Assembly (NCBI RefSeq): GCF_029633865.1
Contig: NC_079219.1
Location: 57,655,569-57,719,568, forward strand
Reading direction: 5' to 3'
Origin: Lampris incognitus
Taxonomy: Eukaryota > Chordata > Actinopteri > Lampriformes > Lampridae
Length of the DNA stretch: 64,000 nt
Part shown: in pieces, positions 1 through 64,000 of the stretch
Layout of the letters: each line of letters starts with the position of its first letter
How positions within the stretch are numbered: the first letter of the stretch is position 1
Position numbers and translations under genes: made by a program
The notes under the pieces: model-generated
What the model was told of the DNA's origin: nothing
The model's input: the letters and a program-made list of their open reading frames with translations, nothing else
The model's database searches: none

Positions 1-3000
1 TCTCTGGGCCGTCTGGTGCTGCAGTGTCTCTGCCCCGCCTTGGCCGGCCTGCTGTCTGATGGACTGAAGCCCCACCAGAGCGACCTGATTGCGGGCAGGA
101 GGCCAAATTCCACCTGGGGACTAGTCCAGGCCTCCACCAGGCCAGGTAGGGCATCAAGGAACACGGGGGAAAATTAATATTTTAAGGGCGGCGTGGCGGT
201 CTGTTCCGTTGCCTACCAACATAGGGATCGCCCGGTCGAAACCCCGTGTTGCCTCCGGCTTGGTCAGGAGGTGGGAAGCCGGATGTGGGTGTGTGTCCTG
301 GTCGCTGCACTAGCGCCTCCTCCGGGGCCTCGTGTGTCAAGTCGTTACTACGGGCAAATTTGTTCTTACACACCCATGGAATTTTTTTAGCCCTGAAGAT
401 GGTCTGACAGCCGGCAGCAAAGCATGATGGTTATTTGTAATGCCTTTCTCCTAACATCTACTGTCTACCTCTCCAGGCCTGCGGAGACGTCAGTGTTAGC
501 CAGTCGGCGTCTAAATTCAGGGGTTACCCGGGTTCTACACCGGTTCCCCGAGACAAATTCCAGGGCTAAAAAATCCCATGGGTGTGTAAGACCAAATTTG
601 CCCATAGTAACAACTGATACATGAGACCCCTGGTCGGTTCGGGCGCCTCTTCAGGGAGGAGGAGGGGGAACTGGGGGGGGGGGGTAGGGTGATCCTCCCA
701 CGCGCTACCTCCCCCTGGTGAAACCCCTCACTGTCGGGTGAAAAGAAGCAGCTGGCGACTCCACATGCATGGGAGGAGACATGTGGTAGTCTGCAGCCCT
801 CCCCGGATCGGCAGAGGGGGTGGAGCAGAGACCGGGACGGCTCGGAAGAGTGGAGTGATTGGCCGGATATAACTGGGGAGAAAAAGGGGGGAACAAATAA
901 TAATAATAATAATATTTTAATACATTTTTGTTGTTGTTTATATTTGTGGGAGGTATTTCAGGATTTGAGGCGAGAAGCCCTGGGCTTCTCTTCACTCTCT
1001 TTTCCCCACGGTATCACTCAATACACGTTGATTGGTGTGTCGGGGAACGCGGGAAGAGGTAAAAGAGCCACATTGACGAGATATTGACTGGCTTTTGAGT
1101 GAACAAGCCTGTTGATTTCTTCTCCTCTTTGTAACGTCCAAACTGCTCCCCCGCTGAACAGAGGAGACCACTTGGTAGACAACACCACTTACAGCTTCTG
1201 TCCACATTCCTTTTTCTCCCCTTTTCTCCCCAATTACCCCGCTCTTCCCGAGCCGTCCTGGTCGCTGCTCCTCCCCCTCTGCCGATCCGGGGAGGGCTGC
1301 AGGCTACCACATGTCTCCTCCCATGCATGTGGAGTCGCCAGCCACTTCTTTTCACCTGACAGTGAGGAGTTTCACCAGGGGGACGTCGTGTGTGGGAGGG
1401 TCACACTAGTCCCCCCAGTCCACCCCCCAAACAGGCGCCCCCGATCGACCAGAGGAGGCGTTAGTGCAGCGACCAGGACACACGCCCACATCCGGCTTCC
1501 CACCCGCAGACACGGCCAGTTGTGTCTGTAGGGACGCCCGACCAACACAGAGATTTGAACCACCGATCCCCATGTCGGTAGACAACAGAATAGACCGCCA
1601 CATTTTGACTCTATATGTTTTACACGCTCTTCATAAAGGAGGCCCACTATTCCCTAAATGTACTTATACCGAGATCTCCTTTTTGTGTTGTGTTGTGTAT
1701 TTTTTTGTGAGCGGTTCAAATTCCACACATGTGCAAACTTATGCTTAATCAATAAAACAGATTCTGATGCTCTCTCTCTCTCTCTCTCTCTCCTTGTCTC
1801 TCTCCTTGTCTCTCTCCTTGTCTCTCTCCATCTCCCGCTTTCTTCTCTCCCTCTCCGTCCGTGCTGTCTAGGTCCTCATACCCAGGCGTTGTACAGCCTG
1901 CAGGTTAGAGTTGGAGAGCTGCCTCAGCTCAAACAGAGCAAGCACAGGTTCAACGCCTTCCTCCTCGGCCTGCTCAAGTAAGTCCTGGACTCGATAGCCG
2001 CGCCTTACTGGACGCGAGGAAAGGGTTCAACCCGACGTGTCTGTGAAATTTAACATTGTAGAAACAGGGACAGCATCGCTCGATTACGGTCACTGAATGG
2101 TGCAGCTCTGCTGGCATCCTCTGTGCAAAACGGGGCAGGTCACCGAGGTTATATTGTAGTGTGTGTGTGTGTGTGTGTGTGGGGGGGTTTGCATTCCCAT
2201 CACAAGTCAGAGCTGCCCCAATTATGTCAAAAATGTCTGATTTTTATGACTGGAATCAGGACAAATCTGGGAAGTACATGCACCTCTATGACAGTAGTGA
2301 TAACTAGTGCGTTTGTCTGTGACTTTAATCCACAACAGTCAGTCGTTAAATGTGTGATGCCAGGTCTGTTCCCAGTTGATCAGGGCTTTAAAAGTCTTCT
2401 AGTATGTTCCCGGCTTTACTTGGCCTATTGTGGTTTTTTTTCTTCTTTTGTGTTCCAGCTCCAAGCTTCTGGACTTCTGGCTGTCTCACCTCCAGTCGTG
2501 CAGTGGTAATATTCTGCCGCTTCCACGTAGATTATTTTCATATTTTATAAAAAATATTTTACTAAGTAAGCGTGACCTCTTATCTCTCTTCAGATGTGCT
2601 GGAGACATACTACCGGCCCTCGTCCTTTATGCGTCTGTCCACGACCACCTGCCAGCCTCTGTTCGAGGAACTGCTCCTCCTGCTGCAGCCGCTCAGCCTG
2701 TTGACCTTTAACCTTGACCTGCTCTTCCAGCACCACCACTTAGAGCCAGCCAATCACAGTCCAGAGATTTGCAGCCCGCCCAGTCAGGATCTAGAATTCA
2801 GGCTCTCCCCCCGGGGCTCTCTCTCCAAAGCCCGGGGCAGCAGCTACCTTGAGGGCCTGTCAGAGCTGGACTTTAAAAGCCCTGAGAATGAGGCACCCGG
2901 TGGTAACGAAAGCTCCTCGCATCTGGCCAACCCGGCGGATGGAAGGTCAGGGCAGTCGTCCAGTAGCAATGCAGTGCCCGTGAAGACCCCAGCCAGCGTC

Positions 3001-4021
3001 GTTCAGACAAGTCCGCAGCTGTTGTGGGTCCAGGAGAAGGAGATCGGAGAGTTACCTCCACCTTGTGTTGAGGAGGTCAGCCTCACTCAGCAGGCAGGAC
3101 AGGTAGCCGCCTCTTTGTATTGGTGTGGTCAAGGATGTACGAATTTGGGATCGGCTTTTGTCCGAGTTGGCCACTGCCGCTCTTCTGAGTTTATCTATTT
3201 TTTCACGAACAGGTGATTCAGCAGGGCTGGGGGGCTGTAGTGCGCTGGGGAGGCCAGCTGAGCCAGAACCTGGCTGAGCTGAACCTGTCCGGACCAAAGA
3301 ACCACCAGAAGCAGGAGCTAAACGGTGACCTCCAGGAGCTCCCGGCACAGGCAGGGAGTGACTTTCCTCGGGTTGGCAGTAGTACCGTAGTCCCCTGGGG
3401 TCTGGGGCGGCTCTTTGGAGCAAAAAGCCCCAGCAGTCCATCGGATCACACCGCACAGGCCAGGTGAGCCAACTGTTATGTAGCTCAACAGATGCCCCTG
3501 CTCCCTCTCTTCATCGTCGCCTTTCTCATCTTCTGGTTTTTCTGTTTATCCCTCTCTCTCCGTCTCCTCGGTTACCCCTGCAGGCGTCCCTCTCAGTGGT
3601 TGACTCCCGGTGTCACGGCATTGACCCGTATGGTGAGCAGCAGTTCCACGCCGATGCTGAGGAGGGCAGTACAACCCCAAAAAGGGAACGAGTCAGAGGT
3701 CAATAGAGAGGCGGAGACCATGTATGTGAGGGACAAACCGAAACCACTCAGGTACGCCACATATTTGACTCGGTGATGGTTTCCGCTGTTGCTGTCTGTG
3801 GTCGGGTGTATGCGTTGAACTTTAAAATGGCCGCGCTCTTTTTTTTGTCCTCTAGGTCAGTACGAACACTCTGCGACCATTCTGGATCAGGGTCCGAGCT
3901 CAGCTTCCGCAAGGGGGAGGAACTGGAGGTTTTAGGAGGCGTCGACCCAGACTGGATTCGATGTCGTCAGGGTGATAGAGAGGGGCTGGTACCTATCGGC
4001 TATGCCTCCCTCATCATGTGA
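1..4021 (+). CDS. rusc1: rusc1, RUN and SH3 domain-containing protein 1 (3' part of the gene)
   Basis: Seven exons are visible: 1-145, 1872-1977, 2459-2505, 2594-3102, 3213-3463, 3584-3751 and 3856-4021 (stop TGA). All junctions are GT-AG and all phases agree; the 5' exons lie left of the window. Exons 1-3 and the start of exon 4 encode the C-terminal half of a RUN domain (SLGRLVLQCL, RFNAFLLGLLN, DFWLSHLQSC, ETYYRPSSFM). A long Ser/Pro-rich linker follows. The last exon is an SH3 domain running from VRTLCDH through ELSFRKGEELEVL, DWIRC and GLVPIGYASL. RUN plus C-terminal SH3 is the RUSC1/RUSC2 architecture; these are adaptor proteins of vesicle trafficking and signalling. Assignment to RUSC1 rather than RUSC2 rests on synteny: it lies convergent with ash1l, as in human. 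No break was seen. Confidence 0.88.
186..895 (+). repeat. tRNA-derived SINE, family A, copy 1, split by a small transposon
   Basis: The head has a tRNA-like A box (TGGCGGTCT) and a B box (GGTCGAAACCC here, GGTTCGAATCCC in better copies). The body contains the family-A landmarks GAAGCCGGATGTGGGT, AGTCTGCAGCCCTCCCCGGAT and the end AACTGGGGAGAAAAAGG, then an (AAT)n tail. A terminal-inverted-repeat element at 324-630 interrupts the body. Family A has ten insertions in this window; it lies in an intron of rusc1. Confidence 0.8.
324..630. mobile_element. MITE nested in SINE A copy 1
   Basis: About 307 bp with long imperfect terminal inverted repeats of roughly 70 bp. The left end reads GGGGCCTCGTGTGTCA and the inverted right end GGGGTCTCATGTATCA; both continue through a shared TTACACACCCATGG. 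The SINE body resumes on both sides, which fixes the insertion limits. A GGGCCTC-type end recalls PIF/Harbinger- or ISL2EU-like elements, but no target duplication is clear, so the superfamily is uncertain. Confidence 0.6.
1207..1601 (-). repeat. tRNA-derived SINE, family A, copy 2
   Basis: Reverse-oriented copy. The A-rich tail side (TTTTTCTCCCCTTTTCTCC on plus) is at the left and the tRNA-like head (AATAGACCGCCAC on plus) at the right. Nearly full length, in the same rusc1 intron as copy 1. Confidence 0.8.
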
Positions 4022-5251
4022 CTTTGGCAAGATAGTTGCTGTGGTCATTAAATTCAAAAATTACAAAAAAAAAAAAAAAAAAAAGAGTATTATAGGCAAA
4101 TAGTGAGAGGTTATGGCTGGGCGCCACTACTCTAGAAGGGATAGTTCACGCCGGGTTTGTTGAGGGTTCTGAGTCGAATTCGTAGGCTGCCGAGCCATCT
4201 GCTCCGCTTTGCTTCCTTTAAGAGCGGCTCTCGGCCCTCTCCGCTTTACGAACATATGGGAACTATCTTTGTTCCATCACGATCCGCCCGCTCTGATAGA
4301 ATTAAACCGTCTCTAGCGAGGGGACGTGAGGCGGACGGTCTGGAATTACGACTCGAGTCAAAATTTATGACTACATCCGAGGGGACGAGCGCGTCTTTAG
4401 CTCCCCCGAAGCGGCGTGGCCTATCCCTTCGGACGCCTTTCCTTCGGTGTCCACCTCCCCCGTCGAGCCACGGCGCTGCAGATCTGAAAACGACCCCGGC
4501 AGGATGGTGCGGATCAACCGTTCCCTCGCTGTAGCGGATCCAAGGGTTTTCAGACCGGCGGCTGGCTGCTTTCGAGGGGAGGGGGAGGGGGGCAGCGGAC
4601 GGCTTGGCTGGCCAGACTGATTCCCTCAGCCGTCTGCGGGGGAGGGGGGGGGGGAGGGGGGAGGGAGGAGGTTTTTGGCCGGCGGGCCGTCGAGCGGAGA
4701 AAGCCGTGTTAGAGTACTGGGCCGTAGCTCCTGTAGTGATGTAGTGAACTGTAGCCGTGTCCCGTGTCCCAGTGCCCCCGTTGACCTCTCACCCCTCCGT
4801 CCCCCCTGATTCCCGTGCGTTTGACATCTCCTTGCCACTATATTTGATTGTATAAATATACATACAAAATATATATATATATATATATAGATATGAAAAG
4901 AGATGGATTTTAACAGGATAAATAGAAAGATGGAAAGTAGTGAAGCGAACCGCTCTATTTGACTCGATCGACGCTTCCTTTCCCCCCCCCCTCACGTCCC
5001 CCCCGGGCGGCGGCCCTAAACTCACTTCCAGCGGTGTCACGCGTGCAGGGCGGCGAGGCCTACGCGTGTTTTTGTTTGTCGGTGTGAAAATCCGGTGGCT
5101 TCTTCCCCCTGTGTGCTTCCCCGTATCGCCCGGTGGTCTCGGCGGCATATACCCCGACCACACCACGCAGTGCTGTGAACGCCAGAAATAAATGTATCTA
5201 TCCCCCCACCCACCCACACACACACACACACACATATATACTTATATATAC

Positions 5252-5293
<42 letters not shown>

Positions 5294-6890
5294 GATTACG
5301 TCCTACCAGACGGCAGGATGCTGCAAGCGGTCCTGTGGCCCGGGTCTTGCTACTCCTCCGCACCCTCACGGACCCTTAGTTCTAGGCTAGGCGTCGGAAA
5401 AATAGATGCTCGTTAACGTCACACATCTCAGCTCTCCTGCAGCGGCGGCGGCGGTCCGGACCCCCCCCCCCCCGAGTTAAAGCAGAAAAAAAAACCCCAA
5501 AAAAACAAACGTTACTCCCTGCCGTGTGTCGTTCACGTCGCCGCGAAACCTGTTGACTTGCTGACAACCTCTCATACCTCGGCTCTTGCGTTTCACCCGT
5601 CCTGCCACGTTCGGTTCGGCCGGCCTCCGGTGCGTGTTAGCGGTAGCGTTAATTAGACGTGGTAGCTCGTGCAAGTGCCAATATGTCGATGTTGATTCCG
5701 GTGTAAAGTGGCATTACGGTCGTTTGTGTGATCTTTCGGTTCCTTTCGGCAGACGTGGTATTTTTTGACTATGCACATGTTAAGTTTCTGTGTGACTCGA
5801 AAGCCATTTCTTTGTTAGCCAGTTACATTTTTCAAGTTTCTTATTTAACGCCAAGTTCACCTCTGAAGCCTCTTTCAAGGATACGAAACTTGAAAATGGT
5901 CACTTTTTGCAGACGAGCACGCCGTTAATTGGCCCGGAAAGGCCGACGCGACATAAGGAAAACCAACAACGTGTAATTTGCCAGCACAATACCACACTAA
6001 AGTCTTGCTATTTACCAGCTAAGTAAGGCTCGTCGCCTGAAAGGCTCCTTTATGTCGTCGCGCTAATACGGTGCAGCATGAGACTGATGTCGCTATGGCA
6101 ACGGTACGGGGATGGTGGGAACGACGTTAGCCGCCGTAACCGAGATGAATGCTCATAATTGATACCTGAGAGGCACAATAAGCCTGCATCCCGGCTGCCG
6201 TTAAGCAGACGAGGCCTAAATTGCTGCGAGAGGCGTCTGCGGCGATCTAGACAAACGGCCGGAGTTGGAAATTTCAATTTGTACACGTTTGTGTTGACGA
6301 TGCCTTGTGTGTGTTTTTTTGTTTTCCTTCTTCATCCAAATGTATCGTAAGAATATGGTGTAAATGCATTTTGGGTTTTTTTTGTTAAACCTATCGGTGT
6401 ACCGTTTATTCGTGTTGAGGTTTCTGAAAGGTATGTCTCCCTGTTTGACCCCGCTAGTCAAGTCAAGTCTCTCTCTTTCTATTTATCGATCTGGGGCCGT
6501 GTGTGTGTGTGTGTGTGTTTGTGTGCGTGCGTGTGTGTGTGTGTGCGCGTGCATGTGTGTGTGTGGGTGACGTGACTGTGTGCAGACACGTGTGAGCACA
6601 TTCAGCTGTCAGCATATCTGCGTGTTCCCTTATAGCTGTGGATGTATGCACTTGCTCGTGTAGCAGTAGATTCTGTAGCTCTGGTTCTCCCTCCCTCTCC
6701 CTCCCCCCCCCTCTCTCTCTCCCTCCCCCTCCCTCTCGCTCGCTCTGATGTCATCTAGCCTACCCTCCAGACATACCCTGTACCCTACTGTTGCATATAG
6801 TACAGTGCCCCTGCAGTGTCCGTCACTGTTCCAGCTCCTGCATGTGCTTGTTTGTAAATACATCCAATAAACTGATCAGTATGAACCACA
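4022..6890 (+). other. Probable rusc1 3' UTR
   Basis: No coding exon was found on either strand. An ATTAAA at 4047-4052 is followed by an A-tract at 4066-4084, and a canonical AATAAA at 6866-6871 is followed by GT-rich sequence. rusc1 could therefore end near 4070 or near 6890. The stretch holds an open plus-strand frame at 4157-4534 with no recognisable domain, A/T and CA/TA/GA microsatellites (4866-4890, 5214-5293), a C-tract (5459-5473) and a (GT)n block (6498-6566). Assignment to the UTR is inference. Confidence 0.45.
6866..6871 (+). promoter_or_regulatory. Candidate polyadenylation signal, distal rusc1
   Basis: AATAAA followed within about 35 bases by a T/GT-rich run, the usual arrangement of a vertebrate cleavage site. 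It is the best plus-strand signal between the rusc1 stop codon and the convergent ash1l gene. Confidence 0.45.
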
Positions 6891-8261
6891 CGCCTGGTGC
6901 TGTCGGACTCGTGTGTTTTTTGGACCCGCAGGCCGAGCGGCGCCGGCTCATTGCGCAGCCAGCCGTTATGCACACCCGCCTCAAAAAAGGGCAAGCTTTC
7001 AAAAAAATCAAATCAAATCACAAACGGGACCGCCTCCTTCCCCCTAACCAAGCGAGTGGAAAAGGACGCCGGGGCTGCACCTTTCTGCCGGCTCGCCACC
7101 GCCACCCGGGGGGGGGGGGGGGAGACGAGATGCGCTTCAGAGGCAGCGAACTGCAAAACACTTCTGATGGCTTACTAATTTTTGCTGCAGTCTCCCTTAC
7201 ATGCTCCCTGTTAATCCCCCCTCCCCTCCCCTCCCTCCCTCCCCCACCCCAAACCCCCCGCCTTTTGCCCGGATCCGAAGATCCTACGGCTCCCAAGGAT
7301 GCAGTGGAGGGCAGCCAATCTCCAGAGTGAGCTGCAGCCCCCCCCTCCACCCCCACCCACCCATCTTGTACTGGCGTGCTTTTCATAACAACCTCCATTG
7401 TGGGTCATTACGGAGGACAACACAGCTTGACATGTTCAATCTCGCGCCACTAGATAGCACTGTTAGCACAAGCTAATTAATGTCACTGCAGTGAATTCCA
7501 CCTCCTCCTCCTCCTCCTCCTCCCAAACCCCAACCCCTAGCCCCAGCCCCCCAGCCCCCAGCATGCAGGAAGTCGTGCGAAATGACCTCACGGTGTTCGG
7601 CTGTAGACGTGAAATGCGTTTATTGTCATGGATATAGGAGGCAAAAAAAAAAAAGTTCCGGGTTTGGACATTCAATGGCAAATCGAGATATAACTGGTTT
7701 CTTTTTCGATAAAGTTTTTTTTTTTTTGTTTTTTTTTTCAGATGCACATTATCAGAGAGGCAATAAGCAAAGGTTACATTTCATGCTAACTAGATAAATA
7801 ACTCTTTATGCGGAACCTTTGCTATAAAGTTAATCATCCACTGGCAATAATGTAGTGCTTTTTAGTTAAAAAAAGGAAAGGGGGGAGGGGGGGATATACA
7901 TACGATATGTAAACAAGTCAAAGAAATTGCACTTTTTTCTTCTTCTTCTTCTTCTGTTTTTTTTTGTTTGTTTTTTTTGGGTGGCTCTTCCTCAGGAGCC
8001 ACACTACACTAAAACAAGAGCTGAATCCTAACACGGAAAACCGCAACTAAGAGCTGTGACCTGCCACCGACTGTCCGACCGGCGGCGGAAAACCCTACGC
8101 CGAACTAAAGAGAGACAAACTAGGTCTTCTAGAAAAGACTCCATACAATCATAGTCCGTTTGTTTCGAAGAGAACTAGTTCTATAACGTGGTACTGGTCA
8201 GATATTTCATCTATTAAAAGAACAAACTGAGCAAAACCAAGGCTGTTTGATCATGTTAACT

Positions 8262-9215
8262 CGCCCGTAACCCAGGTAGTATTACGTGCTGTATAATACT
8301 ATGTGTTACATGTAGTATTACCTGCTGTATAATACTATGTGTTACATGTAGTATTATGTGCTGTATAATACTGTGTTACATGTAGTATTATGTGGTGTAT
8401 AATACTATGTGTTACATGTAGTATTATGTGCTGTATAATACTATGTGTTACATGTAGTATTACGTGCTGTATAATACTATGTGTTACATGTAGTATAATA
8501 CTATGTGTTACATGTAGTATAATACTATGTGTTACATGTAGTATTATGTGGTGTATAATACTATGTGTTACATGTAGTATTACGTGCTGTATAACACTAT
8601 GTGTTACATGTAGTATTACGTGCTGTATAATACTATGTGTAACATGTAGTATTACGTGGTGTATAATACTATGTTACATGTAGTATTACGTGCTGTATAA
8701 TACTATGTTTTACATGTAGTATTATGTCCTGTATAATACTATGTGTTACATGTAGTATTATGTGGTGTATAATACTATGTGTTACATGTAGTATTATGTG
8801 CTGTATAATACTATGTGTTACATGTAGTATTATGTGGTGTATAATACTATGTGTTACATGTAGTATTATGTCCTGTATAATACTATGTGTTACATGTAGT
8901 ATTATGTGGTGTATAATACTATGTGTTACATGTAGTATTATGTGCTGTATAATACTATGTGTTACATGTAGTATTACGTGGTGTATAACACTATGTGTTA
9001 CATGTAGTATTACGTGGTGTATAATACTATGTGTTACATGTAGTATTATGTGGTGTATAATACTATGTGTTACATGTAGTATTATGTGGTGTATAATACT
9101 ATGTGTTACATGTAGTATTATGTGGTGTATAATACTACGTGTTACATGTCGTATTATGTGGTGTATAATACTACGTGTTACATGTAGTAATATGTGGTGT
9201 GTAATACTACGTGTT
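8262..9215. repeat. Minisatellite, 36-bp hairpin unit
   Basis: About 26 tandem copies of a 36-bp unit with occasional 24-bp short units (near 8490-8530). Each unit contains AGTATTAT, a 7-base spacer and ATAATACT, so every unit can fold into an 8-bp-stem hairpin. Because 36 and 24 are multiples of three, long open frames run through on both strands (Cys/Ile-rich on plus, His/Ile-rich on minus). I regard these as artefacts. Confidence 0.9.
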
Positions 9216-10506
9216 ATTACACGCTGGAGGGGATATAGCGGGGGAACGGCCCGGCCTCTTATGTACATTCACACGGCGCTGGAACGCTATGCGGCCCCCT
9301 CCGCCGGTGGGACTGAGCGGAGTAGCCAGACGCTCCTACGACGAAGGGACCTACTGTCAAAAAACCTGTACAGGAAAATAACCTCCAACCCCTAAAATAT
9401 TCACAACTTAAAAAACAAACCCAACAAAAAAAAACAACACAAAGCAAACAACCGAACCCAAAAAAAAATAAAAAATAAAATAAAAGAAGAACGTAAAAGG
9501 ATGTCCATATCACGGGAGATATTGCTTTTTAAAAGACTGCATGAACTCGTACACGATACAACATGGCACTTCTACAGAGCATTGGCCAAATTTTGCCCCC
9601 CCCACCCCTCTCCCCCCCTCACGCCCCCCCCACCACCCCCCCCCCCACGACCCGGACATTCTGATTGTCGATGCCCCGTCAGGAGCAAAGAACCAAGCAT
9701 TCTCGAAGGCAGCCCGAAGTAAACAAAAACCACATCGACCGTCCCCCAACCCCATCGTCGCCCCCCGACCCCACGTAGGAGACCCGGCCCGAAAACACTC
9801 GACGACGCACACGTTCCTACCTAGCTCGCCTACTAATATACCGAGCGGGCTGTCTCGAGCACAAAGTACTCGATTCCGCTGTCGTTGTTTCTTTTTTTCC
9901 ATCTCGAAAATAACCTCTTTCTACAAACCTCATTAGAAATTCTATTGCGGTCGCGCCAAAATTCCAGCCGAGCGCCCCCCCCGCCCCCCCCCCCACCACC
10001 ACCACCCACCCTCACCCATTCCCTGGCGGATAGCGGGAACTCGCCGGGTAGGGTTAAGAGAGCGCGGCGCTGTCCGGACAGTTCTGAAGGGGCTCCCCAA
10101 ACTCCCCGTTCCCCCTTCCCCACACCGGCACGGGTGGTAACGAACGACCGGACTCTTGAAAGATAAAGGAATAAAACGGGGCGAGTCGTTCTGACCTCTG
10201 GAGGCCCGAGCCGGGCTTTTCGCTTTTTTTGTCCTTGTGGACGGGGGGGGTGGGGGGGGGTGGGGGTGGGGGGGGGCGCGCTCCTTGCTTCTTGGAAACG
10301 CGGGAGCCGGAAAACTTAAAAAGTACCGTACGGTTAACATGTCCGCTAGCAATCTCCGAGCACCGTCTCTCTGCCCGTTTGCTTAAGGTGCCAAAGTAAG
10401 GGCGTTCATTTTGTGTGTGTGTGCGCGTGTGTGTGCGTGCGTGTGTTGTGTGTTTGTCCAAGTGTTTAAAGTGTTTCCACTTAACATGCAGTCTTTAGTG
10501 TGCTGC

Positions 10507-10512
10507 TTTATT
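10507..10512 (-). promoter_or_regulatory. Candidate ash1l polyadenylation signal
   Basis: AATAAA on the minus strand, about 1.7 kb downstream of the predicted stop at 12221 and before the convergent rusc1 signal. Others exist (for example near 7618), so the true end is unknown. Confidence 0.3.
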
Positions 10513-10939
10513 CAGCACTAGTGCAAATTCATTTGAGCTGGTCTGCTTCTTTCAGCCAGGACAGTCTTTCTCTGTGTCCGTCATCCTTTGCCTCGTGGAC
10601 AAAAGGACGTGTTGCCATGGTTTCCTCCTCGGTGCGATGCCCTTCAGAGCAGTTGGGTTCAAACAGACGCATCTGCGCGTGAGACTTCTTTAAGTATATT
10701 TTCTTTCGCCGTCATTCCGCGAGTCTTCTCCCTCGTTCGTTTCTACGGCCAACGGCGCTGCGGTGTTTCAATGCCCCCCCCTACTGTCCATCTGTCCAAC
10801 GGGGGCCGGGTGGGGCGGGGGCGGGGGCGGGGTCGGGGGCGTTTGGTCCCATTCCTGGAGTGGTCCAACCTGAAATGGAGACGAGAGACGATCAGTCGCA
10901 AAAATCAGTCAAACCCTCCACATCACTACTTCCTGTTTA

Positions 10940-12129
10940 TTTATTTTTCTTTTGGGACCCCCCCCTTTCTCCCCCAATTGTACCCGGCCAGTTACCCCCA
11001 CTCTCCCGAGCCGTCCCGGTCGCGATATTATGAACCCTACATAGGCCTCGCCAAAATCCCGTTTCTGGCTTTGTCACGTGTGCGCCACCGTAGCAACGCG
11101 AAAATATGTTGTTATGGGGTTAGCGCTCATCAAGGAAACGCTGTACACCCACAATTTAACCTGTCTAAGTTATCCACAATCAACATTAATATAATACCAA
11201 TAACGTATCCAAGGAGCAGAGGCAGACCTTGTAACCTAAAATTGTTAGGTTAGTCAACTTAAGGCTATTCTTTCCCTCACAATCATAATTTCAACCCCAT
11301 GGTTCACTTTTTAGACGATTCATAAGTTATGTAACTTAATATTTGGATTATTTTTAATCAAAACCAAAAATAATCTAGACTTCCTGCTTAATTTCGTTTT
11401 CAGGGCAAACACTTAAATCATAAGACAAACATCCTAGTCATGTCTTTCACTTCATTTACCAGAAAGTTTACATTTTCTACTATTAGCCTAGGCCTATAGT
11501 GTATAGTGCACAGTGTTGTATAAAGAAGGCCTGCTGAAAAGCTATAGGCTACTTGGGTAAAAGTAATGAAGTATCAGACATCGAAACTACTCAAGTTTCA
11601 ATGAGCAATGAGGATCATGAACAGAGGAGAGCACAGCTAACGTTAGCTTTGCTTCGCACCGAGTTGATAGTTGATTGTTTCCTTAGCAACGCAGCGGAAA
11701 TCCGGCGTCCGTTCGCGAGATTTGGGACAGGGTACGGGATTTTGGCGAGGGCTATGTAGGGTTCATAATATCGCGTCCCGGTCGCTGCTCCACTCCGCCC
11801 CCCCTCTTGTCGATCCGGGGAGGGCTGCAGACTACCACATGCCTCCTCCCATACGTGTGGAGTCGCCAGCCGCATCTTTTCACCCGACAGTGAGGAGTTT
11901 CACCGGGGGGGGGGGGAACGTAGCGCGTGGGAGGATCACGCTATTTCCCCCCAGTTCCCCCCCTGAACAGGCGCCTCAACCGACCAGAGGAGGCGCTAGT
12001 GCGGTGACCAGGACGCACGCCCACATCTGGCTTCCCACCCGCAGACGCGGCCAACTGTGTCTGCGGGGACGCCCGACCAAGCCGGAGGCGACGCGGAGAT
12101 TCGAACCGCCGACCGCCGCGCCACCCCCT
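10940..12129 (-). repeat. tRNA-derived SINE, family A, copy 3, split by a TIR element
   Basis: A reverse-oriented SINE flanked by a perfect 15-bp target duplication (ACTACTTCCTGTTTA at 10925-10939 and 12130-12144). The SINE sequence stops at about 11021 and resumes at about 11775, around a younger transposon. It probably lies in the 3' UTR region of ash1l. Confidence 0.85.
11022..11774. mobile_element. Non-autonomous DNA transposon (Mutator-like?) nested in SINE A copy 3
   Basis: A 753-bp AT-rich insert with about 40-bp near-perfect terminal inverted repeats; both ends read GCGATATTATGAACCCTACA when taken inward. The SINE word GTCCCGGTC is repeated on both sides, a target duplication of 9-11 bp depending on where the repeat edge is drawn. 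That length suits Mutator-like elements better than hAT. There is no transposase-like frame. Confidence 0.75.
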
Positions 12130-12220
12130 ACTACTTCCTGTTTACGACTCTCTCCATCTGCGTTTCCCCCCCCCCCGACCTCGCCGCACCGCTTCACGCT
12201 CGGCTCACCTCTGTCTCGGC

Positions 12221-12694
12221 TTATGAACGCTGCAGGGTCAGGAGAAAGTTGTTCAGCCGTTTCCTCCGCAGTTCTCTGCTGCGAACCTCCTCTTCCCCTC
12301 GCCTGGCTTCCTCTCCTTCCACCTCTTTTTGTCTATTCTGGGTTTCGGTGAACTGCGGTGAACAAGTATGCAGAGCTGAATGCCGTTGCAGATTTCCGAC
12401 GCGTGTGCACATTTGAACAGGCGAAAGAATAAACCTTTTTCCATTGGAAGAAAAAAAAGAAAAAGAAGAAGTTGGCATTTTCAGGGGCCGTTTCAATACT
12501 GCACTCACGTGGGGGCTGGCAGTGAGCGGGCTGGAGGTGTCTCGAGTCTGGTAGCGGGGGTCACCGTGGATGACCGTCTCCTCCACCCCCGCCGGCTGAT
12601 CTGAGGGTCAAAGTTAGGCGGTATATGTCAGCGACGGCGGTGCCGGAGAGACGGGATCAAAAACGGCGTGACTTCGGGTGGAATCCAAGCGCTC

Positions 12695-12729
<35 letters not shown>

Positions 12730-15700
12730 CCTTATCCCCCCCCCCCTTTCCTATCTATGATTAGCCAGCGACTGCATGATGGAAAGTGTGGCTTTATTGT
12801 TAATGCTGAAAGCTGATTCCTGCAGGGCCTCTTGGACACCAGTCACTGAGGACAGAAAAGGGGAAACATTTCTGCAGGGAAAAATCCGGTGGTTGGAAAA
12901 CCACTTGGTTTGAACCACTGAGTAAAATATGGAGGGACAAGCCAAGTATGAGACACACACACACACACACACACTAATATACGAGACACAGCGAACAGAC
13001 ATTCATATGCAAGTACAGCACATAAAACTAAAGACACAACGGAGTCCAGCAACACACACACACACACACACACACACCTACAGAAGCAAAAACTAACACA
13101 CACACTTGCTTCATGGACCTGACTTGATGCGGCTGTCGTCCCCATCGGCTCCGTCACAGGACAGTTGTTGTGCGTCCCTCTCTTCTCTCTCGGCCTCCCT
13201 CCGTCTGCCCCTCTCCCTCTCTATCCTCAGCCGGATCTGTCGGTCTCTCACCAGCTCCCAGTTCCTCATTAGGAACACGTGGTGCGTCACCACAAAGCTC
13301 CTGGACGGCAGATAAGAGACACACACCGGCAATTAGCGGCGACGTCGGCCGGAGCACCGGTCCGGCGGCCGGGCCGAACGCGTCGGTGTCCTGTGTTTTC
13401 ACGGTGTTTGGGGTTTTGCCGCCGTACCTCTCGCTGCCGGTCAAAGGCTCCATGTCCAAGTGAGGAAAAAGGCTGGCGATGTCACCGGAGCACTCCTCCT
13501 GAAAAGAACCAGATGGCCCGAGTTGGAACCCGTGTTTCACAGTTTACGACCGGGACGGAGCATCTTTCTGCTCGACCTACGGAAACTCACCCATGTCTGC
13601 TGTGTGGCGGCGTGCTTCTCCTTCAGTCGGCCTGCGGGGGGGGGGGGGGGGGAGAGAGAGAGAGAGAGAGAACGACGGGGGAGACGGGGAGTCGGGTCAA
13701 CTTTGGTCTATACGGCCATTAGAAACACGGAGCGTGCTCCGCAAAACCGCCAAAAACAGGACAACACAGTAAGGACACGGATGAAAGACATGAAGTCGAG
13801 GTTCGGCGCCAGTTAAGTCCACAAGACACGCCGGTGAGCCAAAACATTATGACCACCTGCCTAATGTGCTGCTCTGTGTGCCACCGAGACAGCGCTGACC
13901 CACTGAGGCACGGACGCCACAAGACCCCTGAAGGTGTCCTGTGGTATCGGGCCACCAAAACATCAGCAAGCAGATCCTCCGAGTCCGGTAAGCTGCGAGG
14001 GGATCGGACTTGTCAGTCCAGCGGGTCCCACGGATGCTCAATCAGATTGAGATCTGGAGAATTTGGAGGCCGGGGCAACGCCTCGAACACTTCATCCTGA
14101 AATATGTGTGTAGTGCAGAGGGGGGGGGGGGGCGGGATTATCCTGCGGAAAGAGGCCACTGCCGTCAGGGAATACCGTTGCCATGACGGGGTGTACGTGG
14201 TCTGCCACGATGTTCGTGGAGCTGGCACGTGTCAAGTTGACGTCCGCACGAACGGCCGGACCCGGGGTTTCCCAGCAGAGCATCGCGCTGCCTCCACCGG
14301 CTCGTCGGTTTTCCCACAGTGCACCCCGGTGCCATCACTTCCCCCAGGTAAATGGCGCACATGGTACACGGCCATCCGTGTGATCCGAAAGAAAACGGGA
14401 CTCATGGGACCAGGCGACCTCCTCCCACTGCTCCAAGGTCCAGCTCCCGACGCTCATTTAGCCGTTGCAGGCTCTTTCCACAATGGACGGGGGTCATCAT
14501 GGGCTACGCGGCGCCATACACAGCAGGGTGCGGGGAAGCCGGATGTGGGTATGTGTCCCGGTCGCTGCACTAGCGCCTCCTCTGGTCGGTTGGGGGCGCC
14601 TGTTCAGGGGAGAGGGGGAACTGGGGGGGAATAGCGTGATCCTCCCACGCGCTACGTCCCCCTGGTGAAACTCCTCACTGTCAGGTGAAAAGAAGCGGCT
14701 GGTGACTCCACACGTATGGGAGGAGACGTGCGGTAGTCTGCAGCCCTCCCCGGATCGGCGACCGGGACGGCTCGGAAGAGTGGGGTAATCGACCGAGTAC
14801 AATTGGGGAGAACATTTTAAAAAAAAAGAGAAAAAACAATCATTAAAATACTGCATGATTTGTGCCACAGTGGACCGTCTGTCAGTTCAAACCAGGTGAT
14901 GGGATAGCCTTCGTTCGATAGCCTCGGGCGTCCAACACCCTGTCACCAGTTTGTGGTTTGTCCCTCCTTGGACCTACTTACCACTGCTGACTGGGAGCGC
15001 CCCACAAGCCTTGCCCTTTCAGAGATGCTTCTGACCCAGTCGTCTTCTGGCCCAGTCGTCTTCTGGCCCAGTCGTCTTCTGACCCAGTCGTCTTCTGGCC
15101 CAGTCGTCTTCTGACCCAGTCGTCTTCTGACCCAGTCGTCTTCTGACCCAGTCGTCTTCTGGCCCAGTCGTCTTCTGACCCAGTCGTCTTCTGACCCAGT
15201 CGTCTTCTGGCCCAGTCGTCTTCTGACCCAGTCGTCTTCTGGCCCAGTCGTCTTCTGACCCAGTCGTCTTCTGGCCCAGTCGTCTTCTGGCCCAATCGTC
15301 TTCTGGCCCAGTCGTCTTCTGACCCAGTCGTCTTCTGACCCAGTCGTCTTCTGGCCCAGTCGTCTTCTGACCCAGTCGTCTTCTGGCCCAGTCGTCTTCT
15401 GACCCAGTCGTCTTCTGGCCCAGTCGTCTTCCGACCCAGTCGTCTGGTCACAGCAACTTGGCCCTTGCCAAAAATGCCCAGGTCTTTACTCCCTGCCCAC
15501 CCTCAAGGCTCAGCCTTTTCGGTTTTTTACCGATGTTCACCGAGAAATACCCAGATTTTCAAACTCATCTTCCCCCGGATTTTACGTTTCCACGGATCCA
15601 AAAGTTGTTCCTGTTCGCGTGACGTTGTGCAACGGTGTCCTCTTGGGGCGAAATTCGGCGTGCCGGATGGCTTTGAAAAAGAAAAAACCGAAAACGCTGA

Positions 15701-17881
15701 GCCTTGCCCATCCTGCATCCAACACGTGGACTACCAGAAAGTGCGCTAATCTACCCAGACCCTGACATGTGCACTTGTCTGGAGATGATCCACGTTATTC
15801 GGTTCACCCCCCCCCCGCGAGTGGTCATAATGTTTTGGCCCATCGGTGTATGTCGAGACACGGCGAACGACTGAAAGCAGCCGTGAGTGAGTGACGGAAA
15901 GAGAGAGAGAGCGAGAGGGAGCTAGACAGAGGCAGAGACACCGAGAAATGGATGGGGACCTATGAACCAAACCGGTGTGTCTCACATCTCCTGTGCCGGT
16001 TACTCACAGTAGTGCCGCTTCCTCTTCAGAGGTACAGCCGGCTGCCTGTGAAGCTGTAACAAAACATCTGGTCAACATCCTGGTTTAAACATGTACATCG
16101 TATATTCATGACACGCGGCTGATTTTCATTTTGAACACCGTTATCTCCTCCCAGGAGACCTCGGCCGGGCTTTCCCCCCCCCCCCCCCCCCTAAGCAAGA
16201 ACAACGGTCATGTCACTGAAGCCGTCACAGGTGTTTGCTAGACTTCTCACACTGCCACTTCCTGATGCGTGTGTGCCTCGTGGCGGGGCAATACCTGGTT
16301 GTTCCTCCAGAGCCATAAAACATCGTAGGGCAACTGGAAATCAATGCGCTTCAGCCTCAGGTATTTCCCTTTTGGAGACATAAAGAGAGGCTTCGTTAAT
16401 TTGTCCCGTTAGGGAGCAGCTGGGGCGCCACGTGGGATGCCCGCATGTACATACGGCCGGCGACGGCATGTTCTCGTATGCTCACCGACGTGGATGGGAG
16501 CGGGCAAAAGGCTGTAGTCATGCTCTCCCGGCGTGTACTCCACACTCTCCCTCTCTCTGCTGACCGGCTGGATTTGGGAAGGGGGACTGGAAAAACCAGA
16601 CGACCGCACTTACAGGATGGACAGAAACCTCAGCCGCAGAGGAACATCGGGTTGTACCTAATATTTCTGTTATGCGGTGCCCGCAGCCTAATTAAACTCA
16701 CTCAGTAGTCTTGTAATCGTCAGAGTAGAGACCGGCTCTCAGGAACTTCTTCCCGGGAGGGCTGTCAGCTCTCTCCTTCCGCTGGACGGCGGCTGTTTGG
16801 GACGGTGCCTGGTCGAACTCTGACTGACCAAAACAATCGAAGGGGGCGTCGTCGCTCTCTGGCTTATCTTCACTGAAACTAAAGGGAAAGAAAAAGGAAA
16901 AAGATAGAATGACAGGGAGAGAAAAAGAGAAAGAGAGAAAAGGCACTGGCTTAGCACACAGTGCTGAAAACCGTGTGTTAATATAGAGGTGCTGTGCTGC
17001 TGGACTGTATTTCCAATGCAAGTCACCCAGTTCAGGTGGCTGATGCGACAGACGGGGGGGAAGCGTTCGGTCTTTACCTCTGATGACAGGGGGAACTACT
17101 TCGCCTCCTCTTCTGTCCCTTCTTTCTCTTGGCGTGCCCCGCCAACTCAGTCACCTGCCACACCGCGTCGCCGCCGTCCCTCTCTCTCCCCCCGGCTCTC
17201 TCCTCTCTCCTCCCTGCCGCTCCCCTCCCGTCTCGGCCGCCGTGGATGTGCCCCGGCAGGATGCTGGGTAAGGACAGCGGCGGGGTGGCGGAGGAGTGAA
17301 GGGCGGAGGACATCGGCGAAGGCAGTGGGTGCTTCCTGGGCCGGCCCGGCCCTCTCTTCTTCTGCAAAGCCGCACCATCTGGTACTGGCACGCTTTTCGG
17401 CTGCCCCTGGCCTCGGGAGTCACCTTGTAAACCTACAGTCAGAAGAAATGGAAGCGTGTTTGTGCGGGTGTGTGCGTGGGGTGGGGGTGGGGGTGAGGGT
17501 GGGGTGGGGGTAGGGCAGAGAGGAAATGAGACAGATGTGGATCAGTAATTGAGCCAGCAGGAGGTGTGAGGTTGCGAGGCCACTCTCGGCTGAGTCATGT
17601 GGACGGTCTGCAGATTAGGTGAGTCACAATATTTCCTCTGACCAGATCACTTTCTGGGAAAAGCATTAAGGAGTGATTTATGCACACACGCACACACGCA
17701 CACACACACACACACACAAACCAAATGGAAAATGAACACAAATACAACACTGCAAGCATACCTCGGCAATGTGCAAATGCACTAAATCATGCACACATGC
17801 ATGTGCACGCTCTTTTTAGACATTCGTCGATGCAGTCTATCGAGCAACATCTCAAGAGACGGAAAAAAATGGAGGAGGGGG

Positions 17882-17930
<49 letters not shown>

Positions 17931-20900
17931 GGGAGGATAAAGTATGCATGAGTGTGGCAAGTTGCTGAGACGTCTTACTCACAAAACACGTGTTCGGCTA
18001 AACGATACACCGATGCCAAACATATTCCAGCCCTTTCAAACATGTGTTCTCCTATCCCTTCATCTACAAACCCCGCCCCCCCCGAATCCTTCACTACTCC
18101 TCCACCGATCCCTCCTCCTGAGGTCAGCTCCCTCCTTTTGTTCCGTTCTCCACAGTCCCTGACAACACTGACCACTCTTTCCTTATTGGATTTTTCCAAG
18201 TCAAACAGGCCGTGTTGGCCGGGCGGAGACAGCGAGGCAGAGGCAGGCTTTAAATAGCTGCTCTGGTGGTTAACTAATGACCGTGTTCACTGGGTAGCCC
18301 CGGGCTGCAGTAGTGTGCGGTTTTCTACAGACCAGGAAGATTTCAAAGATTTTCTGGCAGATTCCCATCGAGATGCTGCCCGCCTGCTGGCCTGCCCGCT
18401 GCAACGCTTTCAGAAAGAATCCGAGAGAGAGAGAGAGAGAGAGAGAGAGCGGTTGCTGAGCGGTTGTGCATTTTTGTGTGTGTGTGTGTGTGTGGGGTGT
18501 GGGGGGTGGGGGGTGGGGGTGGAGGGTGGGTGTCAATGTGTCAGACACGTCCCCCTGCTCGGCGGAGGGAGTCTGAAATCGGCTATAAAAAGAACAGAGT
18601 CTGATTTCCTCTCAAAAAAGACCCCCCCCCCCCCCCGGTCTTTGATGTTGCAGCTCAGCAACACCTGAGGAGAAGTGGCGCCGCCGCCGCCGCCGCTATA
18701 TCGGGCACGCCGTCGCTATCACCGTCTTGTCTCCGCGCTGCGAAAATCTGAAAAATACGTCACAGCCGGCGAGTGAAAAGCGGCTCTTGGCACGGTCCCC
18801 CGTTCGCTCTGCTGAAAATGTCACAATTTTGTTGCCGTTTTTATCCATCACGTGCACATCTCGGTAAGTCATCTAATGTGACGGCGTCTAACCACCTCGG
18901 TGGATCTCCACATCATCTGAGTAGTTCATCTAATGTAACGGCGTCTAACCACCTCGGTGGATCTCCACATCATCTGAGTAGGTCATCTAATGTAACGGCG
19001 TCTAACCACCTCGGTGGATCTCTACATCATCTGAGTAGTTCATCTAATGTAACGGCATCTAACCACCTCGGTGGATCTCCACATCATCTGAGTAGGTCAT
19101 CTAATGTAACGGCGTCTAACCACCTCGGTGGATCTCCACATCATCTGAGTAGTTCATCTAATGTAACGGCGTCTAACCACCTCGGTGGATCTCTACACCA
19201 TCTGAGTAGTTCATCTAATGTGACGGCGTCTAACCACCTCGGTGGATCTCCACATCATCTGAGTAGTTCATCTAATGTGACGGCGTCTAACCACCTCGGT
19301 GGATCTCCACATCATCTGAGTAGTTCATCTAATGTAACGGCGTCTAACCACCTCGGTGGATCTCCACATCATCTGAGTAGTTCATCTAATGTAACGGCGT
19401 CTAACCACCTCGGTGGATCTCCACATCATCTGAGTAGTTCATCTAATGTAACGCCGTCTAACCACCTCGGTGGATCTCCACATCATCTGAGTAGGTCATC
19501 TAATGTAACACCATCTAACCACCTCGGTGGATCTCCACATCATCTGAGTAGGTCATCTAATGTGACGGCGTCTAACCACCTCGGTGGATCTCCACATCAT
19601 CTGAGTAGGTCATCTAATGTAACGGCATCTAACCACCTCGGTGGATCTCCACATCATCTGAGTAGTTCATCTAATGTAACGGCGTCTAACCACCTCGGTG
19701 GATCTCCACATCATCTGAGTAGTTCATCTAATGTGACGCCATCTAACCACCTCGGTGGATCTCCACATCATCTGAGTAGGTCATCTAATGTAACGGCGTC
19801 TAACCACCTCGGTGGATCTCCACATCATCTGAGTAGTTCATGTAACGGCATCTAACCACCTCAGTGGATCTCCACATCATCTGAGTAGTTCATCTAATGT
19901 AACGGCATCTAACCACCTCAGTGGATCTCCACATCATCTGAGTAGTTCATCTAATGTAACGGCGTCTAACCACCTCGGTGGATCTCCACATCATCTGAGT
20001 AGGTCATCTAATGTAACGGCATCTAACCACCTCGGTGGATCTCCACATCATCTGAGTAGTTCATCTAATGTAACGGCGTCTAACCACCTCGGTGGATCTC
20101 CACATCATCTGAGTAGTTCATCTAATGTAACGGCGTCTAACCACCTCGGTGGATCTCTACATCATCTGAGTAGTTCATCTAATGTAACTGCATCTAACCA
20201 CCTCGGTGGATCTCCACGTCATCTGAGTAGTTCATCTAATGTGACGGCGTCTAACCACCTCGGTGGATCTCCACATCATCTGAGCAGTTCATCTAATGTA
20301 ACGGCATCTAACCACCTCGGTGGATCTCCACATCATCTGAGCAGTTCATCTAATGTAACGGCGTCTAACCACCTCGGTGGATCTCCACATCATCTGAGTA
20401 GTTCATCTAATGCAACGGCGTCTAACCACCTCGGTGGATCTCCACATCATCTGAGTAGTTCATCTAATGTAACGCCGTCTAACCACCTCGGTGGATCTCC
20501 ACATCATCTGAGTAGTTCATCTAATGTAACGGCATCTAACCACCTCGGTGGATCTCCACACCATCTGAGTAGTTCATCTAATGTAACGGCGTCTAACCAC
20601 CTCGGTGGATCTCCACATCATCTGAGTAGTTCATCTAATGTAACGGCGTCTAACCACCTCGGTGGATCTCCACATCATCTGAGTAGTTCATCTAATGTAA
20701 CGGCGTCTAACCACCTCAGTGGATCTCCACATCATCTGAGTAGTTCATCTAATGTGACGGCGTCTAACCACCTCGGTGGATCTCCACACCATCTGAGCAG
20801 TTCATCTAATGTGACGGCGCCTAACCACCTCGGTGGATCTCCACATCATCTGAGCAGTTCATCTAATGTGACGGCGCCTAACCACCTCGGTGGATCTCCA

Positions 20901-23900
20901 CATCATCTGAGTAGTTCATCTAATGTGACGGCGTCTAACCACCTCGGTGGATCTCCACATCATCTGAGTAGTTCATCTAATGTGACGGCGTCTAACCACC
21001 TCGGTGGATCTCCACATCATCTGAGCAGTTCATCTAATGTGACGGCGCCTAACCACCTCGGTGGATCTCCACACCATCTGAGTAGGTCATCTAATGTAAC
21101 GCCATCTAACCACCTCAGTGGATCTCCACATCATCTGAGTAGTTCATCTAATGTAACGGCGTCTAACCACCTAAGTGGATCTCTACATCATCTGAGTAGT
21201 TCATCTAATGTAACGGCGTCTAACCACCTCGGTGGATCTCCACATCATCTGAGTAGTTCATCTAATGTAACGCCATCTAACCACCTCAGTGGATCTCCAC
21301 ACCATCTGAGTAGTTCATCTAATGTAACGGCGCCTAACCACCTCGGTGGATCTCCACATCATCTGAGTAGTTCATCTAATGTAACGCCATCTAACCACCT
21401 CGGTGGATCTCCACATCATCTGAGTAGTTCATCTAATGTAACGGCGTCTAACCACCTCGGTGGATCTCCACATCATCTGAGTAGTTCATCTAATGTAACG
21501 GCATCTAACCACCTCGGTGGATCTCCACATCATCTGAGTAGTTCATCTAATGTAACGGCGTCTAACCACCTCAGTGGATCTCCACATCATCTGAGTAGTT
21601 CATCTAATGTGACGGCGTCTAACCACCTCGGTGGATCTCCACACCATCTGAGCAGTTCATCTAATGTGACGGCGCCTAACCACCTCGGTGGATCTCCACA
21701 CCATCTGAGTAGGTCATCTAATGTAACGCCATCTAACCACCTCAGTGGATCTCCACACCATCTGAGTAGTTCATCTAATGTAACGGCATCTAACCACCTC
21801 AGTGGATCTCCACATCATCTGAGTAGTTCATCTAATGTAACGGCGTCTAACCACCTCAGTGGATCTCTACATCATCTGAGTAGTTCATCTAATGTAACGC
21901 CATCTAACCACCTCGGTGGATCTCCACATCATCTGAGTAGTTCATCTAATGTAACGGCGTCTAACCACCTCGGTGGATCTCCACATCATCTGAGTAGTTC
22001 ATCTAATGTAACGCCATCTAACCACCTCGGTGGATCTCCACATCATCTGAGTAGTTCATCTAATGTAACGCCATCTAACCACCTCGGTGGATCTCCACAT
22101 CATCTGAGTAGTTCATCTAATGTAACGGCATCTAACCACCTCGGTGGATCTCCACACCATCTCGACCATCCAGAAAGACAGACACCTTTTTTTGCAGATG
22201 AAATGGGACAAATTCAAACGACCCACAGAAAGATAATCCCGCAAGCCGTTGTATATGAGATTGTAAAGTTAAATATAAAGGTGGCAGGGCGTCCGGGTGG
22301 CGCGGCGGTCTATTCCGTTGCCTACCAACACAGGGATCACCAGTTCAAATCCCAGTGTTTCCTCTGGCTTAGTCAGGCATCTCTACAGACACAACTGGCC
22401 GTCTCTGCGGGTGGGAAGCCGGATGTGGGTATGTGTCCTGGTCGCTGCATCAGCCCCTTCTCTGGTCGGTCGGGGCGCCTGTTCGAGAGGGGGGAGGGGG
22501 GGGGACTGGGGGGAATAGCGCGATCCTCCCACGCGCCACGTCCCCCTGGCGAAGCGCCTCACTGTCGGGTGAAAAGAAGCGGCTCACGACTCCACATGTA
22601 TGGGAGGAGGCATGTGGTAGTCTGCAGCCCTCCCCGGATTGGCAGAGGGGGCGGAGCAGCTACCGGGACGGCTCGGAAGAGCGGGGTGATCGGCCAAGTA
22701 GAACTGGGGAGAAAAGGGGGGGAGGGGGGGAATCCAAAAAAATAAAAGGTGGTACGGGTCTTTTTTCCCCACCCGTATTCCTTTCTGCAAAAAAATGCCC
22801 AGATTGTAAGACTTAAAGACCACCAGTCAAGCCGATGATCTAGTTGGTCTACCTGGGTGGTGGTGGTGGGGGGGGGTTAATAACTCAGACCAGATCAGGA
22901 AGACACTGCTGGGAGTAGAAAAAGCATTCAGGTAGCAATCTGTGCAAGGCGCTTAGTCCTGGTGAGTTTTTCTAGGACATCATATTCGCTTGTTGCACAG
23001 TGCAGGTCCATTCTCGCCCCTTAGCCATCTGAGGTTCTACAACCAAGCACGGCCACACAGAATCCAAACTCCAGGGTATACATGTAGTTATCACTAACGG
23101 CAAAACGACGGCCTGAAACTCTTACAGGACTTGCTTTTATAAACAGCGTCTTGACTATTCCGTTACACAGCCTGTTATCCTTGACATTTTTTATTTCTCC
23201 CCAACTGTACCCGGCCAATTACCCCACCCTTCCGAGCCGTCCCGGTCGCTGCTCCACCCCCTCCTCCGATACATGTGGCGTCGCCAGCCGCTTCTTTTCA
23301 CCTGACAGTAAGCAGTTTCACCAGGGGGGGACATAGCGTGTGGGAGGATCACGCTATTCCCCCCAGTCCACCCCCCGAACAGGCGCCCCCAACCAACCAG
23401 AGGAGGCGCTAGTGCAGCGACCAGGACACATACCCACATCCGGCTCCCCACCCGCAGACACGGCCAAGTGTGTCCTTGACTTCTTGACGAGTCAGAAAAG
23501 TGGACGACGTGTTTGCTGGTCTAGTTGTTCCCTAACCTGCTAGCATATACAGCTAGCATATACAGCTAGCATATACAGCTAGGCTACTGGCATTAATCTG
23601 CTTCTTCTTCTTCTTCTTTCGGCTTGTTCCCTGTTTCCCAGGGGTCGTCCCGGCAGAGCTGACGGCTCCCGTTGGTACGCTGTGAGGGCACAGCGCCAAC
23701 GGCGGCCTCGTCAAGCCGCATAATGATTTGGCAAAACGTTACGTCGGATGCCCTCCCCGACACAACCACCGACCCTGTGCACGGGGGCACAGGCGAAGCG
23801 CTGGGTGCCGTCCCAGTATTCCCATGCCTGTTGGCCATTAACTGCAGCACCTTTAAGATACGCTGTCGGAGCTGGCGCCACACTTGCCCTCCAATGGGTC

Positions 23901-26900
23901 CTCGTGAAAGGATTTAAAGTGTACTCGCTCCCATTCCAGGGCCTCCAAAGAGTCCCGTATTGTCATTTTTCGTCACTACCGGCACTAACAAACATAGATG
24001 AACTTATATGAATATATGAACAAAGGTACTGCTGTCTACACAAACACAGTTGTGCAGTGCCAAGTGTGGGGCCTTATTACCACGGCATCGTAGTATTTTG
24101 TAGGGCTGTCCCGGACACCTTTTGGGCTACGAATATTCGGCAGCAAGTATTCAAAGGTATTCGGAGCTTTGCTATGTGACGGGGTGGGGGTGGGGGGTGA
24201 TATGCAACACTCAAATAAATTGTAGTCTTAAGACTATAAAAACTAAACTGCTGATGTTTGCTGTTATTATTAATGAATTCTGTCTTTAGCACACGCTATC
24301 ATCAGGCTGTTATTGCAATGAATTATGATGCTGTCGAGAGGCGAAATCGGACTTCAAGGTTCATCCATCCATCCATTATCCAAGCCGCTTATCCCAGTTG
24401 GGGTGGCGGGGATGCTGGAGCCTATCCCAGCAGTCATTGGGCGGCAGGCGGGGAGACACCCTGGACAGGCCGCCAGGCCATCACAGGGCCCACACATTCA
24501 CACCTAGCGACAATGTAGTAGGGCCGATTCACCTGACCTACATGTCTTTGGACTGTGGGAGGAAACCGGAGCACCCGGAGGAAACCCACGCAGACACGGG
24601 GAGAACACGCAAACTCCACACAGAGGACGACCCGGGACGACCCCCAAGGCTGGACTACCCCGGGGCTCGAACCCAGGACCTTCTTGCTGCGAGGCGACCG
24701 CGCTAACCACTGCGCCACCGTGCTGTGTTTCCTTTTTAGTGAAATAAACTGGCTACAAAAACACGTTCAAAGCGAAATCGGTTGCTCATGAAAGTGTTTT
24801 TTTTGTCAGTGTAGACCTTCACGTGAAATCTTAAATAGTTAACGGCTTTACTGCTGTTGCCTTGAGATCAAAAAAAAAAAAAAAAGTGTGGCGTGTAAAA
24901 CCGAGAAGCTACTTCCAGTTTTCAGGCGATTTGGCAAACTTCCAAGATTTGGGATATCGGATATTTTCGGCATATCGGGCGCTTGTGTTTTTTGGGGGTC
25001 ATTTTCACAAATTTTGAAGTTATGCCAGACGCCTGACTTTTTGGACCTCTTGCCAAACTAGCTGTGAGTCACATCCTATGACGTCGCGTTGGGAGTAGAA
25101 GAGCCAGCGTGCTGTGTTCACGTGGACAGTTTTTCCCGTTTTATCCGTGCTGTGTTGCCAACTGCCGTTTAGCATCTCCCAAAAATAAAACATAAAAAAC
25201 AGAATATCGATTTTGCCGTTGATTACTATGGTAATGATCAAAGGCTTCGAAGCCTTCATGTCGGCCCTAGTATTTTGTCCTGTGCCACCGAGGATTATCA
25301 TGCATTTAAACCACAGTCAGTTTTCCTCTACAACTAGGAAGACATCTTTCCTTAGTTTTCCAGGTGCCAAACGTTAGAGGTAGTCAACAACATCAGTGTT
25401 GTTGGGTCCATCTCTGCAACAGTTTTTATTAATGCTCACAAAAATTCATTAGTGGCCATTAGACAGCAGCACTATGCTGTCAGACATTCATCCATCCATC
25501 CACTCATCCTATCCATCCATCCATCTGCTCATATTTCCATCCATCCATCATCCCTCCCTCCTTTCACTCACCCCTTCCTCCCTCCATCCATCCATCTCGC
25601 AGTCAATCCATCCTCACCTGTGCCTCTCTTCTCTCTCCAGGGTAGCTCCTCCCTCCTCCATGACCTGTCGCCACTCCCGGGACTCCAACTGATCACGCCA
25701 CTCTTCAGTCCCTTCCCTCCTGTTGCCATGGCAGCAGAGGTGAATAGGTTGATGTGTGTAGGGGACGTGGATGTACCATATGATGTATGAGTGTCTTGGA
25801 TCTCAGCATCTTCCTCCTCTCTGTCTGACCCAACCCTCCTTCCGATCTGATGACCCCCAGCGAAGGTTCTCCAGCTGGGGTTGGACAGTCCGAATCCTGG
25901 CCCCCCCATGACCCCTGTCTTCATCATGGACTGGCCAATACCACCCCAGCCCCCTCCGAATGAGGACAGGTGAGAGGAGCCCAAACCCAGTGAGCTGAGA
26001 GATGTGTGTTTGAACCTCTCAGATGAAGATGTTGACGACGAGGAGGCGCAGGCGGCTGCAGCAGAAGAGAAGTAATCTTTTCCGTTCCTGCGTAACCACG
26101 GAGATTCAATTGACCCAAGAATCCCTGTACTCCTAGTCCCTTTCCTACTGCTTTCTCCTGCCCCTGTTGTGAACCCCGACCTGGGTTTTGATCCAACCAA
26201 TCTCCTTCTCTCCACGTCTTCTTCCTCCTCATCCTCCAGCACCCCTTCTTCCTCCATGTCTTGCTCGCAGTGTCGGTGACGGTGTTTACGCTTGTGTTTA
26301 TGTTCGTTTCTCCCACAGCCACAGGAGAGGCTAGAGGTGAACCCTGGGGCGAGCCGCAAGCTACCTCCTCCTCCACCGCCTCCCCCTAAATCTCCCTGAC
26401 CCTCTATCACTAAACCTCCCTCCCGCAGCAACCTACTCCTTCGCCTTTGGAACCTGGCTGGGTTGAGGAGGAACGGAGGGTGTTGGGGCTGATGCGGGGC
26501 ATATTGGTGGGGAGGTGGAAGGGGGTAGGAGCTATGGAGGTGGGGGTAGAGTGGTGTGGTCGGGGGATAACCTCTGTAGAAGCCCATGTTGTCAACAGTC
26601 TCCTGGAACTTTGATGGACAGCTGCATTGCCTGCGGTCTGGCTTCCTGCCACAGTGCAGGGACTGGCATGGGTAGAAAGGCTGGGGGCTGAAGGAGGGAT
26701 TGGAGGGATAAGAGGAAGGATGAGGGGAGTAGAAGCCATTAAGATTGATCCTGAAGATATTGGAGCGGAGAGGGTGCGAGGAAGAGGAGTGATGTCGTCT
26801 CCCTCTTGCAGTGCTCCCGGTCTCCTCATAGCCCTGGATCAGGGCAGACCTTGCCCAGCCTCGGCGTCCAATGTGAACCTCACTGAACTGTCCAATCAGA

Positions 26901-29900
26901 TCCTCTAACTCAGACAGAAACTCTGGGTCATGCGCGTGCAGCTGCTGGTGCTTCTTCTTGTGTTTGTTTTTCTGTCTCTTCAGTGCATTGTGTCCGAGGC
27001 AAGGGTAGTAGTCTAAATGGGTGCACTTGTTATGTCCTTGGCAGGGGCACGAGCACACGCAGGTGCAGGAGGAGACACAGTCATACTCCCTCTGTCTGTG
27101 TCTATGTCTCTCTCTGTGTCGCTCCACGGTACCTGGACTGGTAATGGTGTGTGTGTGTCTATGCGTGGGGGAGATGGGTATGGGGACAGGGGAAGGCCTG
27201 TCGACAAGAGGGCAGGGTTGTCTCTGCCCCCCTAAGACCACCGCTGACCCCTGAACCATTCTGAGTGCGCTTCGACTTCCCCTCAACTCTCCTCGCTCAG
27301 AGACGCTGTTGTTATCAGTGCCAATTCCGCTATCACTCGGCAAGGTCTCTTCGCTGTGTGACTCACTCCTCGGGGAAGGCGTGGCCTCTTTCAGGTGTGC
27401 GGGGGAGCCAGGTGTGTGATGGAGGTGGGAGCTGGGCGAGGACAGCTTGCAGGAGGACTGGTGAAAAGGGAAGTGGTGCCTCCCCTGACACGGGCAACTT
27501 TTCTTCACAAAGGGGGAGAGGGACGAGGAGGAGGGGGGGTGGGGGGAAGTGCAGGAGGAAGAGGGGGAAGGCAGGGAGAAGGGGTGAGAAAAAAGGAGGG
27601 ATGACGATGCCGTTTCTGTGAAGCTGCCCTCACTGTAGGGGCTTTGGGCCCCACTGGAGTGGGTAATAGAAGGGGAGGGGAAAGGGTGGGATGGTGGAGG
27701 CTGGGGCTGGTTGGAGAAAAGGGAGGTCTCAGACGGATTGGTGAAGAGAGACACCCGAGCTGAATTCTGGGAGTTGGGGTTCAGGACAGCCGTTTGAACT
27801 TTAGGCTTGCGCCCTCGCCTTTTGCCCATGTAGATGGTCCCTCTCTTGCTCACGTTGATCTGAGGGCCCAGCTTCCCCCCAAATGAGGTGGAAAGAGAGG
27901 AAAGCGTGTGTGTCGCTGTGGTCTCTATCGACTTAAACCCTCCAGGAGAAGACACCACATCTGCCTCTTTGTTCCTACCCCGTCTATCTCCGTGGTCAGA
28001 CAGCATTCCTGTGTGAAGTCTCTTCCTCTTTCTCTTCTTCATCTCACTGATAAGCCTCCTGATCTTCAGCTGCCTGTTCACCTTTTCGGGGTGGAAGTCT
28101 CTTTTCCTCTCCTTAACAACAACAGTGTGACACAACAAATCGCCATCTCCGCTCAGGTCCTCGGATAGGGGCCGCTTGGGAGGACGGCCACGTTTCCTGG
28201 GTGTGGAGATAAGCTTGGTGGGCCCAGGAAGGACTGCGCTAGCTTCCTGTACAGAGGGTTTCAAGGCTCCTTCGCATCCCACAGGAGGCTCCTCGGGGGT
28301 TAGAATAGCTTTGGGGGAGCATCTAGGTGGATACTCCTCTAAGCTAGGGGTGTGGAACTTGGGGCGACCCCTCTTTCTGCCGGCTCCTATGAATGACCTA
28401 GGGGGAGTGGAGCTGGAGTCAGAGTTGGGGGGACTCTGGTTCGGGGATGGAGGTTCGGTTACAGAGGTGAAAGGGAAGAAGTTGGGGGGTGGGGCGGTAG
28501 AATGGGTCAGGTGTGACTCGTCTGTCTGCTGGGTGTGGGCTTTGATAGGGGAGCAGGCCTTCGAGTTTTGGGATAAACTTAGTAACGGACTCTGGTGGGA
28601 GTCCGTTAGCGTCTCCTGGTTTTCTTGTCTTTGAGCTCGGTGTACCAGTTTGGTCCAACTTGGCCGTCTGGCTTTACGTTTCTTAAGCGGTCGGCTGTCC
28701 TGCTCTGGGGGCGAGGAGGTGGGCGAGGTGGGGGAGCGAGTAGAGGGGAGCGGGAGAGAGGGAGGAGAAGACGGCTGGCTCGGAGGCACTGTCAGATGTC
28801 TTTGAGGGACATCTTGTTCCTTTGATTTACTTGCATCACCTGTTGCTGCTGGCTCAGCCTGTTCAACTAGCGTGCGGGTCTCATCCGCTTTGTCTCTCTG
28901 ATCCGGACTGCCTGGGTTTGCTATTTTAAAGATCTTTTCTGGCTTACCACTATAATCTATTTCCGATAGTTTATCTCTGTTGTCTTTCCCCACGTGGCCG
29001 TCTGGGCTTATCTTTTGCTTCTTTCGCTCAGCCTTTCCTCTCCCAGTCTTCTCGGTGTCATCCCTCCGAGTAGCAGTAACTCTACCTCTGTCATCCTTTC
29101 CTTTCCCGCGCCTCGACTTACCCTCCTTCTCTTTCTTCTTCTTTTTGCCTTCCTCCTTCCTGCCCTCACCCTTCACCCGATCAACCTCTCCTTTGTCTCG
29201 CTTGGATTTCTTTTCTTTCCGTTTCTCTTTCTTTGTTTTCCTCTCTTTCTCTCTCTTGTTGTTTTTCTCTCTCGGAAGCGAGGGCTGCAGAGGACAATCC
29301 TGTCTTTGGGAATGGCCAGCGGGGACTGTCACAAGGGTAGGGAATTGTGGGTTAGCGGTTGCAGAAGGAGAGAACGGCGAATCTGTCCCACATTTCGGGT
29401 ACAGGTGGTGTTCTTTATGGGAGTTGCTGGAGATGGGGTGTCTCACAGGAGGGTCCGCGTCGCCGAGAGTGGCCGAAGTGGAACCCACATGCTTTCCAAC
29501 TTTGACCATTGTGGTCTTGGCGGTGTCAGCAGAGCCTTCGCCATTTGACAGTCCCTTCTGTCGCCCAGGCTGCACCAAACCATTATGCTTGTTAAGGGCG
29601 TCTCTCTCAAGCCTGGGTTCCCCTGCTGAGGGTGTTGGCAGAGATGGGGTAGAAGGAGCAGTGGCCCCTGTCTGGTCTGTTTTGATGGAGCAGGGCTTGT
29701 GTCCAGTAAGGACCGGCTGGCCGTTGACGCTAGGAGGCTTCTCCCTCTTCACTTTCTCGGATGAGCCGCTCGAGTTTACCTCTGTCTTACTGGCCAATTT
29801 GGCATGAACCTGGGGATGCAAACAGGTAATCTCTGTCAAAAACAATAGAGGCTCTAATACCCATTATGTTGTTGTTGACAAAAGTGGAGGACAAGGGCAC

Positions 29901-31468
29901 TCAGCGAGAACACAAGGACTTTAAGGCTTTTGTTTTTTTTTGTCTGACCATTGCAAAAAGAGATTAAGGACAAAATGGCTCAACCGGGGGAGAGAAAAGA
30001 GGGTGCACTGACAAGCAAGGAGACAGCGAGGTGGTGGTGGTGGTGGAAACGGGAGTGGGGTTGACACAGAAAAAAGGATAAATACAAAGGCAGGGAAACG
30101 AACGAGCGAGATAGGGTGGGGGGGGGTGGGGTGAAAGATAAATGAGAGCAGGTAGAGAAAAGAGGGGACAGAGATGTAAAAATAGAAGAGAGGGGCAGAG
30201 ATAGAGGGTGAAGGGGAGTGAAAGAGAAAGAGATGCAGCTGTGCTATTGGTAGCTATAAATTGCCACTAATAGAGACGGGAAGGCTTGACATTTCGTCTT
30301 GTCCTGTAATTTTGGAATGCCGCAGTTTGAGTGGCGTTTTTGCAGCTAAAGCAATAAGCTTCCCCTTGGGTGATTGTCATAAAGACTGATGAACCAATGT
30401 CTGTATCGGCTCCTAGTAGTTGCTGTGCTGCTGTCCTATTTATAGGTCTGTTTACCCAATCTCGCTGCTTAGGTTTCAGGATTGAGACAATAGCTCATTT
30501 GAACTTATTATCAATGTGCAAAAAAAAATAAAAAATGAAGGGGCAGTTTTGCACCAAAGAAATCTACCTGGATGTTGACTATAAACAGCACTACAACAGC
30601 ACATACGTGTGCCATCAACAATGAACTGCTATCTGGTTACGACTGTCTTCAGTCACTAGGCCAATTTCCCTTCCTTCCACTACTTATTTTTCCATCTTGA
30701 TTTAGTTCAGCTGATAGTTGGTTTAATAATAACGGTTGACATAAAGGAATATGTGTGCGTGTATGTGCGACAGAGAGCCGAACGCCCTTGTCCTTAACTT
30801 ACCTGTTTGGCTGGCTTGGTCCCAGGGCTGGCTGGAGCGGGGACCGATGCTGGGTTGGAGGCTGTAGGAGCTGCTGATGATAACGGCGGTAGCTGCAATG
30901 TCGACGATGATGGGGGTGGGGGCGGGGTTGGTGGCGGTGCAGCTGATGCAGTTTGTTTGGACTGGGTTTGGACCGCGTCCAAGCCTGAGCTTGGCTCTCT
31001 GGTCGTGTCCTCTGGTGAGGGGCTGGCTTTGCCCTGCTGGCCAACTCCTCCCTCTCCATCCCCCCTCAACACTCCACCCCTGCCCTGCCTCTGGTAAGTC
31101 CTGATGTTGGGCTTGCAGACATAGCTCTCCAGAATCTTGGGTGGCTTCTTGGTGCGTTTGGCCTGGAGTCCGATCCGGAGTCGGACATTCCCCTCGGGAC
31201 AGCCGGTCTCTCTGCCCGGGAACGGAAGCTGACGCTGCCCCGTGCCTCCACAGCGTCCCTCGATGAACAGCTCCAGCACTGCCCCCTTGTCTCCTTCTTT
31301 CTTTTTGCTCGCACCTCTCCTCTCCTCCTCCCTCTTTCCTGAGTCTGCGTTCTCCGGCTCACCTCTCCTCCTCCTCTCCGCCACTCTGTCCTGTTCAGAG
31401 TCCTCAGGTGGCGAGGCGAGGGGGGTTTGTGGGGCCGGAGGGGTACCCCCCTTCGCTCTCTGGTCCAT
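12221..31468 (-). CDS. ash1l: ash1l-type gene lacking SET, bromodomain, PHD and BAH exons
   Basis: Twelve exons, all GT-AG and phase-consistent: 31468-30803, 29809-25618, 17432-17078, 16878-16702, 16586-16486, 16368-16295, 16053-16008, 13631-13591, 13498-13428, 13300-13119, 12600-12509, 12352-12221. They total 2043 codons with the stop; human ASH1L has about 2970. Matches in order: [15 protein letters not shown] near residue 110; the AT-hook exon; [63 protein letters not shown] with the FxLP motif that binds MRG15; then [19 protein letters not shown], which in human directly precedes the bromodomain. AWS, SET, post-SET, bromodomain, PHD and BAH are not found. ASH1L is an H3K36 methyltransferase, so this product would be catalytically dead. 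The last two exons match human weakly (RLNNFLLTL against RLNQILLNLL) and are less certain. Start: Met at 31468 in the first exon containing homologous sequence. Confidence 0.82.
14530..14818 (+). repeat. SINE family A, copy 4 (headless fragment in Tc1)
   Basis: Begins within the body at GAAGCCGGATGTGGGT and ends in the GGGGAGAA-type A-rich tail. The tRNA-like head is absent. It lies inside the Tc1 element and is therefore younger than it. Confidence 0.75.
15027..15440. repeat. 17-bp tandem array grown from Tc1 transposase sequence
   Basis: About 24 copies of GACCCAGTCGTCTTCTG, with GACCC/GGCCC as the main variant. The last unit runs straight into GTCGTCTGGTCACAGCAACTTGGCCC, which resembles the N-terminal helix-turn-helix region of fish Tc1 transposases. 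The seed unit is therefore transposon coding sequence. Three units make 51 bp, so a minus-strand frame of 157 codons stays open; it is not a gene. Confidence 0.85.
15504..15706. mobile_element. Small inverted-repeat element (hAT-like MITE) nested in Tc1
   Basis: About 203 bp with 24-bp terminal inverted repeats (CAAGGCTCAGCCTTTTCGG at the left, matched at the right with one mismatch). It is flanked by CCCACCCT (496-503 of the 15-kb block) and CCCATCCT (15707-15714), an 8-bp duplication with one difference, consistent with hAT. Confidence 0.65.
17884..17926 (+). repeat. (GA)n microsatellite
   Basis: About 21 GA units in an ash1l intron. Similar dinucleotide tracts occur at 12,698-12,726 (TG), 13,053-13,075 (CA), 17,690-17,717 (CA), 18,423-18,450 (GA), 31,859-31,888 (GA), 34,436-34,467 (CA), 52,940-52,980 (TC), 53,262-53,288 (GT) and 56,964-56,990 (GA). 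Confidence 0.9.
18863..22175 (+). repeat. 57-bp minisatellite, about 58 copies
   Basis: A 3.3-kb array in an ash1l intron, antisense to that gene. The unit is 57 bp (19 codons) and on plus reads as [19 protein letters not shown]. One frame is open over 18773-19855, breaks at one shortened unit near 19840 and is open again for 834 codons to 22745, running into a SINE. Common variants are GTA/GTG, GCG/GCA, CAT/CAC and AGT/AGC (silent), plus A-to-P, S-to-P, G-to-S, P-to-L and S-to-R. Each unit has a CCACC-TC-GGTGG mini-hairpin. There is no signal peptide or known domain. I treat it as a satellite, not a gene. Confidence 0.92.
22287..22747 (+). repeat. tRNA-derived SINE, family A, copy 5 (full length)
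   Basis: The head begins GGGCGTCCGGGTGGCGCGG, with the A box around TGGCGCGGCGGTC and a B box near AGTTCAAATCCC. The complete body and a GGGGAGAAAAGGGGGG tail lead to an A-rich end. It lies just right of the 57-bp array. Confidence 0.85.
23187..23472 (-). repeat. SINE family A, copy 6 (5'-truncated)
   Basis: Reverse orientation. Tail and body are present (CTCCCCAACTGTACCCGGCC on plus at the left, CCGCAGACACGGCCAAGTGTGT at the right), but the tRNA-like head is missing, as expected from incomplete reverse transcription. Confidence 0.8.
23598..23920 (-). repeat. Degenerate RTE-related fragment
   Basis: The words TTCTTTCGGCTTG, GATTTGGCAAAACGTTACG and GGATGCCCTCCCCGACACAACC resemble the two termini of the RTE-type LINE at 45502-48085, here brought close together. 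It is probably a short non-autonomous or internally deleted relative. No host exon was seen. Confidence 0.45.
24101..25269. mobile_element. hAT-type transposon with nested SINE B
   Basis: The ends are inverted: TAGGGCTGTCCCGGACACC at the left and a right end reading CGACATGAAGGC...GGCCCTA. Flanks are a perfect 8-bp target duplication, GTATTTTG, at 24093-24100 and 25270-25277. SINE B copy 1 (24361-24724) sits inside and is younger. No transposase frame remains, so this is a non-autonomous copy in an ash1l intron. Confidence 0.8.
24361..24724 (-). repeat. tRNA-derived SINE, family B, copy 1
   Basis: The minus-strand head carries an A box in GGTGGCGCAGTGGTTAGCG and a B box in GGGTTCGAGCCCC. The body has GTCCAAAGACATGTAGGTCA and the 3' end is ATGGATGGATG repeats. 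There are five family-B copies in this window. Inserted in the hAT element. Confidence 0.85.
25618..29809 (-). CDS. ash1l: Giant second coding exon of ash1l
   Basis: A 4192-bp exon without a stop, from acceptor CCCCAG at 29810 to donor GTGAGG below 25618. It encodes a mostly disordered, Lys/Ser/Pro-rich region with AT-hook motifs ([29 protein letters not shown]). Blocks conserved with human ASH1L include [100 protein letters not shown] and INLFTSA. The human block that follows INLFTSA (about 230 residues, including the QRQARKM segment) has no counterpart. The exon instead joins in phase to the [10 protein letters not shown] exon at 17432. Confidence 0.9.
30804..31468 (-). CDS. ash1l: First coding exon of ash1l
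   Basis: Starts at Met 31468 ([14 protein letters not shown]) and ends at donor GTAAGT below 30803. It carries the ASH1L signature [20 protein letters not shown] followed by [10 protein letters not shown]; the human sequence here is [21 protein letters not shown] Pro/Ala-rich low-complexity tail follows. The frame is also open upstream to 31636, but that part contains a poly-T-derived Phe run and a splice acceptor (CACCTCAG), so Met 31468 is preferred. Confidence 0.85.
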
Positions 31469-31854
31469 CAGAGAAGTCAGGGGGGAAGGCCAGGTTCTAC
31501 TGAGGTTCCCAGTATAACCACTATTAAAGTGCCCCGGTTGGAGGTTTCTGAGGTGCCGAGAGCGGGATTGCAGGTGTAGGTCAGAAAACGTAAAAAAAAA
31601 AAAAAAGAAAAAAAAAAAAGATGCTATGAAGGTCAAAGCAGAGGTGGGAACCCTTTATCCAACAATGGTCTCTCCCTCTTTCTTTCTCTCTCTCTCTCTG
31701 TGCTTCAGTCTTGAGCTAAGAAGAGGTGAGTAAGAGAGCAGAAGGAGAGAGAGCGAGACAGAGAGTGAGAAAGGAGAAACAAACGGGGGGGGGGGGGACA
31801 AAAAGAGTGACAGAGTAGGAGGGGCAAGAGAGGTAGACAGAAACAGTGAAATGA

Positions 31855-31891
<37 letters not shown>

Positions 31892-31999
31892 GAAAGAGAG
31901 AGAGGTCAATGATTAGTCATTTCAGTGAGCTCAGATGTTGAGTAGCAGCACCAGAGGGTTGGCGGGAAAGGGGGGAAAGTCCCCTTCCTCCACGCAGCT

Positions 32000-34434
32000 G
32001 TAGTGAGGTGCTAAATGCTCCGAGTCCTCCGAGATGATCTCACCATACAGAAACCCGGGGGGGGGGGGCAATCAAAGGCCACATAACAGCCCATTCCCAG
32101 AATGTCTGCACTAACTGGAATGAAAGACCTACTCACAATCTCCACACACAAGAGTCCGATGAACTTTCGTTGTTCTTCTTCTTCTTCTTCTCCCCCCCCC
32201 CCCCCCCTCGGACAGCGGGAGCGCTCGACTCGACGGGACAGCGAACGCTCCGCAAACCTCGCCACCGTTACTTTGCTCTGATCCTCGTAAGGCTCCCTCT
32301 CCCCAAATCAATGTGTCAGTCACTTCCTCACTAATTCACACACTTAAATCCCACCCCCTCTCCCTGCTCTTCTTCTCCTCCTCTCGCCACTATCTCTACA
32401 CCTCCTGTTTTTCGGCTCCTCCTGCGAGCACCACCACCACCACCACCACCACCACCACGCTGTCTGCTGTACTTTCCTTTCTCTCCAAAACTCCCCTGTT
32501 CAGGTTTTGTCAGAATGCTTTTGCATACATTCTGTTACTTCCCTCCTCTCTCCCTCTCTCCCTCTCTCGCTCTCTCCCTCTCTCCCTCTCTCGCTCTCTC
32601 CCTCTCTCCCTCTCTCCCTCTCTCCCTCTCTCCCTCTCTCGCTCCGCACTGTACCCATGCTAATCAGAACCATATTTCCTCCTCCTCTCTGCTCTTTTCC
32701 TCCTCTTCCAACTTAAATCCCTCCATTCACGGTCGGACCCTTCCCCTCTCCTCCCCCCCCCCCACCTCCAGTAGTGGTAACACAAATCCGTAGGAAAGGG
32801 TAAAACTTATTTTTGGAAAGGAGTGCGAATTCCTCCTCCTCCCATTGCTTCCTCTAAGTCAAGTAAGCTTTTCATTGACCCCATTGTAAATGGACTTTTA
32901 ATGTGACATTACAGCAAGTTAACACACCCAAAAAGGAAGAGGAAAAAAAAAAAAGACAGACATTCTCCACACCAGCAAAAATTCCCCCCCCCCCCCCCTT
33001 GCACACTCCGCCGACGCCGTGTCAAATCCCCGCTTTTGGCCGCAACGGAGGAGCGACAGCATCCTCCCGCCGTGCTCCCTTTATCGTGCTTTTCTCTCTC
33101 GCCGAGAGATGCTCATCCATTTTCTAATAAAACACACACCCTGCCTCGCATTCTTTCGGGCTCTCTCCCGAGAGCCTCTTATGAAATAGCTCATCTGTCT
33201 CTCGGCGCGTTGAACTGCCCTTTAAACACAACATAGCCCCCCCCCCCCCCCCCGGACGGTGTTTTCGTTTAGGAGGTCCGCAAGGCTATCTTCTCCTGCC
33301 TCCGGTTACCTCCGCATCCAGAGCCCCTTTACGGGAGGAAAACCCAATTCAAATCAACATCTGTTCCAGTAACTGTTGTTACGCAACGGCCCGAACGCCC
33401 CTCAAGGCCAAACCTCAGTCACGATAAAGCAAAACGCGTGCAAAGTAGGGCTCCCCTACAAACCCCCCCCCCCCCCCGCTGCCACCTTCTCCAGCAGCCT
33501 GACCCACACGCACAGGGGAAGAGCCAACTCAGGAGAGGAGTGACGAGCGGCTGGAGTCGTAACTCCCGTAGTGTCGAGCGACGATAGCGAGGGGGGATAT
33601 GTGTGAGTGGCAGGTGTTCACACTTTAAAAAGGGCAAGCCTTATCCAGCACCGGCCCAAAGAAGCCCGGGCTAATAGCCCTTTATGTGCTCCGCAGCCCA
33701 TAGCGCTCAAACATAATTCGGAATTATTCCAACATTCGTCCTGGAGTTATTCCCAGTGGCAGGATGATAGGTGGACCTGACAACACGGTCGGTGTGGTTT
33801 CTCGCTACCGCTGAAGAGAAAAGATTAAATCACAGTAATAGCACCCCCCCCCACACACACACACACACACACACATTTCCCGCCATCTTCACCCCCCCCC
33901 CCCCCGTCCCATGACAATAATCTCATCCGTGACTATATACTATGAACGCTTGCCTCCCAACAGCTCTGGCCCGAGCATCCACACTCCCTGGAAATTGAGA
34001 CTAGGTGACGGTATTTTGCAGGGCTGACATTTGCATTTGACCATGGAGCCTTTCAGCAGACGAAGTGTGCTCCACGTAAAACTGCAAGTTTCTCACACTA
34101 GCCCTCCCACACACTCCCCCCTCTCTCTCACACGCATACACACGCATACATGCATGCATGCAAGCATGCATGCATACATGCATGCAAACACACACACACG
34201 CCTGCTATCATCTAGTTAGTGTATCAGTAGGGTCTTTGTCGTACATTGTGTACCCAGGTCGCAACTGCGTAGGCTGGCTGATGAAGCTACTGTAGATACA
34301 GTACGGGCAATAGGGGTGTTACCGCACCGGAGTAACCTATCACCGCTTCGCCGAGGACGTCAACGGGGAGCCCGGCTCGGCGATAACGACTTTGCGCACC
34401 CCACAAAATCACGACGTGCCCCTGGGGAAACCAT

Positions 34435-34469
<35 letters not shown>

Positions 34470-36400
34470 CACACAACACGTGTTACTGTTGTCATCCAGG
34501 CTCTCTCCGCGATAACGTACAGGCCGTGTTTACGCCATATAGGATAACAGCCTGGGGGGGGTGGGGGGGGGACGCCAACTCAACACCAAACTAGGCCGAA
34601 TCACGTCAGGGGGTTTGTTTTCGGTATCCCCGAGACGCGAGCGGGACTAAAAGCACAGCCTGCCCCCCCCCCCACCCAAAAAAAAAAGCAACCCCCTTCT
34701 CTCCTACCCGTCCTCCGCCGCCTCTCACGCTGGTGTCAGCGACGCCGAAATAATAAACGTGACCGCCCGCGGCGGAGAGAAGCGCGCACGGCAACAAGGC
34801 GGCGGGGCGGGGGGGGGGGCGGCGGGGGAGGGGGGGTATAATTAGCGCAAAAGCGGGACGCAAACGGACTCCCGTCTAAAGCAGCTGCGCTCGCTCGCTC
34901 GCCCCCCCCCCCCGGGAGGGGGGGAGGAGGGGGGGAGGCGGCGGACGGTGCCGGGCCTGCGCACACGTCAACGCGGAGGGACCCGCCGCCGATGTGACAT
35001 TTTGTTGCGACAAGGCTACGCAGAGGCTACTTACTCGGAGAGGAGCGCGTCCCGCGACCCACTGCGTCCGGGCAGCGGCTCAAGGTGTCGCCGCCGTCCC
35101 GCTCCGTCGCTGGCGCCGGCGGCGATCCGAAAGCTTGTGGCGCATTATTAGGTGTCGCTCGGGTTACGTAACCAAGGCCGCTACACCTCCGAAAAACCAG
35201 TTCCCCCCTCGCCGGGGCGCGTAGCCGTCCGTGCAACAACATTCGCGCGGGTGTTTTCATAATCATACAGTCGAGAGAGAGAGAGAGAGAGAGAGAGGGA
35301 GGAGGGGGGGGAGGAGGAGAGAGAGAGAGAGAGGGGCGAGAGAGAGAGGGAGAGCTCCGTGGGCGCGTCTCCGCAGCTAGGTGGCGAACTTGGGACCGTG
35401 CGGGCGGGCTGGGGTTGTTATTTATTTTGCCACTTTTCTCCGAAGGGGGGGGGGAGAAGAAAAAAGAAGAAGAAGAAGAAGAAAAAGAAGAAGAAGAAGA
35501 AAAAGAAGAAGAAGGAAAAAAAGACGAAGAAGAAGAAGAAGAAAAAAGAAGAAGAAAAAAAAGAAGGAGAAGAAGAAGAAAAAAAAAGTTACGTCGTTTG
35601 ACGCCGCTGCGAAACAGCGGGTCCGAGCCCGCGCTTCCTTTCTCGGGCGCCTCCGCGGGACGATCAGCTCAAGGCGGCCCCGGCGCCTCGCCGCGCCACC
35701 GGTCTCCCGGAGAGCCCGGCAAATGTGCGGGAATGTAACGGCGTGGCCATTTTCGTGCGCCCGGAGGAGGAGGAGGAGGGGGAGGAGGAGATAAAACCCT
35801 CGGCGTACGGCGCAGGGACCTCGTCGCGGTTCATAACAGCAGATCGGGGAGGGCTATTTAGACGCCTAATAAAATGGCGACGGCTACGCATAAGAAGTCG
35901 GATGGGTGTGAGGGGGGGAGGAGGAGGGGAGGGAGGGGGGGTTCAAAACTTCTGCCACCCGCTATAAAGCGTCTCAGCTGTCGGCTTGCGGAGAGAAAGG
36001 CGGACCGCTGTGAAGCCCGCCGAAGAAGTGTGGCGTTTTAAAAACGCGCGTAACGGCCAAATGAGATGCGTCGTGCCACATCATGCGATGCTGCCGCCGC
36101 CGCCGCTTTTTTTCTCATCACACCAGGCGGCGTTAATTTCAGGCATAACAGAAATCGACGTTACGCCAACAGGAGGAGGAGGAAAAAAATGTATTTAAAT
36201 TGGGTGAAACTTTGGAACTTGAAAACACAGGTCGCCTTCTTAATAATAATAATAATAAAAATAAGAAACAATTTTCCCGTCTCCGAAAACAAGCATCGAG
36301 TGTTTAATCTTCATTTAAAATCCGCCCCGCATACCTCCCGAAACGTGTACCTTAAGCGTCGTCGCACGTGAGACATTGCCGAACTCAAAACTACCTTCGC
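32000..36400. other. ash1l 5' intron/UTR and CpG-rich spacer to dap3
   Basis: No coding exon was identified. Base composition turns strongly CpG-rich at about 34,740-36,600, as expected for the ash1l 5' end facing dap3. The stretch contains a CT-rich block (32,540-32,645), CA repeats (33,850-33,875; 34,436-34,467), C-tracts (32,990; 33,238; 33,462) and a long polypurine tract (35,270-35,590). AAAATGGCGAC at 35,871 is a YY1-like motif. The non-coding first exon of ash1l was not placed. Confidence 0.4.
35274..35588 (+). repeat. Polypurine tract, (GA)n then (GAA)n
   Basis: Nearly pure purine blocks, with (GA)n at 35,274-35,345 and GAA/AAG-rich sequence at 35,455-35,588. The minus strand is a polypyrimidine run within the CpG-rich ash1l-dap3 spacer. 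Such mirror-like tracts can adopt triplex DNA. The Lys/Glu-rich frames across it are not genes. Confidence 0.85.
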
Positions 36401-36668
36401 GTCCCTTCTGACGCCTGCGCGCGCGACACGGCTCGCGCCGGGTTTGACGCGCGCGCGCGCGCGCGCCGCTGGCGAAAGGACGGCCCGGCGACGTCACTTC
36501 CGCCAGCGTCAAGCGCCAATGGCGGTGCCCGTGACGTTTCGCGCACCCCGGTAGCCCGGCCGATGTTGCGCGGCTCTGTCGACGGTCTCACGGCCTCCGT
36601 ATATCGACGACTTCGTCAGAAAACAACAAATTTTTTACCCAATAAATCTTGAACGAGCTGATCTCCGG
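36400..36668 (+). promoter_or_regulatory. dap3: dap3 promoter and non-coding first exon
   Basis: A CpG-rich stretch ending in a donor (CTCCGG|GTGAGT, after 36668) that precedes the ATG exon. It contains a (CG)n run around 36,450-36,467, a CRE-like CGACGTCAC joined to an ETS site ACTTCCG (36,496-36,502) and CCAATGGCGG, a CCAAT/YY1-like box (36,516-36,525). ETS, CRE and YY1 sites are typical of promoters of nuclear genes for mitochondrial proteins. The exact start site is not known. Confidence 0.5.
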
Positions 36669-36923
36669 GTGAGTGACGAAGCTGTTGCGAAATAGGCCCG
36701 CGGCGCTCAGCGTTAACGCCTGTTTGTGCTTTACGGTTAGCTAACGGCTAGCCTAGCCTAGCCTAGCCGTCGGCTAAGTGTTGACGCAAGGTTATCGCCC
36801 GGCGGAAACTGCAGTCTTGTGGCTGCTGCCGGCGGTCTGCGTCTGCGTCTTCGTTGATATTCTTGTTGTGCTGGTGAAATTAATAATAGCCTTGCGTTCA
36901 TTCGGTCGCCTCTTTTACAGATC

Positions 36924-39900
36924 ATGGCTCTGCACAGACTGGCCGTAAGGTTACGACGAACGGTGAGCTCACTGACAGCAGCAGCACACTTCAAACGCTT
37001 GCGAGCCTGGCCTACGTTAGCAGCGCCTGTTGAGCTAATCCAGTGACCCCCCACCCCACCCCACAGTCCACCTGCCTGAGATACTTACAGGTCTATGTGG
37101 GAGGTCAGGGATGAAAGTCGCCCCCAATTTTTAGGCTCTAGTTTGGTATGCTTCTAGCCAAGATCTTCCCATTTAGGTCTTTTGATTTCACAAATCCATT
37201 ATTATTATTATTATTACTAGGTGTGTGTGTGTGTTGGCTCTGTGATGGCCTGGCGGCCTGTCCAGGGTGTCTCCCCGCCTGCCGCCCAATGACTGCTGGG
37301 ATAGGCTCCAGCATCCCCGCCACCCTGAGAGCAGGGTGAAGCGGTTCGGATAATGGATGGATGGGCCTTAGCGAAGCCTTCTTTATGCATCGCCGTGTCT
37401 CATGTACACTGGAGGGGGGTCTGAGGAGTTTTCTCAAGGAAATGTTTTTGACCCAGACAAGTTTCCCCAATTTGGAAAACACAGTTGTATTAAGAGTGCT
37501 AGAGGTCGTCTCAGTCTGAGCGTTCGTAATTAGTATGTTATAATATTGTTGGCAGGTAACAAACGTGCGACCCCTTCATGTAAATGGGTATCAGCAGCAG
37601 CAGCAAGAGGCTTTGGCTGTCGAGTTGGAGTCAAGTCACGAGACCCTTCCAATCTTCAGAACACAGGAGAGTGATCCTGTAAGTGGCCATACTGTCAAGT
37701 GCACAGAAAGCTAATGTCAGGCTGGGTGAACACACTGCTGCCCTCTTACTCAAGATTATCTCCTCTACAGACCTGTTGCTGAGAAATGCAATTGTATATT
37801 TATGGAGTCCTAATTTTTCCTCGGTCTGTATGACATTGGCAGGTGATCTAAATGTATTTTCTTCCTAGGCACGTCATTTAGAAAAACATATTGGACAGTA
37901 TTACACCTTGCCCCCTGAACACATCCGCACCCTATTCCCACATGGCCTCCCCCGACGCTTCCAAACACAGGTAGGTGTTTTTGTGTGTGTGTGTGTGTGT
38001 GTACTACTTTTAGCTGCTCCCGTTAGGGGGCGCCACAGCGGATCATCCGTTTCCATCTCTTCCTGTCCTCTGCATCTTCCTCTGTCACATCAGCCACCTG
38101 CATGTCCTCTCTCACCACATCTATAAACCTCCTCTTTTCCTCTTCCCTGGCAGCTCCATATTCAGCATCCTTCTCCCAATATACCCAGCATCTCTCTTCC
38201 ACACATGTCCAAACCATCTAACGACTTAAGTTCTGACGACTTTCTGTTGAAGGTTATTCCTTTGGCAGTGCTTTACAGTAACATGTGTTGATGTAAAGGC
38301 AGCTCCTGATCAGCTGTTCAGCTTCTTCCCAGTGCCCCCCCCCCCACATGACAGTCAAAACTAGCTGTCCTAATGGGTTCATTTTAAGGCTAACTATGCT
38401 GAGGGTTCACTGAATGTTCATGGGCACACATATTAAATTTACAACCAGTTGGCATTCAACATTCAGCACATGTGTAAGAACAAATTTGAGTGATAAAGAA
38501 TAATTTATGAATCCGACTTGCATAAGACAATTAAATTTTCTCGTGCAAGTCAAGTTATAAGGAGGCATTCTTTCTGCGTACATATTTTTTTATATATCTT
38601 AGTTGGCAAGTGAAGAAATTAAGGGAATGATGTATATTGTTGTGTACAGACAGCAGCATATACTAGTTACATGAAGACAATGTTTTTATTTATGATTTCA
38701 GGTGAAAACATTTAATGAGGGCTGTGTGATGGTAAGGCAGCCTGCTCTGGAGGTCATCTCCTCCCTGAAGAAAGTTGACTACAGCAAGCCTGCCCCACGC
38801 TTTGTGCTCTGTATCCTTTAAAAACTCTCACTCTCTCTCTCACACACACACACACACATACAGAGCACACTTGTGGTGTTCCAATGAATAATCCTGTTGT
38901 TTACCTCAACTGGCTAATCAGATGGGGTGAAAGGTAGTGGAAAGACTATGGCCCTCTGTCACACAGCCCATTTCTGTTCCACACAAGGATGGCTGGTGCT
39001 GCACATACCTGATGGTGAGGCGCACACAAACATGCCAAGTGGCATTCTGTTTCCATCATCAATGTTAGTATAAGAAGACAGTATTGAAGAGGTCTGCAAT
39101 TAACTTCTTATATGCTTTTCTGCTCCTTCCATAGCTCATAAGTGGGTAAAGAACTGTAAAGAACTGCTGCAGTCCTCCTATAATGCCTCTCGTTTTGACC
39201 AGCCATTGCAGGCCTCTACTTGGTTACGCAACTTCAGAACCACCAATGAGCACTTCCTGTCAAAGGTAATGTGGCAGTATGGATATGGATGCTTACTGCT
39301 AGTGTGTCTTTGTGTCTGTGTTAACTCTACTGTTTCCCCAACAGATAAAGACGAGTCAACGCTACATCTGGACAAAGAGGGAGTCTACTGAGGAGGGAAA
39401 GCCATTACGGGAGCTTGTTGATCAAGTGAGTTCCCCATCCGACTTGGAGAAAGATTTTACAACACTAACATATGTCTCGCATCTGGATTGCGTCTGGATA
39501 TCATTTAGCTGGATTACATTTATATCCTGGTTCAGAATGAGTCTACTGTAAACACATTGATGCCGGATTTCTCTTTGCCTTGTCAAAACACAGATTGCCA
39601 CACACATCATCATCACTTGTAACATGTGTCTTTTAAAAAAAGATGATGTTAAACACCTTGAACTTCTTGTTCCTCATTCACAAGTGCCATTCATTCACAA
39701 GTCCATTTTGGAAAATACGATATTTACCTCTCTGCTTGCCACCTATCTGGTTTGCATGTGCCTCCAGCTTAGATCTGTGCACACAAGTCTATGTAGTTGC
39801 TATTTGTGCAATGGAGACAAATTCATAATTTGTTGTATTTGTTTATGTAGAAAAATGTGCCGGAGACCACTTTAGGAGGTAGTGATGGGACCTTCACATC

Positions 39901-41907
39901 ATACTGGGGACATTTGCACCTTAATCCTGTGCATTTTTTTGCTCCATGCCGTCGATATTAGTGCTCAGTATACAGAGGTTTATGTAGAGACGCCCACAGT
40001 GCAATGCACAGGATGCATCATTCCGGTGTACCACCTTAGGCTTTTGATTTTACAAGTTGCAATTATTATTTCTCTATCCCCATTGGGGACATGTTTTTCT
40101 CTCATCCTGTTTTGGTCTGTCCATTCCCATCAGCTTCAGCTGTAGCCAAAGGTTTCAGGACTCCTCGGAATCCAGTATTGTTGCCTGTGCTAAGTAGCAA
40201 TCAATAGTTATTGATTTTTACACAATAGTGGATCATCACAGTATTTCATAACAAATACTGTCAAAACGAGAAAGGGGCAGCAGATTTATGTGCAGCCTGT
40301 TAGCGTCATAAATATCTTGGTTATCACACTGTGTTGGTCCTTAGTAAACGATTTGCTCTCAAATGAAAAAAAAATCAAACAATTTAAAATTGTTAAAATG
40401 AGAACATTGGCTCTGCCTTATCAGATCGGTCTTGTCACACAATGATTTTCACTGTTGGGTTTCATAATTTGACAAATCCAATGTAAACGTCTGATCTGCT
40501 ATTTTGTATTACAGGATTCCAACAACGTTGGTTAGGTGAATAGTTTACATTTATATTTATATTCTAGATGTGTTGAGGACAACTAAAATGGAGCAGCAAA
40601 TAACTGCTGATGCCCCAGCTTCGTTCTAAACATATCTTTAATTCTTATTCTGTGAGTTTCAACATAAACAACTCTTCAGATATACTGCAATGGCTCACTG
40701 TTTTGTTTTTGTTTTTTGTTTTTTTGTTTGGCCATAGAGGAGGAACAGAAGTCAGACTAGTCATGCTTCCATTCTGAAATGGTTCCTTTTGTCACTGTTT
40801 TTAGGGCATATCTCGTGTGAAGAGCAGCAGTGACGTGGTCGGAGCAGTGATGAAGGAGCTGAGGCTGCGAAGTGGGCATCCTGAGGCGGGCTTCAGACTA
40901 GCAGTGGTTGTCGATGGTGTCAATGCCCTCTGGGGGAGGTCCACCATCAAGAAGGAGGACAGGAGCTTTGTAAGAGGACACCTTCCCACAGGAACCCCCC
41001 CCCCGATCCCCTTCCTCATTCAGTTTGGCATTTTAGATAGGTTCTCTCACATGTTTCTCTCCTCCCCCCTCAGGTGAACCCGGAAGAGTTGACGTTGGTG
41101 TATAATCTAAGGAAAATGATGAGGAATGATTGGGTGAGGAAATGGAAAATTGCATAGTGGGACTTAAAAAAAATTGGACATTATAATGTAAGAATAGTTC
41201 ACCACTTACTCTGATGTTTCCTTATCTTGTCTCAGTGCGGAGGGGCTATCGTCACTACTCTCGCTCAGACAGGCTCGCTATACTCTCCGAAGACTGCCTA
41301 CCTGCCTCAGGAGTTGCTAGGAAAGGTCAGGGGTCATTTATGCATGCTTTTTAAAACAAAATCTTTGACTCTTGGAAGAAGCTGCCCTAAAGTGCTGACT
41401 GCAGATTAACCTCTTTCTCCAAACCTCAGTCGTTAGTGAGGGAAAATTGAAAAGCTGACCTCAGGCTAGCATCGGTGGGCGATGGCGTCCTACTCTTCAG
41501 GGTTAATTGGCAAAAAATTGTTTTCCAGCCAGTCACTTGTTTGCAGTTAAACAGAGGTGAATTGCAGTATGTTAGCTTTCTGTCTGTGTGTTTGCTTATC
41601 AGGAGGGCTTTGACAACATGGATCCATTTATTCCGGTATCAGTCTCCAACTACAGTGAGAAGGAGTTTGAGAGCTGTTACCTCTACTATCAGGACCGCCA
41701 CTGGCTGCAACATCCACAAAGTAAGGGATGCTGTTGTCGTCCTTTCCTGTATAGAATGAAACTGAAATGATGCTGCTTTTTTCTAAATGTAAAGTTTTCT
41801 TTCTTTCTTTTTTAAAATCAGGTAAAACAGAAGACGGGAAGAAAGAACTCATCTTTCTGAGTGAAAGAAATCCGTCGATTTTGGAGAGGCTTTGCGCCTC
41901 CCTATGA
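36924..41907 (+). CDS. dap3: dap3, small mitoribosomal subunit protein mS29
   Basis: Twelve exons: 36924-36962, 37556-37678, 37869-37970, 38702-38810, 38922-39014, 39135-39265, 39345-39425, 40805-40969, 41074-41133, 41236-41325, 41603-41720 and 41822-41907. Phases agree throughout and give 398 residues, the length of human DAP3. The N-terminus [13 protein letters not shown] is a basic mitochondrial presequence. The P-loop [13 protein letters not shown] lies near residue 130; family blocks [55 protein letters not shown] and [11 protein letters not shown] follow. DAP3 is the GTP-binding mS29 protein of the mitochondrial 28S subunit, also linked to apoptosis. The gene looks intact, shares a CpG-rich spacer with ash1l and is followed by gba1. 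Confidence 0.96.
37213..37361 (+). repeat. SINE family B, copy 2 (3' fragment)
   Basis: Only the 3' part is present, from the GTGATGGCCTGGCGGCCTGT body to GATAATGGATGGATG. It lies in dap3 intron 1. Confidence 0.8.
38008..38220 (-). repeat. RTE-type LINE 3' fragment
   Basis: About 210 bp near-identical to the 3' end of the element at 45502-48085 (GCTGCTCCCGTTAGGG, then CGGATCATCCGTTTCC on plus). On minus it reads as the C-terminal tail of ORF2 ([16 protein letters not shown]). A 5'-truncated insertion in a dap3 intron. Confidence 0.85.
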
Positions 41908-42010
41908 AACCATCAAAACGCTCATGTGAATAAGACGAATGCAGTTCAATTTAGTGTCTCATAACAAACGCGTCCCTCTGTAAATTATCTTGCATGTGTG
42001 CACCTTTCAT

Positions 42011-42016
42011 AATAAA
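42011..42016 (+). promoter_or_regulatory. dap3 polyadenylation signal
   Basis: AATAAA 104 bases after the dap3 stop codon, followed by GTGTCGTCTGTTGG, a GU-rich downstream element. This gives a short 3' UTR. Confidence 0.75.
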
Positions 42017-42260
42017 ATGTTAAGCGAAGAAAGTGTCGTCTGTTGGACTGCTGACATATCAGCTATTGGCCATTCACAGCTTTAACTCTGAAGAGGGTTC
42101 CGTCGTTTCCATGTAATTACCCAACACTTAACGAGCAGATTAGAGTCAGATGGATGCAGCACGTATGTTTGCTTTTACAAGGAGTGTGACTTGGTGAGCT
42201 GTGTCGGTGGCCTAAGTACTGTGCATTTTGGCTAAAAGTGACCGTAAAGGAAACTGAAAT

Positions 42261-43227
42261 GGGTAACACGTTAGTATGGGGAACATAAAAAAACGTAATT
42301 ACTAGTGCATTAGTAATGATCAAGATGTCACTTTAGTATGGGGAACGTATTCTAAGTAACAAAAACTTAATTACTAGTGAATTAGTAATGATCAAGATGT
42401 CACTTTAGTATGGGGAACGTATTCTAAGTAACAAAAACTTAATTACTAGTGAATTAGTAATGATCAAGATGTCACTTTAGTATGGGGAACGTATTCTAAG
42501 TAACAAAAACTTAATTACTAGTGCATTAGTAATGATCAAGATGTCACTTTAGTATGGGGAACGTATTCTAAGTAACAAAAACTTAATTACTAGTGAATTA
42601 GTAATGATCAAGATGTCACTTTAGTATGGGGAACGTATTCTAAGTAACAAAAACCTAATTACTAGTGCATTAGTAATGATCAAGATGTCACTTTAGTATG
42701 GGGAACGTATTCTAAGTAACAAAAACTTAATTACTAGTGAATTAGTAATGATCAAGATGTCACTTTAGTATGGGGAACGTATTCTAAGTAACAAAAACCT
42801 AATTACTAGTGAATTAGTAATGATCAAGATGTCACTTTAGTATGGGGAACATATTCTAAGTAACAAAACCTTAATTTAGAGTAATTTCACACTATGAACA
42901 CTTGTAGTTTTGTGTGTTGTTATGTAAGAACAGCATATTCATTAAGTGTTAGTAAGGGAGAATAACTCTTCTTGTGGTACTACCACCTTATAAAGGCCAT
43001 ACTAAGCAAAGCATATTGAGATGGTACTACTAATAAGCCATACTTCTGAGGTTATAGAGGGACAACTCATAGTTAATGGCTTACTGGTTGCATAATAAGG
43101 CCATGCAGAATAAGGCATTAATGAGTACGTAATGATGACCAATGCAGAGCCGACATGTTGCTAATTTGCATGCTAATAAGCACCTAATTAATGGTGACTA
43201 CGTCCCCCCCATACTAGAGTGTCGCCC
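42261..43227. mobile_element. TIR element carrying a 72-bp tandem array
   Basis: The left end GGGTAACACGTTAGTATGGGG is matched inverted at the right by CCCCATACTAGAGTGTCGCCC with a few differences. The left two thirds (42,290-42,870) is about eight copies of a 72-bp unit containing TTAGTATGGGGAACGTATTC, so the terminal sequence itself has been amplified; the right part is AT-rich and unique. No transposase frame. It lies between dap3 and gba1. Confidence 0.6.
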
Positions 43228-43369
43228 TGAAAGCAAATAAAGAGGACTGTGCCACCGCCCTACATATGCGCAAAACCCGCACCGGTTCGCCCCGTTCACG
43301 GTTGACAAAATTGGGTGGAGAGAGAAAACAAGGACAACGACGCGCGTGCGTCACCGCGCCGCCCGGGGG

Positions 43370-43406
43370 GTCACGTGACGTCGCGTGACCGCTCACGTCA
43401 CGTGAC
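43370..43406. promoter_or_regulatory. Cluster of CLEAR (TFEB/TFE3) motifs upstream of gba1
   Basis: The perfect 10-bp palindrome GTCACGTGAC occurs at 43370-43379 and at 43397-43406. A one-mismatch version (GTCGCGTGAC) lies between them at 43380-43389. GTCACGTGAC is the consensus CLEAR element of lysosomal genes, bound by TFEB and relatives; human GBA1 is a known member of that network. The cluster sits about 390 bp upstream of the gba1 start codon in CpG-rich DNA. Confidence 0.8.
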
Positions 43407-43794
43407 CCCCGGCTCGCTTCCCCTCTGTAGAGCCGAACTCCGGGATCCGTGCGGAACCCGTGTGTGACGTCACAGGCCGGGATAAACTACCGGCGGTGTG
43501 TCCCCCCCCCCCCCCGGGAATTGCCGGCGAACCCCAGGAGGTGGGGGAGATTAGGAGGTGGGGGAGATTAGCGCGCGCTGCCTCGCGCGCCGAGTGAACT
43601 TGACCTCACGGCTGAGTCGGATGTGGCGTCGTCAGCGAAATGACCGGCGCCGCCGGGCCTCTCCGCCGGGCCGCCGGGCCTCTCCGCCGGGCCGTCGCGC
43701 CGGAGGGCTCCGTCTCGGGCTAGCTACGCGATCCGGCGTCGGCGCAGGGTCGGAGAGCTCCGCTGGAAAGGGGTTTTCCCTCGTCGTGGGTAAA

Positions 43795-46700
43795 ATGACG
43801 TTCTCGTCGCCCTGGGCAACTGTGCTGACCTTTGCTCTCCTGACGGTACGCGTGGCCCCCTGCGCAGGTAAGGTCCAGCTGCACCCCCCCACGTTCCCCC
43901 CCCCCTCTGCATCACGGCCATGCTTCCTGCAGCTGTTCATGATCCGAATAAAATGCACCTGCCAGACCCGGTCTGTGGCTCACCCCGTCTTGATTTTAAT
44001 GCCAACTCTCCCCAGGAAGGCAGAAGTGTGTGTCTCGGGATTACGGCCATGGCTCGGTGGTGTGCGAGTGTAATTCAACGTACTGCGACAGCATGGGGCC
44101 GGTCACGCTGCCTCCGCTGGGCCAGTTTTCCTCTTACGTGAGCAGCAAGGCCGGCAGCAGGGCGGAGGAAGGCCACGGTCAGGTCCAAAAGAACCGCACG
44201 GGGGCAGGTGAGTTGCCCGGGACGTGGCCTCGAGATGGGGGTGGTATTGCATGAGGGCCAGAAGAGCTCCGATCAAGAGTGGCCTTTAGGACAGTGTTTC
44301 TCAACCGGGGGTCCGCGGACCCCTAGTGGTCCGTGGTGTCATTGCAAGGGGTCCGTGAAAATAAAATATAGTTTAAAAAGAAGATCCTGTGACATTTATA
44401 GAAATAGGATTATTTTTCTCAAATGTGACTGAGACCTTTATCTGCCTAAACTATAAAGGGTAACAGGACTTTTTTCTCTAATTACATCTGTTTCACAAGT
44501 GTCATTTATTGTATTTTAATCAGAGATCTCGCTCCCGTTTGCATTGTTAAAAGTTACTGCATAAAAATTCTGTCGTTACATATATCTGAAAGTTACTGAA
44601 TACATATTCTGTTTTGTTACATATATCTGAAAGTTACTGAATACATATTCTGTTTTGTTACATATATCTGAAAGTTACTGAATACATATTCTGTTTTGTT
44701 ACATATATCTGAAAGTTACTGAATACATATTCTGTTTTGTTACATATATCTGAAAGTTACTGAGTACATATTCTGTTTTGTTACATATATCTGAAAGTTA
44801 CTGCATAAGAATTCTGTTTTGTTAACTATATCTAAGTTACAACTGAAAGCTCTTATTTTTGCCCCAAAGAGTGAATAAATGCTATAATGCAACTTAAAAT
44901 GCAGTTTCTACTGTTTCTATCAAATTGCAACCCCCCTCCCCCAAGATCAGGTGGAGGGGTCCTCAGGGTAGATCAAAAATACACAGGGGGGTCCAGGACC
45001 CCAAAAAGGTTGAGAACCACTGCTTTAGGAGACACTCGCCTCCTTTGAAGTGGCTGTCGTCTCTTGTCCTTTCGCTCTCATTTCAGCCTCCCGTCTCTCT
45101 TCGTATGTCTGTCTCACTCCCAGACCTCAGGTTGACCATTGTCCCCTATCAGAAGTACCAGAGGATTAGAGGTTTTGGAGGAGCCATGACGGATGCTGCT
45201 GCTATAAACATACTTTCCCTATCCCCTGACACCCAGGACCAGCTGCTGCGACAGTACTTTTCTTCCGAAGGTGTGTGTGTAACAGATTAACTGACGTACT
45301 TTCATTTGAAAAGTAATTTGGGCGATATTATTTTTAATGTCTTTTCAGTGGTATCGTATCAGGTTGACATTCTGCTCTTGTCATATCATGATATACTATT
45401 GTCTAAAATTATGATAATGAGAATCTGTTACCTAAAATTTCTCACGAAATTAGTTCTAAAATATTATTTGAAAACCAGTTTTGATTTGGTATTATACTAC
45501 TACTTCTTCTTTCGGCTGCTCCCGTTAGGGGTCGCCGCAGTGGATCATCCGTTTCCATCTCTTGCTGTCCTCTGCATCTTCCTCTGTCACACCAGCCACC
45601 TGCATGTCCTCCCTCACCACGTCCATAAACCTCCTCTTCTCCTCTTCCCTGGCAGCTCCATATTCAGCATCCTTCTCCCAGTATACCCAGCATCTCTCCT
45701 CCACACATGTCCAAACCATCTCAATCTTGTCTCTCTTGCTTTGTCTCTAAACCGTCCAACCTGAGCTGTCCCTCTAATATACTTGTTCCTAATCCTGTCC
45801 TTCTTCATCACTCCCAGTGAAAATCTTATCATCTTCATCTCTGCCACCTCCAGCTCCGCCTCCTGTCTTTTCATCAGTGCCACTGTCTCCAAACCATACA
45901 ACATAGCTGGTCTCACAACCATCTTGTAAACCTTCCCTTTAACTCTTGCTGGTACCCTTCTGTCACAAATCACTCCTGACGCTCTCCTCCACCCACTCCA
46001 CCCTGCCTGCACTCTCTTCTTCGCCTCTCTTCTTCACTCCCCGTTACTTTGTACAGTTGACCCCAAGTATTACTCATCCACTTTTGTCAACTCTACTCCT
46101 TTCATCCTCACCATTCTGCTGACCTCCCTCTCATTCATGCATATATATTCCATCTTGCTTCTACTGACTTTCATTCCTCTTCTCTCTAGTGCATACCTCC
46201 ACCTCTCCAGGCTCTCCTCAACCTGCACCCTACTCTCACTACAGATCACAATGACATCTGTGAACATCATAGTCCACGGAGACTCCTGCCTGATCTCATC
46301 CGTCAATCTGTCCATCACCATTGCAAACAAGAAAGGGCTCGTAGCTGATGCTGGACCAACCGCCTTTCGTCCTCATCATAGCTGCCCTCAGTTCCTCCTT
46401 GCTAATCCACTTCACTTCCTGATTCACTATCCCCACATCATCCAACCTTCTCTCTGTCTCTGTCTCTCCCTCTCTCTCATTTTCTTCATTCATTAGCCCC
46501 TCAAAGTACTCCTTCCACCTTCTCAACACACTCTCCTTGCTTGTCAGCACATTTCCATCTCTATCCGTCATCATCACCCTAACCTGCTGCACGTCCTTCC
46601 CAGCTCGGTCCCTCTTTCTAGTCAATCAGTACAAGTCCTTTTCTCCTTCCTTAGTGTCTAACCTCTCATACAACTCACCATACGCCTTTTCCTTTGCCTT

Positions 46701-49700
46701 TGCCATCTCTGTCTTCACTTTACGCTGCGTCTCCTTGTACTCCTGTCTACTTTCTTCATCTCTCTGACTGTCCCACTTCTTCTTTGCCAACCTCTCCCTC
46801 TGTATACTTTGCTGTACTTCCTGGTTCCACCACCAAGTCTCCTTGTCTTCCTTCCTCTGTCCAGATGACACACCAAGTACCTTCCCAGCTGTCCCCCTCA
46901 CTTTTTCTGCAGTGCTTGCCCAGCCATTTGGCAACTCTTCACTACCACCCAGTGCCTGTCTTACCTCCTCCCTGAACTCCACACAACAGTCTTCCTTCTT
47001 CAACTTCCACCATTTGATCCTTGGCTCTGCCTTCACTCTCTTCCTCTTCATAATCTCCAAAGTCATCCTACAGACCACCATCCGATGCTGCCTAGCTACA
47101 TTCTCCCCTGTCACCACCTTGCAGTCTCCAATCCCTTTGAGATCGCGCCTCCTACATAAGATATAGTCCACCTGTGTGCACCTTCCTCTACTCTTACACG
47201 TCACACTGTGTTCCTCCCTCTTCTTGAAATACATTCCCCACAGCCATTTCCATCTTTTTTGGAAAATCCACCACCATCTGTCCTTCCACATTCCTCTCCT
47301 TGGCACCATACCTACCCATCACCTCCTTGTCACCTCTGTTCCATTCATCAGCATGCCCATTGAAGTCCGCTCCAATCACCACTCTTTATTCCTTGGGTAC
47401 CCTCTCCACCACTTCATCCAACTCACTCCAGAATTCTTCTTTCTCTTCCATTTCACACCCAACTTGCTGGGTATACGCGCTGATAACATTTATCATCACA
47501 CCTTAAATGTCCAGCTTCATACTCATCACTCTTTCGACACTCTCTTCACCTCTGACACACTCTTGACATACTCTTCCTTCAGAGTTACCCCTACTTCATT
47601 TCTCCTCCCATCCACACCATGGTAGAAGAGTTTGAAGCCACCTCCGATGCTCCTGGCCTTACTCCCCTTTCACCTGGTCTCTTGCACACAGTATACCTAC
47701 CTTCCTTCTCTCCATCATATCAGCCAGCTCTCTCCCTCTACCAGTCATAGTGCCAATATTCAAAGATCTAACTCTCACCTCCCATCTTTTACCCTTCCTC
47801 CTCTCCTGCTGCCTCTGGACATGCCTTCCCCCTCGTCTTCTTCTTCGTCCAATGGTAGCATAGTTTCCACCGTTACCCTGCTGGCCAACAGTACCGGTGG
47901 TGGTCATTGGTAACCCGGGCCTCGACTGATCCGGTATGGAAATCTAATTTATGATCCGCATATTTGATTTGGCGAAGGTTTTACACCAGATGCCCTTCCT
48001 GACACAACCCTCCCCATTTATCCGGGCTTGGGACCAGCACTAAGAATGCACTGGCTTGTGCATTCCCAGTGGCTGGGTTATATTTTATTATACTACTCGA
48101 CAGTTTAATGTGATGAACCTCAGCTGGATTCTTAACATTTTGTTTTTTGCGTATGTAAGCAGGTATCATGATGTAGACAGACGGCATGTAAAATTCCATA
48201 TGGTCATCATGTTAATATTTCCACCCAGCACTAAAAGTAATGCATCTGAATCATCCTTCATAACTCATCATCAGCTCCTCCTGGTGCCATCTGTCTTGCA
48301 GGCATAGGCTATAATGTGGTGCGTGTACCCATGGCTAGCTGTGACTTCTCCACTCGTCTCTACACCTATGCTGATACACCTGGAGACTACAGTCTGGACA
48401 ACTTCACACTGGCCTCTGAGGACATTAACATGAAGGTAACGCAGACACACACGTGTGCAAAGACACACATTCTTTTCCCTTGTCCTGATCCCTTCCTAAT
48501 TGTTCTTTTCCCATTTGCGTCTACATGTATGTAGTCCTGACTTATTTACACTTTCTCAGATCCCCCTGTTGCAGCGTGCCCAGGCCCTTTCTCCACGGCC
48601 CCTGGCTCTGCTGGCAAGTGCCTGGAGCGCCCCCACCTGGCTAAAAACCAATCGTGCACTCACAGGAAAGGGTTCCCTGAAGGGCCAGCCAGGGGGAAAA
48701 GAGCACAAAACTTGGGCTCAGTACTACATCAGGTGACACACTGACTACATAGCTTCACTCAGCCTGCCAACAAGCCGTAATGTTACAGGACACAGGAAGT
48801 TACATCACTTCATCTGGACACAACGTGTAGTGGGAGAAACGTCTCGGGGAGGGCTGCAGACTACCACGTGCCTCCTCCCATACATGTGGAGTCGCCAGCC
48901 GCTTCTTTTCACCTGACAGTGAGGAGTTTCACCAGGGGGACGTAGCGCGTGGGAGGATCACGCTATTCCCCCCATTTCCCCCTCTCCCCCTAACAGGCGC
49001 CCTGGCTGACCAGTGGAGGCACTATTTCAGCGACCAGGACACACACCCACATCTGGCTTCCCACCCGCAGACACGGCAAATTGTGTCTGTAGGGACGCCT
49101 GACCAAGCCAGAGGTGACACAGGGATTCGAACCGGCGATCCCTGTGTTGGTAGGCCACCCAATAGACTGCTACACTACACAGATGCCCGTTGTATTGTTT
49201 ATAAGGGTGGGGATAGTCAGCTGAGACTGACGAAGTCACATGGATGAGTGATGAGACGTTTCTCCCAGCAGATGTTGTGCCCAGACGAGCTGATTTAACT
49301 TGATGGGATTTCCTTACCTGGGTTACTGAGCATGCATCATAGCGTTACAGGGCACACTTTCCATCAGGACACTCAAATACATGAACTCAGTGGTGGATCT
49401 AGAGATTTTTTCCTGGGGTGGCAAAGGGGTGGCAGCTGCCACCCCTTGCCACCCTGTAGATCCGCGCCTGTGAGGGGGAGGGGGATTCTAAATCGGCGAC
49501 TTCTGTTTGAGATGAGTTGGGTGCGGATCTCATTGACCTTCACCATGCATGTACATAAAATATACTTTAAAAACATATTATCTGATTTATAAATGGGGTG
49601 GCAACAGGGGTGGCAAGACTGTGTCCCAGAGGTGGCAGCTGCCACCCCTTGCCACCCTGTAGATCCGCCCCTGCATGAACTTGACCCTTTACGCTAAGCA

Positions 49701-51211
49701 GGGTTCATGTTTGTGCTGCCCATTTAAGAGCGTTGGTCGAGTTCTGACTGCACGAAGCTGTTCATCCGTGTAGACTTGCTGTAGTTCGATTTGCACTAAA
49801 AAAAGCTTTGCAGGGTCCGCGGTGGTGTAGCGGTCTAAGCATCGGCTTTGTGTCGATGCAGTTGCCCACTGGGGACTGGGGTTCGCGCCCCGGTCTCGTC
49901 AGATCCGACTATGGCCGGACTCGATGAAGCAGCAATCATTGGCAAGCGCTGTCTTCGGGAGGGGGGCGGAGTCGGCTTGTGTTCGTCACGTGAATGCGTC
50001 TCTGTGTGTGTCGGAGGAAACAGTGGTTCGGCCTGGAGTCGCCTTGTCACGAAAGTGGGGAGGCGGTCTCCTTCGAGACTGCCGGCCGGAGAGATGCAGT
50101 TGGCGAATGCATGCAGTGCGAGGGTGGGTGTTTGAATTAAAATAGGGATCGATTGGCCACTAAATTGGGAGAAAAAAGGGAAAAATCAGGAATAAATTTA
50201 TAAAAAAGCTTTGCAGGCACAGCTGGTTAGCGCTGTTACCTCACAGCAAGAAGGTCCTGGGGTTCGAACGCCGGGGTTGTCCAACCTTGGGGGTCGTCCC
50301 GGGTCGTCCTCTGTGTGGAGTTTGCATGTTCTCCCCGTGTCTGTGTGGGTTTCCTCCGGGTGCTCCGGTTTTCTCCCACAGTCCAAAGACATGTAGGTCA
50401 GGTGAATCGGCCGTACTAAATTGCCCCTTGGTGGGAGTGTGTGGGCCCTGTGATGGCCTGGCGGCCTATCCAGGGTGTCTCCCCGCCTGCCACCCAGTGG
50501 CTGCTGGAATAGGCTCCAGCATCCCGCGACCCTGATCAGGATGAGCGGCTTGGCTGATGGAACAGAACAGTTCTTCCGAGAGTAGACGTCCTAAACTCAC
50601 CTGCTGTCTCCTGGATGTTTATTAAGGAACCCGTTTAGCTATCTGCAAAGCTAGCAATCATGTCTACGACGTGAAGGCCGAATAGCGTTTATTTTGCACA
50701 CACACACGATCTTATCCTACATGTAGGTAAATGCTTGTCTTTTTTTTTTTGTACGACGTGCTTCATAAAGCCTGATTGACTGAACATGAGACTTTTCTGC
50801 TTGGTCCAATTGTCCTCTTTCCTGTCAGGTTTTTTGAGGAATACGCCAAACACAACCTGACCTTCTGGGCACTGACCACCGGGAACGAGCCCTCCGCGGG
50901 GCGGATGACAAACTACAGGTTACCCCTCGTGTTAATGTGGCATTAATAAAACAAAAGATGTGGACATGGATGTTGGTTCACTTATTTATTAGGCTCTGAA
51001 ATGTCTTCACCGAGAAAGAGGAGGAATAGATTTTGAGTGTTTTCATGTGTGTGCATCTTTTCCAGCTTCCAGGCGATGGGCTTCACTCCTGAGGAGCAGA
51101 GGGACTGGGTGGCTATGGACCTGGGCCCAGCCGTGCACACATCCGCACATGCCCACACACACATCCTCATACTGGATGACAACCGCCTGCTGCTGCCTCA
51201 CTGGGCTAAAG

Positions 51212-51266
<55 letters not shown>

Positions 51267-52935
51267 GAGGGATGGAGAGGAAAGTGAGGGATGGAGAGAG
51301 AGAAGTGAGGGATGAGAGAGAGAAGTGAGGGATGGAGAGGGAAATGAGGGATGGAGAAAGGGAGAGGTGAGGATGGAGAGGGAGAGAAGGGAGGGATGAA
51401 GAGAGAGAGATAGGGGATGGAGAGAGAGGGAAGTGAGGGATTGAGAGAGAAGTGAGGTATAGAGGGAGAGAGAAGAGGGATGGAGAGAGAGAAGTAAGGG
51501 ATAGAGAGGGAAGTGAGGGGTGGGGAGAGAGGGAGAGAAGTGAGGGATGAAGAGAGATGAGGGATGGAGAGAGAAATGAGGGATGGAGAGGGAAGTGAGG
51601 GATGGAGAAAGGGAGAGGTGAGGATGGAGAGAGGGAGAGAAGGGAGGGATGAAGAGAGAGATGAGGGATAGAGAGAGAGGGAAGTGAGGGATGGAGAGAG
51701 AGAAGTGAGGTATAGAGGGAGAGAGAAGTGAGGTATAGAGGGAGAGAGAAGAGGGATGGAGAGAGAGAAGTAAGGGATGGAGAGGGAAGTGAGGGATGGG
51801 GAGAGAAAGGGGGGGAGTGAGGGATGGAGAGAGGTGAGGGATGGAGAGGGAAGTGAGGGATGGAGAGAGAGAAGTGAGGTATAGAGGGAGAGAGAAGAGG
51901 GATGGAGAGAGAAGTAAGAGATGGAGAGGGAAGTGAGGGATGGGGAGAGAGGGATGGAGTGGGAAGTGAGGGATTGAGAGAGAAAGGGGGGGAAGGAGGG
52001 AGAGAGAGGGGGAGAGAGAGAGAGACCAAATGTAGCCCATGTGAGAAGATCATAATGGGTTTACCGATAAACAGTATAAATGGATTTTCTCATTTTACTC
52101 CCGAGTAACAAGTCTGATTTAATGAGCGACCAGCTGGTCGACTAGAAGCTTACTGCTGGTCTGCTGGTCGCCACCGTCCTTGCATCGTATTTGTCGCCTG
52201 TTCTTTACTCATGATGGTCGTGACTGCTGTTGTTGTTTGGGAAGCTGGCACGGCTTCTTTTTGGGATCATGTCGGCACCGCGGGCTTATGGGAATGTCGT
52301 GCTGGTCCATAGGGTGGATGTGTGCGGTTAGGTGTGCCATGTTTAAGTCCAATCTGCTGTCTTCCCGGTTGACGTGCACTAGTTGCCGAAAACGACTCCC
52401 TCCCCGAAGACAACAAGCCGGACAACACATTCTGTCTTCTTCACTGTACTCTCCTGTCCAACTGTGGCCTCCAGGTCCTGAGCGACGTGCACGCGGGAAG
52501 GTACGTCCATGGCGTGGGGGTTCACTGGTACTTCGACAGCTTCGTACCGGCGGAGCTAAGCCTGGGCACCACCCATCACCTTTACCCGGAGTACTACCTG
52601 TTCGGCACGGAGGCCTGCGCCGGCTGGAGCCCGGGGGACAGAGGGGTGAAGCTGGGCAGCTGGGAGAGGGCTGAGCAGTACGCCCATGACATCATCGAGG
52701 TGAAAACGCTTGTACTTTGCGGGGGAGAGCTAACTCCCTCGGCTCACGGTGGCCAGCCGTAGCAGAGTTGAGGTCTTGGCATGCGATGAGCTTTTCCAGG
52801 GGACTGAGTCACCTCTACCGGTGCTGCAGTGCAGGTTTAAAACTCCCACTGCACTGTGCTGTACTGTGGTGTACGCAATCCATAAACTACCCGCGGGCAC
52901 CCGGAGCAAGCTGAAACTGGCGCTTTCTTTTCTTC

Positions 52936-52984
<49 letters not shown>

Positions 52985-53254
52985 ACTCTCAAAGGAAACT
53001 GGGCTCCTTTCTGTCCATTTAGTTTGCATGGGTGCATTCACTGGTGGCTCGGTGGTTAGCGTGGTGGCCTCACAGCAAGAAGGTCCTGGGTTCGAGCCCC
53101 AGGGTAGTCCAACCTTGGGGGTCGTCCCGGGTCGTCCTCTGTGTGGCGTTCGCATGTTCTCCCCGTGTCTGCGTGGGTTTCCTCCGGGGGCTCCGGTTTC
53201 CTCCCACAGTCCAAAGACATGTAGGTCAGGTGGATCGGCTGTACTGAATTGTCC

Positions 53255-53291
<37 letters not shown>

Positions 53292-54768
53292 CCCTGTGAT
53301 GGACTGGTGGCCTATCCAGGGTGTCTCCCTGCCTGCTGCCCAATGACCGCTAGGTTAGGCTCCAGCATCCCCGCAGCCCTGATTGGGATAAGCGGCTTGG
53401 ATAATGGATGGATGGATGGGTGCATTCACTTTCCTGGCACCTTATGGGTCACAAGAGTCGTGATACCCATTTGACATTGGAATAAGATGTTGTGCACTTC
53501 ACTCCTCTGAGTGTGTCTCATTCTCCCCACTGCAGGACTTGAACCACTATGTGGTGGGCTGGACGGACTGGAACCTGGCCTTGGACAGGGGTGGTGGGCC
53601 AAACTGGGTCAAGAATTTTGTGGACAGCACTGTTATAGTTGATGCGGACCGAGACATCTTCTTCAAGCAGCCAACCTTCTATAGCATGGCCCACTTCAGG
53701 TAGCCCGCTGTTCTAACAGGGCTTTTCTCTCTCATATGTGCACTGGTAAAACACCTGGAATGGAACTGGAAAAGTTGCATCCCAATGCGTTCCCAACAAA
53801 AACCCTTTTTGTCCTCAGCAAGTTCCTGTGGGAGGGGTCTCGGAGAGTTGGCGTGTCCACCAGTAAGGAAACCGCCCTGGAAGTAACTGCTTTCATCAGA
53901 CCAGATGGCTCCGTTGTGCTAACCATACTCAACAGGTATGTAAATCACAGTTAATGTGTGTATCAGTGGCGGCTGGTGCTAAAACTTTTTTTTTGGGGGG
54001 GGGGGGGCACAACGTACCTTGGTGCAGCACACCTGACAGCTGCTTTAGTGTCCACACAATCACAGAGTTATTAAAAAGGACAATGTAGCCTATAGATTTT
54101 ATCAGGGTTCGTAGACGGTGGATGATTGACAGTCGAGACGAGGCGTGGTGGTGGGTGTGAACATGATTGACAGCCAGGAGAATTGTCCGATCACATTAGA
54201 TCAAAAAACATTAAAACAATACCAATTCGCTGCCAATAAAAGTGGGAGTGTCTGGGGCAGCACAGAACAGCGCCCCATGAGAAATCTGAAGAAACCAATC
54301 AGACAGCAGCCTCAGGTCACCTGCTCGCCACAAGTCTGAGGGCTTACATAAGGTATGGTTTGGCCGGCGCCCCTCACCCAGGAAGTAGATGTATTCAGAC
54401 AGGAAGTATATGTATGCAGACAGAAATCAACCAAATACCATTTGAACCAATATTTAATGGCTGCTGACAGGCGCTCACACACTGAAAAGACTTTTCTTTC
54501 ATCATTATTTGCATCACACAACTACATTATATTTAACATGTTGAAGTATTTTCATCTCTTGATATTTGAAGGGGGCAGCGCCCTGTACTGGCCAGCCGCC
54601 ACTGGTGTGTATAATGAATCGATGGACAGTTTATTCTAATGAACTGAGCATGTGCTCCCCAGGTCATCGTCAACGGTCCAGTTTGAGGTGTGGGATCCTG
54701 CCGTGGGTTACATCCCCGCCACCGCTCCGGCTCGCTCCCTGCTCACACTCGCTTGGAACACACGCTGA
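43795..54768 (+). CDS. gba1: gba1, lysosomal acid beta-glucosidase (glucocerebrosidase)
   Basis: Eleven exons: 43795-43867, 44016-44207, 45124-45270, 48302-48435, 48560-48732, 50829-50918, 51066-51213, 52475-52699, 53536-53699, 53819-53935 and 54663-54768. They are phase-consistent and give 522 residues (human 536). The enzyme cleaves glucosylceramide to glucose and ceramide in the lysosome (GH30 family). An N-terminal signal peptide ([14 protein letters not shown]) is visible. Conserved blocks are [42 protein letters not shown] with the acid/base Glu, FGTEACAG with the nucleophile Glu, GWTDWNLAL and [10 protein letters not shown]-glycosylation sequons NST, NRT and NFT match human sites. The frame is also open upstream (Met at 43558 and 43621), so a longer leader is possible; human GBA1 likewise uses two starts. 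Several transposons lie in its introns. Confidence 0.96.
44292..45022. mobile_element. hAT-type transposon in gba1 intron
   Basis: The terminal inverted repeats CAGTGTTTCTCAACCGGGGG and, inverted, CAGTGGTTCTCAACCTTTTT are classic hAT ends. A perfect 8-bp duplication CTTTAGGA flanks it at 44284-44291 and 45023-45030. Inside, 44,554-44,830 is about 6-7 copies of a 41-bp unit (GAAAGTTACTGAATACATAT core). It is non-autonomous. Confidence 0.85.
45502..48085 (-). mobile_element. RTE-clade LINE, internally deleted, in gba1 intron
   Basis: Flanked by a perfect 12-bp target duplication (TATTATACTACT at 45490-45501 and 48086-48097). Read on minus, the 5' part encodes an APE-type endonuclease relic ([49 protein letters not shown]), then a Lys-rich linker. 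The reverse transcriptase core is deleted near 46370, leaving its end ([20 protein letters not shown], then [12 protein letters not shown] where the family has FADD) and the C-terminal WFGHVWRRD region. The element is dead because of the deletion, the lost catalytic Asp pair and frame breaks near 45,725, 46,070, 46,625 and 47,300. Confidence 0.85.
48844..49190 (-). repeat. SINE family A, copy 7
   Basis: Reverse orientation. It starts inside the body (GGGAGGGCTGCAGACTACCA) and includes the tRNA-like head (GGATTCGAACCGGCGATCC on plus). The 3' tail is missing. It lies in a gba1 intron. Confidence 0.8.
49388..49673. mobile_element. 286-bp hAT-type MITE
   Basis: Begins CAGTGGTGGATCTAGAG and ends with GTAGATCCGCCCCTG. 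The flanking CATGAACT is a perfect 8-bp duplication (49380-49387, 49674-49681). The left end has been partly re-duplicated internally: GGTGGCAGCTGCCACCCC occurs twice. Confidence 0.85.
49815..50201 (+). repeat. tRNA-derived SINE, family C
   Basis: A third tRNA-headed family: A box in GTGGTGTAGCGGTCTAAGC and B box in GGGGTTCGCGCCCCGG. It ends in GGGAGAAAAAAGGGAAAAAT. A perfect 16-bp target duplication (AAAAAAGCTTTGCAGG) is at 49799-49814 and 50202-50217. The right duplication borders SINE B copy 3 directly. Confidence 0.85.
50218..50555 (+). repeat. SINE family B, copy 3
   Basis: tRNA-like head (CTGGTTAGCGCTGTTACC, B box GGGTTCGAACGCC), full body and a degenerate end (ATGAGCGGCTTGGCTGATGG). 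It abuts SINE C in the gba1 intron. Confidence 0.85.
51214..52025 (+). repeat. GA-rich minisatellite in gba1 intron
   Basis: About 800 bp starting directly at the donor of the exon ending 51213. It begins as (GA)n and continues as degenerate repeats of GAGAGAAGTGAGGGATGGA. Long Ser/Leu/Pro-rich frames on minus are artefacts. Close to the splice donor, it could affect splicing or polymerase progress. Confidence 0.9.
53043..53415 (+). repeat. SINE family B, copy 4 (full length)
   Basis: tRNA-like head (GGTGGCTCGGTGGTTAGCG, B box GGGTTCGAGCCCC), an internal (GT)n and an end of ATGGATGGATGG. A 15-bp duplication ATGGGTGCATTCACT flanks it at 53028-53042 and 53416-53430. gba1 intron. Confidence 0.88.
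53964..54604. mobile_element. 641-bp hAT-type transposon in last gba1 intron
   Basis: Starts CAGTGGCGGCTGGTGCT and ends CCAGCCGCCACTG (inverted). A perfect 8-bp duplication GTGTGTAT flanks it at 53956-53963 and 54605-54612. There is no intact transposase frame. A T/G homopolymer follows the left end. Confidence 0.87.
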
Positions 54769-55831
54769 TGAGTACATGCAGTTACGGGCGATAGTCCCGC
54801 CTGGACTATAAAACGAATGCTTTAATTGCACGTTTGAAGGTACACGAGATGAGCTTATTTGTGTGATCCATTTCAGTGCCGAACCATTTGACGCCTTTCC
54901 CTACTAAACGGTCCATCGAGAGTTCCCCTGCATCGTCAGCCTTCACGTCCACAGGGGCGTGAGCGAGACTGCACTTCAAACTCAATCTGCAAAAGACGCT
55001 TACCTCAACAGTAAGAAATAAGCGTTTTAATGAGCTCTATAAGTGGACAGTGTACTTTCCGAATGCTCGTTCAGTTCATTAAAAACACTAATGAGGAATG
55101 TGTAAGGCTGTACGCTAACCCGGGTAAGAATCGCATGGCTTACCGACGTGCTGCTTCTCACGTTCTCACCTCGAGAGAATTATATAATGTGAAATAATGT
55201 ACATAATTTGTTAATACCCTTTTCATTACGAGTTAGTGTGTTGCCTTTCATGCTTGTTTGAATTGCATTGTTCTCACTGAATCAGCAAGGCCAGACGAGG
55301 GCAGGATGGACACTTAATTGGTGCTCTTCGTACTAACACCTTTGTATGTGGAATGTTTGCGTGCTACAGCTGCAGCCCAAGTCAAATTAAAGATAATCTT
55401 GAAAAATTTTACAAGAGATATTTCTATTTATTCGAATTCGGGTCGCGGGGATGCTGGAGGCCTATCTCAGCAGTCATTGGGCGGCAGGCGGGGAGAAGCC
55501 CTGTCAGTCCATCACGGGGCCCACACATTCACACCTAGGGACAATTTAGTACGGCCGATTCACCTGACTTGAGTGTCGTTGGACTGTGGGAGGAAACCCA
55601 CGCAGACAAGGGGAGAACATATAAACGCCACGCAGAGGACGACCTGGGATGACCCCTCCAGGTTGGCCAACCCCGGGGTTCGAACCCAGGACCTTCTCGC
55701 TGTGAGACGACTGTGCTAACCACTGCGCCACCGTGCCGCCCTCCGTAGTTGAATATGAGTAACTGAAGTGCATATACAGACTAGATGTGACGGTAATACA
55801 AACACTGAAGAACCCGTGGCATAGTTTTCAC
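54769..55831. other. gba1 3' region and gba1/rnf115 convergent spacer
   Basis: No gene was found. It holds the probable gba1 3' UTR (AT-rich, no strong AATAAA) and SINE B copy 5. The next feature is the minus-strand rnf115 polyadenylation signal. Confidence 0.5.
55436..55742 (-). repeat. SINE family B, copy 5
   Basis: Reverse orientation, with a tRNA-like head at the right (TGTGCTAACCACTGCGCCACC on plus) and the body to GCGGGGATGCTGGAGGCC. The ATGGATG end is lost and several internal deletions are present. Confidence 0.8.
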
Positions 55832-55837
55832 TTTATT
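55832..55837 (-). promoter_or_regulatory. Candidate rnf115 polyadenylation signal
   Basis: AATAAA on minus, about 1.0 kb past the rnf115 stop codon, giving a 3' UTR of ordinary length. Confidence 0.5.
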
Positions 55838-56833
55838 AATACATCATACACTTTTCATATATATAATATACATATCGATAACCAGGAATTTCACATTTGT
55901 TTATTCATTCTCAATGTTCCTATCCTTTTCAAACCAGAAGTTGTTGGACTACAATTATTTACATTAAAAAATAGTGATAAAATAAAAATGAAACAAAAGA
56001 CAGATTCATTAACAGAAATAAATGACAGAGGAATGCCGTCTTTTTCTAATATATACACCTGAAGGAGAAATTCTAGATGTTAAGCGTTGGGGAGAGAATA
56101 GGCCAGGTTCACATAGTGAGGCCTTGCCCTCTTTCCAGAACCCTTGCTGGACCAAAGTCTATCCTGTCATACAAAAAAAACAAGGGGACCAAATGGATAT
56201 AAACAATCCTTTGCTTTCTTAACGTCACAGCTCCCATTTGTGTCCACTTCTCAGCAGCTATTTTGCATCCTTGTATTTTCATCAATGATATTACGGAAGG
56301 ATGCTAAATAGTAAGATGGATGGCAAGTTTTTCTTACTGGTGAGGACCACGTGATTCAAGAGGGCTCGGTTGCAGGTTCTCAGCTGATCTCGGGGCTGAG
56401 GAAAGAGGGCAGGGTTTTTGGGATAGAGTCTTGGGGGGGGGGGGGGTTCCCGACAAGAGTGTCTTACAGCAGTGCATTTTTAGAGGGGTGGAAAATGAGA
56501 AAGTGGAAGAAGACATGACTGTGATCATCAATCTGGGCTGTTACGTCTCGTCTTGTTTGGGCAAATGAGAACCAACCTCAGCTGACCTTTGGGACGTGTG
56601 TATAAGAAGGTGTTTGTCAAAGTGTGTCTGTATACATGATTCAGAAGGACAGTGAGGTGGAAAATGAGCAAAAGAGAGAAATAATTGTTAAAAAAAAAAA
56701 AAAAATCAGACCGAGATGATCACCATGTCTGGAGTAGAGACGAGCGGCAGAGAGCATAAGACGGCGAAGCTCTTCTCTCCGTGTTTTGCTGGACGTCGAT
56801 GAGGGGAACCGGAGACTGAAGCGCACATACGCC

Positions 56834-56959
56834 TCAGAATGACCATCTCTCCTGTGTGCGGGGGTCCGTGGAGAGGGAGGGGGACTCTGGCAGGGGCTGG
56901 CTGCTGCTGTCATCTTCTCCATTCAAACCCTTCCTACACACTGGGCAGGTATCATGCTG

Positions 56960-56997
<38 letters not shown>

Positions 56998-59900
56998 AAG
57001 GTTAGGATTGGGAACTTCTAAGTATTCAGCTGGAGCTAGATGTTTTATTTTAGTTTGAGAATTTAGTTTAGCCGCTGCTAATGTTAAATGATTCCCAGTT
57101 AATACAATAGTGTTTTCAGTGTTCTAATATCCTAAACATCCTGATTTGGCATTAAACAAAAATTAATAATGATAATGAATCCTACGTATACAGCACCTTT
57201 TCCAGAGCTCAAGGACACAAAATCTTAGCATCCTTCAATACTTCTATAGGTCGATGAAAAAAAAAAAAAAAACAAAAAAAAAAAACATCATTAATCGACA
57301 CATGGGTTCCTTTTTTTTGTGTGAAAAATTTCCCCCCCTTTTCTCCCCAATTGTATCTGGCCAATTACCCCACTCTTCCCGAGCCGTCCTGGTCACTGTT
57401 CCACCCCCCTCGGCTGATCCGGGGAGGGCTGCGAACTACCACATGCCTCCTCCGATACCTGTGGAGTCGCCAGCCGCTTCTTTTCACCTGACAGTGAGTT
57501 TTGCCAGGGGGATGTAGCGGGTGGGAGGATCACGCTATTCCTCCCCCAGTTCCCCCGAACAGGCGCCCCGACTGACCAGAGGAGGCGCTAGTGCAGCGAC
57601 CAGGACACGTATCCACATCCGGTTTCCCCCCTGCAGACACGGCCAATTGTGTCAGTAGGGACACCCGATCAAGCCAGAGGTAACACTGGGATTCGAACCG
57701 CCGATCCCCGTGTTGGTAGGCAACGGAATAGACCGCCACGCCACCCGGACGCCCCCATGGGTTTGTTCTAAATGCCATTATTTAGCAGTAGTGGTGGCTT
57801 AAACTTTGCCCAAACTTTTTGTAATTCTCAAAACACCAAAGCAAGCTTTCGGATCTCTTGAGTTCTTAAAATATTCACATAAATACTTAAAAAAGTCACT
57901 TAAAATAATACAAACTGTTGTGTAACATTTAGATCATCTTCATCCAACCCTTCAAAAGCCACCCTCCCCCCTTCTTCTTCAGTGTGATTCTCACCATTTC
58001 CAGCCACGGTACTATACAGTCTGAGTGAAACAAGTGGTTACAGGGAAGCTGTCTGACGGGCTCGCCCACTGCGAAGTCTTCCTTGCACACTGGACATTCC
58101 ATACTGCAGTCTACAGGGGGCAGGACAACAGAGAGATATGGTTTGCGTCATTTAACCCGTTCACCCAATACCCAAACCCTAGTTATATTGACATGGCTCA
58201 TGGTAATAATCACCGCTTTACTGACTTAGTGACAGCTAGTAAACCGTAGCACGAAGCATTGTGTTATCACATAACTGCAGTTCCTGAGCGGAAGTCAACG
58301 TGATCATTATATAGCCGTCTACGCTCGGGGCGCCGAATTCCTTAGTGCCCCTTTGAGATGATTTAAGGGTGACAGGCAGCTCACTGCTAATGACTAAAGA
58401 TGTGGAAACATAAGCTATATGTGTGCCTGCAGCCAAACATGAGGGGAGACGAGACACATACATCTTCATTTACCCCAGTGAGTCAGTTATCAGCAGTGCT
58501 GCAAACACCAAGCTGCTGAACACAACAACCGTTTATAACAGCAGACGAAACAGGACACGATGAAACGGGGACACTGATTTAGAAATAAGGGACAAAATAC
58601 AGCAGGGACAAAACAACAGAGGCTAGCAAGATAAAAACTAAGTAGTACAAAATGAATTGATGGTGCAAAGAGTTAGTCTTCTCATAATTTAATGGGCATT
58701 TGTCAGAGACGTCCTTTCCCCCACCCCAGATTTTCCCCCCCTTTTCACCCCAATTGTATCCGGCCAATTACCCCACTCTTCCAAGCCGTCCCGATCCCTG
58801 CTTCACCTCTTCTGCCGAGCCTGGGAGGGCTGCAGCCTCCTCCGATACATGCGGAGTCGCCAGCAGCTTCTTTTCACCTGACAGTGAGGATTTTCGCCGG
58901 GGGGACGTAGCGCATGGGAGGATCACGCTATTCCCCCCAGTTCCCCCTCCCCCACCCTGAACAGGCGCCCCGACCGACCAGAGGAGGCGCTAGTGCAGCG
59001 ACCAGGAAACACACCCACATCCGGCTTCCCACCTGCAGACACGGCCAATTGTGTCTGCAGGGACGCCCAACCAAGCCAGAGGTAACACGGGGATTCGAAC
59101 CAGCGATCCCTGTGTTGGTAGGCAACGGAATAGACCGCTACGCCACCCGGACGCCGACAGATCCTTTTTTTGCACCAAAATTATCAGTGGCTTCACTCAG
59201 AGGCAAACAGCGAAGACGGTTCTCCTCTACGTGAACAAACTGACACACGTCGACATGGTAACAGATGCACAGTTGGCATCACTGCACTGGATAGGGCAGG
59301 AACGGACTTCCACCCTTCCCTCGTCCAACAAGCACCGGATCTGCTGAATTGTGATCACACAGAGTGAGTTTGCGCTAATCTAGTAAGATAAATGGAATTG
59401 CTGCATACCTAGAATCAGACTGACAGCTGCAGCCATGTCAACAGACAATACGGTACTTTGTTTAGGAGCACAGAGAACATGGTGAAGAGAGAGAGAGCGA
59501 GAGAGAGAGAGGGAAAGAGACAGAGAAAAGCGGGAAAAGCTGAAAATATTCTGCCCTGCATGCATTTTTCATAGCTTCTGAGGAAAGCTACACATGCAGG
59601 GCAGAATTAGGCCAATACCCACTGATAATGAAAATACAAAAAAAAGAGCAATTAACTTTTGGAGACACCTAAAACTAAGTGACACCCCCCTCTCGTATCA
59701 TCGCCAAGCTCTGCAATGCCAAGAGCTGAGGAGTACTAGGAACCCTGGCCCTGAGGCTGAGACCACAAACTGGCTCCATTAACACACCTCAGGAACACAT
59801 CACCAATCAGACTCAATCAAATTACAGTTTCACTTGCCAGACACTCAGAGTTAACACAACACCAGCAAGGATCGAGTCAGGGGGCGACAACGCAAATAAG

Positions 59901-60892
59901 TGCCCAAAAAACTAGGTTCAAGTCCGATAGGACATAGGCGTCAACAGGGAGTGCACAAAGGCAATGTATAGGGTGCAAGAAGCGATTTTTTATTTTATTT
60001 TTTTATTACTACCATCAGGTGTGGGGGTGTTGGTGAAAGAGCTGGGTGTTTAGCTTCTTCTTAAAGGTGGAGAGGGACTCAGCGGATCGAGTGGCGTTCG
60101 GTAACTCGCTCCACCACCGGGGAGCTACAGAGGAGAAGAGTCTGGCTAGTGACTTAGGGCCCCGCTGTGGCGGAAGTGCCAGGCGCCTTTCATTGGCAGA
60201 GCGCGGTGAGCGGGACTGAGTGTAGACCTGAATGAGGGAGCTCAGGTAGGCGGGAGCCGTTTTAGATTACAACACAGTTAAAACTAAACCACATCGCCTG
60301 CTGGCCAACACAAACAGACACACAGCAAAACACAGTGCTGTCTGGCTCTAAATGGACAGTACACTATAGCAGATTATGTGAGCATGGGGACTGCTCAACA
60401 ACTAAAAAAAAAAGTTGATAAAGTACAGACTGAGTGAGCGGAGCCTTGCTGTTGAAAAGGGGAGACACAGGACAACCTGCCCCCTGCAGAGGCCATGCTG
60501 TCACTGCACCCTCTGTGAGCCTGAAAGAGCTACACATGTCTTAGAGAAGCACATTTTTAAAAATTCTAATTAATAAAAAAAGGTTTTCTTTTTTTTATCC
60601 CCCCCCCTTTTTTTCTCCCAATTGTACTTGGTCAATTACCCCACTCTTCTGAGCCGTCCCAGTCGCTGCTCCACCCCCTCTGCCGATCCGGGGAGGGCTG
60701 CAGACTACCACATGCCTCCTCTGATACATGTGGCGTCGCCAGCCGCTTCTTTTCACCTGACAGTGAGGAGTTTCACCAGGGGGATCACGCTATTCCCCCC
60801 AGTTCCCCCTCCCCCCCCGAACAGGCGCTAGTGAAGCAACCAGAACACATACCCACGTCCGGCTTCCCATCTGCAGACATGGCCAATTGTGT

Positions 60893-60939
<47 letters not shown>

Positions 60940-63637
60940 TTTCTAGTTTTCCCCCTTATCCCACCCGATTAACCCAATGGCAAATGGCCAGAACTCTTGT
61001 CGAATAACTCCCCTGGCTCACATTTCCACAGGAAGGAGATAGTCGTAACACCAGCTTCCTTCAAACTCGTGTCGGCTTCTCTCGCTATTTTACACACTGA
61101 AGCCTCGCATGGATTGCATTACCCTCAGGCCGCAGAGGAGACATAGGGAGAAGGCTTTTGGTTGCTTGGCTGCAGGCGCCCGGATGGGTCAGAGGGGCGC
61201 TAGGATTCTAGGAAGACCCACCCCTACTCTGCGTCTGATTAGCTAACTTTAACCCTAACCCCGCCCTAACCCTAACCTTAACCTACCCAAACAACGGAGG
61301 CAACGAGTACTTGCGCATGCTCAGTTGACCGTTCTCTGCATCGATGGGAACTAGCCTCTACCCTCGGGTAAGGGTGGCCTAGTGAATGCCTTACCCCATG
61401 GACGCTCTGGCTGTGACTGGTCACGGCGAGTCTAGGATACAAATCTCCCAACCACATGACGAGCGGAAACACGGCCAATTGTGTTTGCAGGGACGCCCGA
61501 CCAAGCTGGAGGTAACATGGGGATTCGAACCGGCGATCCCCGTGTTGGTAGGCAGCGGAATAGACCGCTACACCACCCGGACACCCCACAAATGGTTTTC
61601 TTAAACTATTAGAAGAAGAAAAATGACCAGTGCTACTAGGGGAAGACCCAAAGAGTTGTAAGTTAGCAGAGTCAATGTTGCTGCCTGCCATAAAGTGAGA
61701 GACAGCGAGTGACAGTCACCTGACACGTTGTTGCTGTTATATCTGATGACATTTTATTTGCTTTGTACTATGTTTCTTTGCTGTAGTATGTTTATTTGCA
61801 ATAATATGTTTTCTAATTAATGTTTAGCTTTTCAATGTTTAAACTGTTGCTTTGGCAATATGTACAGTGTTACGTCATGTCAATGAAGCCATTTTGAATT
61901 TGAAAGCGAAAGAACCGCAAGAGTGAGAGAGTAAGATGAAGGAGAAAGAAAAACATTAAGGGAAAAAGAATGATAAAGAGAAAGAAGAAGAGGAGGGGCT
62001 GACCTGCTTGTTCCTGAGATATATTGACAGTAGGTAGGGAAGAGATCTTTTCTTTCTCTGCTGGAGGAGGTCCTGTGTTCTCAAACTGACCTAACAACTA
62101 CACACAGAAACACATATCATCTGAAGAGAAATTCAAAGGGAATGGGGGCAACAGTTGACATCAACAGCCAGTAAATTGAGTCTACCTGTGTTATGACAGC
62201 ATCTAGCCCTCCCTGTCCCCAGGCATAGTCCCCTGGGTTTGAGTGCAGCATCCCTGTCCTGAAAGATGATAAAAGTAATGCATAGGTTTTTGTATAAACA
62301 AAGTTCAAAATAGCTGACTGGATTCATGAAACCAAAATTCTGTCATCTTACCATGATAGGGGAGGTGAGCCGGGGACTCCAGAATTGGCAAAAAGACCTG
62401 CAAGGAACTGCTGTACAATCCTAAGAGAAAAAAAAAAAGGTGTTAAAAACAAAGCTACCACCAAGCATGACAATCAGGGCTGGAGGTGCTGAAATAGCAT
62501 TTCTGGGGTTCCAAGTAGGAGTCCGTAAGGCAGGATAAGAGAGCCAGGTGGACATTGAGGAAGACTGATGGACCAGTGTGTGGAGGCAGAGGACATTAGT
62601 GACTCACCCTTCCACAGCAGGTGAGCGGTCGGGTCTGGTGCTACCTCTGGAACGGTACCTCCTCTGGCTGTGCAAGCGAGGGGGACGTCCTGGCCCCCAG
62701 TGTTCCCCAGCCCCTAGCGGGCTCCCCAAAGGTCCCCCAAGACCTGCTGGGACTGACCCACCAATAGGCCCCCCTCCAAGCCCCCCTAAACCACTGAGAC
62801 CCCCAAAGTCCCTTCCAGGAGTCCGGGGTACTGAGTCAGGGCTTTCACTGTCTGTTGTGAATGGCCGCTCCACAAACAACAGGTGCCATAGCTAAGGGAG
62901 AGATGAAAGGAGAGAATAATAGCAGAGGAGACAAGTAGAGATCGGAAGTGAGGGGTTTTGGAAAAAAAGAGTGGTTTTATGAAGAGGATGAGGTGTAGTA
63001 TGAAATGCAGAGGATGCGGTGTTAGAATAAAAATTAAAAGTAGGGGCAGAATGAGGAAGAATGCAAGCAGGCAAGAGGGTCCAAAGATCACAAGAAAGGA
63101 AAGAGAAGAGGAAAGGAGAGAAGGAGAAAGAAAAAACTGTAAGTCAACCAGAACACTGTTAACAGTTGTAATGAATTGTCCATACTCTCCAATCCACTGC
63201 CCTTAACCTTTCACAATCCCTTAGCATGACTCGTACCTCTGCAAACTGTGTAGCTGTGTCATCTATCCCGTTTGCACCCCCCTCTAGGAAACTGAGGGAA
63301 AAAGCGCAGAAGGGGACAAAAGATACATCATTAGCAAATCCACCAAACCCTCTGCAGGTGTACAACATTTTTGTATGCCTGGAACACAACTGCATGATGA
63401 CATGGACAAAAGGCCTCTATGGCCATGACCAAGACTTGTTATATGTAGGTCTATTCCTCATGAGTATGGGGCAAGTTATGCTAAGCTGTATGCCAGCTTT
63501 TGTCCCCGCCAACACTAATGGTCCTGAACGCTACATGTTATCTGGCTGTAAGGTCGGCAACAAGAGTGGAGATTTTACCTGGAGTCCTCTGTTACTTCCT
63601 CTATGAACCCCGAATCACACCTTGGACATATGTATTC
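56834..63637 (-). CDS. rnf115: rnf115, RING-type E3 ubiquitin ligase (lacks first coding exon)
   Basis: Eight exons: 63637-63579, 63291-63237, 62891-62608, 62420-62352, 62258-62186, 62097-62004, 58110-57995 and 56956-56834 (stop). They are GT-AG and phase-consistent, giving 290 residues. The N-terminal zinc finger's second half ([19 protein letters not shown]) is the first thing seen, so the start codon and first Cys pair lie right of 64000. Then come [16 protein letters not shown] and [56 protein letters not shown], and an intact C3H2C3 RING ([25 protein letters not shown]). The C-terminus ends [11 protein letters not shown]115 (BCA2) acts with Rab7/EGFR trafficking and ubiquitylation. The C-terminus and Pro/Gly linker favour RNF115 over RNF126. 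Confidence 0.93.
57312..57754 (-). repeat. SINE family A, copy 8 (full length)
   Basis: Complete tail-to-head copy on minus, with B box GGTTCGAATCCC and the head ending in GGCGTCCGGGTGGCGTGG. It lies in the last rnf115 intron. Confidence 0.88.
58733..59154 (-). repeat. SINE family A, copy 9 (full length)
   Basis: Same structure as copy 8, with the head GGCGTCCGGGTGGCGTAGCG at the right. It lies in a long rnf115 intron (58110-62004). Confidence 0.88.
59594..59780 (+). repeat. LINE ORF2-like fragment
   Basis: The plus frame [15 protein letters not shown], then [14 protein letters not shown], resembles the conserved INFW-HLK-SD...ALQ-QEL segment of fish non-LTR ORF2 proteins. Short and isolated; the family cannot be named securely. 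Confidence 0.4.
60018..60275 (-). repeat. L2/CR1-type LINE 3' fragment
   Basis: The minus frame reads [20 protein letters not shown], then [20 protein letters not shown] and [10 protein letters not shown] before a stop. This is the typical C-terminal end of L2/CR1-like ORF2 (PxYL...R.LRS...AP.LWN.LP...S...FK..LKT.LF). It is 5'-truncated and lies in an rnf115 intron. Confidence 0.7.
60598..61588 (-). repeat. SINE family A, copy 10, split by a 580-bp insert
   Basis: Tail and body are at 60598-60892 and the tRNA-like head at 61473-61588. The SINE word GGCCAATTGTGT is repeated at 60881-60892 and 61473-61484 and marks the insertion point. Confidence 0.8.
60893..61472. repeat. Insert with (TA)n and telomere-like repeats
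   Basis: A 580-bp insert bounded by a 12-bp duplication of SINE sequence. It starts with (TA)n at 60,897-60,935. At 61,249-61,287 it carries AACCCTAACC-type repeats (CCCTAACCCTAACC core), a short interstitial telomere-like stretch. No coding frame. Target-duplication length suggests a retroposed sequence; the source is unknown. Confidence 0.6.
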
Positions 63638-64000
63638 CTAGAAGAGAGCAGTGTGTGGCATTAGGCATGTTGGCGGAAATACAAAAGCTCGCCTGATGGC
63701 ATCGGCAATGCTCACCATTATATGAGTATAATATTACTCAGCCTGTGCAACAGGCGGTATTTATGAATGTGACACATGAGGTGGAGCTGGTCTGCCAACC
63801 ATGGCTAAGGTGTGGGTTTGACTTTGAGCCAGCTGCTGATAGAATGAGGAAACGGTTATAAGACACCTGAAGATGAGAAGAAGCTGTCATCTGGTATCTG
63901 GATATAGCGGCCATCATTTCCAATAAGACGACACGGGTCACTTAGTCACTAAAGGGCTATCTGTTGTACAAATGAGGATGTGAGTGGTGAGATGTTCCTC
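63638..64000. other. rnf115 intron, right edge of window
   Basis: No coding exon was seen. The missing rnf115 start exon is not here. Nothing else was recognised. Confidence 0.5.

Follow-up and report, generated by a model that had tools for sequence, protein, structure and literature searches.

An ash1l paralogue lacking its SET and reader domains in Lampris incognitus: a candidate non-catalytic MRG15 scaffold

The 64,000-nucleotide stretch of Lampris incognitus DNA analyzed here (the window) carries, on its minus strand, an ash1l-type gene with a long open frame and none of the catalytic or reader domains of ASH1L, and one other ash1l, with all of these domains, lies elsewhere in the genome. 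We favor the reading, with a probability of about 0.62, that the window gene is an ash1l copy retained since the teleost genome duplication, which would make a non-catalytic, DNA-binding scaffold or decoy for MRG15.

Gene structure and missing domains

Rebuilt exon by exon from the DNA, the gene consists of twelve exons separated by 11 GT-AG introns in consistent phase, yielding 2042 codons and a TAA (Table 1). This is the structure an earlier note on this DNA had described, and the boundaries it gave for the start codon and for exons 7, 8, 10, 11, and 12 are exact. All 2042 codons are open, with no frameshift; the frame of exon 2 alone has a chance probability of ~1e-23, given the base composition. 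Ten of the 11 donors score between 4.4 and 12.6 bits, the exception being the weak donor of exon 10. The earlier note had also placed the exons in the order of ASH1L. This holds for the matching parts, which are collinear with human ASH1L and include the N-terminal and pre-SET segments (exon 1: tblastn E 4e-14 against human ASH1L and 4e-11 against the other Lampris copy, on contig C24), but not for exons 11 and 12, which do not match human ASH1L at E up to 10.

Table 1. Features of the window gene and its neighborhood (window coordinates).
Feature	Position	Strand	Remarks
exon 1	30803..31468	-	ATG at 31468; conserved N-terminal block
exon 2	25618..29809	-	giant, 4192 nt; AT-hook-like motifs, SGIGTDNNS block and another block
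exon 3	17078..17432	-	hook-like motif
exon 4	16702..16878	-	compared with human ASH1L and C24 copy
exon 5	16486..16586	-	compared with human ASH1L and C24 copy
exon 6	16295..16368	-	putative MRG15-binding FxLP segment; PDB 6ago/6ine match
exon 7	16008..16053	-	46 nt; phase 0 to 1, same as C24 exon
intron 7	13632..16007	-	AWS, SET, and post-SET exons occupy the corresponding place in C24
exon 8	13591..13631	-	probably 3' part of ancestral post-SET exon (RLKEK...)
exon 9	13428..13498	-	collinear C24 match 27122700-27122632, E 0.02
exon 10	13119..13300	-	exons 9 and 10 joined match C24 27120240, E 2.5e-6
intron 10	12601..13118	-	518 bp; site of the bromodomain, PHD, and BAH exons in C24; contains AATAAA at 12798
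exon 11 (proposed)	12509..12600	-	doubtful; no homologue found
exon 12 (proposed)	12221..12352	-	doubtful; TAA just before GTGAG donor near 12208
CpG-rich stretch	34501..37000	.	possible promoter (weak); upstream of exon 1
gba1 (glucocerebrosidase)	44021..53936	+	human GBA1 aligned by tblastn in 8 segments
rnf115 copy	56837..63637	-	neighbor common to window gene and C24 ash1l

Searches with human ASH1L, Pfam, and C24 peptides bear out that the AWS-SET-postSET block and all three reader domains are missing: neither the window nor the 9.6 kb downstream of it yielded a credible AWS, SET, post-SET, bromodomain, PHD, or BAH sequence. Pfam gave no family for the predicted product up to E 10. The lost sequence was sought with 15 peptides from C24 exons, of which 13 belong to the lost blocks and two are the final exons of that gene. 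All 15 were recovered in C24 at E 1e-3, as a positive control; over the window and the following 9.6 kb, the best match (E 0.017) lay in exon 1 but on the wrong strand, and the next-best matches, among the best 25 listed (E up to 20), were mostly tandem repeats. The very weak matches include 11 BAH-like residues near 12374-12342 (E 0.75). Being wrong-strand, repetitive, or very weak, these candidates were rejected as relics of the SET or reader exons. Thus, the gene has neither the AWS-SET-postSET block of a SET-domain H3K36 methyltransferase nor the bromodomain, PHD finger, and BAH that make up the ASH1L reader module. Because SET is absent, H3K36 methylation by its product is very unlikely; the enzyme would be dead, which does not make the gene itself dead.

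Intron 7 contains a 16-bp repeat array, a SINE-like repeat, and a Tc1-like relic. A SET exon relocated on the window contig, C12, was also considered and rejected. The L003 SET locus on this contig is presumably KMT2-type, and three further weak SET matches were inspected: one, which we take to be SETD2-type, shares 65% identity with the C24 SET across 26 residues, and the remaining two bear no convincing likeness to ASH1L.

The junction replacing the catalytic block falls at exon 8, which is probably the 3' part of the old post-SET exon, used from a new acceptor that follows a pyrimidine tract. Compared with C24 GRLKEKRKSKHQLKKR, it shares five identical residues, and both end in phase 0 at GTGAGT; the homology is short, and the likeness lies in these residues, the phase, and the donor. 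The SET gap seems to reach into the ancestral post-SET exon, at a point where an in-phase acceptor is available. This position bears on whether the SET and reader exons were dropped from a real gene during assembly, an alternative raised in the earlier note that we consider highly improbable. One assembly is the sole source of the sequence, and the repeat arrays of intron 7 are of the kind in which assemblies can collapse. However, an artefact would require two separate losses, the 8.0-19.9 kb stretch of the window has no N, ASH1L-type AWS and BAH were each found once in 537 contigs, and the edge of the gap offers a usable in-phase acceptor, all of which make an assembly gap unlikely.

The C-terminus is less well defined. 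The exon 10 donor, CAG/GTCCAT, scores 1.45 bits, above 64% of the GTs on the minus strand between 9 and 20 kb. Given this weak donor, the protein may end at exon 10, where read-through meets a stop two codons on and an AATAAA follows at 12798. No homologue of exon 11 was found in human ASH1L (E up to 10) or by comparison with C24, its score against the C24 C-terminal exon being reached by 1844 of 2000 shuffles. Exon 12 may correspond to the 3' end of the former penultimate exon, on a weak score (reached by 113/2000 shuffles against C24 and 127/2000 against human). The last exon of C24 has no translated counterpart in the window gene.

A domain-bearing partner gene and the origin of the duplicate

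Two conserved segments from the window, searched as one query, matched solely C12 and C24 in the 1.48 Gb genome. The C24 gene has AWS, SET, post-SET, bromodomain, PHD, and BAH exons, and is thus the second, SET-bearing ash1l whose search the earlier note had proposed. Across 537 contigs, an AWS search gave five matches, one of them ASH1L-type, and ASH1L-type BAH exons were confined to C24, other BAH matches being at most 42% identical. That there is a single ASH1L-type SET is based on family searches for SET and AWS, in which, among 35 SET matches, those with loci were compared: a set of eight, those near AWS matches, and the three weak C12 ones.

Both ash1l copies are adjoined by rnf115 in the same orientation. 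This neighbor was found by an all-frames comparison, among the matches listed, and checked with RNF115 and RNF126, the former outscoring the latter at both loci. On account of this common neighbor, we read the window gene as most probably a partner kept from the teleost duplication. Silent-site divergence between the copies is high (pS 0.56-0.75 across nine blocks), and together with the C24 gene and rnf115 it supports the catalytically dead paralogue envisaged in the earlier note. Synteny and divergence in this single fish genome make the teleost genome duplication the best reading of its origin. Along the same lines, the available text of a zebrafish survey (PMC2200798) assigns ash1l, with SET, to chr19 and setd2 to chr16, and likewise splits setdb1a/setdb1b between chr19/chr16. 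Given these positions and the SETD2-type SET exon on the window contig, C12 and C24 may correspond to the zebrafish chr16/chr19 pair.

A duplicate older than the teleost duplication, or a lineage-specific segmental copy, is in our judgment very improbable. Human sequence is the sole outgroup, one fish genome was compared, and gba had no match in the 200 kb of C24 read. Of seven human proteins tried for identifying neighbors, one (GBA1) matched the window and none matched the C24 stretch. Against this stand the shared rnf115, the silent-site divergence, which excludes recent copying, and the zebrafish chromosome arrangement taken with the SETD2-type exon.

Conservation, decay, and a possible role

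Exon 6, which encodes the FxLP segment, is the best conserved of the nine blocks measured, with 79% identity to C24 over 24 codons (pN 0.09 vs. pS 0.69), compared to 37% for the giant exon 2. Exons 6-7 align with the ASH1L chains 6ago_A and 6ine_A (E 6.2e-12 and 6.8e-12), which places the motif in its ASH1L context, and exon 7 keeps prolines that we take to match human P2064 and P2067. According to the text available from each source, MRG15 binding requires FxLP in flies (PMC5963871), and P2064/P2067 lie beside the FxLP segment (PMC8106495). A second F.LP match occurs at product residue 966, outside the ASH1L context. In the exon 5-6 stretch, 30 of 40 columns are identical in three proteins; the SGIGTDNNS stretch is nearly as conserved (29/40), and so the conservation need not concern MRG15. 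Constraint measured between the paralogues may also predate the loss of SET. AT-hook-like motifs remain in the window product, with the KKKRGRPPK hook of C24 lost.

These comparisons also bear on a decaying duplicate, unconstrained or barely expressed, whose frame is yet unbroken; we regard this as rather unlikely, though it is the most probable of the rivals. Over 1401 columns, the window copy has 321 unique residues and C24 has 78, an approximately fourfold excess as would be expected of relaxed constraint. The weak exon 10 donor, the doubtful exons 11-12, the lost AT hook, and the unmatched last exon of C24 point the same way. So does the search for a strong 5' exon donor in the CpG-rich stretch upstream of exon 1, which found none. 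CpG o/e in this stretch is 0.97 to 1.76, against a window median of 0.62, although 28/128 bins clear the same mild threshold. On the other side, the frame is open throughout with nearly all donors sound, and an unconstrained frame of this size would usually be broken by ~1% divergence (neutral survival P ~2e-4 if 0.1 indels per substitution are assumed, or 0.08 if stops alone are counted). The FxLP exon is far better conserved than the giant exon, and no clear SET relic is evident within the window or the 9.6 kb beyond it, among the best 25 matches listed, which disfavors a very recent loss of SET.

In the scaffold or decoy reading that we prefer, a second teleost ash1l would have been kept since the genome duplication, losses would have removed the AWS-SET-postSET and bromodomain-PHD-BAH blocks, and splicing would have been re-set so that the frame stayed open. 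The product, if expressed, would be a long nuclear protein, probably disordered over most of its length, that carries AT hooks and is unable to methylate H3K36, with its FxLP segment retained for docking the MRG domain of MRG15. On DNA it would then bind MRG15, the stimulator of full-length C24 Ash1l, and it may compete with that enzyme for MRG15. More tentatively, and with the odds against it, the duplicate could be a dedicated natural antagonist or scaffold: having dropped the enzyme and the readers and kept AT hooks and the MRG15 dock, it would titrate or redirect MRG15 and thereby adjust the H3K36me2 deposited by the intact Ash1l.

Known systems and significance

The window gene shares with ASH1L/Ash1 (KMT2H), an H3K36 dimethyltransferase, the exon order and the conserved N-terminal, FxLP, and pre-bromodomain segments, but none of the AWS-SET-postSET, bromodomain, PHD, and BAH domains was found in it. 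Similarly, the docking motif for MRG15 known from the AMC complex (Ash1-MRG15-Caf1) is kept in its sequence, whereas its product would offer MRG15 no catalytic domain to stimulate. Inactive members of methyltransferase families, such as MLL5/KMT2E and SETD5, retain the SET domain; the window gene shares their inactivity but has lost the whole domain. The closest experimental likeness is Drosophila ASH1 without SET, as described in the available text of PMC8426247: it can sustain survival to adulthood, partially rescuing the null, with an ectopic bristle in >90% of the scored rescued flies; in flies SET is required for correct cell identity though not for adult survival. That deletion retains BAH, which the window gene, a natural duplicate, has lost too, and in fly ASH1 without BAH, altering any one AT hook abolishes null rescue (PMC8426247, same text). 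Because BAH and the KKKRGRPPK hook are both lost, the window copy cannot simply replace ASH1.

We found no report of a SET-less fish ash1l in the open-licence literature, and surveys of zebrafish (PMC2200798) and tilapia (PMC9454494) give one ash1l each in their available text. Surveys based on SET or bromodomains cannot list such a copy, and therefore fish may have uncounted ASH1L-derived regulators. A vertebrate copy stripped of its enzyme, with the MRG15 dock kept, would naturally separate H3K36 methylation from a scaffold role in ASH1L and would make the window gene a natural test of the roles of ASH1L apart from histone methylation.

Exon structure and missing domains

The window spans C12:57655569-57719568. 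Exons re-assembled from its DNA, joined, and translated reproduced the earlier note's twelve-exon ash1l, with all 11 introns GT-AG, phases consistent throughout, and 2042 codons plus a stop. Human ASH1L matched the window in its N-terminal, middle, FxLP (MRG15-binding), and pre-bromodomain parts; at E up to 10, it found no AWS, SET, bromodomain, PHD, or BAH in the window and left exons 8, 11, and 12 unmatched. Pfam assigned 0 families to the product at E up to 10. A closer probe used 15 exon peptides from the full ash1l on a second contig of this genome (C24), all 15 recovered in their own gene as a positive control. Against the window plus the next 9.6 kb, none of the best 25 matches listed was credible, the top one (E 0.017) lying on the wrong strand and the next being mostly tandem repeats. 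All three probes bear out the claimed absence of SET and the three reader domains.

Features of the window ash1l (C12 gene, exons rebuilt from DNA) and its surroundings, in window coordinates unless a contig is named
Feature	Position	Strand	Remark
Exon 1	31468-30803	minus	
Exon 2	29809-25618	minus	giant exon
Exon 3	17432-17078	minus	
Exon 4	16878-16702	minus	
Exon 5	16586-16486	minus	
Exon 6	16368-16295	minus	FxLP
Exon 7	16053-16008	minus	
Exon 8	13631-13591	minus	
Exon 9	13498-13428	minus	
Exon 10	13300-13119	minus	
Exon 11	12600-12509	minus	proposed
Exon 12	12352-12221	minus	proposed
rnf115 copy	63.6-56.8 kb		neighbour of window ash1l
rnf115 copy	C24:27182k-27158k		neighbour of C24 ash1l; plus one distant N-terminal piece
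Tandem array	18869-22162		intron 2; 57 bp, about 58 copies, 95% matches
Tandem array	8276-9216		36 bp
Tandem array	15028-15445		16 bp
Tandem array	42289-42876		72 bp
Tandem array	44550-44840		41 bp
Tandem array	51216-52023		unit about 19 bp

A human ASH1L segment at HVNKILKAKK, lying immediately ahead of exon 3, is present in C24 (27135004) and was not found at window 25.6-17.4 kb, where the giant exon splices straight to exon 3 in phase, possibly a third, smaller loss. Long plus-strand open frames (367 and 970 aa) over the 57-bp array are repeat, not gene.

A partner gene and the origin of the duplicate

Family and protein searches of the genome (1.48 Gb in 537 contigs) score best candidates only. 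The AWS search gave five matches, one ASH1L-like, its pieces sharing 71 to 88% identity with the human sequence, against 35 to 40% for the AWS pieces of the others. It lies in an ash1l spanning C24:27149k-27099k, whose exons include those for AWS, SET, post-SET, bromodomain, PHD, and BAH, the second, enzyme-bearing copy that the earlier note proposed seeking elsewhere. One of ten BAH family matches falls inside this gene; a BAH protein query (nine matches) found ASH1L-type exons only on C24, the other six being at most 42% identical. Two conserved window segments gave six matches, on C12 and C24 only. As far as these searches show, the genome holds two ash1l genes, one with the enzyme and one without. 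Six SET-domain matches of identical 70.3-bit score, on contigs C41, C162 (both small), C27, and C16, point to a multi-copy SET gene or element.

An rnf115 copy adjoins both ash1l genes in the same orientation; in the window these two genes flank gba1, for which the 200 kb examined on C24 gave no match. In a zebrafish SET survey, SET-bearing ash1l and setdb1a are on chr19, and setd2 and setdb1b on chr16 (PMC2200798). Silent-site differences between the C12 and C24 copies are 0.56-0.75 across nine blocks. The window's contig carries a SETD2-type exon. Together, the rnf115 neighbour, silent-site divergence, zebrafish chr16/chr19 pattern, and SETD2-type exon fit the window copy being a teleost-duplication partner, and the paralogue origin suggested earlier gains its C24 counterpart.

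The available portions of that zebrafish survey and of a tilapia bromodomain survey (PMC9454494) each give one ash1l, as expected if the second copy has neither domain. Text searches of the literature returned no description of such a SET-less copy, which annotation databases may already list.

Domain loss, 3' end, and constraint

C12 exon 7 equals its C24 counterpart in length (46 nt) and phase; the start of exon 8 differs from that of the C24 post-SET exon, and the two share a phase 0 end at GTGAGT. Exon 8 probably begins mid-way in the old post-SET exon, at RLKEK, and an upstream pyrimidine tract and CAG probably serve as the new acceptor; the homology is probable rather than proven, since the likeness is five identical residues. 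If right, this boundary points to deletion with re-set splicing, not clean exon loss, and is probably not what a dropped assembly block, the other explanation first offered, would leave. Intron 7 holds a Tc1-like transposase relic (14.0-14.6 kb) and an adjoining SINE-like repeat, further copies of which occur in the window and in C24.

The sequence of proposed exon 12 is similar to the 3' end of the last-but-one exon of C24, with a stop gained just before a GTGAG donor, a likeness weak by itself (score reached by 113 of 2000 shuffles). No homologue of exon 11 was found and the exon 10 donor scores poorly, so translation may stop two codons past exon 10. An AATAAA lies at 12798. Reader domains are absent whichever 3' end is used.

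Under 1% neutral change, the frame would survive unbroken with P about 2e-4 if indels arise at 0.1 per substitution, or 0.08 by stops alone, and 10 of 11 donors reach at least 4.4 bits; the intact frame and these ten donors count for a working gene. Counting against it, when C12, C24, and human ASH1L are aligned as far as exon 6 (1401 columns; 352 identical in all three, 434 all different), C12 has 321 unique residues versus 78 in C24 (human 216); the alignment is approximate, and much of it is low-complexity. A CpG-rich stretch at 34.5-37 kb is weak evidence for a putative promoter, since 28 of 128 window bins also clear this mild threshold and a search within it turned up no strong donor.

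Constraint is uneven: between C12 and C24, exon 6 shows 79% identity and few nonsynonymous-site differences (pN 0.09, 24 codons), the giant exon 37% and pN 0.45. Counted per 40 alignment columns, 30 are identical in the exon 5-6 stretch and 29 in the SGIGTDNNS stretch, making FxLP one of several conserved spots. Part of this pattern could stem from selection that predates SET loss.

A possible MRG15 scaffold or decoy

According to PMC5963871, the MRG15 binding site in Drosophila and human is an FxLP motif some 40 residues ahead of AWS; a change to RxRP in the fly protein abolishes co-purification, and activity rises with MRG15 about 30-fold for the fly fragment and sevenfold for the human one. 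The window FxLP exon matches the MRG15-binding segment of ASH1L in PDB entries 6ago and 6ine, and keeps two neighbouring prolines discussed in PMC8106495. AT-hook-like motifs, counted with one simple pattern, number four in the window product, nine in C24 (up to exon 6), and six in human ASH1L.

In PMC8426247, flies carrying ASH1 without SET can survive to the adult stage, making a SET-free function of the window copy plausible by analogy, but rescue of the null is partial, with an ectopic bristle in over 90% of flies in the rescue scored. Unlike SET-less fly ASH1, the window copy also lacks BAH, and because altering any one AT hook of BAH-less fly ASH1 abolishes null rescue (PMC8426247), it is not a plain ASH1 substitute. 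The reading that fits best is a non-catalytic protein that would sit on DNA, where its FxLP segment would bind MRG15 as scaffold or decoy, and we infer that it may compete for MRG15.
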